A DNA stretch of 64,000 nucleotides, from contig NC_091672.1 in the NCBI RefSeq assembly GCF_042453785.1, positions 997,001-1,061,000 of the forward strand. Direction: 5' to 3'. The position numbers were made by a program, and so were the translations under genes. Positions within the stretch are counted from its first letter, which is position 1. Every line of letters begins with the position of its first letter. Below are positions 1-64,000 of this stretch, in pieces. Under the pieces are notes generated by a model, which had not been told where the DNA came from, searched no databases, and was given only the letters and a program-made list of their open reading frames with translations. This DNA comes from Malus domestica. Lineage: Eukaryota > Streptophyta > Magnoliopsida > Rosales > Rosaceae.

Positions 1-3000
1 CACAATGTCTTGTTAAATGCTTCTGCAAGATCGTTGGCCGGAGCATGATACATGGAGGATTTGTGCTGCTTGAACTTGTATTTCTCGCAGAGCTCGTCCA
101 CGAGTCGGTTGGAGAACTGTTTTCCGTTGTCAGTGACAATGTAGCGAGGCACGCCATATCGGTGGATGATATGTTCCTTGATGAAACGGACGACAGTTTC
201 CTTCTTGACTTCCTTCAGGGGTATGGCTTCAGCCCACTTGGAGAAGTAATCTGTTGCAGCCAGGATGTAAGCTTCTCCTGCAGATGACTTTGGCGCAATT
301 GGTCCTACTACGTCTAATCCCCATGCATCGAATGGCCATGAAGTAGCTGTAGGGTGTAATGGTTCAAGCGGTTGATGTATGAAGTTGGCGTGAAATTGGC
401 AGGCTTGGCACCTTTTGGCGTGTTCTAGGCAGTCCTTTACCATGCTTGGCTAGTAGTAACCCATTCTTTTGAGCTGGAAATGAAGCTTCGGTCCGGACTG
501 ATGCGCTCCACATATTCCTGAGTGTGCTTCTTCCATGGCTTGATTGGCTTCTTCCTCGCCTAAGCATCTCAGAAGTACTCATTCAAAAGATCGCCGGTAG
601 AGTGTCCATTTGTAATAGAGGAAGCGATGCGCTCGTCGACGTACTTCAGAACGGTGTTTTGGATCATCTGGGAGTATTTCATGCTCCAAGTAGTTGATCA
701 GCGGCGGTCTCCATTCTTCAACGTTGACCGGAAGTATGGAAATAACATTTGTATCACTTAGTACCATTTCAGTGACAGGCGGGATTACCCATCTTTGGCA
801 GACTGGCACGTTTGTGGCTTCATCTTCTCCTAACGTTATGCTCGAGGCTAGGTTGGCGAGAGCGTCTGCCATTTGATTCTCTTTTCTTGGCACGTGTTCT
901 AGTGTTACGGCCTCAAATCTTTGTAGCAATTGCGTTGCCAGCCGGAAGTATGGGACGAGATCCTCTTTCCTAACCTCATATTCAGTCAAGAGTTGATTGA
1001 TTTTGAGCTTGGAGTCGCCATATATCTCAAGGGCTATGATTTCCATGTTGATTGCCATTTGGAGCCCGATGATCAGTGCTTGGTACTCAGCGACGTTGTT
1101 GGAGCATAATTCGCTTAGTTGGAATGAATAAGGTAATATTTGCCTTTGTGGCGACATGAATACTACTCCTGCCCCCGCTCCGTCTGCTCGTGCAGATCCG
1201 TCGAAGAACATCGTCCATGTCGGAAATATGTCGATGTAGAACACCTCTTCGTCAGGCAAGTCGTCTGAGATTTTCCAATCGGCTGCGATTGGATGGTCGG
1301 CAAGGAAGTCTGCTAGCGCTTGTCCCTTGATGGCTTTAGTTGGGACGTAGATGATCTCGTATTGATTGAGAAGCAATGCCCATTTAGCTAGTCGTCCTGT
1401 CAAAATTGGCTTGGACATGACATATTTGACCGGGTCAGCTTTAGCAATCAAGTGGATGGTGTAAGCATGCATGTAATGTCTGAGCTTTTGGATGGCAAAC
1501 ATCAAGGCAAGGCACATTTTTTCTATTGGGGAATAGTTCAACTTAGCGCCGGTGAGCGTTCGACTGAGGTAGTAGAGCGCTCATTCTTTCTGGGATTCGT
1601 TTTCCTGTGCTAAGAGTGCTCCAACTGAACTTTCATGAGCAGCGATGTAGAATATGAGCGGTTTCCATGGTAGAGGTGCCCCCAAGACAGGTGGACTTGA
1701 TAAATACTTCTTTATGCTTTCAAAAGCATTATTGCATGCTTTGTCCCATACGAATGGAACATCTTTCTTCATGAGTCGACTGAACGGTTGACAACGCCCT
1801 GCAAGGTTGGAGATGAAGCGTCTGATGATGGCTAGCCGTCCTTGTAGACTTTTCAACTCGTGCAGGTTTCTTGGCTCGGGCATGCTTTGAATGGCCTTGA
1901 TCTTTGATTGGTCCACTTCAATGCCACGATGCTTGACAATGAAGCCGATGAACTTTCCAGATGTGACGCCAAATGCACATTTTAACTGGTTCATCTTGAG
2001 GTTGTATTTTCGCAACCTTTCGAACACTACTCGCAAATCCTTCAAGTGATCTGGTCTTTTCTTTGTCTTGACCACCACATCGTCTACATAGCATTCTACA
2101 TTCTTGTGTAGCATGTCATTGAAGATCTTCTGCATTGCGCATTGATATGTAGCTCCAGTATTCTTCAGGCCAAAGGGCATCACCTTGTAGCAGTAGATAC
2201 CTTTTGGAGTGCGGAAGGCTGTTAGTTCCTCATCTTCAAGAGCCATACAAATTTGATTGTATCCAGAAGAGCCATCCATGAATGATAGTGCCTCATGGCC
2301 AGTGGTCGCGTCCACCATGATTTCAATGATTGGCAATGGGAAGTCATCATTTGGGCAAGCATCATTGAGGTCTCGGAAGTCTACGCAAACACGTATTTGT
2401 CCAGATTTCTTAAGAACTATGACGATGTTAGAGATCCACTTAGGGTATTGCACATCTCGAATGAAGCCTGCTTCGATCAACTTGTCAATCTCAGCCTCGA
2501 TTTGTGGGATGAGCTCGGATCGATAGCGTCTTTGAGTTTGCTTTATTGGTCGCGTTCCAGGCTTGACTGCAAGATGATGCACAACAATAATAGGGTCGAG
2601 GCCGGGCATTTCCTTGTAGGTCCAAGCAAAGACGTCATTGTACTCTAATAGCAGCTGGTAATACTTCTCTATCTCGTCTGCACTTAGTAATGCACTTACG
2701 AAGATAAGCTTTGGTTCCTCACTTGTGCCTAAGTTGAGTTCTTTGAGATCGTCAACTGCGGCTTGCCCCCCATCTTCGAGTTGTGACGGTGCTGCAATGA
2801 CATATTCCTCGAGGATTTCATCTTCTTCACCTTCTTGGATTGTGATGTGGAAGACGTCTTGGGCCTCTTCTTCGGTGTTGACCTCTCGAGCTTGTTGGCA
2901 TGAAGATTGTCCAGTGTGGATGATGGTGCGCCTTTTCACTTTCAGTGATCCAACTATGTTAACCTCTAAAATTGCTTGGCGCTTCATTCTTGAAGGAATG

Positions 3001-6000
3001 GAACTTCGAACGTCATCCTTTTCTGCCGGACGATCGATCTTTTCTACTTCTGGTGTTGTCTTTCTCCTTTTGGAAGGTTCTTTGGCTTTTCCAAGTCTTT
3101 CCATAACTGACTATCGTGGAGGAAAGCTAGTCGTATCGCTTTGCTTCTTAGGTTTCGATAACCTTTTGAAAACAGAGCTTCGAGATACTGACGTGTTAAG
3201 CCTTTTGAAGACGGAAGTTCTGTTTTGACCGCCAATGAGTTTAGGTGCCGAAACTCTGGTCCTTGAACGATTCATTCTATCGAATACTGACATCTGAGGG
3301 GCAGTTCGAGGCTCCTCTTTATCTTGTATAATGCTCACGTTGATGTGTTGAGCGCTAGCATTTTTTGCCTTGCTGGAGATCTTCACCGGTGCATTTGGTG
3401 TGAAGCCAAGTCCAGCTTTGTTGTTGTTGACCCCGTAACCATGCTTCTCCAACTTCTTCTGAGTTTTAGTAAGATCACGTTCGTTGTCTTTGATGGTGTT
3501 CAAATCCTTCTTTCCCAAATTTGCAGAGGAGGTGAAGTTGTACCCAGCTTTCAACATGAGTTTGTAGGCGTTTGGATCAAAACCTTCTTCGGTCATCTTG
3601 GTTGGGAGAAAGCTTGGTTCTACCCCCTTTGGCAGGCCTTTTATGAAGCCTTGTGATGACATTGCAACCTTAATGTCGCTTAGCTGTGTCAGAGGCAAAA
3701 CTGCATTTGTTTTGAGCAACTTTACATTATCCATGTGCCGCTGTGTATCGACTTTGCTTGCTGCAGTTTCAAACGGGGATTGACCATTCTTTCTTCTCGA
3801 CATTGGGATGTATCGGAAAACGGGTATGTTTGGTCCATTTGAATGCGTCCTATTCCCTCTGGTTGTTGCAGATTTAGCAAGCTCATCGTCGTTTTTGCTT
3901 GAAGATGGCATAGCTTCTTCTTCTTGCTTCTTGGGCACGGCTTGCCACTCCTGTTTTTTAGGTGTTGCTTTGCCCATGGATTTGATCTCTTTTGGAAGAG
4001 TTTCGGGCACCATGTCTTCATCCATGTAGAACTTGGCGTCTGCGAAATGTGATTCGGCTTCGGTGAATGGCTTGGTGTCGCCATAGATCACCTTTACTCA
4101 TTCTCAGTAAAATTTTAAGCATTGGTGAAGGGTGGACGGTATTACTCCATTCGCATGGATCCAAGGCCTTCCTAAGAGCAAACTGTAGGAAGTTCTTGCA
4201 TCAATCACGTGAAATATTGTGCTTGACTTGAGTTCACCAATGGTCATCTCTACTCGGATCATGCCCATCGCTCTTTGTCCTCCTTGGTTAAAACCTTGGA
4301 TTAGTAGACGGCTTAGGGATAGTTCATTCACCTTGATGCCGATTGTGGTCATTGTTGACTTTGGCATGATATTTATGGCTAATCCGCCATCCACAAGCAT
4401 GCGGCTGACTTTGTGCTCCCTTACGTAACCAGAGATGAAGAGATGTCGGTTGTGAGGCTTGGATCCTAGCAGCAAGTCTTCGTCGGTGAAGTGGATTGCG
4501 TCCTCGGCGGCACAGCATGTGGCACATTCATGTGGTTGAAGCTTCAAGCTTTCGTTCTTGCTTTCTTGCACTTCATGGTCGTCGGAACTTGCCAAGACCG
4601 CTGCCAGTGCTTTTCGCATCTTTTTTGGCAACCAGAGCGCTCCCTCGATGCTAAAGTGTGTTGGCAGACCTTCTTCAATTGTAGGAGCCTTTTCCCCCTC
4701 AATGGTGACAGCTTTGCCTTTTGAGGGTTCTTTCATTTCTACTTCGACCATGTGACATGCAGTGATAGTGCACTGTTGGAAGAAGTCCTCCAGGAAGTAT
4801 TCGTGCAAGGAGACAGGAATACGTGGCTCTTGCTCCATAGGTTCCCCAGCATATGTTGACTTAGCAGCTCTTATACTTCTTTTAGGCTTCCTGTTGTTGC
4901 GGCGACGATGCTTTCTCGCTTGCTCCCCCTTTGGCTTTATAGCTTGTGGTCTTGGCTTCCTCGTCTTCTTATAGGTCACCAATGTCCACCCTTCTTCATC
5001 ATCGATAGGTGAATCCTGGTCGTTTGCCCCCAATGATGGTTGTGCAGAAGGTGCCGTGTAGCTTGTGCATTGATTGGAATGGTCGGGTATTTCTTGAAGA
5101 GGCATGGGATCAAAGGACCCGAACACGATCGTAGTGGTATGCGTTGCGGCTGTGTCTTCTAGGTCGAGCTCAATCCGCCCTTGCTGTGCCAACTTCATGA
5201 TGAGTTCTTTTAGGATGAAACATTTGCCTACATGATGACCCACGATACGATGGTACTTGCAGTACTTGGGATCGTTGGTACGATTTATCTCTTCAGGGCG
5301 TTTGCATTCAGGCAACTCAATCACCTTCTTCTCCAGCAAGTCGTCCAGCATTGCATCCATGTCGGAGTCCGGAAAAGGGTATACCTTCTGCTCCAGTTCC
5401 CTCAAAGTGTTTTTGTACCTATCTTGGGTGTGGGAAGGCTCATTTCTTTTTATCTCCTTTGCTTTGTTATTGAAGGAGATTTTGACGGGTGCGGACGAGG
5501 TCTTGATAGGGATGGTTTTGGTGGTAAAAGCTTCCTTGGCGGGCTTTTTCCCATGATTGTCTGCTCTTGAAGTAAACACCTTATCCCTTTTGAAATCGGT
5601 GATTGGCTCATTCTTTCCATGGTGGGCGATGCTCAGTTCCATGTCGTGGGCACGGGTGGCTAATTCTTCAAAAGTCCGTGGCTTGATACCTTGAAGGATG
5701 TATTGTAAACCCCATTGCATGCCCTGGATGCACATCTCGATTGAAGAAATCTCGGAGAGCATGTCCTTACAGTCGAGGCTTATATTACGCCATCGGTTGA
5801 TGTAGTCCATGACCGGTTTTTCCCTCCATTGTTTCATGTTCGTCAGCTCCAGCATGCTCACAGTGCGGCGGGTACTGTAGAAGCGGTTGAGGAATTCCCT
5901 TTCCAACTGTTCCCAGCTGTTGATGGACTCGGGCTCCAGGTCTGTGTACCACTCAAAGGCGTTTCCTTTTAACGAGCGCACAAACTGCTTGGCGAGGTAA

Positions 6001-6776
6001 TCTCCTTCCGTCCCTGCATTGTTGCAGGTTTCGACGAAATGCGCGACATGTTGCTTTGGGTTTCCCTTTTCGTCAAATTGCATAAACTTCGGCGGTTGAT
6101 AGCCCTTCTGCATCCTTAAAGCGTCGATCTTCCTGGAGTAAGGCTTCGAGTACAACGTGGAGGCATGAGAGCTTCCTTCATACTGTGCCTTGATGGTGTT
6201 GGTGATCATCTCTTGCAGCTGCTGGATAGAAAGAGATCCCATGAGTGCCGCTGCTTGGTTTGGCTCCGGCTTCACATCGATTTTCTTCACCGGGGGCTCA
6301 TCTTCTTCGTCGTCTTCCTTCTTCAGATGATCAATCTTCGGGTTGGGTTTCTCGCCATCCTGCGCCTCCAGTCGGTTGACGAGTGCTGCAATTTGTAAGT
6401 CTTTTTCTTCCACAGTTCGGGTTAACCTTGCAATTGCTTCATTCATCTGAGCCAGCTGCTCATCGATTGAAGTTGCTCCGGTAGCCATAACTTGCATGGA
6501 TGTGCTGTCGCTTGAGTTAGCATCGGAAAACAAAGACTCGGAGTACTTCTTCGGGCTTTCCTCCCTTGGTGCCCTTAGCGAGGCCAGGGTGATCACAGGT
6601 TCGTACCTCGGGTACTCTTGTTCCTTTGGCAGGGTTGATGTAGGGGTGGAAGAGGAGGCAACAAGAGCTCTTGCCTTGCTTCGAGTTACGATGCCTGAAA
6701 TGGCGCCGCTTGCGGCAAGGATGCTCTTGTTTTTCGTGTTGGTTGTGGGAACAGCTTGAGCCTTCCTTGATGCCAT
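1..6776 (-). pseudogene. Ty3/gypsy (Tat lineage) gag-pol, decayed and cut by the window edge
   Basis: One reading frame runs from the ATG at 6776 (first residues MASRKAQAV) to base 1. It encodes a retrotransposon polyprotein: a Gag domain, a CHHC knuckle (CKYHRIVGHHVGKC), an aspartic protease region (LVDGGLAINIMP), reverse transcriptase with YVDD at 2079-2090, an RNase H-like domain (FFDGSARADGAGAG, about 1160-1210) typical of Tat elements, and an integrase core with TDNGKQF near 130 and AEAFN near 20. The frame never shifts but is broken by in-frame stops at 4104-4106, 4098-4100, 3111-3113, 1581-1583, 579-581 and 450-452 (minus-strand TGA or TAG). I chose the ATG at 6776 because the open frame upstream of it enters the LTR. 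The rest of the integrase and the 3' LTR lie outside the window. The domain calls are secure; the Tat assignment rests on the RNase H and knuckle types. Confidence 0.92.
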
Positions 6777-6835
6777 TGATTTTGGAAGTGTGCTCGAATT
6801 TCTTGAACGGAGAAAGAGATGAGAGGTAGAGATGG

Positions 6836-6856
6836 TCCCACTGGGCGTGCCAAATT
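6836..6856 (-). other. Presumed primer-binding region of the Tat element
   Basis: Directly inside the LTR edge, the minus strand reads TTTGGCACGCCCAGTGGGAC. This is the place where a tRNA primer site is expected. The sequence resembles the TGGCGCCGTCTGTGGGA type seen in Tat elements, but I cannot name the tRNA. Confidence 0.4.
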
Positions 6857-7009
6857 TGTGAACATGGAAATTTCCTGAAACGAAAGAGACAAGAACAACG
6901 TGCACAAAATAATATTTGTATTTGATGATTTTGGGTTACAATCTCTCTTAAATTTGATCCTCTGATTCAATCTCCGTAAGGTGTTGATTTGTGGATGTGC
7001 GATTGATCC

Positions 7010-7460
7010 AAATGGCCGTTGGGCTTGATCTAAGGATGAACGTTCTTCAAGGGCCGTGGACTTGATCTTGAAGGTGGATTTGAGCGGATCTTCAAATGGG
7101 CTTTTGGGCTTGATCTTTGAAGAACAGTGATGAACGGATCTCCAGGGGCTTTTGGGCTTTGATCTTGAAGAACGGTTGGACGTGTGGATTTGTTGATGTT
7201 GTTGATCCAAGGGGCCGTCGGGGCTTGATCTTAGAAGAACGATGAACGAAGAACAAAGAACACTTTCTTCAAGGGCCGTCGGGGCTTGATCTTGAATTTG
7301 GTGGAAGTTCTTCACGGGGCCGTCGGGGCTTGATCTTGAAGGTGGATGATTGTTGATCCAAGGGGTCGTCGGGGCTTGATCTTGGAAGAATGATGAACGA
7401 AGAACGAAGAACGAGGAACACTTTCTTCAAGAGCCGTCGGGGCTTAATCTTGAAGGAGGA
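7010..7460. repeat. Tandem repeat inside the LTR (about nine units)
   Basis: The core GGCCGTCGGGGCTTGATCTT recurs about nine times with spacings of roughly 30-70 bases. It is usually followed by GAAGGTGGAT or GAAGAACG. The copies starting near 7200, 7271, 7316, 7361 and 7431 are the most alike; those before 7150 are more degenerate. The repeat lies between the TATA-like block and the LTR's 3' end. Confidence 0.8.
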
Positions 7461-7585
7461 TTTGATGAAGAACGAAAAGGGCTTTCTTGATCTTTCGGGA
7501 ATTGCTTGAGAGCTTCGGAGTTTCAGAGCTTCAGAGCTTCAAGGTGTAATATGAATTCCTCCTTTCAAATGAATGAATTAGCCTT

Positions 7586-7595
7586 CTATTTATAG
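7586..7595 (-). promoter_or_regulatory. TATA-like box of the LTR promoter
   Basis: The minus strand reads CTATAAATAG about 210 bases inside the LTR start. That position and orientation suit transcription of the Tat element. Only the motif supports it. Confidence 0.45.
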
Positions 7596-7804
7596 AAATT
7601 TCCAAGGCCTAATTTTGAATATAATATTCCAGATGAAATAAGTCGTTTCTGCCAGGTGTTGACACGTGTCCTGTTTGATGACTTTTCCAACTTATTTCGA
7701 TTTTTTGTTTAGACACACGCTACGTGTAAAATTTATGTAATACATGAGCGTTGAAACTTTGATTTATCGGTCAACATTTATTTACCAAAATTTCGATGTC
7801 TACA

Positions 7805-8221
7805 GTTACATGGCTTACGTTCAACTCCCGGGTCAATTTGTATGGAATTATCAATAACCGTTGAACGATAAACGTTCCTCCCCTGACCCTTACAATGCAA
7901 AGAGTCTTGTTAGTTTGGGATCGTCCCATATCAATAACTGTTGAAATTATCAACCAAATTAAGGAAAATTGTGTGAATTGATCCAGAATTGATCCAAATA
8001 GAACTTCACAGAACAACAATCGAGCTTTCAGATCTAAAAATTAAAATACTACAAAATTGTATGTACTTCCCTAAAGAAGTTCGCATCTTTCAGACTCGCT
8101 AACTCCACCTATTCAAGACTAGTCGTCGGTCCTCGGTGAAGCACAGATTCAAAGTTTCCGGCGACGGGTTCCTAATCGGTTTCAGCAATCCATGTTATGT
8201 ATCTCCAGCACCAAGAGTTTG
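7805..8221. other. Spacer between the Tat element and the lyase gene
   Basis: This holds the 3' flank and presumed 3' untranslated region of the minus-strand lyase gene. I see no convincing coding sequence. The first five bases (GTTAC) would be the target duplication of the Tat element, but its other side is outside the window. Confidence 0.5.
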
Positions 8222-11168
8222 TCAGACCCCTTTGTTGATTTCAAGTTTTGTAACCCAATGATCGAGCTGACTGGCGACGCATGCTGACCCTGTGGAACCA
8301 TACGAGGAGAATTTCTTCACTGCATTCTCTACTCCGAGAAATTCGTATACATCTTTTTCAAACACTGGATCGATACTTTTGAGCTCATCGACACTCAATG
8401 CCTGCAGTTCGCAACTTTTTGAGACGCACACGGCAACTGCCCTTCCAACTATGTCATGAGAGGTTCTGAAAGGTATTCCCTTTATAAAACAAGAGAAGCA
8501 ACTTCAGTAGCAATTATTTACAAATGTTATGAACTACATGTGATCGTAAAACGCGTAAATAGAATTGTGATTTCAAGTTCAGAAGTTCTAAGCTCCGTCT
8601 ATAATTGGCAAAAATGAAAGTTAGTCAAGAGAACTTGCCTTTTTCACGAGATAATCGGCAAGCGTTGTGGCATCAAGGTGACCAGCAGGTAAACTCTTTT
8701 GTATTCTCTCCCTGTTAAAGGTAATGTTCTGTGCAAACTCTGCAGACACTTCAAGCATCCCCAATATTGTCTTCACGCTGTCGAAGACAGGCTCCTTATC
8801 TTCCTGTCTCAAGGGGAAAAGAAAGAACCCTTTGTAATCATATTCAAAATATTGCAGGATTAGTTAAAAGAGCAATGAATTTTATATACGGTAAATGCAA
8901 GCGGAATAGATCCTTTTATGTAGCATTGTGTTTGTGCATAAGTAAAGTAACACGCATGCAAATCCGTCTAAGAACTTAGCTTCAGGCTCGAGAACGTAAA
9001 GAGTGGACAGACCCAACTGAACCCCTGCCCGTCCGTGCTGATTGCATGTAAATTCAAAAAAGAAAAGAAAAGATTATACCTGTAAATCACGATTGTAAGC
9101 AAGGGGAAGTCCCTTGCACAATGTGAGAAGGGTAACCAGGTCTCCTACTACTCTAGCGGACTTTCCACGAACAAGTTCCATTGGATCTGGATTTTTCTTC
9201 TGAGGCATGATACTACTTCCTGTTGAAACCTTGTCACTTGGCGTGATAAATCCAAACTCCTCTGAAGCCCACAGTACCCATTCTTCACCAAGCCGGGAGA
9301 GATGAATTGCTGTGATGGCGTTAGCAGAAAGAAACTCCATGACAAAATCTCGGTCTGACACTGCATCAATACTACATTAAGAAAAGAAATAAATCATTAT
9401 TTGATGAAAACACATATAAAGAAGCATGAAATACACAACCAACCACAAGATTTAGACGCAACAGATGGCACCAAGAAACATTGACACTCATTTAACTGAC
9501 ATCATTGGGCATACCTAATGTACTTGTATGACTTCACGGCAAAGCGTGATGAATGTATGATAAGTTGAACAATTGCATTTGCCAACAAGTGGATAAACAT
9601 TATTAATCTTTGTTATTGTTAATGTAAGAAACAGGGAAATAATAATCAATCCTAAGTTAAAAGAAAAGATAATGTATCAGCTGCTTCTTTCACAGAGTTC
9701 CATGCAATTTTTTTATTAGAATGAAAAGCGAAATTGAACCATACAACTATAATCATGTATGTTTCAGTCTCATGTGCATTGGAAGGGAAAACCGGAAAAA
9801 GAGATGGTATGAGAATGCCATAAAGTAATTGACTAATTTGTTAACTATTGACCAGTTTACAACATCTTTTGCAGAGTACCAATGAAACAAAAAGGCAACA
9901 CAGCTCCATGCTGCCGCTCACTAGCACCAGTCAACTTCGATCCCAGCCAAGGAGTCAAACCAAGGGACATACCTGTTCCTCATAGGAGCAGTGAATTCTA
10001 AAGCATCAGAGGTCATAAACCGATCAATTGGAAGTCCTGTGCCGGCCAATGCACAAGCGCCTAAAGGGCAGAAATTCAACCTCACTCTGCAATCCAGTAA
10101 ACGGCCAGCATCACGTTCAAGCTACATAACAAGAAAAAGTGCCAAAATTAGTCTCTTCCAAAGGCCATGCATATACTGAGGCCAAGAAAACTCCATAAGC
10201 TTCAATTTTTATATGGCAATAACAACAAATCGACAAAATCATACATAAACCAACTATCAAGCCTCTAAAAACACTACAAACAATGCATGATTACAAAGCA
10301 ACTACCACAATACAAGGGCCAGAAACCATATAAATATATGTTAATAAGTTAAGAGCAAACCTGCTCAACAAATGCCAAGAGCAAATGCTGAAGCAGAACA
10401 GGTTGAGCCCTTTGCAGATGCGTGTAACCAGGAACAATCACACCCTCGTTCTTCATTGCCAATTTGACGAGCGAAACTTGAAGATACTTAATCTTCACAC
10501 CAATTGCATCAATCGCGTCTCGGATCCACAATCGGAAATCTGTCAAAACCTGATCGTTTCGGCTCCGAGCCGTGTGGAGCTTCTTAGCCGGTTCGCCGAT
10601 CAAATCAGTCAGCGCTGCCTCAATGTTCATGTGCACATCTTCTCTGTCGGTCCTCCATTCAAACTCACCACTCTCAATTCGCCTTTCTATCTCGCTCAGC
10701 CCCTCGTGGATGCTATCCCGGTCATTAACAGTAATCAATCCCTAGAACATAATAAAGAATAAAGCTTCCCCTCTAACCAAACAGATCCCAGAAAAAACAA
10801 AACTGAAAGAAACAAAAAAAAAATGAGAAAAGAGAAAGTACCTGTTTGGCTAGCATGGAAGCGTGAGCCTTGCTGCCCATGATATCATGCTTGTAGAGGG
10901 CTTTGTCGAACGAGATGGACTCAGTAAATCGCTCGACAGCGTCAGTCACACTCTCCTCAAAGCGACCACCCCAGAGCTTGGCCTCCTTGGACTTGGGGTC
11001 AGTGGATTGGGCCAGGGCGGCACATCGGACCTCCAGCTTGGGCATTTGTCTGTGAGATTGCAAAGACGCCATACGAAAGGGTCGAAGGTTTTTTGGGATG
11101 AAGTGGTCATGTGAGGGAGAGCTGAGTGAGAATGAGTTGTTGAATACAGCTAAGGACTCCATGTTCAT
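8222..11168 (-). CDS. ASL: Argininosuccinate lyase, plastid-targeted
   Basis: Cleaves argininosuccinate to arginine and fumarate, the last step of arginine synthesis; the plant enzyme acts in plastids as a homotetramer. Exons on the minus strand: 11168-10842, 10741-10361, 10121-9973, 9371-9080, 8803-8639 and 8479-8222, totalling 1572 nt or 523 residues, the usual plant length. The first ~50 residues are rich in serine, proline and basic residues, as in a transit peptide. The mature part contains [33 protein letters not shown] (catalytic His region) and the fumarate-lyase signature [12 protein letters not shown] near residues 337-348. Phases match at every junction. Junction 5 needs a GC donor (separate entry). 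The ATG at 11168 is the most upstream; a second ATG lies six bases inside. A possible 5'-leader donor at about 11885 is unproven. Confidence 0.95.
8480..8638 (-). other. GC-AG intron in the lyase gene
   Basis: The conserved protein run [15 protein letters not shown] is only restored if exon 5 ends AAAAAG at 8639 and exon 6 begins GGAATACC at 8479. The intron then starts GCAAGT and ends AAAG. AG|GCAAGT matches the strong donor form known for the minor GC-AG class. No GT donor nearby keeps the frame. Confidence 0.85.
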
Positions 11169-13270
11169 GTACTAGCGCACAAGTTTTTAAGCCGGTGGAC
11201 CAAGAATGAATCTATGGCTGGTAACAAATTCGAAAAAAATAAGGAGAGCAACTAGTACAGCCGTCCATTATAACCAAAATAACGAAACATAAAACATAAA
11301 CAAAAAAATGCTAACAGTCAGAGGTACAATCTCTAACAAATTTTTAGAAAAGGAAAACGAAAAACCAGAACCTAACCTAATGTATACAACATTGCAAAGG
11401 GTAAGAGAAGACGGTCATGGTGATCCCAAACACTGGATATGGAATCCTTTCCAAAAAAAAAAAAAATTGGCTGTGAAGTATACATGCTAGCAGAAGATGA
11501 TGAACAATAATAATATATGTGAAAGAATACCAAATGGCATCCGCCATTGAGCAGGGACGGATTTAGGGTTTAAAAATTGGAGTGGACTGAATCCGCAAAG
11601 CTGCCGAGCTCAATTACAAACCCAAGTCGGAAATTTGAAATTAGACATTTATGTGAAATCATCCAAAGCTCTCATCTTTACTATCATCTGAACCTTTAAA
11701 TCCCTCAAAGGTTAGGAATTATGCGAAATCAGAAATTGGGCATTAACTGAAATCGTAAATCCCTAAAATATCTATCAACTAAAACCCATCAACATTGATT
11801 CCTAAGTCTAAAATCACTCTATCAGAATTCAGAAACAATTCATAAATTAATTTACAAGAAAAAGGAAAAGAAGAAGTGAAGACTTACATTCGCCGGAGGA
11901 AGGACAGAAGGCGGGTGGAGGTGTAGCTGGGATGCTGGCAGTGTAGACTGGAGGAGCCGCCAGTTGTACTGAGATTGGTGCAGCCGAGGGAAGCAATAGA
12001 ACATACCAAATTTTTTTTTTTTGTCAACCGATACATATTTTTATATTAAATGTTAAATTTACCACCGACGGAATTCGAACTCACAGCATCAATTAAATCA
12101 AGTAAGGGTTCAATGATTTTTCACTACTGTAGTAAAACACCACTTAAATATACCAAAACTTGACACAATATCTTTCAACCGTAGCCAAAATCTGACTGAA
12201 ATGGACCTAAATGCCTCCAGTTTAAAAACCCATGGCAAGCATGGTTTGTGTCACGATATGTTTACATATGCAAATGTTGTTGATCTTCAAAGAGGTTTTT
12301 AACGAAAAGCATATTGTTTATTTTAACGAAATATCATATTTTTATACAACAAAAAAAAATCAATTTTGATACTATTCACTCTACTTTTTATTTTGTCCTT
12401 ATCGATAAAAACTCAAAATTTTCAAGCATTTTTCATTAACTTCCCTATTTTCAAAACCCATGATGAGCATGGCTTCTTGTCACAAGTATACGATATGTAC
12501 ATATCGTTGATATTTTACTTTGTTTGATACATTAAAAGACAGCATGATTTGGTCAAGGCAATCACGTTACAAGTAGACTTTTGGTTTTTATATGTACATA
12601 TTGTCTTCCTTTGGAGTTAATGTATCAAAACATACCAAAGTTTGACACGTTGAAAAATATGTGACCCAACCTCCATTTTTTTTACTCATTTATCAACATA
12701 TAAAAATTATCTTCAATCTCACGTAGCATCCATGATAAAAAAAAGAAGGTCTTTTGCACGCACTCTGCGTGCAAAAGATTAGTTTCAATTAAAATGTCAT
12801 TAGAGTTGTAAAAGCTCCATTTGTATCTCCTGTTTTACATCTTTGCACTTGATGTGCCCTAATTAACCTATAATATAGGGATTTGGGTGAAGTAAAATTA
12901 ATTTTACAATTAAAAAATATTTCCTAGAGACCAAACTAATTCCGGGACATGTTCAATATGATTAGGGTTGTAAAACACATGTGAACCATCTCACTAATAC
13001 AGATACGTCTCATGATTTTTTTATTATAGAGGAGATTCACATGTGATCTAGAAAATATTATTCGAATTAGGAAAAACCATTTAAACCTAGTTTGAGCATT
13101 AACTTAAGTAATGTTATTTAAATTGAGTTAGATCACTTTGATACTTGTATAATCTAAAGTGAAATTAAATTGAATTACACAATAAGTCAGTCATAACTTA
13201 AGTAACAAGGTATCGAAATAATTATTGGTTGTAAATTTAAAAAAAAAAAGCAAATAATGCATCTCATTAC
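11169..13270. other. Spacer upstream of the lyase gene
   Basis: It presumably contains the lyase promoter and 5' leader. I see no protein-coding gene. The sequence is AT-rich and holds degenerate direct repeats (about 12150-12290 against 12455-12660, sharing CATG, GAGCATGG and CGATATGT blocks) and a perfect hairpin at 12750-12778. Confidence 0.5.
12750..12778. repeat. Perfect short hairpin
   Basis: TCTTTTGCACGCA (12750-12762) is followed by a three-base loop and then its exact reverse complement TGCGTGCAAAAGA (12766-12778). It stands alone in an AT-rich spacer. It could be a footprint of an excised or shrunken inverted-repeat element. Confidence 0.75.
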
Positions 13271-13540
13271 CGTTTGGTACGTGGGATGAGACGGAACGGA
13301 GTGCGACGAGACGTTCCGTCCCACGTTTGGTGCGCCTAAAATGGGTGGAACACGCTGTTCCACGAGACGAATTTTTGGTGAATTTTCGTTCCACTTCACG
13401 CTCTGGAACGACTCGTTCCACATCCGTGGAACATCAAATTATAATCTCTCCGTCTCCTTCCTCCTTGTTTCCATCCGAGGGCATCTTTGCTCCCTCTCCG
13501 TTCCGTCCCGTCATGTCCCGTCCCGTCTACATACCAAACG
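13271..13540. mobile_element. MITE with CGTTTGGTA terminal inverted repeats
   Basis: The left end reads CGTTTGGTACGTGGGATGAG and the right end, reversed, CGTTTGGTATGTAGACGGGA. The interior is rich in further CGTTTGG, GGAACG and GACGGGA blocks in both orientations. It encodes no protein. The target duplication is unclear (possibly TAC), so I do not assign a superfamily. Confidence 0.65.
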
Positions 13541-13917
13541 ATACCTAATTCCATTTTCAAAATTGAAAATCAAACTCGCAAGAAAATTTTCAGTGTATGG
13601 TCACGTTACAATTGGTTGAATTTTTTTTTTCAATTTTAAACGATTGCATTAGTACACTTGTGTATTAGGCCGTACACATGCCGGACTAAAAAATATCTCC
13701 AAACTCACATATTCATCTCTATATATAAAGCCAACAACCCCTTTTGGGGTCACATGCTTCATAAAAAAAAATGGATAAAAATGCCCCCCAAACAAAAAAA
13801 TACAAAAGCAACCCAAAATAGTGCACCAAATAATGTAGGGGTATTTTCGTCATATAAACAGTTTTTTCAAATAATTAATTCTTTTTGTACATTTTTTTAG
13901 TACCTCACAATAAGCTA
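13541..13917. other. Spacer before the composite retroelement
   Basis: AT-rich sequence without a supported gene. Its last bases (CACAATAAGCTAGCAAT) match the local SINE-derived repeat that served as the target for the composite element. Confidence 0.45.
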
Positions 13918-13922
13918 GCAAT
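13918..13922. repeat. Left target-site duplication GCAAT
   Basis: GCAAT directly precedes the element end TGACACACCC and is repeated exactly after the other element end at 28063. Five bases is the normal duplication length for LTR retrotransposons. Confidence 0.85.
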
Positions 13923-14280
13923 TGACACACCCCGTCCCGAAGGAGGGCATGCTGGCCGTCACGTGAGAGTGACGTAACCATTTGCACAGTACGGAAGCTT
14001 TAATTATACAATTTATAAGTTGATACACCCGAAGGTGAGTCCTAATTTTGTCCAATCTGTCAGAACCCCGCTGTATTCCTCGTAGTCACCACACCTTTGT
14101 GATTCCTGAACCTGGAGGGGCGCAAAACCAAAATTGAGTGGGTCAGTAAAACAATTCTTTTCCAAATCCAAACATTTCTCAAAACGTTGTAACCCCTCTC
14201 CGTAAAACCTGTATACTTTCCCAGAAATGTAAAATATAAATATACATATATATTCTCAATACTTCATTTCACTTTTTCAA

Positions 14281-14397
14281 CATTTTTCATATCAGTTATG
14301 CCATGCCACATCATCTCAACATTTCTCATATTAATTATGCCATGCCACATCATCTCAACATTTCTCATATTAATTATGCCATGCCACATCATCTCAA
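14281..14397. repeat. Three 39-bp tandem repeats in LTR A
   Basis: Each unit contains TTATGCCATGCCACATCATC and begins at 14281, 14320 and 14359. The related plus-strand LTRs carry only two units (near 20730-20808 and 27270-27345), so copy number separates the LTR versions. Confidence 0.85.
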
Positions 14398-14804
14398 CAT
14401 TAATAAGGTATGAATGCATCAACATAATCATATCAGGTGCAAGAAAGTAATCAACCGTAGGCCCTCTAATAGCCCTGTACGGTTGAACCTAGAGCTCAAA
14501 ATCTATCATTATCACTCTACCGGAGTCACCTCTGTGACCCGTCCGGCCTTCTGCACGCAAGTTACGCTCTAGTGCTTCTTATAAATCATCTGTGCACATA
14601 ATCTAAGGTCACCCACCAGTCGGAATCTCACTAACACTCTCGCGACTGGTCTGTCGTACCCACTCCGCGTGGACTGTACGACTAGCATCTACTTGGATCC
14701 AAGGCGAGCGTGCGATGCGGTGAATACTATAAGCACTAAACCATGGTGCAGGATTTGAGCTCAATATATATCATCATCATCATAACAGTAATTAAATACT
14801 CACC

Positions 14805-14948
14805 TGTGCGTCCACCGCACCATTTCATACATATGCATCATAAATCAATTCTTACTTGTGCGTCCACCGCACCAATTCATACATATGCATCATAAATCAA
14901 TTCTTACTTGTGCGTCCACCGCACCAATTCATACATATGCATCATATA
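14805..14948. repeat. 52-bp tandem repeat in LTR A
   Basis: TGTGCGTCCACCGCACC recurs at 14805, 14857 and 14909, each followed by a CATACATATGCATCAT block. The corresponding part of the plus-strand LTR (about 26815-26850) has a single unit. Confidence 0.85.
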
Positions 14949-16629
14949 TTAATTCATGCATGGCATTTCAACTCACATTTCTATATACTTTTCATATCAA
15001 TTCTATGCATGATATTTCACTTCCCGTTTTTCCACATAACTCATATGCATTTCATTTTAAACATATTTTCATTTCAATTCAATTTCTGGGAAACGTCAAG
15101 TATATATATATATACGGAAAACAAAACTGCCCACTCACCTGGAGTTCGCCCTACAACTCCCTAGCACAATACGCCAAGGCGTCATGACGATCGGCGCCTC
15201 AAACAATAATCAATTCCAACCTCAGAATTCATATCGATAAAATATATAACTTATATAAAATACGTCACTACGTAGATTGATCCGGAAGATCCACCCCTCA
15301 GATTTTAAATCCATAACTTCCAGAGGTCCACATTATACCTCTAGGACAACATCCTAAAATTTCATTACCATCCAACGGTCGGATCTCCGTCAATTTCCAA
15401 AACTAAGTGACGGTTAACATTTTATATTATGGACTTACAATTCCAATTCCGGAAGATCCGCAAATCGGATTCCCAATCTGTAAGTTCCAATAATCCTCAA
15501 ATATTACGTATTGCAACGTATCAAAGTTTGGTGACGATCCAACGGTCGGATCGTCAATTCACATTTTCACCTAAATGTGAAAATTATAAAACGTTATTTG
15601 AACACCTAACCAACAATCCTCAATAACTTTCTCATACGGTGTTCAATTTAGGTATATGAATATACCACAGTGATCTACTCGACGTCACGGACGTCGACAT
15701 ATTTTTAAAATAATTTTATTTTTATTTTTTATTTTTACTGTAGCACCTTCTTCTTCCTTGGGTCGCCGGACTGGTTTTTCCGGCGGCCGTTTTCCGGGCA
15801 GTTTTTCAAATTGCCATAACTTTGTCATTTCTCAACGAAATCAAGTGATTCAAAAACGAAAGTTGTAGCCCTTGAAGAGACAAAGAGAATGGTACCTTGC
15901 ACAACACCTAGTTAGCCGTATTTTGGCCGCAAAATGCCTCGAAAGCCTCGGAGGTCGCCGGAAACTGGGTATTTTTCAAATGAGTATAACTTCTTCAATA
16001 CTCAACGAAATTGAGTGAAACAAAAAGGAAAGTTGTAGTACTTGACGAGACGAAGAGATTGATACCTACCTCGACTCCTAACTCGCCGGGGATTCGCCGG
16101 AAAATTCCTCGAAAGCTCCGGCCAAACTTTGAACTTGTCAATCTCCGTGTTCTTACGTCCAAAAACTTCCAACGAAGCACTCCGAGCTTCCTTGGGACCT
16201 CACTAAGCCCGCTGTGATCTTGTTTTAGCCTAAAACGTAGTCATTTAGAAGATCATGAACAGTACCATTTCACGGGAACTTTGAAACTAGGGTTTTTCGA
16301 AGCAAAACTTACCTGAAATTGATGTCTACGTGATCGTGGAAGTTCCAGGAGTCCAAATGTGGTCTTATCTTGGACGTTTGTTTATGTTTTAGGTGGTTTT
16401 GGGTGAGGTTGAGCGTCGGAGAGGAAGAGAGAGAACTGAGAGTGAGAGAGAGTCGTGAGGGAAGAGAGATAGAGAGACAAGGTACGGGAATTGGGGAAGG
16501 TTTTGAGGGATGTGGGGATCCCACGTGTCCAACTCAATCCAAATTGTTAAATTTTCGCCCCTTAGTCCCGTTTAAGGGCATTTTCATATTTTCATGTCCT
16601 CGGAATTAAAATTCCGGGACGGGCTGTCA

Positions 16630-19600
16630 CAATCTTCCCTCCTTATAGAATTTCGTCCCCGAAATTCCAGCAACCAACTAAATCAACCATACTCCAACAA
16701 TAGCTTCGGGTAAATCTTTCTCATCCGATTCTCTTTCTCCCACATACTTTTCGACTGAATGATTTCCTTCACAAAGCTTTTACTACTTACTCTGTCTTAA
16801 TTCTCAGGACCTTCTTTTTCCAATCCAAAGTCGTCCTTGGTTCCTTATCAAGTCGAATCCAATTTAATTCTCAATAGTTGCACCATAATTCCATGAGACG
16901 ACTCTGTCACTTAGTGACAACGCATCGAACACAAAATACATTAAGTACCGTTGCCCTGTCTGGGAAAAAGTTATTACTCAGCACTGGAGTAATTGTACTA
17001 ACTTGGTACATTGATCAACTATCACTTCAAATTCGATCATAACCATCCTATGTACAAGGAAACTTGTACACATAATCCAAAGTAATATCTTTCCAATTCC
17101 ATTGCGAAACAGAAAATAGTTATCTCAATCCAAAGGTTTATCTCTTTCTGCCTCAATCTGCTGACCAAATAAAACTGTCGAATGGTATGATAAATCTTAT
17201 TACTTTTGGAATATTGCAGAAGTTGAACAGTGAACTTCGTCCAATATTTGCTTGCTTCAAATCCTCAGCATTAGGCACATACTTTTTGTTTTCTTGTATC
17301 CACATACCATTTGATTCACGAATCATGTACTCATTCTTAACTTTACTTTAGTTGGTTTCCAATCCACAAGAAGATAACCATGGCAAGCGTACCAGATATT
17401 AATTCTTACTGCAGTCTTCTTATCAAGTGCTTCAGTTACAACAATTCACGATCGCCCTGATCGTACAATCATAATCACTAAGTAATTCAATCCACCCTTG
17501 TTGCCTCATATCAAAATCCTTCCAAGTAATGGATATTGAAGACTTTTTGGATTCGTAAAAAAAAATCTTGCATTCTTATCAACATATAATGTCTCCATAA
17601 CTTCACAGCAAGGATGATAATCGTGACTTCCAAATCACCAGTAGGGTAATTCATCTCATGAGGTTCCATTTGTCGTGAAACATATACAATCACCCTAACA
17701 TTTGCATCAACATGCCTCCAATACCATTCAAGAAACATCACTAAAAATTTATGATTACCACTATTCTCTGGGATTACTAAAATACGTGCATGAGTGAGGA
17801 AATACTTTAGTTGTTGAATCCTTTGCTCACAATTTCCTTCCCACTCATACATGACCTCTTTTCTCAACAGTCTCGTCAATGACAAAGCAATGACTAAAAA
17901 TTCTTTCACAACCATCCAAAATAGCCTGGTAAGCTAAGAAATTCCAAATCTCAATTACGACTCGTGGTTGTTCCAAATTCTCAATTTCTGCTATCTTTTA
18001 AGGATTCACTTGAATACCTTAAGAATATATAACAAATCTTAGAATGCCACCTGATTCATCTAACTTTAGCATTTGCTACACTTAGCATACAATCGACATT
18101 CTTCCAATCTTTATTCCACCGACTTAATACGTTTACATGCTCTGCTCTGGCTCAGAATATGCCAGAATATCTTCAATGAAAATGATATCTATTTATCAAG
18201 GCATTATTGGAATACTTCATCCAATAACTCATAAAACAGCATGAGTATCCATATAGCATCACCATAGTTCATAAAACAATCTTAAGAACAACGTCGCTCA
18301 TAATCTTTAATTGGTAATAACCAGACCTCAATTCAATCTTTGAATCTTCGCAATTACTTCTGAGCTGGTTAAATAAACATCAGTACATCACCATGGATAA
18401 CGGTTCTCAATCGTTACCCAACTCCATTGTCTATAATCAATGAACAGTCTCAAGATCCATTTTCTTCCTCACCAACAAACTGGGGCTCCTCAAAAGTGTT
18501 GTACTAGGTTGAATGAAACTTTTATCAACCAATTCTTTCAACTGAATTTCCAATTCCCTTAACTCATCCTGAACTAATCTCCAATATAAATTTATACCTG
18601 GCAACAAATCAATAATGAACCTCATATCTCTGCCTGAAGGCAATCCAGGTATACTTTCAAGGAAGACATCAAGAAAAGTCTAACTCTTTCGACATTATTC
18701 ACACTACTCCAAACAACATCATTTAGCACCACATGAGCTAAGTATTTTTGACAGCCTTTCGAAAACAATCTCTTTGCTCTCACAGCATACATAACAGCCT
18801 GACTCAATCCATTTTGCATACTTACAAAAGTAATCTCTGTTCATCCAGATCGATGGAAAGTACTGGTTTCCCATAACATTTCGTCTTGTCACAATTATAA
18901 CCAACCAATCTAATGGAACAGAATTAACTGATACAATATATATTTTATTATTATTAAGCATTCCAAATAAGTACATTACTAACATAAAATAATCTACCGG
19001 GTTGCTTGCTTAACGAATCCACGAATGAGTTATTAATATTACGGTCTGCAGCCCGCAATACTGATAAATCATCGTTGTCTCGATAAGTAGGCAACCACTC
19101 TCAAAGATATAACATTACTATTTTGTCACTCAATGCAAAATACATACACTCATCTCAACTACATTTATTTACTACTCTCAAGGTAATAACATACATAATA
19201 AGAAATATATCAGCCGAAGTCAACTAGAATGACCAATACGGCTGATTCAACTCTTATCTTAATAATACGTCGGCCGGATCCACTCCGCGTGGTCGGTACG
19301 GCCGAGCCTATAACTCACTAATTTCTCATGTGTCAATCGAATCCACTTCTCATGGTCTGTACAGCTGAACATATAACTCATCAAATCTCTCTGTACTCAC
19401 GGTCAATCCGACCAAACTACTAAGTCCATAACTCTGCTGAATCGACACTATGATATCATGGAAAATTATTGAGTACAACTGATTCTAGGGACGATTCACA
19501 ATTCTGTGTCCCCTCTGTTCACATAAACACATTCATTAATTTCACATTTCCCAAAGTGTTAATTTTGTACCTGCTGCACAAGGTACATTTCCTTTACTCG

Positions 19601-20230
19601 AGACACCTTGCCTCAAATATCTGGGATTACCAGTATATCCATCACTTTTACTCTGACCAGCGACATTAAAACCTCAGCTGGAAGAATTAACTCTAGCTTC
19701 ACTTCTTTCGAAGCTCTGAATCTTTCTATATCCTTGATATGACGAATCATTAACTTTATCGTCAACTTCCTTGATTCACATTTGCAAACTCTTGCTTACT
19801 ACCATCGATAAATGCCGGAGGGATAAACTTTTCCTTAAAAAATTTTAAATCGGCTGATTCCTCTCGTGACAACAATTAACATTCCTGTTTCCACCAGGAT
19901 ACAATTTCATACCCAAAACCAGGTAGTCGTCTCGACCCACCTGTCAGAAGGAAATTTCCTTTAACTTGCATATTCCGAAACATCTTTTCCAATTGGTTAA
20001 TCCGTCACTTCGTTCCCTCAGGTTGATCATTCCATAAGGTGATTCAAATTCAACTCATAACCCGTCTTAAAATGTCCCTTTAGACAATAGACTGAATCAC
20101 CATAGTAATAGTTTCCCCCAAAACCGCTAAATTAGGGAGACTAAGTTCCTCTAACTACGTGGTTTGCTACGAGGCGGTGTAGTTCTGACAGAATTCACTA
20201 GAACTTCTCAAAATGTCCAAGATTGCAACC
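16630..20230 (-). pseudogene. Degenerate chromovirus-like internal region (minus copy)
   Basis: Fragments on the minus strand match Ty3/gypsy Pol: 18643-18437 (IDLLPGI, LRELEIQLKELVDKSFIQPS; start of reverse transcriptase) and 17915-17511 (LTRLLRKEVMYEW, LVIPENSG, VSRQMEPHEMNYPTGDLE, LWRHYM; the RT to RNase H connection). No frame stays open over a full domain. Near RNase H the expected catalytic strand is replaced by a shifted reading (FLEWYWRHVDANVR). The plus copy at 21445-25443 has the same shifted reading. Near the 3' end, GGGGACGAAATTC and the polypurine tract precede LTR A. The element cannot encode its own enzymes. Confidence 0.8.
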
Positions 20231-20246
20231 ATGCTCTGATACCAAT
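20231..20246 (-). other. Initiator-Met primer-binding site between the Cassandra LTR and the gypsy body
   Basis: The minus strand reads ATTGGTATCAGAGCAT. TGGTATCAGAGC complements the 3' end of plant initiator tRNA-Met. It follows the Cassandra LTR end directly and leads into the gypsy leader (ATGGTTGCAATCTTGG), so the chimeric joint falls on the primer site. Confidence 0.85.
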
Positions 20247-20532
20247 TGTCACATCCCGGCCCGGGGTGGATCACTTCCCGGGCCCGCTCCACCACCGTAG
20301 CACGATATTGTCCGCTTTGGGTCCCGATCACGCCCTCACGGTTTTGTTTTTGGGAACTCACGAGCAACTTCCCAGTGGGTCACCCATCCTGGGAGTGCTC
20401 TGGCCTCCTTCTCGCTTAACTTCGGAGTTCCTACGGAACCCGAAGCCAGTGAGCTCCCAAAAGGCCTCGTGCTAGGTAGGGATGGGAATACACATTTAAG
20501 GATCACTCCCCTGGGCGATGTGGGATGTTACA
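20247..20532 (-). repeat. Cassandra TRIM LTR (minus), serving as 5' LTR of the minus body
   Basis: This 286-bp LTR starts TGTAACATCCCACATCG and ends CCGGGATGTGACA on the minus strand, the standard Cassandra ends. It has the same length as the copy at 27778-28063 and contains a 5S rRNA-like block. Its 5' end abuts the truncated plus-strand LTR at 20533. Confidence 0.9.
20352..20458 (-). promoter_or_regulatory. 5S rRNA-like block in the Cassandra LTR
   Basis: The minus strand contains ACTCCGAAGTTAAGCG and AGGATGGGTGACCCACTGGG, which match the conserved A-box and C-box region of plant 5S rRNA genes. GGGAGCTCAC and GTGAGTTCCC at its borders can pair like 5S helix I. In Cassandra this block is known as an internal RNA polymerase III promoter. 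It is not a ribosomal gene. Confidence 0.85.
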
Positions 20533-21167
20533 ACAGATGATTTATGAGAAGCACTAGAGCGTAACTTATGTGCAGAAGGCCGTACAGGTCACAGAGGTGA
20601 CTCCGGCAGAGTGAGAGTGATAGATTTTGAGCTCTAGGTTCAACCGTACAGGGCTATTAGAGGGCCTCCGGTTGATTACTTTATTGCACCTGATATGATT
20701 TATGTTGATGCATTCATACCTTATTACTGTTGAGATGATGTGGCATGGCATAATTAATATGAGAAATGTTGAGATGATGTGGCATGGCATAATTAATATG
20801 AGAAAATGTTGAGTTAATGAATTGAAGTATTGAGAATATATATATGTATATTTATATTTTATATTTCTGGGAAAGTATACAGGTTTTACGGAGAGGGGTT
20901 ACAACGTTTTGAGAAATGTTTGGATTTGGAAAAGAATTGTTTTACTGACCCACTCAATTTTGGTTTTGCGCCCCTCCAGGTTCAGGAATCACAAAGGTGT
21001 GGTGACTACGAGGAATTCGACGGTGTTCTGACAGATTGGACAAAATTAGGACTCACCTTTGGGTGTATCAACTTATCAATTGTATCTTAAAGCTTCCGTA
21101 CTGTGCAAATGGTTACGTCACTCTCACGTGACGGCCAGCATGCCCTCCTTCGGGACGGGGTGTGTCA
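20533..21167 (+). repeat. Truncated plus-strand large LTR (E)
   Basis: It matches the 3' part of the LTR at 25444-27707 almost base for base for several hundred bases. It starts abruptly at ACAGATGATTTATGAG and ends GGACGGGGTGTGTCA. The 5' part is missing where it meets the Cassandra LTR. It is the 5' LTR of the plus-strand body. Confidence 0.85.
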
Positions 21168-21240
21168 GTTGGTATCAGAGCCAGACTCACGGCCGTTCGG
21201 TGTGCCGACGAGGACGTCGGTCTCCCTAAGGGGGGTGGAT
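21168..21240 (+). other. Primer site plus TRIM internal domain
   Basis: GTTGGTATCAGAGCC follows the LTR end. Next comes a short domain with GTGCCGACGAGGACGTCGG and a purine-rich end (AAGGGGGGTGGAT). The same pieces in the same order form the Cassandra inner region at 27708-27777, so this is a TRIM inner part joined to a gypsy LTR. Confidence 0.8.
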
Positions 21241-21430
21241 TGTAGTATCCCACATCGACAACGTGAGGGCTGTCCTTGGGCCTTATATGTATTCGCTCGC
21301 ATGTACTCTTCAGAGACGCGTTTTGGAGCTGCGGCTTGCAAAAACAAACCCGTGAGTGGGGTCGGACCGGTGCGCCGGGTTCCACCACAAAGCGGACAAT
21401 ATCTCTGCGGAGGAAGGCGTGGTATACACA
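21241..21430 (+). repeat. 190-bp TRIM LTR without a 5S block
   Basis: It begins TGTAGTATCCCACATCG and ends GGCGTGGTATACACA. It is followed at once by GTTGGTATCAGAGC and the gypsy leader. Its first bases resemble Cassandra, but it lacks the 5S-like block and is nearly 100 bp shorter. I do not know its family name. Confidence 0.7.
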
Positions 21431-24400
21431 GTTGGTATCAGAGCATGGTTGCAATCTTGGACATTTTGAGAAGTTCTAGTGAATTCTGTCAGAACTACAC
21501 CGCCTCGTAGCAAGCCACTTAGTTAGAGGAATTTAGTCTCCCTAATATAGCGGTTTAGGGAAAACTATTATTATGGTGATTCAGTCTATTATAAAAAGGG
21601 ACATTTTAAGACGGATTATGAGTCGAATTTGAATCACCTTATGAAATGATGAACCTGAGGGAGCGAAGTAACGGTTTAACCATTTGGAAAAGATGTTTCA
21701 GGTTATGCAAGTCAAAGGAAATTTCCTTCTGACAAGGGGTCGAGACGACTACCTGGTTTTGGGTATGAATTTGTATCCTGGTGGAAACAGGATTGTTAAT
21801 TGTTGTCACCAGAGGAAACAGCTGATTGAGAATTATTTAAGGACTTGTTTAAGGAAAAGTTTATCCCTCCGGCATTTATCGATGGTAGTAAGCAAGAGTT
21901 TGCAAATGTGAATCAAGGAAGTTGACGATAAATGAATATTATAGAAAGTTTTCAGACTTGCCTCGTTCCATCCAGATATTTGAGACAAGGTGTCTCGAGT
22001 AAAGGAAATGTACCTTGTGCAGCAGGTACAAAATTAACACTTTGGGAAGTGTGAAATTAATGAATGTGTTTATGTGAACAGAGGGGACACAGAATTGTGA
22101 ATCGTCCCTAAAATCAGTTGTACCCAACAGTTTTCTATGACATCGTAGTATCGATTCAGCAGGTTTATGGATTTAGTAGTTTGGTCGGATTGACCGTGGG
22201 TACAGAGAGATTTGATGAGTATGTTCAGCCATACAGGCCACGAGAGGTGGATTCGACTGACGCATGAGAAATTGGTGAGTTATAGGCTCGGCCGTACCGA
22301 CCACGCGGAGTGGATCCGGCCGACGTATTATTGAGATAAGAGTTGAATCAGCCGTATTGGTCATTCTAGTTGACTTCGGCTGATATATTTCTTATTATGT
22401 ATGTTATTACTTAGAGAGTAGTAAATAAATGTAGTTGAGACGAGTGTATGTATTTTGCATTGAGTGGCAAAATAGTATTGTTATATCTTTGAGAGTGGTT
22501 GCCTACTTATCGAGACAACGATGATTTATCAGTATTGCGGGCTGCAGACCGTAATATTAATAACTCATTCGTGGATTCGTTAAGCAAGCAAACCGGTAGG
22601 TTATTTTATGTTAGTGTTGTACTTATTTAGAATGTTCAGTAATAATAAAGTATGTATTGGGTCAGTTAATTTTATTCCATTAGATTGATTGTTTATAGTT
22701 GTGACTAGATGGAATGTTACGGGAAACCAGTTACTTTCCATCGATCTGGATGATCAGAGATTACCTTAATGAGTGGGCATGCAAAGTGAAGTGAGTTCAG
22801 CCATTATTTATGCTGTGAAAGCAAAGAGATTGTTTTGAAAGGCTGCCCAAGAATATTTAGTTCATGTGGTACTAAAGGATGTTGCTCGGAGAAGTGTGAA
22901 AAAAAATAAAAAAATAAAAAATAAAAAAAAAATGAAAAAGGGGTTAGACTTTTCTTGATGTCTTCCCTGAAAGTATACCTGGATTGCCTTCAGGTAGAGA
23001 TATGAGGTTCACTATTGATTTGTTGCCAGGTATAAATTTATGTTAAAGATTGGTTCATGATGAGTTAAGGGAATTGGAAATTCAGTTGAAAGAATTGGTT
23101 GATAAAAGTTTTATTCAACCTAGTACAACGCTTTGGGGGAGCCCCAGTTCGTTGATGAGGAAGAAAATGGATTTTTAAGGCTATCCATTGATTATAGATA
23201 ATGGAATCGGGTAACGAATGAGAACCGTTATCCATTGTGGTGTATTGACGCTCATTTGATCAGTTCAAAGGTGCTTGTATATTTTCAAAGATTGACTTGA
23301 AGTCTGTCTATTATCAATTGAAGATTATGAGTAACGTTGATCATAAGATGGTTTTTCTGGACTTGTTATAGTCTTTATGAAGTTTGGTGATGCTATATGG
23401 ATACTCATGCTGTTTTATGAGTTGATGGATGAAGTATTCCAATAATGCCTTGATAAATAGATATCATTTTCATTGAAGATATCCTGGCATATTCTGAGCC
23501 AGAGCAGAGCATGTAAACGTATTAAGTCGGTGGAACAAAGATTGGAAGAATGTCGATTGTATGCTAAGTTTAGCAAATGCGAATGTTAGATGAATCAAGT
23601 AGCATTTCTGGGATATGTTATATATTCTTAAGGTATTCAAGTGAATCCTTAAAAGATAGCAGAAATTGAGAATTTGGAACAACCACGAGTCGTAATTGAG
23701 ATTTGGAATTTCTTAACTTACCAGGCTATCTTGGATGGTTGTGAAAGATTTTTCAGTCATTGCTTTGTCATTGACGAGACTGTTGAGAAAGGAGGTTATG
23801 TATGAGTGGGAAGGAAATTGTGAGCAAAGGATTCAACAACTGAAGTATTTCCTCACTCATGCACGTATTTTAGTAATCCCAGAGAATAGTGGTAATCATA
23901 AATTTTTAGTGATGTTTCTTGAATGGTATTGGATGCATGTTGATGCAAATGTTAGGGTGATTGCATACGTTTCACGACAAATGGAATCTCATGAGATGAA
24001 TTACCCTACTGGTGATTTGGAAGTCACGATTACCATCCTTGCTGTGAAGTTATGGAGACATTATATTTTAGTGAGAATGCAAGATTTTACAAATCAAAAG
24101 AGTCTCCAATATTTGTTTACTCAGAAGGATTTTGATATGAGGCAAGGAAAGAAAGGAAAAAGAATGAGTACATGATTCGTGAATCAAATGGTATGTGGAT
24201 ACAAGAAAACAAAAAGTATGTGCCTAATGCTAAGGATTTAAAGCAAGCAAATATTGGACGAAGTTCACTGTTCAACTTCTGCAATATTCCAAAAGTAATA
24301 AGATTTATCATACCATTCGACAGTTTTATTGGTCAGCAGATTGTGGCAGAAAGAAATAAACCTTTGGATTGAGATAACTATTTTCTGTTTCGAAACGGAA

Positions 24401-25443
24401 ATGGAAAGATATTACTTTGGACTATGTATACAAGTTTCCCTGTATACAAGATGGTTACGGTCGAATTTAAAGTAATAGTTGGTTAACGTAACAAGTTAGT
24501 ACATTTACTCCAGTGTTGAGTAACAACCTTTCCCAGACAGTGCAACGGTACTTATTTGTTTTATGGAAAGAGAATTGGATTACGGAACTGCTGAGTTTCT
24601 TAAGTATGTTGGTTTCGCCAGTTTTCAAAGTAACGCCATAATGTCCATGAAACGTGTTATATGTGTTGATTTTTGCTGAATTGTGGATGGAATGCTTCTG
24701 GGTAGAGAAAGATTCGATCACAAAAGAGTTTTAGTAGACCCTGAGACTATGGATGAGTCTCCTCAAAGTATTCATGTGATTAAGTTAACCTGAAGTAACC
24801 AGGAATGGCAAAAGAGATCAACAGATGGATATGCCACTAATCGAGTATATAAGGTAAATGGTTTTATATTTTCGAAGTGTTCACCATAGAAAAGTTTAAT
24901 TCGGGTTGGAAAGGAAGGCAAGTTAAATCCTAAATGAATCGGACTTGGCGTGATCATCGAAAGGTTGGTGAAGTTGATTATAGAATTGAATGGCTTCCAG
25001 AGTTGTTGTAAGTGCATGATGTGTTTCATGAGTCGATATTTTGGAAAATTCACCACGAACAAAAATGGCGAGAATTGGAAAGGAGACACATCAGACCATT
25101 TTTGATCACTAAAGGAATCAATAAAGTTGCATACAAGTTTGTGATGCCTTCAAAATTGGCTAAGGTGCATAAGGTATTATATTTCGATGCGTTGTCACTA
25201 GGTGGCAGATTCGTCACATGGGATTCTGGTGTAACTATTGAGAATTAAACTGGATCTAATTAGTGAGGAGCTAATGACGACTTTGGATTGGAAAAAGAAG
25301 GTCCTGAGAATTAAGACAGAGTAAGTGGTAAAAGTATTGTGGAGGAACCATTCAGTGGAAGAAGCTACTTGGGAGACGGAAGAACGGATGAGAGATATGT
25401 ATCCGAGGCTATTTTATGAGTTTTGTTGGGTTGGTTGGTGGCT
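21431..25443 (+). pseudogene. Degenerate chromovirus-like internal region (plus copy)
   Basis: This is the inverted counterpart of 16630-20230. It starts with the primer site GTTGGTATCAGAGC and the leader ATGGTTGCAATCTTGG. Pol remnants are ELEIQLKELVDKSFIQP (about 23060-23120), the RT to RNase H part at 23735-24175 with SRQMESHEMNYPTGDLE and LFTQKDFDMRQG, and the integrase end at 25012-25248 (RRHIRPFLI, VAYKFVMPSKLAKVHKV). VKVLWRNHSVEEATWE, characteristic of chromovirus integrase tails, lies near 25327-25375. Stops and shifts abound, and an A-rich expansion lies at 22897-22938. The polypurine tract is gone. Confidence 0.8.
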
Positions 25444-27707
25444 GGAATTATAAATTCCGAGGACGTGAAAGTACTAAAATATCCCTAAACGGGATTAAGG
25501 TGTGTAAATGTATGACATTTGTTTTACTCTAAGATCCTAAACTGGGGTTAGATTTATATTTGTATGTGTTAAATTGTGTTTGGACTTAGGTAGGGCCTCC
25601 TACCCTCAAAACATTCCCTAAAACCCGTAACCTTTCCTTCTCTCTTATTCTTCTCAGAAAACTCTCTCTCACTCTCTCTCTTACTCTCGAACTCACGGCA
25701 ACCACCAAGAACCACCACAATCTTGTACCAACGTTCCATTTAAGACCACCATCGAACTCCTGGAACCTCCACGATCACGTAGACACCAATTTCAGGTAAG
25801 TTTTACTTCGGAAAACCTAGATTCTAAACTTCCCGTGAAAGTGTACTGTTCATGAGCTTTGAATTGGTTGTGTTTTAGGCCAAACTAAGCTCACAGTGAG
25901 CTTAAGGAAGTTCCAAGGATGCTCGAAGTGTAACGTTTGGAAGTTTTGGACGTCGGGATCGTTGAGTTCGACGTTTGGCCGATTTTTGGAATTTTTGGAA
26001 GGTATGATCCCGTGGTTTTTAGTGTTTAAAACCCTTCCATCGTGATTGTACATGTTAAATGCTTCAATTTGGTATAAATTACATGAAAAATGGACGAAAA
26101 ACGAAGGAGAATAGTGGTTTTGAAAAATTACCCAGTTTCCGGCGCCGGCGACGGTCGCCGGAGCTGAAGGTTGAAGGTGACGGAATATTCCGTCAAGTTT
26201 GACGGAATATTCTGACGCCGTTAGTCAGTTTTAACGGAAACCGTTAGTTTTTAACGGAATATTCCGGGAATATTCCTATCGTCGTTCACTGTAGCCGTCA
26301 GTGTGCATGTCACGTGGCCGCGCGTGGGGGGCGCGTAGGCCCGTGCCACGTCAGGCGCGTGGGGGCGCGTGAGAGCTCCAAAAATTATTTTAAAAATATG
26401 GGGATGATCCTGAGGTTGTGTAGGTCACAGTGGTATATTCATATACCCAATTTGAGCAATATATGAGGAGTTATTAGCTAAGAGTGGGATTATGCGTTAA
26501 ATAACGTTAATTTGGTTACTTCTCGTATAGGCGAGGATTATACGGACGTCGGGCATGGCCAAGGGATGCTCAGGGACTTACGAGACGTCGATGTAATCTG
26601 TGAGTGGGCAGTTTTGTTTTCCGTATATATATATACTTGACGTTTCCCAGAAATTGAATTGAAATGAAAATATGTTTAAAATGAAATACATATGAGTTAT
26701 GTGGAAAAACGGAAAGTGAAATACCATGCATAGAAGTATATGAAATATATATGGAAATGTAAATTGAATTGCCATGCATGAAATGATATGAATCAAATGA
26801 TATGAATTGTTATATGATGCATATGAATGAATGGTGCGGCGGACGCACAGGTGAGTATCAGGTGAGTATTTAATTACTGTTATGATGATGTTGATGTATA
26901 TTGAGCTCAAATCCTGCACCATAGTATAGTGCTTATAGTATTCACCGCATCGCACGCTCGTCTTGGATCCAAGTAGATGCTAGTCGTACAGTCCACGCGG
27001 AGTGGGTACGACAGGCCAGTCGCGAGAGTGTTAGTGAGATTCCGACTGGTGGGTGACCTTAGATTATGTGCACAGATGATTTATGAGAAGCACTAGAGCG
27101 TAACTTATGTGCAGAAGGCCGTACAGGTCACAGAGGTGACTCCGGCAGAGTGAGAGTGATAGATTTTGAGCTCTAGGTTCAACCGTACAGGGCTATTAGA
27201 GGGCCTCCGGTTGATTACTTTATTGCACCTGATATGATTTATGTTGATGCATTCATACCTTATTACTGTTGAGATGATGTGGCATGGCATAATTAATATG
27301 AGAAATGTTGAGATGATGTGGCATGGCATAATTAATATGAGAAAATGTTGAGTTAATGAATTGAAGTATTGAGAATATATATATGTATATTTATATTTTA
27401 TATTTCTGGGAAAGTATACAGGTTTTACGGAGAGGGGTTACAACGTTTTGAGAAATGTTTGGATTTGGAAAAGAATTGTTTTACTGACCCACTCAATTTT
27501 GGTTTTGCGCCCCTCCAGGTTCAGGAATCACAAAGGTGTGGTGACTACGAGGAATACAGCGGGGTTCTGACAGATTGGACAAAATTAGGACTCACCTTCG
27601 GGTGTATCAACTTATAAATTGTATAATTAAAGCTTCCGTACTGTGCAAATGGTTACGTCACTCTCACGTGACGGCCAGCATGCCCTCCTTCGGGACGGGG
27701 TGTGTCA
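25444..27707 (+). repeat. Large LTR (J) of the plus-strand body
   Basis: It ends GGACGGGGTGTGTCA like LTR A. Its 5' terminus and the polypurine tract are missing: the internal GGCTGGAATT runs straight into AAATTCCGAGGACG, where the minus copy has about 50 more bases including TGACAGCCC. A shared GGAATT at the joint points to a microhomology deletion. A near-identical 3' part occurs at 20533-21167. Confidence 0.85.
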
Positions 27708-27777
27708 GTTGGTATCAGAGCCAATCCCTGGCCGGAAATGTGCCGACGAGGACGTCGGGCCCCTAAGGGTGGTGGAT
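27708..27777 (+). other. Primer site plus Cassandra internal domain
   Basis: GTTGGTATCAGAGCC follows LTR J. The short Cassandra inner part comes next (AATCCCTGGCCGGAAATG, GACGAGGACGTCGGG), with the purine end AAGGGTGGTGGAT before the Cassandra LTR. The complete Cassandra at 62091-62160 has the same inner part. Confidence 0.85.
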
Positions 27778-28063
27778 TGTAACATCCCACATCGCCCAGG
27801 GGAGTGATCCTTAAATGTGTTTTCCCATCCCTACCTAGCACGAGGCCTTTTGGGAGCTCACTGGCTTCGGGTTCCGTAGGAACTCCGAAGTTAAGCGAGA
27901 AGGAGGCCAGAGCACTCCCAGGATGGGTGACCCACTGGGAAGTTGCTCGTGAGTTCCCAAAAACAAAACCGTGAGGGCGTGATCGGGACCCAAAGCGGAT
28001 AATATCGTGCTACGGTGGTGGAGCGGGCCCGGGAAGTGATCCACCCCGGGCCGGGATGTGACA
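27778..28063 (+). repeat. Cassandra TRIM LTR (plus), right end of the composite
   Basis: 286 bp, starting TGTAACATCCCACATCG and ending CCGGGATGTGACA, directly followed by the duplication GCAAT. It has a 5S-like block at 27852-27958 with CTCCGAAGTTAAGCG and GGATGGGTGACCCACTGGG. Its own 5' Cassandra LTR is absent; the gypsy LTR stands in its place. Confidence 0.9.
27852..27958 (+). promoter_or_regulatory. 5S rRNA-like block (second copy)
   Basis: About 107 bases bounded by GGGAGCTCAC and GTGAGTTCCC, which can pair. It includes the conserved 5S interior. It is expected to act as a polymerase III promoter of the Cassandra element. Confidence 0.8.
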
Positions 28064-28068
28064 GCAAT
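28064..28068. repeat. Right target-site duplication GCAAT
   Basis: Exact repeat of 13918-13922, directly after the Cassandra end ATGTGACA. Confidence 0.85.
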
Positions 28069-28464
28069 AATGTGATTCAATCAATTGTTTATTAAATATT
28101 ATTTTCTTTTTTTTTAAACACGTCCAAAACATCTTAAGAAGCGTGTAATGCCGGTTATAAAAAATGTTTTTCGTACGTGCATAATAATGTGATTCAATTA
28201 GTTGTCAAATGCTTGTTTTTTTTTTAAACAAATGATATTATCTATACTAAGGTGGAGGTGGTGAGCTTAGCCTCGCAATGGGCTAGCAATAATGTAATTC
28301 AACAAGTTGTTTATTAAATATTATTTTCTCTATTTTTAAATATGTTCAAAACATCTTAATAGGCGCGTAGTGCTAGTTATAAAAAAAGTTGTTTGCACGC
28401 GTATAATAATATGATTCAATTAGTTGTCAAATGATTGTTTGTTTTTTCTTTCGAACAAACGATA
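28064..28464. repeat. Tandem units derived from a SINE tail
   Basis: Roughly 200-bp units contain GGGCTAGCAATAATGT, GTTTATTAAATATTATTTTC and AATATGATTCAATTAGTTGTC-like blocks. Two lie here and a third at 30380-30585, beyond an inserted element. Part of the unit (ATATTATCTATACTAAGG, TTAGCCTCGCAATGGGC) matches the 3' half of the SINE at 44132-44301. No coding content. Confidence 0.7.
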
Positions 28465-28468
28465 TAAA

Positions 28469-30376
28469 GACCATCTCCAATCCTAACCTAAAACCTAAAA
28501 ATATTTAGCCCAGAAAATTTAGGTTTTAGCCCAAAAACAGTTTTTCTACTCCAACCCTTTTGGCCTAAAATTTTAGCCACAGATTATCAAAAAATGAATT
28601 AAGGCTAATTTTTTTTTATATTAACTTTTTAAAAAAAAAATTATGTAGACTATCCTAAATTAATTATATGAACATTTTAACCTAAAAATATTTAAATTCC
28701 AATAAATTTTGAAAAATCACTAAATCAATACATGAAAATCATGATAAACCACATAAACTTAAAAAAAAAAAACAATTAATAAACCACATAAACTTAATAC
28801 AATCGAAAACTCATAGACTACATAAACTTAATAATGATATCCACCATCTTGACTTGGTGGTGGACTTGGGTGATAGTCTTGAGATGGATCATCATCCTGA
28901 AATATACTCATTGTGGCATTCCTTCGTAAAATTTCTTTTTGCTTACCACGTAAGTATCTCTTTCTCTCTGGAGTGTATTTGTCGATGTCCTCCATTATCA
29001 AATTAGTTTTGTACCTTTCTTGCTTCATGGCCAAAAACATTTGGGCCGATTCTTCTTGCCGACGACATTGGTTTTCGTTCATTCTTGCCATTTCGCTAGC
29101 AAATTGTTCACGTATCGGATCTTGGGACTTCCCTTTTCTCTTTGCTTCCTTTTGCTTATCTCTACCCGAGGGCCTTGGCAAAGAAGAAGTTGGGCTCATT
29201 TAGTCGACACCTTCATTGACATCATTTGGGGTGGGGCTTCATTATGAAATAATCTTCCACATTGTTGATTCGCATCGATTCCCCACCTCGGACAATCCTT
29301 GAGGATGTTCCAAGCATGATGCAACTTAAAAGCTTGATTTTTTGGTGTAGTTCTTGTCTTGTAAATTGCCATTGCTTTGTCACCCTATGCAACAAATACA
29401 TGAAAACAATTAGTTGCAAAATACTATTATGTACATGACAACAAAAATATCAACAAAGAAACTCACAATTTATGAGACGCCCCTTCCACTAGGCATGTCA
29501 ACCATGGCTTTCTCCAAGCTTCCCTTCCACAAAGTGCACGCTTTGTTGATAATCTTCCACCGATCATAAACACCACCAACTTCCCTTTGACCGGCGTTGG
29601 AGTTTTCATGGAACTTATCAACAATTTTACCCCACAAATCCTTTCTATTTTGATTGGTGCCGACGGCACCATCTTCACTAACAAAAATCCATGCCAAACA
29701 TAAAGCAATATCTTCGTCAAATGTCCAATTACAACCTCTAACATGCTCATTTGCCATCATGAAAATTTTGGAAATGAGAAGAAATGGTAGAAAGAAAAAT
29801 TGGAAGAATTGTAGGAGAAAAGTGAGTTTTGTGTGGATATTTGAACAAATACATAGGTATTTATAGAGTTTTTGGTTGAATTTTAAGTTAAATAATGTTA
29901 GCCGTTGGATTTAAATTTGGACCGTTAGATTTTTTTTTTTACCATTAGATTTGATTATATTTGATTTAAACCGTTGGATTCAATAAATATATAAATATAA
30001 AACAAAAAAATAATAATTTGAACCTGGACCGTTGGATTAACCAACAGCCCATTTAAACACAATCGTTGGATCACCAAAAGTAGCCGTTGGGCTGCTTTTA
30101 CTTTCTGACAACAGGGAACACCCCCGCATGGGGCTGTCTGCTTTCAATAATCTGCCAAGGGCGTGTGGCGCGTTGGCGGGTGGAGGTTGGGAAGTGGGCA
30201 ACACAACCCTGGTTTCGCTCTCAGTTGGTGGGGCCCATTTTGCTTTGTGGCCTAAAATTGGGCCAGAGTTTGACATCCATTTGGGTTTTAGGTTTTAGGT
30301 TTATTTTAAGTCATGGGTTGGAGTGGATTTGGGGGGGGGGTAAATTTTAGCTTTTAGGTCAGGGTTGGAAATAGTC
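28469..30376 (-). mobile_element. PIF/Harbinger-type element with ORF1 only
   Basis: The ends are GACCATCTCCAATCC on the left and GGTTGGAAATAGTC on the right, an imperfect inverted repeat. TAA flanks it at 30377-30379, and TAA plus one extra A on the left (28465-28468), the three-base duplication typical of PIF/Harbinger. Inside is a Myb-like ORF1 relic but no DDE transposase. The subterminal part repeats CCGTTGGATT blocks that also occur inverted in the neighbouring element at 30586-31329. Confidence 0.75.
28828..29760 (-). pseudogene. Myb/trihelix-like ORF1 of a PIF/Harbinger element, broken
   Basis: Exon-like pieces are 29760-29470 (GCNWTFDEDIALCLAWIFVSED, a Myb/SANT-type start, then LWGKIVDKFHEN and VYDRWKIINKACTLWKGSLEKA), 29390-29203 (AMAIYKTRTTPKNQAFKLHHAWN, LKDCPRWG) and 29199-28828 (RPSGRDKQKEAKRKGKSQDP, a basic tail with a coiled-coil look). 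This layout matches the DNA-binding ORF1 partner of PIF/Harbinger transposases, also annotated in plants as NAM-associated or GST-T3-like proteins. A one-base insertion in a C run near 29233 and a following in-frame stop separate the last two pieces. The protein is probably not made. Confidence 0.7.
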
Positions 30377-30379
30377 TAA

Positions 30380-30585
30380 GGGAAAGGGGGTGGGCTTAGC
30401 CTAACAATGGGTTAGCAATAATGTGATTCAACTAGTTGTTTATTAAATATTATTTTCTCTATTTTTAAACACGTTCAAAGCATCTTAAGAGACATATATC
30501 GCCGATTATAAAAAAAGCATTTTGCACGCACACAATAATGTGATTCAATTAGTTGTCAAATATTTTTTTTTTAACAAACGATTAA
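30380..30585. repeat. Third SINE-tail-derived repeat unit
   Basis: It carries the same TTAGCCTAACAATGGG, TAGCAATAATGTGATTCAAC and TTTATTAAATATTATTTTC order as the two units before 28464. It was split from them by the Harbinger-type insertion, whose TAA duplication lies at its left edge. Confidence 0.65.
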
Positions 30586-31329
30586 GACCAAACCCAACCT
30601 TGGGCTAAAGGCCAATTGTTCCCATTTATTCCCCCCCCTCCCAAACCCAACCCAAGCTAAAAGTTTGGGCTAAATGCCAAATGCCAAACAAAAACCAAAT
30701 ACCCCCAAGAATTAGCCCAGGATTCAGTGTGGGCCCCACTAATGTGATTGAAAAGTGGGTTGTGAAACCCACTTGCCAATCCTGCACTTGCCAATGCGCA
30801 AAACGCGCAAGAGACAATCACAGCGGCACCCCACCCACGTGGGCTTGTCCCCCGCGTGTCGGATAGCCTAACGGCTATATTTGTGATCCAACGACCAAAT
30901 TAAATGGGCCGTTGGTTAATCTAACGGCCTAGATTCAAATAATTTTTTTTTAGTTTTATATTTATATATTTATTGAATCCAATGGCTGAGATTGAATATA
31001 ATTAAATCTAACAGTAAAAAAAAATGTAACGGCCCAAATTTAAATCCAACGGCTAAAATAATTAAAAAAATTATTTAACTCAAGAATAATTTACAATTTA
31101 GTGATTTTTCAATATTTATCGGAATCTAAATATTTTTAGGTTAAAATGTTCATAAAATTAATTTACGATAATGTACATATTTTTTTTGAAAGTTAATTTA
31201 AAAGGAAAAACTAGCCTAAATTTATCCTTTAATAATCTCGGACTAAAAATTTAGGCCAGAAGGGTTGAAGCAGAAAAGTTGCTTATGTGCTAAAAATTTT
31301 GGCTTTTAGCCCAAGGGTTGGAGATGGTC
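30586..31329. mobile_element. 744-bp PIF/Harbinger-type MITE
   Basis: The ends are GACCAAACCCAACCTTGGGCT and AGCCCAAGGGTTGGAGATGGTC, flanked by a perfect TAA duplication (30583-30585 and 31330-31332). It has no coding sequence. Its inner CCGTTGG and TTTATTGAATCC blocks are an inverted match to 29880-30100, so it is a smaller relative of the element next door. Confidence 0.8.
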
Positions 31330-31332
31330 TAA

Positions 31333-31840
31333 GGAGTGGATTTAGTTGCTTTGATTGATTTATGAGGTTTCTTCTAGCATGATCTAATATTATTCATTTA
31401 CTTCAAATATTTGACTTTTTTTTTTGTAATAAAAAATTATTTGTCATAAAAAATTATTCAAGCAATTCACGCATATAAATACATTTACAACAATAAATCG
31501 TACGTAACACGTTGTTATTCAAAAAACATTTTCTGCACTCGAGTGAAGGCTAGTTATCAATAATGTGGTCATCTCATGCATTAATTATGTTGGTAAAACT
31601 GAAAAACAACTTTTGATCAAAAAAACAAAAAAAAATAAACTGAAAAACTACTCACACAATCTTCGTCATCACGTGCATCCGCACAAATATCAGGTGACAT
31701 CCCGGTATAGGTATAATCTAACAAACAACGGCCAAGGAACGAAACGTTGGTGATCAGTGATCACCAGGGAGGCAAAAGTAACTGTAAACGAAACCCTACC
31801 AAAACCCTAACCGATAAAATCCCCCATTTGCACAACCACC
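31333..31840. promoter_or_regulatory. Upstream region of the RRP6-like gene
   Basis: AT-rich sequence that must hold the promoter and 5' leader. The last 60 bases (AAACCCTAACCG, CCCCCATTTGCAC) look like a leader. No clear TATA box or other site stands out. Confidence 0.4.
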
Positions 31841-34800
31841 ATGAGCCAAGACGCGATGACAGTGAACCAATCTCCGCCGCTGCAGTCGAGGTCCGACGCC
31901 CTAGAAAACCTAACCAAAGCCCCTCTCTCCTCGTCGATTTCCAAGCTCTCCGGCTCCTCGCGATTCTTGCCGAACAGCAAGGACTTCTATTTCTACCGCA
32001 ACTTCGACGAATTCAAAGCCCCGATCGAGAAAATCACCAAGGAGACGCAGACGATGCTCGGCTCGATTGGCTCGTCGACGCCCTTTTGGGGGAAACCGAT
32101 GGCTTTCCCCCAAGACTTGGACGACGCGTACGATTGGCTCGTTAATGTGAACGACGAGGTGCTGGAGAGGTTTGACTCGTCGGTGGACGAGTTCAAGAGG
32201 GTGAGGAAGGAGGCGGAGGAGGCCAAGCGGCCGACGAGTGCGGCATTGGACACAGACGATGGGTTTCAGTTGGTGTGTGGGAAGAAGAAGAAAAAGGGGC
32301 CCACTGGGTTGGCTTCGGCCAGTGCGAACAATGATTCGAGTCAGGTTTCCACCGCCGTGAAGGTGGCTGCCAAGGACAAGAAAACTGTGGCGGCGACGAA
32401 GCCCAAGGTTCCGTTTCATATACCAAGCATTCGGAGGTCTCAGGAGGAGTTTAACATTTTGGTTAACAATGAAAACCAGCCGTTTGCGCATGTTTGGTTG
32501 CAGAGAAGTGAGGATGGTCAGCGGTTCCTTCATCCCCTAGTAAGTCATTACTTTTATCATTTTTGTATATCTATTGAATTTCAGGGTGATTTTATGTTGG
32601 GTTTTAAAAAGTATTTAACTTTTGATAATGTCTTAAATTATTTTGGGAATGTGCCATCAAACAAAGGGTCTTTTTCTAATTATTGTTTTTTATTTTTTAA
32701 ATCAATAAAGGAGAAGCTTTCTGTTCTGGATTTTGTTGACAACAACATCGGGGATGTTGAGTCTGTAAAACCGCCTTCATTAAAGTCTACGCCATTCAAG
32801 CTTGTGGAGGAGGTCAAAGATCTGAAAAAGCTAGCAGCTAAGCTCCGTGCTGTTAATGAATTTGCGGTAAAATTTGACTGCAATGATCCCTCTTCGTTTT
32901 TCTTTTGTGAAAGTTTATCTACATTTCACGGTCAACTCCAACTACATACATTATCATCATGGTTAAAGTTATTTGCTTTTGCTGAATTTTGTTGTACTTG
33001 CAGTCACTATGATTAGGCAGATTTGATGATGCTGTCATCCCTTTTATTTAGTGTAGAATTCATGGTTGTATTCATAGGAACTTATAGGATAAATAGAATA
33101 TATACCTTGGCTCACAAACAATATACTTACAATAAACTTGCACAACCTGAACATGGTATTGATTGATGTCAAATTGGTGTCTACACGAGTACTTCGCCTT
33201 AGCATCTGTTATTAGCAGTGGATCTGTATAAACCTTCTGCTCTCAAGTTCTTATATTTTTGTGTGATAGTTGTTTGTTATGGATTTTGCTCATTAATAAT
33301 ATACATAAATGTCAGCATGTATTTCCCTCGGCTTTTTCCCAGTGGATCACGAAGTTGCTTCTTTTAACCTTTTGTCCTTTCACCTGTAATATTGCTCCCT
33401 TGGTGCACGCTATATTTGATTTCTTGAAAAGGTTTATTCACTCATAGCCACATGGAATTGCTAAGTTGGCATTTCAATGTTATGATTATTTCATTTTAGT
33501 ATTTTACTTAAACTTCACATTTTGGCATTCATTTCCCTGTATTTTAACTTCTATCCTTTGCTGTCTAGGTTGATTTGGAACACAATCAATATCGATCGTT
33601 TCAAGGATTGACTTGCTTGATGCAAATTTCAACTAGAACCGAAGATTTTATAGTAGATACTCTGAAGCTTAGAACTCATGTTGGGCCATATCTTAGGGAA
33701 GTTTTCAAGGACCCTGCCAAGAGAAAGGTTTGTTGCGTGGTCGTTTGCATTTCTTACTTGGTAGCATGTGATTTTTTTCTGATAAAATTTACAATTCATC
33801 AGGTGATGCATGGAGCAGATCGTGATATCAGTTGGCTCCAACGTGATTTTGGCATTTATATCTGCAATTTGTTTGATACGGGCCAGGTGCTGTACTTTGA
33901 TTCTTTGAAGCAACTGAACGGATGGATTTTCTTATCTTGCAAGGGAATATTTAGTTTCTTTTCTGGAAAAGAGTACCATGATTTTTACTTTTTGTTCAAT
34001 GATTTTAGCTTTTCTACTTGAAATATACTCTTTCTTCATAATGTGTTGCTAACCAAAGACTATCAATTTGTTTTAATCCTCAGGCTTCGAGGGTGTTGAA
34101 ATTGGAAAGAAATAGTTTGGAATATCTTCTACAGCACTTTTGTGGTGTTACTGCTAACAAAGAGTAAGTTTTTTCTATTACATCGATTTCTTTGATCTTC
34201 TAAATGCTCTTAATTAATTTTCCCTCTTTATATTCAATAGATTCATTGTTGCTTCTTTGACTTTAACTACTGTTTCTCCTTCAGATACCAGAATGCAGAC
34301 TGGAGATTACGCCCTCTGCCTGAGGAGATGGTCAGGTAAAATATGGATTAGGGTATATGTTTAAGTGGGTAACTAAGCTAACAGTAATTCTGTTACATGA
34401 TTATTTTATAATCTCATAAGTCTCAGAATAACTGTTCAATCCTAATTTTATAATCGAGACAACATTAAATTTCTTTTTTATTTGTTGTAGAGTGATTTGA
34501 TACTTGATTTTTTAGGTTAATCTAGTGCGGCAGTTTCTAGTAATGCGAAAATTAGTTTTATGATTAAGATTATTTCCAAATTGAAACTTGGAATAAACAA
34601 TGCATTAAGGGAAGTCTTCATGCATCATAAATTAATTTTGCTTTCCTGGTTATTATTTTCACCTTTTGGATGTTTTTATTAATAGTTACTTTAAATGTTG
34701 CATTCTCATGTCCATTCCTTTCATAGTAATTTTTATATTTTCCACGGTTATCTAAAGAAGTTTTCTTTTCTTGACAGATATGCCAGAGAAGATACACACT

Positions 34801-37800
34801 ATTTGCTGCATATGTATGATTTAATGAGAACACAGTTATGTCTAATGCCCAAGGAATCAGAAAGCTCTGACACTCCTTTAGTAGAGGTATAGTGTGAATG
34901 AGGATCACATGCTTTTCTTTGCTTTGAATCTTTCTTTCTTTTATGCTCTCTCATTATCTACATTTTTAACACTTTTATATATTGTTACCTACTGAACTGC
35001 TAGTTTTGCCTTTATGAGACTGTTTCTACATTATTGAATTTGCATATTTGGGTTGGCCAATATCCATGTTTCTTGGCATTTCTGTTCTGGGAATGAAGCT
35101 AACCGTATAGGATGTCTAAGTTTTATTTGTTTTTAAATTACCAAGATGAATTTTGTAGCACTTCTAAAAATATGTATGTCGATATTATTTTGTTTATAGT
35201 ATCTGCAGATGGATTATTGTTTGAATTGGTGTTTTACTGTGTAGGTATCCTTCTAGTATTTTGTGAACTAAGTATTCTTTATAAAGTGAATATGTCTTGA
35301 TGGTGAATTTGTTTATACATCTTAGGAAATGGTTCTTCCGATTATCTTGTCTTATATGTTATTTTCCATTAACTATAATTTGGCAATTTATTCAAATCTT
35401 TTTTCCTGACAGGTTTACAAACGCAGTTATGATATATGCATGCATCTGTATGAGAAAGATCTTTTGACAGAAGATTCTTATCTCCACATATACGGGTATG
35501 CTTCTTTGTGGCCAGGCATATGTTATTTATTTATTTATCTTTTCTTTTTCGGTATTTGGGCAATTCTCTCTGGTCTTGGGCACGACTCCTCTCCAATCCT
35601 CCCAATCCCTCAATTTCCCTAGTTCATGCTTTTGTTTTGTTGACCAAAATTTCTTTTAAAGGTCTTTTAAAATTATTACAAGTCACTTAATTGTTTTGAG
35701 GTTTTTCACATGCCTTGTACATTTTAAATGTTAGACTAGTTTTCCCCTCAGAGAGCACACATCTTTTCTGAATTTCATTGTTCAAGCCCACCACCACTCT
35801 GTACCAAAGATCTGGTCACGTTAAAGCTCCATTAGAAGTTTCCTATAAGTTGGTAGGGATTGTTTAAAAATCTTGTGCCTTCAATTAAATTGGTGAGATG
35901 ACCTTGTTGGATTATACTATGAATTGAGGAAATACGAATATATGATAATGGGGAGGGAGTCCAGTTCTTTTTTCCTTTCTGTAAGTATGATTACCTTGGT
36001 TTATATATTATAATGACTTCAATTTACATTATTTTCTATTTTGATGCAGGTTGCAAGGTGCTGGTTTCAATTCTCAGCAGCTTGCCATTGTTTCCGTATG
36101 ATGCCACCTTTTTTTCTTTTATACATTGTTCAAATTTAACCGTTGGCTAATCTTCATCTGAATTGTTTTGTATCTTATCTACTTTTCCAATATGATTCTC
36201 ATTGTTCATTAATTCTAACTATGTATTAATGAGTTTTTACATAAGAGGACTAGTTAAATATTAAGTGCTTTGGCACAGTCATAAGTTGATAATCTGTTTC
36301 CTTATTGAGCAATGTAATATATACTTATGTTACACGAGGAACTCAACGTTTTGTCTTTTGTTGATTATTGCACAATATAAAAGGTTATACACTACTTATA
36401 CTAGATTCATTGTTAAATGGTTTCAGGGTCTTTGTGAGTGGAGGGACGTTGTTGCCCGTGCAGAGGATGAAAGCACTGGCTATATATTACCAAATAAAAC
36501 TCTTCTTGAAATTGGTAATACTTTTATAGAGTTCCTTGTTCTTCAAGCTCAATATTAGTTATTTTCTCTTTTTATACAGTAGACATCTGACTTTTTTAAT
36601 TTTGTTTTTCATCGGTAAAAGCTAAACAGATGCCTGTCACCACTAGCAAGTTAAGGCGGTTGGTGAAATCAAAGCATCCATACATTGAGCGTAATCTTGG
36701 GTCAGTTGTTAGTATCATTAGACATTCTATGCAAAATGCTGCTTCTTTTGAGCCTGCTGTTGAACATCTGGCGGCACGCGCAAGAATGGTAAGCCCTATG
36801 TTTAATTGTTTGGTGATCATGAAGACTGGGCATTCATGTTTGCCTTTCTGTATTAGGCTTTCATTCGTGTTACCTATGGAATGTTATGGACAAAAAACTA
36901 CTTTGCATGTATTGGGTGACATTTAACTATTCTATCATGATAAAATCACTGTCCTTTTCTCCTCCTCCATTTTCAAATTTATATTTATATTTAACTGTAA
37001 TTCAATGACTATTTATTTCTTCACATTTTTATCTATAGTTAACAGTACACCTTTTTGCAGGCATCTGAAGAGAGAATATTGGTCAATGATGGGTCTGAAG
37101 CCTTGTTACCGGATCAATCTGTCAGCAATTCGACTAATGGTGATGTATCTGCAGTTTCACCCCCGTCTAAGCAGCATAAAATGGAGTATAAGGAGATTGC
37201 ATTTGGTGCCTCTGAACTTGTAAGAAATGGACAAGGAAACTCTCTTGAAGGCAGCCCCATTTCAGTAAATCTTAGGCAAAACAGTGTTCCGGGGCAAAAC
37301 AGAGAAGCAAGCAGCATTGCCTGTTTATTAGATTCAGCAAAGGTTTACATCCAGTGGCTTTTTTTTTTGATGTTTATCTTGTTTTATTTCTTGCTCGTAA
37401 AGCTCTAGTCTTAAAATAGTTGTGAATTTCTGTTGTAGGTTACTGGAGTTAGTGTTCAGGTGCAAAAGAAGCCTAGCCGTGCCTTTAGTTCGCTGTTGGG
37501 GAGTTCAGTTCCAAAAAGAAAGTTTGACGGTGATAAAAAGGTTAGTAAGAAGAATGCTGTTGTAAATTATATGCGTGAAATGGAATAGGCCATCTTTGTC
37601 TTGTATTACTTGCAATCGCAGCTAGGCCTAAATCTTGCACCGTTATACATTACAAGTCAAGTAGAAATATTGCAACAACAAATGTTTTGTTATATGGATT
37701 GCTCACCTTCTACACAGAGCATTCAAGTGATCAATGACCGTCCTTTTTTACCCTGACTAATTGAATCCATATATTGGTGGTGGTTTCTTTTTTATTTATA

Positions 37801-38511
37801 CAACTCATTTTTCGTGTAATCTTCTTTAGTAACTTGTACATTATTAACTCTTGTGCTACTTGATTGTCTTTCTAGGACAAGGAAGGTAATAAGTTGGAGC
37901 AAATTACATCTTCAGTGAACTTCCCATTCCACTCATTTTCGGGCGGGAGTGAGAAAACCAAACCAATCGTGGAAGCACAAGATAAAAGTTCTGATACTCC
38001 CCATTCTGAAGGGCCGCTTACTGCATCACCCCCTGGGTCTGGTTTAGATGACATCATAACGTTGGAAAATGACTCAGATGGAGGTGAGCCAGTAGATGGT
38101 TCCTCAGAAACCAGAAATGAGCCCGAGGAAAATGATTCAGTACCATCAGCTTTGGAAGGGGATAGGGAAGACGAACCTGTGTCTCTCTCTGGTTTGTCCT
38201 CAAGCTTCCAAAATTGCTTTGAGTCGCTTAACCAAAACAGGAAGACAAGAGAAGTTGAGAAGTCCCTGGAATCTGGTGGTTTGCAGGTGAAGCCTTTCGA
38301 CTATGAGGCAGCAAAGGGTCAGGTCATATTTGGAGCTAAACCGATCAGGGAAGCTGGAGCTGCGGAAGGTGTAAAGAGCTTAAATTCAGCGGGAAAGAAA
38401 AAAGCTTTAGCCGGTCGAGTTTCAAACGATGATGGGTCAAAAGAACTAGGACAGGGTAGACGACGCCAAGCTTTTCCGGCGACTGGAAATAGAAGTGCGA
38501 CATTTCGTTAA
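31841..38511 (+). CDS. RRP6L: RRP6-like 3'-5' exoribonuclease (exosome cofactor)
   Basis: A DEDD-Y nuclease of the nuclear exosome that trims and degrades rRNA precursors and noncoding RNA. Fourteen exons: 31841-32539, 32711-32866, 33569-33727, 33803-33886, 34084-34163, 34285-34335, 34778-34886, 35413-35495, 36050-36095, 36427-36514, 36622-36788, 37061-37342, 37439-37540, 37876-38511. They give 2742 nt or 913 residues, all with GT-AG borders and matching phases. Residues 1-233 hold the PMC2NT-like N-terminus. [11 protein letters not shown] (287-289), [10 protein letters not shown] (344) and [10 protein letters not shown] (about 411-420) supply the D, E, D, D and Y residues. GLCEWRD to HSMQNA (490 onward) is the HRDC domain. 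The last 340 residues are acidic and basic low-complexity tail. It resembles Arabidopsis RRP6L1/RRP6L2; which one I cannot decide. Confidence 0.95.
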
Positions 38512-38746
38512 GTTTCCGGCCTAGATTTGTTCTGTATCATTGTAGAAATGACAAAACTTTTCAAGTTGTCAAAAGAAATGCAACGAAATTGGAAGTTAAG
38601 AAGGAGAATGAAATTAGAAGTGTTTTCTTTAACCAATGTACGTACATGTTAAGATTGTTTTCCGCCGTCATCTGGGAATGGGTTCATAACTATAATTGAA
38701 GTAGAAAATACTCGAAAAGTAAACGAAACAGGCTCGAAAGCTTCTT

Positions 38747-38834
38747 GGTCATCGGAAAAAGATGGGAAGTAAGCAGAAGTCAAGTAGATTGGTCATCGCA
38801 AAAAGATGGGAAGTAAGCAGAAGTCAAGTAGAAA
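38747..38834. repeat. Two-copy 44-bp tandem duplication
   Basis: GGTCATCG(G/C)AAAAAGATG followed by AAGTAAGCAGAAGTCAAGTAG occurs twice head to tail, with one mismatch. A local duplication downstream of the RRP6-like gene. Confidence 0.8.
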
Positions 38835-39106
38835 GCTATTAATAAGTCTTGGTACAACCGAGATACCATACTATGGATGGAAAGGAATTATGCCATTGTA
38901 TCTTGGCGTGAGTTTGAACTCTGTCGGCTCTCTAATCTAACATCTAACCTAACCATTAAGCTATCGTCTTTTCAAAAAAAAAAAAAATGTCAATCTCACC
39001 AGACCAGCATAGTCGTATAATAATCGTAAATGTGTGTCCATATCCACCATCCTGTTACTGCTAGTCGGTGACTCCTTGAAGTGAGAGATGTTGCCGGAAT
39101 TGTGGC

Positions 39107-39439
39107 TCAACGCCCAGACGCCCGTGTTCCGGCTTGATTCGGTGGTCGTGTCTCCGCTTCACCATCCTTGTTGTAAACCCCAACAAGGCGGACTTGTCCT
39201 AGGAACGCCGTGACAGACTGATACTCACATCCACGCCGTTGCCTCCCATGTTTATAACCAAGTGGAAGAACCAAAGCCTCACTTTCAGTCACGCAATGGT
39301 GAGTGCGCATGTGGAAGATGACGTGGCTAAGGAATGAAATGCTTTCGTCGAATTCAGCACGAAAGTTGATTTTCTTAGGGCAGCTACCCTGCTGCTGGTG
39401 AGGTGGCAGTGGTGGCGGCAACAACAACAACTGTGTCAT
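39107..39439 (-). CDS. Unrecognised small ORF, 110 residues
   Basis: It starts MTQLLLLPPPLPPHQQQ and has a more ordinary protein-like middle (FRAEFDESISFLSHV, SVTAFLGQVRLVGVYNKDG). I recognise no domain. It could be a relic of a gene or a chance frame. It sits between convergent and divergent spacers with no clear promoter, and its base composition is richer in GC than the flanks, which is why I list it. Confidence 0.2.
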   Translation of the reverse strand: MTQLLLLPPPLPPHQQQGSCPKKINFRAEFDESISFLSHVIFHMRTHHCVTESEALVLPLGYKHGRQRRGCEYQSVTAFLGQVRLVGVYNKDGEAETRPPNQAGTRASGR

Positions 39440-39530
39440 GTCTTTGCAGGATAAGGATTAGATTCCTCTTTTTATAATTTAGTGGAATCTCTATGCAATT
39501 ATAAATGAAATATCTTATGTTTGGTTCTCC

Positions 39531-39630
39531 TCTAATGTGAAATTTGAATCGCATTATTACTAATTTATTGTGAGGCTAAATTCATCCATTCCTCTTTATA
39601 TAAATAATATCGTTTGTTAAAAATAAAAAC
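39531..39630 (+). repeat. SINE 3' fragment
   Basis: AATTTGAATCGCATTATTACT, TTGTGAGGCTAAATTC and ATAATATCGTTTGTTAAAAA match, in order, the 3' half of the SINE at 60291-60456. The tRNA-like head is missing. Confidence 0.6.
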
Positions 39631-40361
39631 AAATATTTTTGTCTCTCTCTAATTTTTATTGAACTCTCTTTTGTAACGTGTGTATTGAATCTTCCCTCGT
39701 TCAGTGAAATTTACGTTGTTTTCGAAAAAAAATAAAAGAAGAAACACTGTTGACACTATCTGTCAAAAGTGCTTTAACTAAAAGCACGGCGAACCGTTTA
39801 AAACAAAAATCTAAGCCACAGTAAGAATAATACAATTGACTCCTGAGAGAGTAAAACGTGGTTGATTTTCTCGCAGCCAAATTACCAATTACAATGTCAA
39901 AGCCAACGGTATTTGCCATTTGAGTATGGGCTATTTGGTCATTTTACATTTTGGTGTGACCAGCTAAGCCTAAAACCGCGGGTGGGGGTTGGGGAGCGAC
40001 ACCACCGCCAGTTTCAATTCAAATCTATGGGTACTAATGGCGGAACTGCAGAACCTTGTTCTTAATATTTCCTTAGTTTTTTCCCACAATCTACACGCTT
40101 ATTTCCTCTTCCGCACCACAATTCCACCCATGCAGCCCCTGGTTTTGGTTTCTCTCTCCTCCTCTCTCTCGATGGCTCAATCCTTATATTAATCCTTGAT
40201 CTTCCCCTCTCTCCCACTGTTAAATAATATCATCATCGCCCCACTTCTCTTTGCTTTGAGAATCAGTTGTTTCTCTGGCTTCTTTGTTTCTTAATTTGGA
40301 TGTTGAGTTCTGGGTTTTGAAGGAGAAAGTCTTCTGCCGCATCTGAAGTGAATATATAGTT

Positions 40362-40405
<44 letters not shown>

Positions 40406-40406
40406 T
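40362..40406. repeat. Compound AC/AT microsatellite in the oxidase leader
   Basis: About nine AC units run directly into about twelve AT units, ending six bases before the start codon. It is likely to be within the 5' untranslated region and length-variable. Confidence 0.9.
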
Positions 40407-40412
40407 ACACCT

Positions 40413-42590
40413 ATGACTATGGAGACTGCGAGGGTGGTGGAGCAGGGAAGACATCAGAGGGTTGTTTCGCGTGTTGGGCACGCTAGCAGCAGCAGCAAGG
40501 TTAGGTATCAAGTGAAACAGGGTATAAGGAAGAGAAAATGGAGCCGGAAGATTCAGCATCCTCTTTCGTTGGCGCCGCCGCCGACTGTTCCAACCCCGCT
40601 GCAACAGCTGTTTGATGCGTGCAGACATGTTTTCAAAGGCCATGGAACCGTTCCTTTGCCTCATCATGTGCACAAGCTGTGTCGCATTCTCGGTACGTTT
40701 TTCGGATTTACCAAGTTTCATACTTTACTTTTGTCTCTTCGATTTCCTGTCGCCTTTTTGATCAATGTATGTGCGTGCATCTGTGCCATGACATAGATTC
40801 GCGTCGTTCTGTCTTGGGAAAAAAAAATCCAAATTTGCCAAGATCGAAAAGAATTCGATAGCGTTGCTATAATTAGGAATATAAACCTCGTTCAGTTTTA
40901 GGAAAAATTACAAATTTCAGGTGCTTTCTAAATATGTAGGTTTAGGAACCCTATTGGTACGGATAGTTTTATGAATGAAAATGATATGCCGTCCAAATAA
41001 AGTATCGATCCATTTCATGGTTGAAGGAAACATTGTCCAAGTTGATTGCATTACTGCATGTTTAATGTGGACGCCCTCCATCTTCTTGACAAGCCAATTT
41101 TATTGTGGTACTGTAGATGATATGACACCAGAAGACATTGGGCTGAGTAGGAATCTGCAGTTCTTCAAGCCTAAGGCTGTTGTGAAAGGGACTCCTAGGG
41201 TCACGTATACGACCATATACGAGTGCAATAAATTTTCGGTAAGTCTAGTACTTCCTTCTACCTAGTTTGCCCAGTATTTACTTCGGTCGCTTTCTGCAGA
41301 ACCGACTATTAGTTCCTTTAAGATCACCATATAGGGTTCTTTACTAGTTAAATTAATAGCATATAAACATTATGGGTGATTTGCAAAGTTTCTTTTTCAA
41401 AAACCATTTATTCGGTCGATTGTTGATTGGTTCTCCTGTTTATTTCCATGTGCAGTTGTGCTGCTTTTTTATTCCGGCAAATGGCGTTATCCCACTCCAT
41501 AACCATCCAGATATGACTGTTTTCAGCAAGCTTCTACTAGGCAAGATGCATATTAAATCATACGATTGGGTTGATCCCGTTAATTCAGATGGCTCCACGC
41601 CAGCCTCTCAATGTAAGTCAATATCACTCTCCTGTAAAATTAAAACAAAAAATAAAAACTTCTGGGACCATGTCTTAACCGGTATCTAATACTATTAGGA
41701 TGATTTTGCAGTGAGACTGGCCGAGTTGAAAGCTGATAGCGTCTTCACAGCCCCTTGCAATGCATCGGTACTCTATCCAACAAAAGGTGGCAACATCCAT
41801 GCCTTCACAGCCATAACACCATGTGCAGTGCTCGATGTGATTGGGCCTCCGTATTCTAAAGAAGATGGCCGGGATTGCTCCTATTACAAAGATCATCCCT
41901 ATGCTGCATATTCAAGTAAGTGACCTCTTGCTCTGTGGCCTTCATCACTTGCTTCTTTGACAAATTGCCAAATATATGAGTTTGGCTTTGACCTATTGTG
42001 ACAACCACCAAATTATGGTGTGATGCGTATTATAATTTTTCAAATTAGTGTTCTCGGACTTACATTCATGTAAAGTACACAATCAATGTGAGAGAACGTA
42101 GGAAAGAGATGTGCACGATGCAATTTGTGAGCCATTTGGCGATACAAAAGAGAATTTTAATCTACGAGATGAAACATCTTTTAGGTGACGCGGCTGCGTT
42201 TTATATTCTCAAGAACCACTACGCCGGTATTCTATCTAACCACTGAAGAAATTTGAACTCCTGATTTCTCAATTGGTTTAACGCAGAAATATTGCATCAA
42301 TAGAAAATTCTCAAATTCTTTGAAACTTAGTTCGCAGCCATATGTTAACTTGTGAAGCAAGTGCAGAGCTTAATATACGTAAAACTTTGATTACTGGAAT
42401 TTGATGCATTTTTGAGTTTATAAGCTATATCTTATTCGCTTGCCAATGTTTCGATGCAGATGGAGGAGCAGCAGTAACTGAAGAGAAACGCGATTGTTAT
42501 GGATGGTTGGAAGAGATTGAAATGCCTGAGAACGCAGAAATGGATATAATTGAGTACTTGGGTCCACAAGTTAGTGAGACGAGTTCGTAG
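40413..42590 (+). CDS. PCO: Plant cysteine oxidase (N-terminal cysteine dioxygenase)
   Basis: A non-haem iron thiol dioxygenase that uses O2 to oxidise the N-terminal cysteine of ERF-VII factors and similar proteins. This marks them for the Arg/N-degron pathway and makes them oxygen-sensitive. Exons 40413-40692, 41117-41238, 41456-41612, 41712-41915 and 42460-42590 give 894 nt or 297 residues, with consistent phases. The cupin core has IPLHNHPDMTVFSKLL (His149 and His151) and GGNIHAFTAI (His216), the three iron ligands. The C-terminal GWLEEIEMPE is typical of the family. The first 93 residues are basic (KQGIRKRKWSRKIQ) and precede the core. The start is the first ATG after the microsatellite. 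It heads a tandem array of three partial copies. Confidence 0.95.
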
Positions 42591-44131
42591 CACTCCCGAT
42601 GTATGTCCTCGAATATATATTCTTCTCCACGCTCTGCTCCAAACGGAAATCTCTCTTTTTTCTTTGGTACAGTGTTTGAATTAAGATAAGATGGTTGTTG
42701 AGCTTCCTTTCGTTATTTTGTTCTTTCATATGTACCATACTTTACATGTTTTGAGAAAAAAAGTTGGGTGGATTTGGTTAACATTTGCGCTCATGGTTTA
42801 TGAATTTGACTAACCTCTTGGAATTCAAATTTTGTACTCATAATTTTTTGAAACTCAACTCGTGTCGTGTTTCACTTTGCCTTTATATTGTTAAAGTCCA
42901 TTGAATAAATTTGTTAAAGCGATTACATGGCAAAAATCCTAAAAAAATTGTTAAGAGTTATTTTCTTATTTGGATAAGAAAACTTCGACTTAAATTTGTT
43001 TTTGTTTATTAATTTTCCAATCATATCTCAACGACAAGGGGTTTTATTTGTGCCACATAACAATTTTGATAGATTTGTTAACGAATTTTGACGGTAAAGG
43101 TAAAGTGAGATACGAGTTGAGTTTCAATTTAGGAAATAAAATGACAAAATTTGTGTTTTAGGGAGTTAATTGAGATATGAGTTGAGTTTTAGTGGCCAAT
43201 AAATTGTAGACTGTTGAGAGAGAGAATCTCACGTCTGGGCAAACATAAACCGCTTCAAGGCTTCAAGACACAAATTAGGGGTGGATTGGATCTGAGAATG
43301 AAGGAGGTTAGACATATAGGGCCTACTTGGTGGGCTGTATGAGATTGAGTCTTAGGGATAAGAGTCAATTGGCAGAGACATGTAAGACATAATTTGTAAT
43401 CCATGCATAAGGATAGATTAGATAACTACTCTATTGTGGATACGTAATCTATCATTTCTAGTTATGTCCATCTTATATTTTTACACAACAAATAAGAGAT
43501 TAGACTAAAGTTTATTCTAATTGTTCACAACCTATCTCAACTAGTCAACCAACCAGGCCCATACGGCTTCAAGACACAAATTAGGGGTGGGTTGGACCTG
43601 AGAATGCAGGAGGTGAGATAGGTGGAGTTTTATGTGTGTTGGTCGGATGGGTATGTTCGTCCGGCCGGCCGAATATAAATTTCTGGACTGAAATAGCACT
43701 AGAGTGGAGTCCTAGATCAAGTGAAAAGGGGGACATGACCTAAGTGGATCTCCTGTTCCAGGGGGCCTGTACCTTTAATAAAGCATATCATATCTAATCA
43801 CCCGCCAAGTCTATCTTCATATGTCCTATGAAAGAACAATGTCCATTGAAAAATAAAAATCTTGGAGTGTATAATGAATTCTCAATGATTATGGGTTTGA
43901 ACTTCTGAAATTCATGAGAAACTAATAAATTATTGGATAACCACGACAAGTGATCCAGTGAAAATGCAGTAGAATTTCTAGTCAGGTATGCTCTTTGGTC
44001 TTGGTTTGAGTTACAAAGCTAGCAAAAATACGAGTGATTTCCTAGCTGAAAGCTTTGGGAGGACATGTGCCATTTGACTGTGACCAGGGGTGGGTTGAAA
44101 TGCCTTTAGCCTTTTCAAGCCTCACTAGGAA
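42591..44131. other. Downstream part of tandem unit 1
   Basis: No gene. The sequence is repeated after each oxidase copy (48287 on, 51521 on, 58748 on), including TTGGTCGGATGG, CGGCCGGCCGAATATAA and TCTCCTGTTCCAGGGGGCCT. It is therefore part of the segmental duplication unit. Confidence 0.7.
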
Positions 44132-44301
44132 TTTTTTTTTTAACAAATGATATTATCTACACTAAGGGGAAGGGGATGAGATTAGCCTCACAATGGGCTA
44201 GCAATCATATGGTTCAAACTCATCTTTGGCGAGAATCGAACCTAAGACCTCTCACTTACAAGTGAAGAGGAATACCACTAGACCGTAGTACTAAGTGGCA
44301 A
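44132..44301 (-). mobile_element. tRNA-derived SINE
   Basis: Read on the minus strand it starts CCACTTAGTACTACGGTCTAG, has an A-box-like GGTCTAGTGGTAT and a B box GGTTCGATTCTC (44231-44242), and ends in an A run. A plus-strand relative lies at 60291-60456. It is absent from the matching place in the other tandem units. Confidence 0.75.
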
Positions 44302-44625
44302 AAAATAAACCAATTATCAGGCCTCAAGTCTACAATTTAGGGTATGGGATACCTCATGCTATGACAAAAAATAAACCAATTATCAGATTCAAATATAAGA
44401 TATTAATTAAACATTGATGATATAACGATCAAAGATTTGACGATATTGTGATCAACTATTGAAAACTGATCAATTCAACAATTGAAATTTGAAAAATGAT
44501 CATTTCAGCCAATTTTCACAAAAAAATAAAAATGTTATAACGATAAGAATTTTGATGATATTGTGATCAACTAGTGCAAAATGATCATTTCAGCAACTGA
44601 AATTTAAAAAAAAATGATGGCCAAT

Positions 44626-46582
44626 TTACACAGAGGAAATTGGAGGAATGGTCCCTGAACTATGATCAGAATGTAGTTATGGTCCTTAAACTTAAAATTC
44701 ATTAGATTTGGTCCTTGAACTTAACAAAATGTAGAGTATTGGTCCCTCCATACTAACACTGTGAGATTTTCCATTAGTTTGATGACGTGGTCTTTGTGGG
44801 CTCCATATTTTTGTTAATTAAATTCCACGTGGCTTAAAAATTCAAAATAAAAATAAATACAAACATAGAGAAAGAAAAAAAATAAAAATATAAAAGTTAT
44901 CTCTGTCTCTCTCTCTCTCCCGTCTTTTCTTCTGCCCCGCCTCCGCCAAACCCCAGCCACAACATTGTAGCACTCTCCAAACAACCAAAACAAAAGAAAG
45001 TTTCTAATCCATTTCGAACACATCTCCCTTTGTAAATGAATTCACAATGACATCCATCCATGCTGTCTCGATAGGTAAGATTCAAGAGTTTTGTGGGATG
45101 CAGGTTCGAGATTTGGTCAAGGCTGTGCTTTGTGGGATACAGGTTGGGGTTGGTTGGGGAGTGGGGATTAACGATTGGGGGTTGGAAGTGGGAGGTTGGT
45201 GGGGAGTGTATCAAAGATTGAAGTTGAAGGGTGGGCTGCGAGTGTTGGTGGATGAGGTAGGCCTGCAATTTTTGTTGTAATTTTCATCTTTTCTATTATA
45301 TATAGGTGAAACTAACATGTAAACACTTTTAACTAAAACTTAATGGAATTGGTAATGACGGACTAACGCTCCACATCTTATCAAGTTCAAGGACCAAATA
45401 TAATGATTTTTTAGTTTAGGGACTTGTTGACCTTAAAAACTATCAGGCATACGTGGTGCGGATGCCGAGTAACTAATGAGCTAACTATGTCCTTCGGTTG
45501 TATGCAGGGCGTGCCAACTCGTCGCCCGAGGAGTAAAATTTGTTGATGTTGCGTTGGGTGCGCTGCTGACTTCTGAATCCTGTAACTGCGGCCGAGGAAG
45601 GAACACTCTCGACCCTCGGGTTCTAGAGCTTGAAGACAAAGTTACTAGTTCTGTGAAGTTCACAAATTGTCGGCACCAGATTCAGTCACGGTGATTATAT
45701 TCGTAAGAGTATAAGCACGCCGAATCGACACCAGAGTATATGGACACAGATACTCAAAACAAATGTACGTCTTGATTGTGAAAGTGGTTCGGCTGTCAGA
45801 ATGCCGAACTCTAAAACCTACTTGTGAATAACCAATCATAAACAACTCGGCGTTCAAAATGCCGAGCCCAGTAATTCGTAACACCTCATTTTGCAAAGAA
45901 TACTAATGAGATGACCTCTGCCAATAAGGACTCAAAAATCCTTCTTGACCGAGACTTGGATAGATAACCAGTCGGCCTCGACGCAGTGCTGCTTATCCAA
46001 ACTGAAGGTGCTCTGCGGTTGGCTAATTCTACGGCAACAGTGCTATTTATCCAAACTGAAGATGTGTCGGCAAAAGAAGAAAATAAAAATCTCAATGTTG
46101 TTGAGAGGTTTTGCGAAAGCGAGGGTTTGTGCAGAGCAGTTTGTGTGTTGAATTGGAGAGAGCCTAATGATGTCCTCCTCCCTCTATTTATAGTAGTCAA
46201 CCTGCTTCCGCTCGAATCACAACCATACTTGGACTAGAACTCCTTCCCCTGATCTAACCTTATCTCGGCCATTCCTACTCCTACTAGGACTTTGAACTCA
46301 ACCCCCCTATCAAACCGCATTCAATCCCAAACTTCTACATTCTTATCCTGTCAAAACTCCTTCTCGTATCAGGATTCAACCACTCATGGATTCCTAATAG
46401 AACACGGTCGGCCTTGGCTATGTGGCCCACAAGCCGGATGCCCCCCAACGACTCCTAAGCACGGCCTCTGGGCCGAGAGCAAATCTAAACTCGGCCCAAA
46501 CTAATATTTTTGGGTCCAAACAGGACTAAAGCTACAATTATAGAATAGTTAAGGGACCATTCCTCCCATTTCCTCTTACACA
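44626..46582. mobile_element. TIR element with TTACACA duplication (element 44633-46575)
   Basis: The ends GAGGAAATTGGAGGAATGGT and, reversed, GAGGAAATGGGAGGAATGGT form a 24-bp inverted repeat with one mismatch. TTACACA flanks it on both sides (44626-44632, 46576-46582), and the other tandem units have one TTACACA at this place. Without the solo LTR inside it is about 840 bp. A 7-bp duplication does not settle the superfamily. No transposase is present. Confidence 0.75.
45425..46522 (-). repeat. Solo LTR nested in the TIR element
   Basis: It starts TGTTTGGACCC and ends GGTCAACA on the minus strand, 1098 bp long. GGACT lies at both ends (45420-45424 and 46523-46527). A TATA-like CTATTTATAG reversed lies near 46183-46192. 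With neither internal region nor second LTR it reads as a solo LTR left by recombination. Confidence 0.75.
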
Positions 46583-46795
46583 TAAGGTAAAGATGGTAAG
46601 AAACTTAAGTAGTTAAAAACATTAATTCTTATACAGAGGTCTTGAGTTCAACTCTTCATCGTTGACTTTAGAAGGCTCTCATTTCCATGTTGAATGATTC
46701 TTCCACTTAAAGTAAGTGGGTCTTTCAAACCCTAAAGGCTACAGTTGTGTCCCAACAAACACGAAATTGGAAAATGCTTTAAGCCTAAAGTTGAT
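46583..46795. other. Junction between tandem units 1 and 2
   Basis: The stretch ending TCCCAACAAACACGAAATTGGAAAATGC matches 60740-60980 at the far end of unit 4, so it is the tail of a unit. Homology to the parent gene begins only at about 46793, inside exon 2, so the exon 2 acceptor is missing. Confidence 0.65.
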
Positions 46796-48286
46796 ATGAG
46801 ACCAGAAGACATTGGGCTGAGTAGGAATCTGCAGTTCTTCAAGCCTAAAACTGTTGTGAAGGGGACTCCTAGGGTCACGTATACAACCATATATGAGTGC
46901 AATAAATTTTCGGTAAGTCTAGTACTTCCTTCTACCTAGTTTGCCCAGTATTTACTTCGGTCGCTTTCCGCAGAACCGACTATAAGATCACCATATAGGG
47001 TGATTTGCAAAGTTTTCTTTTACAAAAACCATTTACTAGGTCGATTGTTGATTGGTTCTCCTGTTTATTTCCATGTGCAGTTGTGCTGCTTTTTTATTCC
47101 GGCAAATGGCGTTATCCCACTCCATAACCATCCATTTATGACTGTTTTCAGCAAGCTTCTACTAGGCAAGATGCATATTAAATCATACGATTGGGTTGAT
47201 CCCGTTAATTCAGATGGCTCCACGCCAGCCCCACAATGTGAGTCAACATCACCCTCCTGTAAAGTTAAAAGTTAAAACAAAAAATAAAAACTATCTGGGA
47301 CCGTGTCTTAACCGGTATCTAATACTATTAGGATGATTTTGCAGTGAGACTGGCCGAGTTGAAAGCTGATAGTGTCTTCACAGCCCCTTGCAATGCATCA
47401 GTACTATATCCAACAAAAGGTGGCAACATCCATGCATTCACGGCCATAACACCATGTGCAGTGCTCGATGTGATTGGACCTCCGTATTCTAAAGAAGATG
47501 GCCGGGATTGCTCATATGACAAAGATCATCCCTATGCTGCATCTTCAAGTAAGTGACCTCTTGCTCTGTGGCCTTCATCACTTGCTTCTTTGACAAATTG
47601 CCAAATATATGAGTTTATTGGCTTTGACCTATTGTGACAACCACCAAATTATGGTGTGATGCGTATTATAATTTTTCAAGTTAGTGTTCTCGGACTTACA
47701 TTCATGTAAAGTACACAATCAATGTGAGAGAACGTAGGAAAGAGATGTGCACGATGCAATTTGTGAGCCATTTGGCGATACAGAAGAGAATTTTAATCTA
47801 CGAGATCAAATATCTTTTGGTGACGCGGCTGTGTTTTATATTCTCAAGAACCACTACGCCAGTTTATGTGTAGTAGTAGTGTACGGTCCTCAACTTTTGC
47901 TGCTTAGGTAGGGTCCTCAGTATTCTATCTAACCACTGAAGAAATTTGAACTCCTGATTTCTCAATTGGTTTAACGCAGAAAAATTGCATCAATTGCAAA
48001 ATTCTCAAATTCTTTGAAACTTAGTTCGCAGCCATATGTTAAAACTTGTGAAGCAAGTGCAGAGCTTAATATACTTAAAACTTTGATTACTGGAATTTGA
48101 TGCATGTTTGAGTTTATAAGCTATATCTTATTCGCTTGCCAATGTTTCGATGTAGATGGAGGAGCAGCAGTAACTGAAGAGAAACACGATTGTTATGGAT
48201 GGTTGGAAGAGATTAAAATGCCTGAGAACGCAGAAATGGATATAATTGAGTACTTGGGTCCACAAGTTAGTGAGACGAGTTCGTAG
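46796..48286 (+). pseudogene. 5'-truncated plant cysteine oxidase copy (exons 2-5)
   Basis: Exons 46796-46912, 47081-47237, 47345-47548 and 48156-48286 match exons 2-5 of the parent with intact splice sites between them and no stop, giving 202 residues from an ATG inside exon 2 (MRPEDIGLSRNLQF). The iron ligands are kept (PLHNHPFMTVF, GGNIHAF). Lost are exon 1, the promoter and the exon 2 acceptor; the breakpoint lies a few bases inside exon 2. Changes against the parent are few, for example P-D-M to P-F-M after the His pair. I call it a pseudogene for lack of a promoter, but the catalytic core could be translated if transcribed. Confidence 0.8.
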
Positions 48287-50038
48287 CACTCCCGATGTAT
48301 GCCCTTCGAGTATATAACCACGCTCTGCTCTAAACGGAAATCTCTCTTTTTTATTTGGTACAGTGTTTGAATTAAGATAAGATGGTTGTAGATCTTCCTT
48401 ACGTTATTTTGTTCTTTCATATGTACCATACTTTACATGTTTTGAGAAAAAAAGTTGGGTGGATTTGGTTAATTAACCTTTGCGCTCATGGTTTATGAAT
48501 TTGACTGACTTATTGGAATTCAAATTTTGTCATTTAACTTTTTGAAACTCAACTCGTGTCATGTTTCACCTTGCCTTTATACAGTTAAAGTCCGTTGAAT
48601 AAATTTGTTAAAACTATTACATGGCAAAACTCCTAAAAAATTTGTTAAGAGTTATTTTCTTATTTGGATAAGAAAACTTCAACTTAAATTTTTTTTATTT
48701 ATTAATTTTTCAATCATATGACACCCATCTCATCAACAATGAGTTTTATTTGTGCCACATAACAATTTTGATGGATTTTTAACGACTTTTGACGATAGAG
48801 GCAAAGTGAGACGCGAGCTGAGTTTCAATTCATGGAATAAAATGACAAAATTTGTGTTTTAGGGAGTTAAATGAGATCCGAGTTGAGTTTTCATGGTTAA
48901 TGAATTGTAGAATGTTGAGAGAGAGAGAGAGAGAGAATCTTGCGTCTAGGTAGACATATATGGCTTCAAGACACAAATTAGGGGGTTGGACCTGAGAATG
49001 CTGGAGGTGAGATAGGTGGAGTTTTATGTGTGTTGGTCGGATGGGTGTGTTCGTCCGGCCGGCCGAATATAAAAACTTCTGGACTGAAATAGCACTAGAG
49101 TCGAGTCCTAATCAAGTGAAAAGGGAACATGACCTAGGTGGATCTCCTGTTCCAGGGGGCCTATACCTTTAACAAAGCATATCATATCTAATCACCCGCC
49201 AAATCTATCTTCATTTGTCCTATGGAAGAACAATGTCCATTGAAAATTAAAAATCTTGGAGTGTATAATGAATTCTCAATGATTATGGGTTTGAACTTCT
49301 GAAATTCATGAGAAATTAATAAATTATTGGATAACCACAACAAGTGGTCCCATGAAATTAGGGTAGAATTCCCAGTCAGGTATGCTCTTTGATCTTGTTT
49401 TGAGGTACGAAGCTAGCAAAAATACGAGTGGTTTCCTAGCTGAAAGCTTTAAGAGGACATGTGTCAGAAATTAATAAATTATTGGATAACCACAACAAGT
49501 GGTCCAATGAAATTACGGTAGAATTCCCAGTCAAGTATGCTCTCTGATCTTGTTTTAAGGTAGGAAGCTAGCAAAAATACGAGTGGTTTCCTAGCTGAAA
49601 GCTTTAAGAGGACATGTGTCATTTGACTGTGATCAGGAGTGAGCTGAAATGCCTTTAGCCTTACCAGGCCTCACTAGGATTTAAGTCTACTATTCAGGGT
49701 CTGGGATACCTCATGCTACGGCAAAAAATAAACAAATTATAAGATTCAATTATAAGATATTAATTAAACATTGATGATATAACAATTAAAGATTTGACGA
49801 TATTATGGTCAACTATTGAAAACTGATCAATTTAACAATTGAAATTTGAAAAATAATCATTTCAGCCAATTTTTACAAAAGATAAAGTTGTTATAATGAT
49901 AAAAAAAATTTGACGTTATTGTGATCAACTAGTGAAAAATGATCAATTCAATAATTGAAATTAAAAAAAATGATCATTTTGGCCAATTTACACACAAGAT
50001 AAAGAAGGTAAGAAACTTAAGTTAGTTAAAAACATTAA
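48287..50038. other. Downstream part of tandem unit 2
   Basis: Homologous to 42591-44640 throughout, with the same blocks in the same order. No gene. It holds a local duplication at 49310-49620. Confidence 0.65.
49310..49620. repeat. 157-bp tandem duplication within unit 2
   Basis: A block running from GAAATTAATAAATTATTGG to AAGAGGACATGTGTC occurs twice head to tail with a handful of substitutions. Units 1, 3 and 4 have it once. Confidence 0.85.
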
Positions 50039-50928
50039 GGGAAATTTTATTTAAACTCATTTAACCTCTTTTTACATCCAACTTAAATTTTAAATGTTAA
50101 TTGTCTATTTTATCCTATTGCATAATTACTATTAAGTACAAAATGAAATTAATAATAAAACTCAAATTTATCAATAAACCCAAACACTATAATTAAACCC
50201 TACGATCACTCTTTGTTTATTCTACGTTCATTCTGACTAAAACCCTAATAGCTCTTATAGATACTTTCATGGTTACCAGTCATATCTCTCCTCCGATTCC
50301 GTTGTGTATGCAAGTCATGGCGCGACTTAATCTCCACTTCCCAGTTCGTCGCCAAGCAACGAACACATACCAACGACAACAACAAGAATGTCCTGATTCT
50401 CTTTAAACGCCCATATCCACTTCCCCATGACTAGCCACCAATCCCTTTTCGATTTCCCCGACTCACTGACTACAAATCACTAAAAAAGAATGTTGGCGGC
50501 GCCTCCGCCGATGCAGCCACATCATCAGCAATAGAAAGCAGCCGTAGAGTGGCCTCATTTGCCTTGTGGGTTCTTCCAATGGCCTCATTTGCCTATTACT
50601 TGACTGGCCTCCACCTCGTGACTACTACAGGTGCTACGTGAACCCTAGTACCAGAACAGCCCGTAAGTTACCAGACATTGATTGTTTCGTTACAACCCGT
50701 TTTATTATGGAAAACCATGCAAAGAACTTAGGTCTAAACACATCACATTTAGCTTTAAAAATCAAATGGGGTGTAAAAATAAATCCACATATTGAATTGG
50801 GTTTATGAGGTATATTAGGTATTAAATTTGGGTTTAAAGAGATATTAATAGTTTAGTTAAAAATCAAATGGGTGCAAAGAGTCAATTTGGTGTAGAAATA
50901 GGTTATATGGGTTTAAATAAAATTTCCC
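50039..50928. mobile_element. Pack-MULE (non-autonomous Mutator-like element)
   Basis: The terminal inverted repeats GGGAAATTTTATTTAAACTC and, reversed, GGGAAATTTTATTTAAACCC are flanked by a perfect 9-bp duplication AAACATTAA (50030-50038, 50929-50937), the length typical of Mutator-like elements. The empty site exists in unit 4 near 58214. The GC-richer interior carries pieces of an F-box gene, which makes it a gene-capturing element. Confidence 0.85.
50299..50700 (+). pseudogene. F-box gene fragment captured by the MULE
   Basis: The plus strand encodes VCKSWRDLISTSQFVAKQR near 50305-50365, the second half of an F-box motif, then VLILFKRPYPLP. After stops, a second piece reads MGSSNGLICLLLDW and YYRCYVNPSTRTARKLPD (50566-50680), the start of an F-box-associated domain. 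The intervening part is scrambled. The source gene is not in this window. Confidence 0.75.
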
Positions 50929-51389
50929 AAACATTAATCCTTCTACATAGGTATTGAGTTCGACTCTCCCTCATTGAATATTATTTGTATAAACAAAAAA
51001 TGGATAATAATGTGTGACTGTGATAGGTTTACAAGGAAACTCTCATCTTTTATGTGTAGTAGTTATGTACGAGTCCTCAAATGTACAAGTACATGCTGAA
51101 TATTTAACCTGACGGTCCTGACCATTTGCTGCTTAGGCAGGGTCCTCAGTCATTCTATCTAACCACTGAAGAAATTTGAACTCCTAATTTCTCAATTCGT
51201 TGAACGCAGAAAAAATGCATCAATAGATATACCAAATTCTCAAATTCTTTGAAACGTAGTTCGCAGCCTTATGTTAAACTTGTGAAGCAAGTGCAGAGCT
51301 TGACATACTTAAAACTTTGATTACTGGAATTTGATGCATGTTTGAGTTTATAAGCTGTATCTTATTCGCTTGCCAATGTTTCGATGCAG

Positions 51390-51520
51390 ATGGAGGAGCA
51401 GCAGTAACTGAAGAGAAACGCGATTGTTATGGATGGTTGGAAGAGATTGAAATGCCTGAGAACGCAGAAATGGATATGATTGAGTACTTGGGTCCACAAG
51501 TTAGTGAGACGAGTTCGTAG
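51390..51520 (+). pseudogene. Plant cysteine oxidase exon 5 only (unit 3)
   Basis: An intact copy of the last exon (from GGAAVTEEKRDCYGWLEEIE to the stop) with its acceptor TTCGATGCAG and part of intron 4. No other exon precedes it; unit 3 begins inside intron 4 at about 51046. It differs from the parent by one residue (I to M near the end). Confidence 0.85.
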
Positions 51521-52956
51521 CACTCCCGATGTATGCCCTTCGAGTATATATTCTTCTCCACGCTCTGCTCTAAACGGAAATCTCTCTTTTTTTCTTTGGT
51601 ACAGTGTTTGAATTAAGATAAGATGGTTGTAAAGCTTCCTTTCGTTATTTTGTTTTTTCATATGTACCATACTTTACATGCTTTGAGAAAAAAAGTTGGG
51701 TGGATTTGGTTAACCTTCGCGCTCATGGTTTATGAATTTGACTAACTTCTTGGAATTCAAATTTTGTCATATAACTTTTTGAAACTCAACTTGTGTCATG
51801 TTTTACTTTGCCTTTATACTGTTAAAGTCCGTTGAATAAATTTGTTAAAACTATTACATGGCAAAACTCCTAAAAAATTTGTTAAGAGTTATTTTCTTAT
51901 TTGGATAAGAAAACTTCAACTTAATTTTTTTTTTTATTAATTTTTCAATCATATGACACCCATCTCAGCAACAATGGATTTTATTTGTGCCACATAACAA
52001 GTTTGATGGATTTTTAACGACTTTTGACGATAGAGGCAAAGTGAGACGCAACTTGAGTTTTAGTTCGTGGAATAAAGTGACAAAATTTGTGTTTTAGGGA
52101 GTTAAATGAGATCCAAGTTGAGTTTTCATGGCTAATGAATTGTAGAATGTTGAGAGAGAGAATCTCGTGTCTGGGTAGACATATATGGCTTCAAGGCTTC
52201 AAGACACAAATTAGGGGTGGGTTGGATATGAGAATGCAGGAGGTGAGACATATAGGGACCGTTTGGTGGCTGTATGAGATTGGGCCTTAGGGATAAGATT
52301 GGAATGACAGAGACATTTAAGACATAATTTGTAATCCATATATAAGAATAGGTTGGTAACTACTTTATTGTGTGGATTCATAATCCATCATGCTTAGTTA
52401 TGTTTATCTCATATTTTTACACAACAAATAAGGGATTGGCCTAAAGTCCATTCTAATTGTTCACAACCTATCCCAACTAACCCACCAACCCATACGGCTT
52501 CAAGACACGAATTAGGGGGTTGGACCTGAGAATGCTGGAGGTGAGATAGGTGGAGTTTTATGTGTGTTGGTCGGATGGGTGTGTTCGTTCGGCCGGCCGA
52601 ATATAAAAACTTCTGGACTGAAATAGCACTAGAGTCGAGTCCTAATCAAGTGAAAAGGGAACATGACCTAGGTGGATCTCCTGTTCCAGGGGGCCTATAC
52701 CTTTTACAAAGCATATCATATCTAATCACCCGCCAAATCTATCTTCATTTGTCCTATGAAAGAACAATGTCCATTGAAAATTAAAAATCTTGGAGTGTAC
52801 AATGAATTCTCAATGATTATGGGTTTGAACTTCTGAAATTCATGAGAAATTAATAAATTATTAGATAACCACAACAAGTGGTCCAATGAAATTATTGTAG
52901 AATTCCCAATCATGTATGCTCTCTGGTCTTGGTTTGAGGTATGAAGCTAGCAAAAA

Positions 52957-53165
52957 TAAAGAAACAGAAAGTATCTCTGTAAAAAATTATTCACATTCCT
53001 GGAATAATTACACAGTACAATTGAGTATATATAGGTAGAAACCTGATGCATTAATACTCTTAATACCCTTAGCTCCTACAACTAATTACAGAAAAACCAC
53101 AACTAAAGTGTAACAATTTTAGCTAACTAACAGCTTGCTGATCTCTTTCAGTATCTGCCTTAATA
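52957..53165 (-). repeat. 3' LTR of the copia element
   Basis: On the minus strand it starts TATTAAGGCAGATACTG and ends CTTTCTGTTTCTTTA. The expected TG...CA ends are not seen; TG occurs two bases outside at this LTR only. Otherwise it equals 57552-57759 almost exactly. Confidence 0.85.
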
Positions 53166-56100
53166 CACCCCCGCAAGCTGAGCGTGGGATCAACCATGGA
53201 ACCAAGGGGAAGCTTGGATTTAAGATAACGGAACCGACTGGTGGACAAAGACTTGGTGTGAATATCAGCCAATTGATCTTGACTACAGATAAACTGAACT
53301 TTGAGAAGCTTAGCCAAGACTAATTCACGAATGTAGTGATAGTCGATTTCAATATGTTTAGTCCGGGCATGAAACACCGGATTAGAAGCTAGAGAGATGG
53401 CAGAAATGTTGTCACACCAGAGAGTGGGAACGTGGGAAAGAGAGAAGTTAATATCACGGAAAATTTTACAGATCCATGTAATTTCAGCAGTAGTGTGAGC
53501 TAGAGAGCGGTATTCAGCTTCAGTAGAGAAGCGGGCAACAGTAAGTTGTTTCTTGGCACTCCAACTGATAAGATTGGAACCCCAAAAAACACAATAACCA
53601 CTGGTGGAACGTCGATCAAAAGGACATCCTGCCCAGTCTGCATCGGAGAAGGCAGTAAGGTTGAGAGAACCCTTTTTGAACCAAAGGCCTTCAGATATAG
53701 TACCTTTGAGATAACGAAGAACACGTTTTGCAGCCTGCAAGTGTTGGTCCCAATGAGCATGCATGAACTGGCAGATTTGATTGACTGCAAACGAGAGGTC
53801 AGGACGAGTCCATGTTAAGTATTGCAGACCACCAACAATGGACCTGTACTCAGTGGGATTGGAAAGAAGATGACCCGTGTGATCAAGTTTGGTGGAACCA
53901 AGAGGAGTACAGCAAGGCTTAGCACCATCCATATTAGTTTTACGCAGAAGATCCAGTAAATATTTGGTTTGGTGAAGAAAGAGACCTTCAGCAGACCGAT
54001 GAACCTCTAATCCCAAAAAATAGTGCAAGGGACCAAGATCTTTAACTGGAAAAAGAGTACTGAGCTTGTGAATGAACTGAGTACACGCAGAAGAATTGGG
54101 GCCGGTGACTAAGATGTCATCGACATAAACAAGAACAATAACCGGAGATGGACCGTTAAGAACAAATAATGACGCATCAGAAGAAGATTGCACAAATCCA
54201 AATTGAAGGAGAGCTTGAAAAAGTTTGTCAAACCAAGCATGGGGAGCCTGTTTGAGGCCATACAGAGATTTGCGCAATTGACAGACATGGTGATGCTTGC
54301 TAGGATCAATGAAGCCAGGGGGTTGCTGCATGTACACAGATTCCTTTAAATCCCCATGAAGAAAAGCGTTACTAATATCTAATTGGTTCAAAAACCAATT
54401 AAACTGCACGGCAAGGGATAGAAGGACACGAATGGTGACTGGTTTAGCCACAGGACTAAAGGTCTCTTGAAAATCGATGCCTTCTTGTTGGTGAAACCCC
54501 TTGGCAACCAAGCGGGCTTTAAATCTTTCAACAGTACCATCAGACTTCTTCTTTACCCGAAAGACCTACTTGCAACCGACAACATTGTGAGTAGGAGAAT
54601 GAGGTACTAATGTCCATGTGCCTGTAGATTGCAAGGCATTAGATTCATCTTGCATAGCCGAGCGCCAATGAAGGTGTTTAGATGCTTGGAAATAAGTAGT
54701 GGGGACAACATCAATATCCAATGGAAGGGGGTGCTTGGTAGCTGCATAAACTTTAGGCTTGTAGATTCCAGCTTTGGAACGAGTCACCATGGGATGAATG
54801 TTACTGGGAGGTACTTGAGATGAGGAAGAACTGGACGAGGCAGGATGCGAGACTGCACCAATAAGATCAGAAGAAGGATGAGGTATGGATGCTTCAATAA
54901 TGGATCCGGAAGATGGAGAGGTGGATGAGAGTCTCGAAACTGGAACAGAGAAATGTAAATCCATAGAAGAAGAAGTAGAGTCTTGGATTGCAGCAGCTGG
55001 TGGAGAGATTGTGTGAAATGGATAAGCAGTTTCATCAAACTGCACATGGCGAGAGATATATATCCGTCCAGTTTGAGGATCAAGACATCGGTAGCCTTTG
55101 TGTTGTAAACTGTACCCCAGAAAAATGCAACTTTTACTTTTAGGATCCAACTTGGAATGAACATAAGGCTTAAGCCATGGGAAACAACGACATCCAAAGA
55201 CCTTCAATCGGGAGTAATCAGGAGGTTTTTGAAAGAGTATTTCCCAAGGGGATTGAGATAGTCCAGAAATTGGCAACCGATTGATAAGATACACAGTTGT
55301 GGAGAATGCTTCCACCCAATGAATATGAGGAACATTAGATGCAACAAGTAAAGTACGAGCAGTCTCCACAATATGGCGATGCTTCCTTTCGGCACAACCA
55401 TTCTGTTCAGGGGTATGAGGACAACTTAATTGGTGGACAATACCATGAGAACGAAGAAATGACCGAAATAGAGTACTACTAAATTCACCCCCAGAATCTG
55501 AGCGGACAATTTTGATTTTATTATCAAGTAAGGTCTCTAAATACTGTTTGAATACAATGAAAGTAGAATAGGCATCATACTTGGCCTTTAAAGGAAACAA
55601 CCAACTATAACGACTATAGTCATCAACTAACAACATGTAATACTTGAAACCACTAGGTGAGATAACACTGGTAGGACCCCAAAGATCACAATGAAGCAGT
55701 TGAAGACTGTGACTGGTAGTAGAACTTGCAGATCCAAATGGAAGTTTATGGTTCTTAGCTAGAACACAGTCTGAGCAGAAGAAATCCACAGTGGTTTTGC
55801 CGAGTACAGCAAGATTATTTCTGGATAGAACTCTTCGAAACAGTGAAGACGATGGATGACCCAGTCTGCGATGCCAAATCTTCAGATGAGCTTTGACACT
55901 AAGGAAAGCTGATGGTGAAGTTGATGGTGAAGGAAGGATAGTGGTATTGAAACCGTGGAGGGGATAAAACCCATCTTTAACTCGGCCCCGCAAAAGCGTC
56001 TTCCCCGAAGCACGATCCTTTACAGTAGATCCATCAGGGTCAAGAGTTATAGAACAATCATTGTCTTTGAGAAATTGATAAGCAGACAGTAAATTGTGCT

Positions 56101-57406
56101 TCATATGTGGAACATGTAGTACATTACTCAACGTGAAGGTAGTATGAGGAGTATATAAATATGAAGAACCAACATTTTTAATGCACAAACCTTTACCATC
56201 TCCGACGTAGACCTTGTCTTCACCAGTGTAGGGAGAGGAGACAGAAAGATTAGTAATATCATTGGTAATATGTGATGTAGCTCCAGAGTCCAGTAGCCAA
56301 GAGGGAGAGGGTTTAGAAGAATAATGAGCACATAAAGCAGCAAGTTTGGCTGGTGGTACCCTGCCAAAAATGTCAGGATTCATCCTGTCAAAGCAGTCAA
56401 TAGCTTCGTGTCTAGTGGAACCACAAATTTGACATTGAGTCTTGGTGCCAGAAGAGGAGGAAAAGCCGGAATAATTGGACTTAGAGCCGTGAGGATAATT
56501 CTGAGAACCACGAGGATTGCCATTAAAAGAGCCACGATTGGTATTGCAATTGCGATTGCCTCTGTTGAAGGTGCGATTCTGTTTCCCATGATTAGAGTTG
56601 TAACGGAAAGAAGTTTGGAGTGGTGGAGGATATGTAGACGTAGGCAATAAAGGAGCCTGAGACTGAGCAGAGAAGACCTGAAATGGCTCAGTAACAGAAG
56701 AAGAACCAGTGTGTTTGCGACGAGCTATGGATAACTCTTTAGTAAGTAGCAGGCCATGTAATTCATCAAGAGAGGTAGAAGACAATCGAAGCATTATTGA
56801 GTCAATGAAAGACTCGAATTCATCAGGTAGACCATGAAGTGTCGCTGCAATTAGGTCTCGATCAGAGATAGGAGCACCAGCGGTAGTGAGAGAATCAGAA
56901 ATTTCCTTGATTTGTTGAAGATACTCAGAGATCGATTGATGACCTTTCTGAATAGAGTGCAGACGAGAGCGAAGTTGATGAACATGAGCATCAGAGACGC
57001 CACCAAAACGTTGTTCAAGTTTCTGCCAGAGCTCTCGAGATGTAGACACTCCAACTGTGAAAGGAATGAGATCTTCAGAGAGTGTCGAATTCAACCAGAT
57101 CAACAGATTTTGATCTTTCTCAAACCACTGCTCAAACTCTGGATTCATAGAGCGATCAGGGAGAAGAGGAGCCGGACATGGCTCAGTACCATCAATGAGA
57201 CCAAGAAGCTTGTAGCGATGCAGAATAGGAGCAAACAAGGCACGCCATGGGAGATAGTTGGTGCGCTTGAGCTTGATAGGAACCATATTGCCGATGTTCT
57301 GAATCGTAAGAGACAGATACGAATTTTGGGGATTAGGGTTTTGTAATGGTGGTGACGCCATCGGAGATGAAGATTCAGAGGTGGATGCCAGGATGAAAAG
57401 TGACAT
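53123..57406 (-). pseudogene. Copia gag-pol polyprotein with one premature stop
   Basis: One frame of 1428 codons from the ATG at 57406. Domains in order: Gag (NYLPWRALFAPILHRYKLLG near residue 50), a CCHC knuckle (CQICGSTRHEAIDC near 330), protease (WLLDSGATSHIT), integrase with its zinc part (HRRLGHP, CSDCVLAKNHKLPFG) and core (LHCDLWGP, SDSGGEF, CAERKHR), reverse transcriptase (FSPVAKP, LVYVDDILVTG), and RNase H (FSDADWAGCPFDRRST, STEAEYRSLA, CDNISAI). Protease-integrase-RT order defines Ty1/copia. The only lesion is a TAG at 54566-54568, where the family has tryptophan (VVGCK then VFRVK). It may still be mobilised in trans. Confidence 0.92.
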
Positions 57407-57551
57407 AAATTACAGATCGAAGACAGAGATCGATCAAGAAATTGGAAGAAATCGATCAAGAAATCGGAAGAAATCGGTCAAGACGAAGAGCGGAAGAAGA
57501 TCGAGGCGGTGGGTGAGGGAGAGCCGTGAGGCGGTTGGCAACTTGATACCA

Positions 57552-57759
57552 TAAAGAAACAGAAAGTATCTCTGTAAAAATGATTCACATTCCTTGAATA
57601 ATTACACAGTACAATTGAGTATATATAGGTAGAAACCTGATGCATTAATACTCTTAATACCCTTAGCTCCTACAACTAATTACAGAAAAACCACAACTAA
57701 AGTGTAACAATTTTAGCTAACTAACAGCTTGCTGATCTCTTTCAGTATCTGCCTTAATA
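57552..57759 (-). repeat. 5' LTR of the copia element
   Basis: Partner of 52957-53165. Differences are confined to an A-run and two or three substitutions around 57590-57605. It is followed on the minus strand by TGGTATCAAGTTGCC, a version of the initiator-Met primer site. Confidence 0.88.
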
Positions 57760-57764
57760 AAAAA

Positions 57765-58680
57765 TACGAGTGGTTTCCTAACTGAAAGCTTTAAGAGGAC
57801 GTGTGTCATTTGACTGTGGTCATGAGTGAGCTGAAATGCCTTTAGCCTTTCCAGGCCTCACTAGGATTTAAGTCTACTATTCAGGGTTTGGGATACCTCA
57901 TGCTACGGCAAAAAATAAACAAATTATCAGATTCAAATATAAGATATTAATTAAACATTGATGATATAACGATTAAAGATTTGACGATATTGTGATCAAC
58001 TATTGAAAACTGATCAATTTAACAATTGAAATTTGAAAAATAATCATTTCGGCCAATTTTCACAAAAGATAAAGTTGTTATAACAATAAAAAAAATTGAC
58101 GATATTGTGATCAACTAGTGAAAAATGATCAATTCAACAATTGAAATTAAAAAAAAAAAATGATCATTTTGGCCAATTTACACACAAGATAAAGATGGTA
58201 AGAAACTTAAGTTAGTTAAAAACATTAATCCTTATATAGGTATTGAGTTCGACTCTCCCTCGTTGAATATTATTTGTATAAACAAAAAATGGATAAGAAT
58301 ATGTGTGACTGTGATAGGTTTACAAGGAAACTCTCATCTTTTATGTGTAGTAGTTATGTACGAGTCCTAAAATGTACAAGTATATGCTGAATATTTAACC
58401 TGACGGTCCTGACCATTTGCTGCTTAGGCAGGGTCCTCAGTCATTCTATCTAACCACTGAAGAAATTTGAACTCCTAATTTCTCAATTCGTTTAACGCAG
58501 AAAAAATGCATCAATAGATATACCAAATTCTCAAATTCTTTGAAACGTAGTTCGCAGCCATATGTTAAACTTGTGAAGCAAGTGCAGAGCTTGATATACT
58601 TAGAACTTTTATTACTGGAATTTGATGCATGTTTGAGTTTATAAGCTATATCTTATTCGCCTGCCAATGGTTCGATGCAG
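57765..58680. other. End of tandem unit 3 and start of unit 4
   Basis: No gene. The sequence after the copia element continues the interrupted unit 3. At about 58338-58344 the unit joint CATCTTTTATGTGTAGTAG recurs, identical to the joint near 51046. Confidence 0.6.
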
Positions 58681-58747
58681 ATGGAGGAGCAACAGTAACA
58701 GAAGAGAAACGCGATTGTTATGGATGGTTGGAAGAGATTGAAATGCC
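58681..58747 (+). pseudogene. Plant cysteine oxidase exon 5, internally deleted (unit 4)
   Basis: It begins with the exon 5 acceptor and GGATVTEEKRDCYGWLEEIE, then after GAAATGCC jumps to sequence that in the other copies lies downstream of the stop codon. About 87 bases including the stop are gone, with ATGCC at both deletion edges. Confidence 0.85.
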
Positions 58748-60290
58748 CTTCGAGTATATATTCTTCTCCACACTCTGCACTAAACGGAAATCTCTCCTTT
58801 TTTTTCTTTGGTACAGTGTTTGAATTAAGATAAGATGGTTGTAGAGCTTCCTTTCGTTATTTGTTCTTTCATATGTACCATACTTACATGTTTTGAGAAA
58901 AAAAGTTGGTGGATTTGGTTAACCTTTGCGCTGACCTCTTGGAATTCAAATTTTGTCATGTAACTTTTTGAAACTCAACTCGTGTCATGTTTCACTTTGC
59001 CTTTATACTGTTAAAGTTCGTTAAATAAATTTGTTAAAACTATTACATGGCAAAACTCCTAAAAAAATTGTTAAGAGTTATTTTCTTATTTGGATAAGAA
59101 AACTTCGACTTAAATTTGTTTTATTTATTAATTTTTCAATCATATGACACCCATCTCAACAACAATGGGTTTCATTTGTGCCACATAACAATTTTGATAG
59201 ATTAATTAACGAATTTTGACGATAAAGGCAAAGTGAGACACGAGTTGAGTTTCAGTTCAGGGAATAAAGTGACAAAATTTGTGTTTCAATGAGTTAAATG
59301 AGATCCGAGTTGAGTTTTAGTGGATAATGAATTGTATAATGTTGAGAGAGAGAATCTCGCAACTAAAGAGACATTACGACTTCAAGGCTTCAAGACACAA
59401 ATTAGGGGTGGATTGAATCTAAGAATGCAGGAGGTGAGACATATAGGGCCTGCTTGGTGAGCTGTATTGAGCTTTAAGGATAAGAGTGGATTGGCAGAGA
59501 CATGTAAGACATAACTTGTAATTCATGCATAAGAATAGGTTAGATAACTACTTTATTTTGGATTTATAATTCATCATGTCTAATCATATCCATCTCATAT
59601 TTTTACACAACAAATAAAAGACTGAACTAAAGTCCATCCTAATTGTTCACAACTTATCCGAACTAGCTCATCAACCAGGCCCATACGGCTTGAAGACACA
59701 AATTAGGGGTGGGTTGGACCTGAGAACGCAGGAGGTGAGGTAGGTGGAGTTTTATGTATGTAGGTCGGATGGGTGTGTTCGTCCGGCCGGCCGAATATAA
59801 GAATTTCTGGACTGAAATAGCACTAGAGTGGAGTCCTAAATCAAGTGAAAGGGGAACATGACCTAGGTGGATCTCCTGTTCCAGGGGGCCTATGCCTTTA
59901 ATAAAACATATCATATCTAATCACCCACCAAATCTATCTTCATTTGTCTTATGAAAGAACAATGTCCATTGAAAATTAAAAATCTTGGAGTGTATAATGA
60001 ATTCTCAATGATTATAGGTTTGAACTTCTGAAATTCATGAGAAATTAATAAATTATTGGATAACTACGACAAGTGGTCTAGTGAAAATGCGGTAGAATTC
60101 CCAGTCAGGTATGCTTTCTGGTCTTGGTTTAAGGTACGAAGCTGGCAAAAATACTAGTGATTTCCTGGCTTGAAGCTTTGGGAGGACGTGTGCCCATTTG
60201 ATTGTAGCCATGGGTGGGCTGAAATGCATTTAGCCTTTCTAGGCCTCACTAGGAATTAAGTCTACTATTCAAGGTATGGGATACCTCATG

Positions 60291-60456
60291 CCATTTAGTA
60301 TTATTGTCTAATGATATTCCTCTTTACTTGTAAGTGAGAGGTCTTAGGTTCGATTCTCACCAAAGGAGAATTTGAACCACATTATTGCTAGCACATTATG
60401 AGACTTAGCCTATCCCTTCCCCCTTAGTGTAGATAATATCATTTATTAAAAAAAAA
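60291..60456 (+). mobile_element. tRNA-derived SINE (plus copy)
   Basis: An A-box-like TTGTCTAATGATAT, a B box GGTTCGATTCTC (60347-60358), then the shared body and a short A run. Unit 4 lacks bases present at this place in the other units, so the insertion came with a small deletion. Confidence 0.75.
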
Positions 60457-60999
60457 GAAGATATTAATTAAACATTGATGATATAATGATCAAAGATTTG
60501 ACGATATTGTGATCAATTATTGAAAACTGATCAATTCAACAAGTGAAATTTGAAAAAATAATCATTTCGGCCAATTTTCACAAAAGATAAAGTTGTTACA
60601 ACGATAAAAAAAATTGACGATATTGTGATCAACTAGTGAAAAATGATCAATTCAACAATTGAAATTAAAAAAAAATGATAGTTTTGGCCAATTTACACAC
60701 AAGATAAAGATGGTAAGAAACTTAAGTTAGTTAAAATTATTAATCCTTATACATAGGTCTTGAGTTCGACTCTCCCTCGTTGAATATCATTTGTATAAAG
60801 AAAAAATGGATCAGAAAATGTGTGACGGTGATAGGTTTACAAGGAAACTCTCATCTTTTATGTGACGTTAAAAGGCTCTCAATTCCATGTTGATTGATAC
60901 TTCCACTTTAAGTAAGTGGGTCTTTCAAACCCTAGAGGATCCAGTTGTGTCCCAACAAACACAACATTGGAAAATGCTTTTCCTTATCGACCTCCATTG

Positions 61000-61803
61000 T
61001 CCTCCTGATGTGATGTTCGCACACTTTCTTGAGTTAGGGACAATAATTTCTAAATTATTTTAAGGAAATCTTGGTGCATTTCATGTTGTTCTAATAAACT
61101 ATGAGAGAGACGTTGCAACAAATGGAAGAAAATCGTGACAAGATAATCAAAATTTAACATGAAATGAAGGGAAATGAAGGGTTTGTAAAATCTTAAAAAA
61201 AAAAAACAAAATTTTCTAGATCAAATCTGCAAAAGGAGCAAGTGCATATATAATAAAATAAGATAGCACTTTACCTTAAGTGGTGGAAAGCAATAATATA
61301 CTTGGGGCGGGTTTGATCCCTACCGATCTTCATTTCTCTTAATATTTAACAATGTAACCCAATAACATTATCGTTTGTAATAAAAAAGAGAGATAACTAC
61401 GTGTATTAGAGGGATCCATAACGGATTTTTAAAGCCATACCTTTCTTAAGAGTGTTCTGAAAGAATTTTAACAAGGTTACGTTTTGTGAGGATTTTTGTA
61501 GAGATTCACAAAATCAAAATTAAACATTGTAAGTAGCTCATGTATTTTTAGAATAATGTTTTTGTAGATATTCACACAAAATCAATCAGACCTTGTGAGA
61601 AGCTCATATTTTATGTTGTCGTTAAACATTTTTTTTTAAACACAACGTACCCAGAATGGAATTTCTTCTAGGAGTTTTTTAACTTTAGTCCTTTAAGAAG
61701 ATTGAAATTCAAAATAAATTTGGTGTTAGATTACATATTGATTATAATCCCTTGATATGTTCTTAATTCAAAATAATTAATGTGCATTTTATTTAATGTC
61801 TCA
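61000..61803. other. Spacer without recognised features
   Basis: AT-rich sequence beyond the last tandem unit. I see no gene or repeat of note. Confidence 0.5.
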
Positions 61804-62449
61804 TGTCACATCCCGGCCCAGGTCCACCACATTCTGGCCCCGTTCCACCACCGTAGCACGATATTGTCCGTTTTGGGCTTACCATTCCCTCACAGTTTTA
61901 TTTTTTTTTGGGAACTCACGAGCAACTTCCCAGTAGGTCACCCATCATAGGAGTGCTCTGGCCTCCTTCTCGCTTAACTTCGAAGTTCCTACATAACCTA
62001 AAGCCAGTAAGCTCCCAAAAGGCCTTGTGCTAGGTAGGGATGTGAATATACATTTAAGGATCACTCCCCTAGGCGATGTGAGATGTTACAATCCACCCCT
62101 CTTAGGGGCCCGACGTCCTCGTCGGTACACTTCCGGCCAAGGATTGGCTCTGATATCATTTGTCACATCCCGGCCCGGGTCCACCACATTCTGGGCCCGT
62201 TCCACTACCGTAGCACGATATTGTCCGCTTTGGGCTTATCATTCCCTCAAGGTTTTATTTTTTTTTTTGGGAACTCACGAGCAACTTCCCAGTTAGTCAC
62301 CTATCATGGGAGTGCTCTGGCCTCCTTCTCGCTTAACTTCGGAGTTCCTACGGAACTTGAAGCCAATGAGCTCCCAAAAGGCCTCGTGCTAGGTAGGGAT
62401 GTGAATGTACATTTAAGGATCACTCCCCTGAGCGATGTGGGATGTTACA
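61804..62449 (-). mobile_element. Complete Cassandra TRIM retrotransposon
   Basis: Two LTRs (61804-62090 and 62161-62449, minus) surround only 70 bases of inner sequence. Both LTRs have TGTAACATC...GTGACA ends and a 5S-like block (61910-62016, 62269-62375). The primer site is damaged (TGATATCAGAGCC instead of TGGTATCAGAGCC). The flanks are TCTCA and TCTCC, a five-base duplication with one change. The inner part is the same as in the composite at 27708-27777. Divergence between its LTRs shows it is older than the composite's copies. Confidence 0.9.
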
Positions 62450-62569
62450 TCTCCCATTAAAAAAATTAATTTATTAATATACAAATTTTAATTTATTTTT
62501 TTACCAAATAAGAGTTTTTTAATTTATTAATTTTATTTAACATTCTTCAAACTTGAAAGAATCAATTAA

Positions 62570-63060
62570 TGCACCTAAATGTGTGTACCGAAATGTATTA
62601 TATTGAACTAATGTATTTAAATGTTAGTACTGAAATATATGCATAAAAATGTATTATATTAAATTAATGTACCTAAATGTGTGTACCGAAATGTTAGCAC
62701 CGAAATGTATTATATTGAATTAATGTACCTAATATTTGTATCGAAATGAATGTACCGAAATGTGTGTACTGAAATGTATGCACCGAAATGTATTATATTG
62801 AACTAATGTACCTAAATATTTGTATTAAAATGTATGTACCGAAATATGTGTACCTAAATATATGCACTGAAATGTTAGTACCGAAATGTATTATATTGAA
62901 TTAATGTACCTAAATATTTGTATCAAAATGTATGTACCGAAATATGTGTACCTAAATATATGCACTGAAATGTATTATAATGAATTTAATGTACCTGAAT
63001 GAAGAAGACAAAGTACATCGAAATATATTGTATAACAAAAATTAATTTATCTAAATGTTT
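62570..63060. repeat. AT-rich minisatellite, period about 97
   Basis: Degenerate short blocks such as GTACCGAAATGTATTATATT and AATGTACCTAAATATTTGTA recur. Two long units starting near 62807 and 62903 are almost identical for over 80 bases. No coding content. Confidence 0.75.
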
Positions 63061-64000
63061 ACAATAAAATATATTACGATAAATGAAATAAAAATGAAAA
63101 TTATAATGAAATAAAAATAGTATATTAAAAATTAGGAAGAAAAAGAGAAATAATTAAAAAAATCAAAATATACTTAATAAATAAGGTTATTAATGTATTA
63201 AGAGACTCAAATTAGATTTTAATCTTACTCATAATTTTTAATCTAAAAATCATCTTTGTCAGAGATTAAAATGAAGTTTTCTTTTCTTCTATCAAAACAT
63301 TTATGCATATAAATTTTAAGAAACTTATGTTACACGACAAACTCCACAAAAGTAGTAGGTTTGTTTTGTGACTACTTTTGTAGAATTTCTCACCACTAAT
63401 TATAAAACGTGTGTAACAATTTTTTGTTTGGGGCAAAATACAAATGAAGGACACTCAAGAGAGTTGACGGTTAGCAGAAGAGAACGAAGAACAACTGATA
63501 AAAGCCAGAAGCAACAGATTATGTGGAGAGAGTGGGCCACGGCTACACCATACAAAGACGAGTGGATGAAAAGCCAAAGCTCACCAGTACCACACCACCA
63601 CACTCAGAAAGCAAAAGCATGGCTACCTTTTTATTTCACTATTTCCAATTTAAATAAATTTTAATTTTCGAAATCAATCTGGAATTCAGAGAATATTATT
63701 AGCAAGTTGATTTATGTACGGTTTACAGTCTACTACTTGTCTCTTCAATACTGTCCTCTAGCATGCTTCACCGTTATTATATAATTTTATCATTAAAAAT
63801 CTCGATATAACGAAATGTCATACCTTTTTTAAAAGAATGCTGAGCAAAACTACACAATATAAGTTATATTTAATTTTGTTAACTTTTCGACGAGGTTCTT
63901 ATATTATATTCTTCAACAACAGTCACAGTGAAATAAAACTTCCGGACCCTTCTGATCTGTTCTGTTTCTTTCTTTTGCTTTCAGTTGCAGTCCAAGTATG
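63061..64000. other. Right-edge spacer
   Basis: No supported gene. The last 50 bases (TTTCTTTCTTTTGCTTTCAG, then TTGCAGTCC) look like a leader or splice acceptor of a gene beyond the edge, but nothing more can be said. Confidence 0.35.

Follow-up and report, generated by a model that had tools for sequence, protein, structure and literature searches.

How does a 14-kb block of retroelement sequence come to lie inside a single 5-bp duplication and to end, on both sides, in the U5 of an LTR? We addressed this question for a locus of Malus domestica, in a 64,000-nucleotide stretch of NC_091672.1 that was analyzed as a whole (the window). The block (positions 13923-28063) is bounded by two copies of GCAAT, read directly from the sequence at 13918-13922 and 28064-28068 (no strand assigned), which abut it exactly at two LTR ends; a 5-bp match at fixed points would arise by chance with p ~0.0013, given the local base composition. 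On the left the block terminates in TGACACACCCC, the U5 end, reversed, of an LTR from a gypsy-type family, here termed A; on the right it terminates in GGGATGTGACA, the U5 end of a Cassandra LTR. Both the duplication and the identity of the two ends had been claimed in an earlier note on this DNA, and both are borne out by the sequence. Like an ordinary LTR retrotransposon, the block has a short target duplication (GCAAT) at exact LTR ends, but it lacks the direct LTRs that would place a U3 start at one end and a U5 end at the other: its termini are U5 ends on both sides, from different LTR families.

The target of the insertion is itself a repeat, and two paralogous copies of it within the window (28261-28331 and 30388-30460, both on the plus strand and found by alignment) cross the insertion point with one GCAAT. 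These unfilled copies agree with a duplication around the whole block, and they are support beyond the evidence that the earlier note had itself put forward. They also bear on the possibility that the left and right elements were inserted separately and then rearranged by deletion or inversion, plants commonly carrying nested and recombined elements (PMC1950507). Such a stepwise history would need a second insertion in the same 5 bp and a deletion ending exactly at the LTR end of the left element, yet one GCAAT pair surrounds both elements and the unfilled paralogs are continuous across the site. An inversion between the inverted Cassandra LTRs described below would keep the outermost orientation and therefore would not produce U5 ends on both sides, and a similar coincidence would be required at eight more loci. 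We regard this history as highly improbable, and we rejected nested insertion and inversion on the single GCAAT pair and the continuity of the unfilled paralogs.

The block consists of a left gypsy-type element, termed X, and a right one, termed Y. All parts of X are on the minus strand. Its 3' LTR, of type A (13923-16631; sequence and alignments), has the U5 end outermost at 13923 and the LTR start TGTGACAG at 16631. A PPT-like run lies just inside 16632, and the degenerate gypsy-type interior (16632-20246; alignments and domain scan) contains an RNase H remnant at 17511-17933 and, at 20233, the reversed PBS TGGTATCAGAGC. The 5' LTR of X (20247-20532) is a complete Cassandra LTR of 286 bp, recognized by alignment and box motifs, in which 285 of 287 aligned bases equal those of 27777-28063; behind it stands a gypsy-type body instead of the short Cassandra interior.

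We then looked at how often such a combination occurs in the genome. A LTR, PBS, and body form one family, with 170 genome matches at ≤3 mismatches, and 97 of the 100 matches listed (170 in all) read A-LTR end, PBS, body start. Among the matches listed (100 of 170), the junction of Cassandra LTR, PBS, and gypsy-type body was found with zero mismatches only at X and with 2 mismatches at one further place, C15:4071185; another listed match, C7:25270168, has a Cassandra-type end with other letters behind it. A standing family with the order Cassandra LTR, PBS, body was rejected, as only 2 of 170 (the window and C15:4071185) were at ≤2 mismatches among the 100 matches listed.

All parts of Y are on the plus strand. 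Its 5' A LTR (20533-21167; alignment) is truncated, has the end GTGTGTCA, and is of Y type throughout, including the U5. The leader that follows holds a PBS, a Cassandra-like interior, and a PPT-like run (AAGGGGGGTGGAT) at 21168-21240, identified by alignments and by a similar unit in another locus, L033. Next comes a short TRIM-like LTR (TGTAGTATCC...GTATACACA; 21241-21430), supported by repeated units in L033, in which 5S boxes were not recognizable (8/12 and 9/13), with a second PBS behind it at 21433. The degenerate gypsy-type interior of Y (21431-25449; alignments and domain scan) has an RNase H remnant at 23717-24175, and its stretch at ∼24577-25170 has no counterpart in X in the alignment of the two arms. 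When three pieces of the X and Y bodies were scanned for gypsy pol domains, RNase H families exceeded the Pfam cut-off in two of them and the third gave nothing; beyond these matches, the gypsy label is our assumption from familiar motifs. Y ends in a 3' A LTR (25450-27707, left border approximate; three-way alignment and marker survey).

The first reading is to be corrected at this point: the right gypsy-type LTR stops at 27707. Directly behind it lie, on the plus strand, a PBS (27710), a Cassandra interior, and a PPT (27708-27777; alignments and junction pattern), and then the Cassandra LTR (27778-28063; alignments and box motifs) whose U5 end closes the block on the right. Box motifs for Cassandra were taken from passages of PMC7215508, and the LTRs at 20247-20532 and 27778-28063 each have box C at 13/13 and box A at 11/12. 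The PBS TGGTATCAGAGC is present at 27710 as it is, reversed, at 20233, and the interior at 27708-27777 resembles that of an ordinary Cassandra element at 61804-62449. One PBS word is common to all four places, and the changes of family within the block fall at this shared PBS. In the window, an Rfam scan gave no match at the gathering score and ARAGORN found no tRNA.

The 3' LTR of Y proved to be of mixed type. In a three-way alignment it is of Y type to 27401 and of X type from 27556: 58 marker columns match the Y 5' LTR up to 27401, 8 match X, and 0 are contradictory. From 27402 to 27707 it shows zero differences from X, and in the retrieved DNA 12 distinct places match the marker expression, of which 2, namely, X and the Y 3' LTR, carry the X-type U5 marker. 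Judged by these markers, the right gypsy-type LTR is a one-crossover hybrid of X and Y, as co-packaged RNAs would give. The hybrid might alternatively have been made after integration by gene conversion between the inverted A LTRs, in which case it would be no proof of shared packaging. The arms do form inverted repeats at both ends of the 14-kb block, and the lack of any X/Y 3' LTR difference across the converted part would suit such an event. We nevertheless find it unlikely: there is a single exchange border, just past a TATA-like stretch (27376-27410), and the exchanged part reaches the U5 end, as strong-stop transfer predicts, while no other mixed-type tract was seen in these LTRs in the three-way alignment. 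The U5 of the Y 5' LTR is of Y type, contrary to ordinary second-strand transfer, which would copy the hybrid U5 there; the model thus requires Y's own RNA or DNA as the template of this LTR.

The two halves meet at 20532/20533 (no strand assigned; alignment and genome search), where the exact terminus of the X Cassandra LTR abuts the inside of the Y 5' A LTR. The earlier note had two inverted gypsy bodies facing each other here with their 5' sides. The inverted arms and the position of the joint stand, but the facing ends are not two gypsy 5' ends: because the 5' LTR of X is a complete Cassandra LTR, what meets at the inner junction is the start of a Cassandra LTR and a truncated A LTR. At ≤3 mismatches the joint has only one match in the genome, itself. 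It shows no microhomology (overlap 0), and it could stem either from a template jump or from the joining of two cDNAs. No TATA-like sequence was seen by eye just upstream of 20533, which we considered as a possible cap site of Y RNA.

Eight other loci of the same genome share the plan of this insertion, which runs from a U5 end through a turn-round and a PBS to a Cassandra interior and LTR. The earlier note knew of no described element with this architecture; the joint is indeed unique in the genome, but the plan is not. By reading, a perfect 5-bp duplication is present at 9/9 U5-U5 loci (the window, L030, L031, L032, L034, L035, L039, L040, and L041), each locus having its own, and a script gave a perfect 5-bp duplication for 16 of 20 ordinary Cassandras taken for comparison. 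The flanks of L064 showed no duplication on reading. L038 was dropped as a U5-U5 locus, its A-U5 palindrome having a normal Cassandra 5' LTR on one side and the PBS on the other, with a duplication that matches at 4/5; L033 was not counted either, as an inverted A-U5 piece accompanies its TRIM arrays but a clean duplication is missing; and L042 is a 5'-truncated Cassandra.

A fold-back cDNA should have palindromic arms that derive from one strand and are identical when new. L030 is such a palindrome, with arms matching at 1823/1823 positions around a 19-nt loop, and so is L032 (433/439, 25-nt loop), which is what a fold-back copy predicts; the arms of the window are two different elements. Three further loci are not simple fold-backs: L031 has two different U5 ends and a low-complexity duplication (TTTTT), L035 is asymmetric, and in L041 a whole LTR is inverted and joined straight to the PBS. 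Tandem Cassandra units occur in L031 and L041, and the A end of L034 reads GTGTCT, not ...CA. The overlap at the turn is 4 nt in L032, L034, and L040 and ∼10 nt in L035 (10 nt against L036, with one mismatch in its own arm), the unturned course being modeled on related copies rather than true parents. Six loci were entered in the script for these overlaps; L039 was unreadable, and L030, L031, L038, and L041 were left out. The loci also bear on the question of an assembly artefact, large inverted repeats being prone to error. The arms of the block, however, differ in every full 200-column bin holding aligned letters, each junction coincides with either an exact LTR end or the PBS, and the small cases L034, L039, and L040 (∼400-440 bp) fit within single reads. 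A misassembly is scarcely credible on these grounds, and we rejected it.

We propose that the block is, quite probably, one integration of one composite cDNA that arose in a particle with RNAs of X, Y, and the TRIM Cassandra. The proposal builds on what is read from the DNA (the anatomy, one duplication per locus, the recurrence, the hybrid LTR, and the family changes at the PBS), and from this we infer the shared particle, the enzymes, and the following order of steps. First, X minus strong-stop DNA would have been transferred to the Y 3' end, giving a Y 3' LTR with the U3 of Y and the U5 of X. Second, Cassandra plus strong-stop DNA (LTR and tRNA-copied PBS) would have been accepted by the X PBS complement, giving X a Cassandra 5' LTR. 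Third, the finished 3' end of the X minus strand would have continued onto the Y minus strand, producing the turn-round joint at 20532/20533. Fourth, copying would have left through the Y 3' LTR into the PBS and been handed to a Cassandra minus strand, which would have supplied interior, PPT, and LTR, and the product, with U5 at both ends, would have entered the chromosome and left a 5-bp duplication. Simpler forms are seen at the other eight loci, where a minus strand would have folded back on itself or turned onto another strand, followed by the same PBS hand-over. The suggestion of the earlier note, that switching between co-packaged RNAs gave one abnormal cDNA with a U5 at each end, is supported: it fits the one target duplication, the unfilled paralogs, the hybrid LTR, and the Cassandra/PBS/body junction; the recurrence of the plan at eight loci and the change of family at the shared PBS support an extension of that model. 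Counting against a composite cDNA are the lack of microhomology at the joint, the Y-type U5 in the Y 5' LTR, the lack of any TATA-like sequence noticed just upstream of 20533 if that is an RNA 5' end, the possible origin of the hybrid LTR by gene conversion, and the atypical L031, L034, L035, and L041; likewise, no enzyme source was identified, both gypsy-type bodies being degenerate.

As the central joint has no microhomology, the third step may be end joining or integrase attack. Two finished or nearly finished cDNAs would then have become one ahead of integration, with the U3 end of X ligated (by end joining) or integrase-transferred into Y, itself broken or intact, and both U5 ends inserted together. 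Retroviral DNA is known to undergo two-ended U5 integration and self-integration, and the X Cassandra LTR is intact to its last base at the joint, which has no microhomology. Autointegration of avian retrovirus DNA is the subject of a study among the references of PMC12789967. Joining would, however, account for the third step in the window only; the palindromes of L030 and L032 look like one strand copied and not like two molecules joined, and the overlaps at four turns fit priming. We hold a joining of two cDNAs to be possible but rather doubtful, and a composite cDNA made by template switching remains our preferred reading.

Self-primed fold-back of retroviral DNA and self-integration yield hairpin cDNA or unusual U5 combinations that are mostly dead ends, whereas the products described here were integrated with target duplications, after what would be a PBS hand-over. 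For the template-switching complexes of Triticeae, Sabot and Schulman 2007 (PMC1950507) invoked strand transfer from one RNA to another. Those complexes resemble the block in holding two related elements in one 5-bp duplication, but they have three LTRs of one family, head to tail, with the middle one shared and the outer ones similar; the block has inverted halves, U5 at both ends, outer LTRs of types A and Cassandra, and a TRIM added at the PBS, and its inverted halves and outer LTRs place it outside the authors' definition. With the Cassandra TRIM arrays of Kalendar 2020 (PMC7215508) the block shares box C, nearly box A, and the PBS, and the passages concerned describe tandem arrays, with neither inverted LTRs nor a junction of Cassandra and a gypsy-type LTR among them. 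Pairwise recombination of Onsen (Sanchez 2017, PMC5668417) likewise gives hybrid progeny of two co-replicated copies; neither inverted products nor products with two U5 ends figure in the abstract, and the block joins different families. Among titles and abstract openings, which cover the literature in part, we found no report of U5-U5 or palindromic LTR insertions.

We lean toward the view that U5-U5 retroelements arise recurrently and form a class of LTR insertion that is so far undescribed, a view that takes in PBS rescue, serial hand-overs, and particle fossils together. Turned-round minus-strand cDNAs alone would be dead ends because they are without a PBS acceptor of their own; they could be rescued via the tRNA-copied PBS and passed to a TRIM that is abundant and carries this PBS as well. 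Serial PBS hand-overs would also build Cassandra tandem arrays and place TRIM units in the leaders of larger elements. The eight further two-tailed insertions suggest that elements are copied in each other's company; if true, each U5-U5 insertion would be a fossil of particle sharing and would therefore name companions of Cassandra, the A family among them. For 278 of 289 TRIM subfamilies, Gao 2016 (PMC4717578) found no relative that carries retrotransposase genes, and the mobilizers of TRIMs are therefore largely an open matter. To our knowledge, this applies to Cassandra as well. U5-U5 insertions preserve, to the base, the pairing of minus strands with the plus strands they received and should thus make Cassandra's companions testable from genomes. 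Two further suggestions from these loci are that U5 ends of different families can serve integrase as a pair and that a cDNA is not barred from the chromosome by having folded back. Such loci may be mistaken for nested or broken elements in ordinary annotation. Ready-made inverted repeats, as these insertions create, can feed small-RNA silencing and rearrangement.

We analyzed the organization of the block at 13923-28063, which on reading the sequence spans 14,141 bp with a copy of GCAAT on either side and contains two gypsy-type elements, X on the left and Y on the right, with LTRs of a gypsy-type family called A here. X runs leftward on the minus strand from the central joint at 20532/20533, as a Cassandra LTR (20532-20247; Cassandra is a TRIM with 5S-derived boxes in its LTR), a PBS, and a degenerate gypsy-type body, and it finishes in an A-type LTR, the U5 end of which forms the left terminus of the block. 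Y runs rightward on the plus strand, as a truncated A LTR (20533-21167), a leader with a PBS and a Cassandra-like interior and PPT (between 21167 and 21241), a short TRIM-like LTR (21241-21430), a second PBS, the body, and a second A LTR (up to 27707). Behind this second A LTR come a PBS, Cassandra interior, and PPT, and last a Cassandra LTR, which closes the block on the right with its U5 end. This anatomy bears out the two U5 termini, reversed gypsy-type and Cassandra, described in an earlier note, and the 5' sides of the inverted halves do meet at the central joint, where the Cassandra LTR of X abuts the truncated A LTR of Y. A domain scan found only RNase H remnants in the degenerate bodies of X and Y. 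The two Cassandra LTRs of the block differ at 2 of 287 aligned positions; the window also holds an ordinary full Cassandra (62449-61804, minus strand), our in-window reference.

Several observations support a single insertion. Both termini coincide with exact LTR ends, and 5-bp identity at these fixed points would arise by chance with p ~0.0013. The target is itself a repeat, further copies of which (28261-28331 and 30388-30460) cross the same point with one GCAAT, and the block flanks, joined by script, align to both of these unfilled copies, confirming the claim of a flanking duplication. Copies of the target repeat are dispersed in the window (28063-28465, 30376-30582, 44132-44217, and 60372-60456).

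X and Y are different copies. They share 81 to 98% identity in 17 bins of 200 alignment columns (X 20246-16942) and less beyond, and about 600 Y bases align to no X counterpart. We compared the Y 5' LTR, the Y 3' LTR, and the X LTR over the stretch common to all three. The Y 3' LTR sides with the Y 5' LTR against X at 58 columns, up to 27401 (38 of them a single indel), then with X at all 8 differing columns from 27556, and stands alone at none; it is therefore a one-crossover hybrid without private change. Among 12 distinct marker-matching places in the window and fetched loci (a place recurring under another locus number not being counted again), just 2, X and the Y 3' LTR, carry the X-type U5 marker; other forms occur in the Y 5' LTR, L030, L032, L033, L035, and L036. 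When the first strand is transferred between two RNAs of the same particle, the U3 of one is joined to the U5 of the other, and the Y-type U3 and X-type U5 of the Y 3' LTR fit such a transfer between co-packaged RNAs; in-place gene conversion is a rival source of the same hybrid. The Y 5' LTR lacks the hybrid U5, so it did not arise from the hybrid by ordinary second-strand transfer.

The PBS word TGGTATCAGAGC occurs at 21170, 21433, 27710, and, reversed, 20233, with no other mismatch-free occurrence found in the window, and all family changes within the block, the central joint excepted, fall at one of these four places. Searched genome-wide with ≤3 mismatches, the Cassandra-LTR/PBS/body junction of X gave 170 matches, without mismatch in the window alone and with 2 mismatches at one other locus. 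Among the 100 of 170 matches listed, 97 show an A-LTR end and PBS before the body start; in the other 3 the LTR end is of Cassandra type (the window, C15:4071185, and C7:25270168, where the letters that follow differ from the body). This body family thus usually has A as its 5' LTR, and the Cassandra 5' LTR of X is exceptional. Apart from X, a Cassandra-type LTR end adjoins the start of this gypsy-type body at 2 mismatches in just one place, G000:C15:4071185-4071217. The central joint, whose possible recurrence had been raised earlier, has one genome match at ≤3 mismatches, the window itself.

The plan with outward U5 ends on both sides (U5-U5) recurs in this genome. The pattern A-U5/PBS/Cassandra interior gave 36 genome-wide matches (≤3 mismatches), 26 with a Cassandra-like end and 10 with an A-type end, 2 of the latter in the window and 8 elsewhere in seven regions (L030-L036). 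U5 ends lie on both sides in five of the seven (L030, L031, L032, L034, and L035); L033 begins with the U3 start of A and has an inverted A-U5 piece as well as TRIM arrays, and L036 appears on reading to be an ordinary A element. With 27715-28063, the right end of the block, as query, a second search gave 41 full-length rows at 40 loci, which are those scored among 3634 first-look candidates and not a random sample. Six of the 40 are U5-U5 (the window, L030, L032, L039, L040, and L041), or 5/39 of this nonrandom set without the query locus. Twenty are ordinary LTR-interior-LTR elements (L045-L064, L061 lacking the first 16 bases of the match), 11, known from the match list, show a same-strand Cassandra LTR next to the match, and one each has an internal A-U5 palindrome (L038), a foreign LTR before the Cassandra unit (L037), or a truncation (L042).

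All nine U5-U5 loci, of which the block is the longest, have a perfect 5-bp duplication at their ends: GCAAT in the window, CATCT (L030), TTTTT (L031, low complexity), TTATT (L032), GGTTG (L034), TATAA (L035), and, on the strand reading into Cassandra, AAGTT (L039), CATTC (L040), and TAGAG (L041), those of L034 and L040 being taken by reading. The A end of L034 is GTGTCT, not ending in CA. By script, 16/20 ordinary Cassandras have a 5-bp duplication at their exact ends.

The inverted arms meet in various ways. The 1823-bp arms of L030 are identical and enclose a loop of 19 bases; in L032 the arms are 439 bp long, with 6 differences, and the loop has 25 bases. L040 forms a short palindrome around 8 loop bases, L034 forms a similar one, L039 turns within Cassandra's own U5 (about 50 bases in all), and L035 joins, asymmetrically, the U3 of an A LTR to the reversed U5 of an A LTR. 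A 3' end that primes on its own strand requires a short inverted overlap. Six loci were tested, related copies standing in for the unturned course, and all but L039 gave a readable overlap: 4 nt each in L032, L034, and L040, 10 nt in L035 against the L036 arm (one mismatch in its own arm), and 0 in the window; the short overlaps fit such priming. Simple fold-back does not cover every case, since in L031 two unlike U5 ends are joined and in L041 an inverted LTR abuts the PBS directly.

We propose that a minus strand turning back would copy toward its own 5' end, through U5 into the tRNA primer, and thereby gain a PBS at its 3' end. Since the template of its own PBS would not be copied, the second-strand acceptor would be another molecule, namely Cassandra, a short element that shares the PBS and seems abundant in this genome (3634 first-look candidates, unscored). 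After transfer, copying would pass through the Cassandra interior, PPT, and LTR and stop at the Cassandra U5, leaving a duplex with U5 ends on both sides. This would explain the inverted A-U5 opposite an A-U5/PBS/Cassandra run in the five fetched U5-U5 regions, and also why no plain A-LTR/Cassandra hybrid that begins with U3 was found in the seven fetched regions (the U3 start of L033 comes with TRIM units). In the window the turn would be onto another element, the X minus strand, complete to the last base of the Cassandra LTR, continuing into Y; the joint may have arisen by template jumping, by end joining, or through attack of integrase on the Y LTR. Against this mechanism stand the Y 5' LTR without hybrid U5, the joint without overlap, and the degenerate A-type bodies, so that the enzymes came from another element, while L031 and L041 speak against simple fold-back in all cases. 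As an LTR-element insertion the block departs from the definition, which puts U3 at one end and U5 at the other; in its working it resembles aberrant reverse transcription in which transfer occurs in trans. The earlier note was right in its observation, and its interpretation, a single abnormal cDNA with two U5 ends made by RNA switching, is supported by the one duplication, the hybrid LTR, and the Cassandra-LTR/PBS/body junction of X.

Sabot and Schulman described complexes that, like the block, lie in one 5-bp duplication and stem from switching between RNAs, but that have three LTRs in one orientation (PMC1950507). Recombination and template switching have been named as possible sources of the known Cassandra tandem arrays (PMC7215508), and Onsen copies recombine pairwise (PMC5668417). 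We found no inverted, U5-U5, or palindromic LTR insertion in the literature searched, covered partially and at the level of titles and abstracts; the architecture, for which the earlier note knew no described example, is thus unmatched within that coverage, yet its plan recurs at eight other loci here.

Serial PBS transfer would offer a route to Cassandra tandem arrays besides recombination. Two successive Cassandra interior/LTR units lie behind the turn in L031 (3396-4108) and L041 (4000-4709). L033 (G000:C15:22496000-22505900, 453-8719) combines A LTRs and several tandem PBS/interior/TRIM-LTR units with the inverted A-U5 piece and a TRIM end in head-to-head position, an arrangement that suggests repeated PBS hand-overs. 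In L037 (G000:C11:6279500-6289400, 4560-5180), another LTR ending in TTCTAACA leads into a PBS and a Cassandra interior and LTR, behind which lie a second PBS and then different sequence; this seems to be a Cassandra unit in the leader of a larger element, like the TRIM unit in Y (21168-21430). L038 (G000:C5:2788000-2797900, 4636-5465), with a 4/5 duplication, carries its A-U5 palindrome between a normal Cassandra 5' LTR and the PBS of that element.
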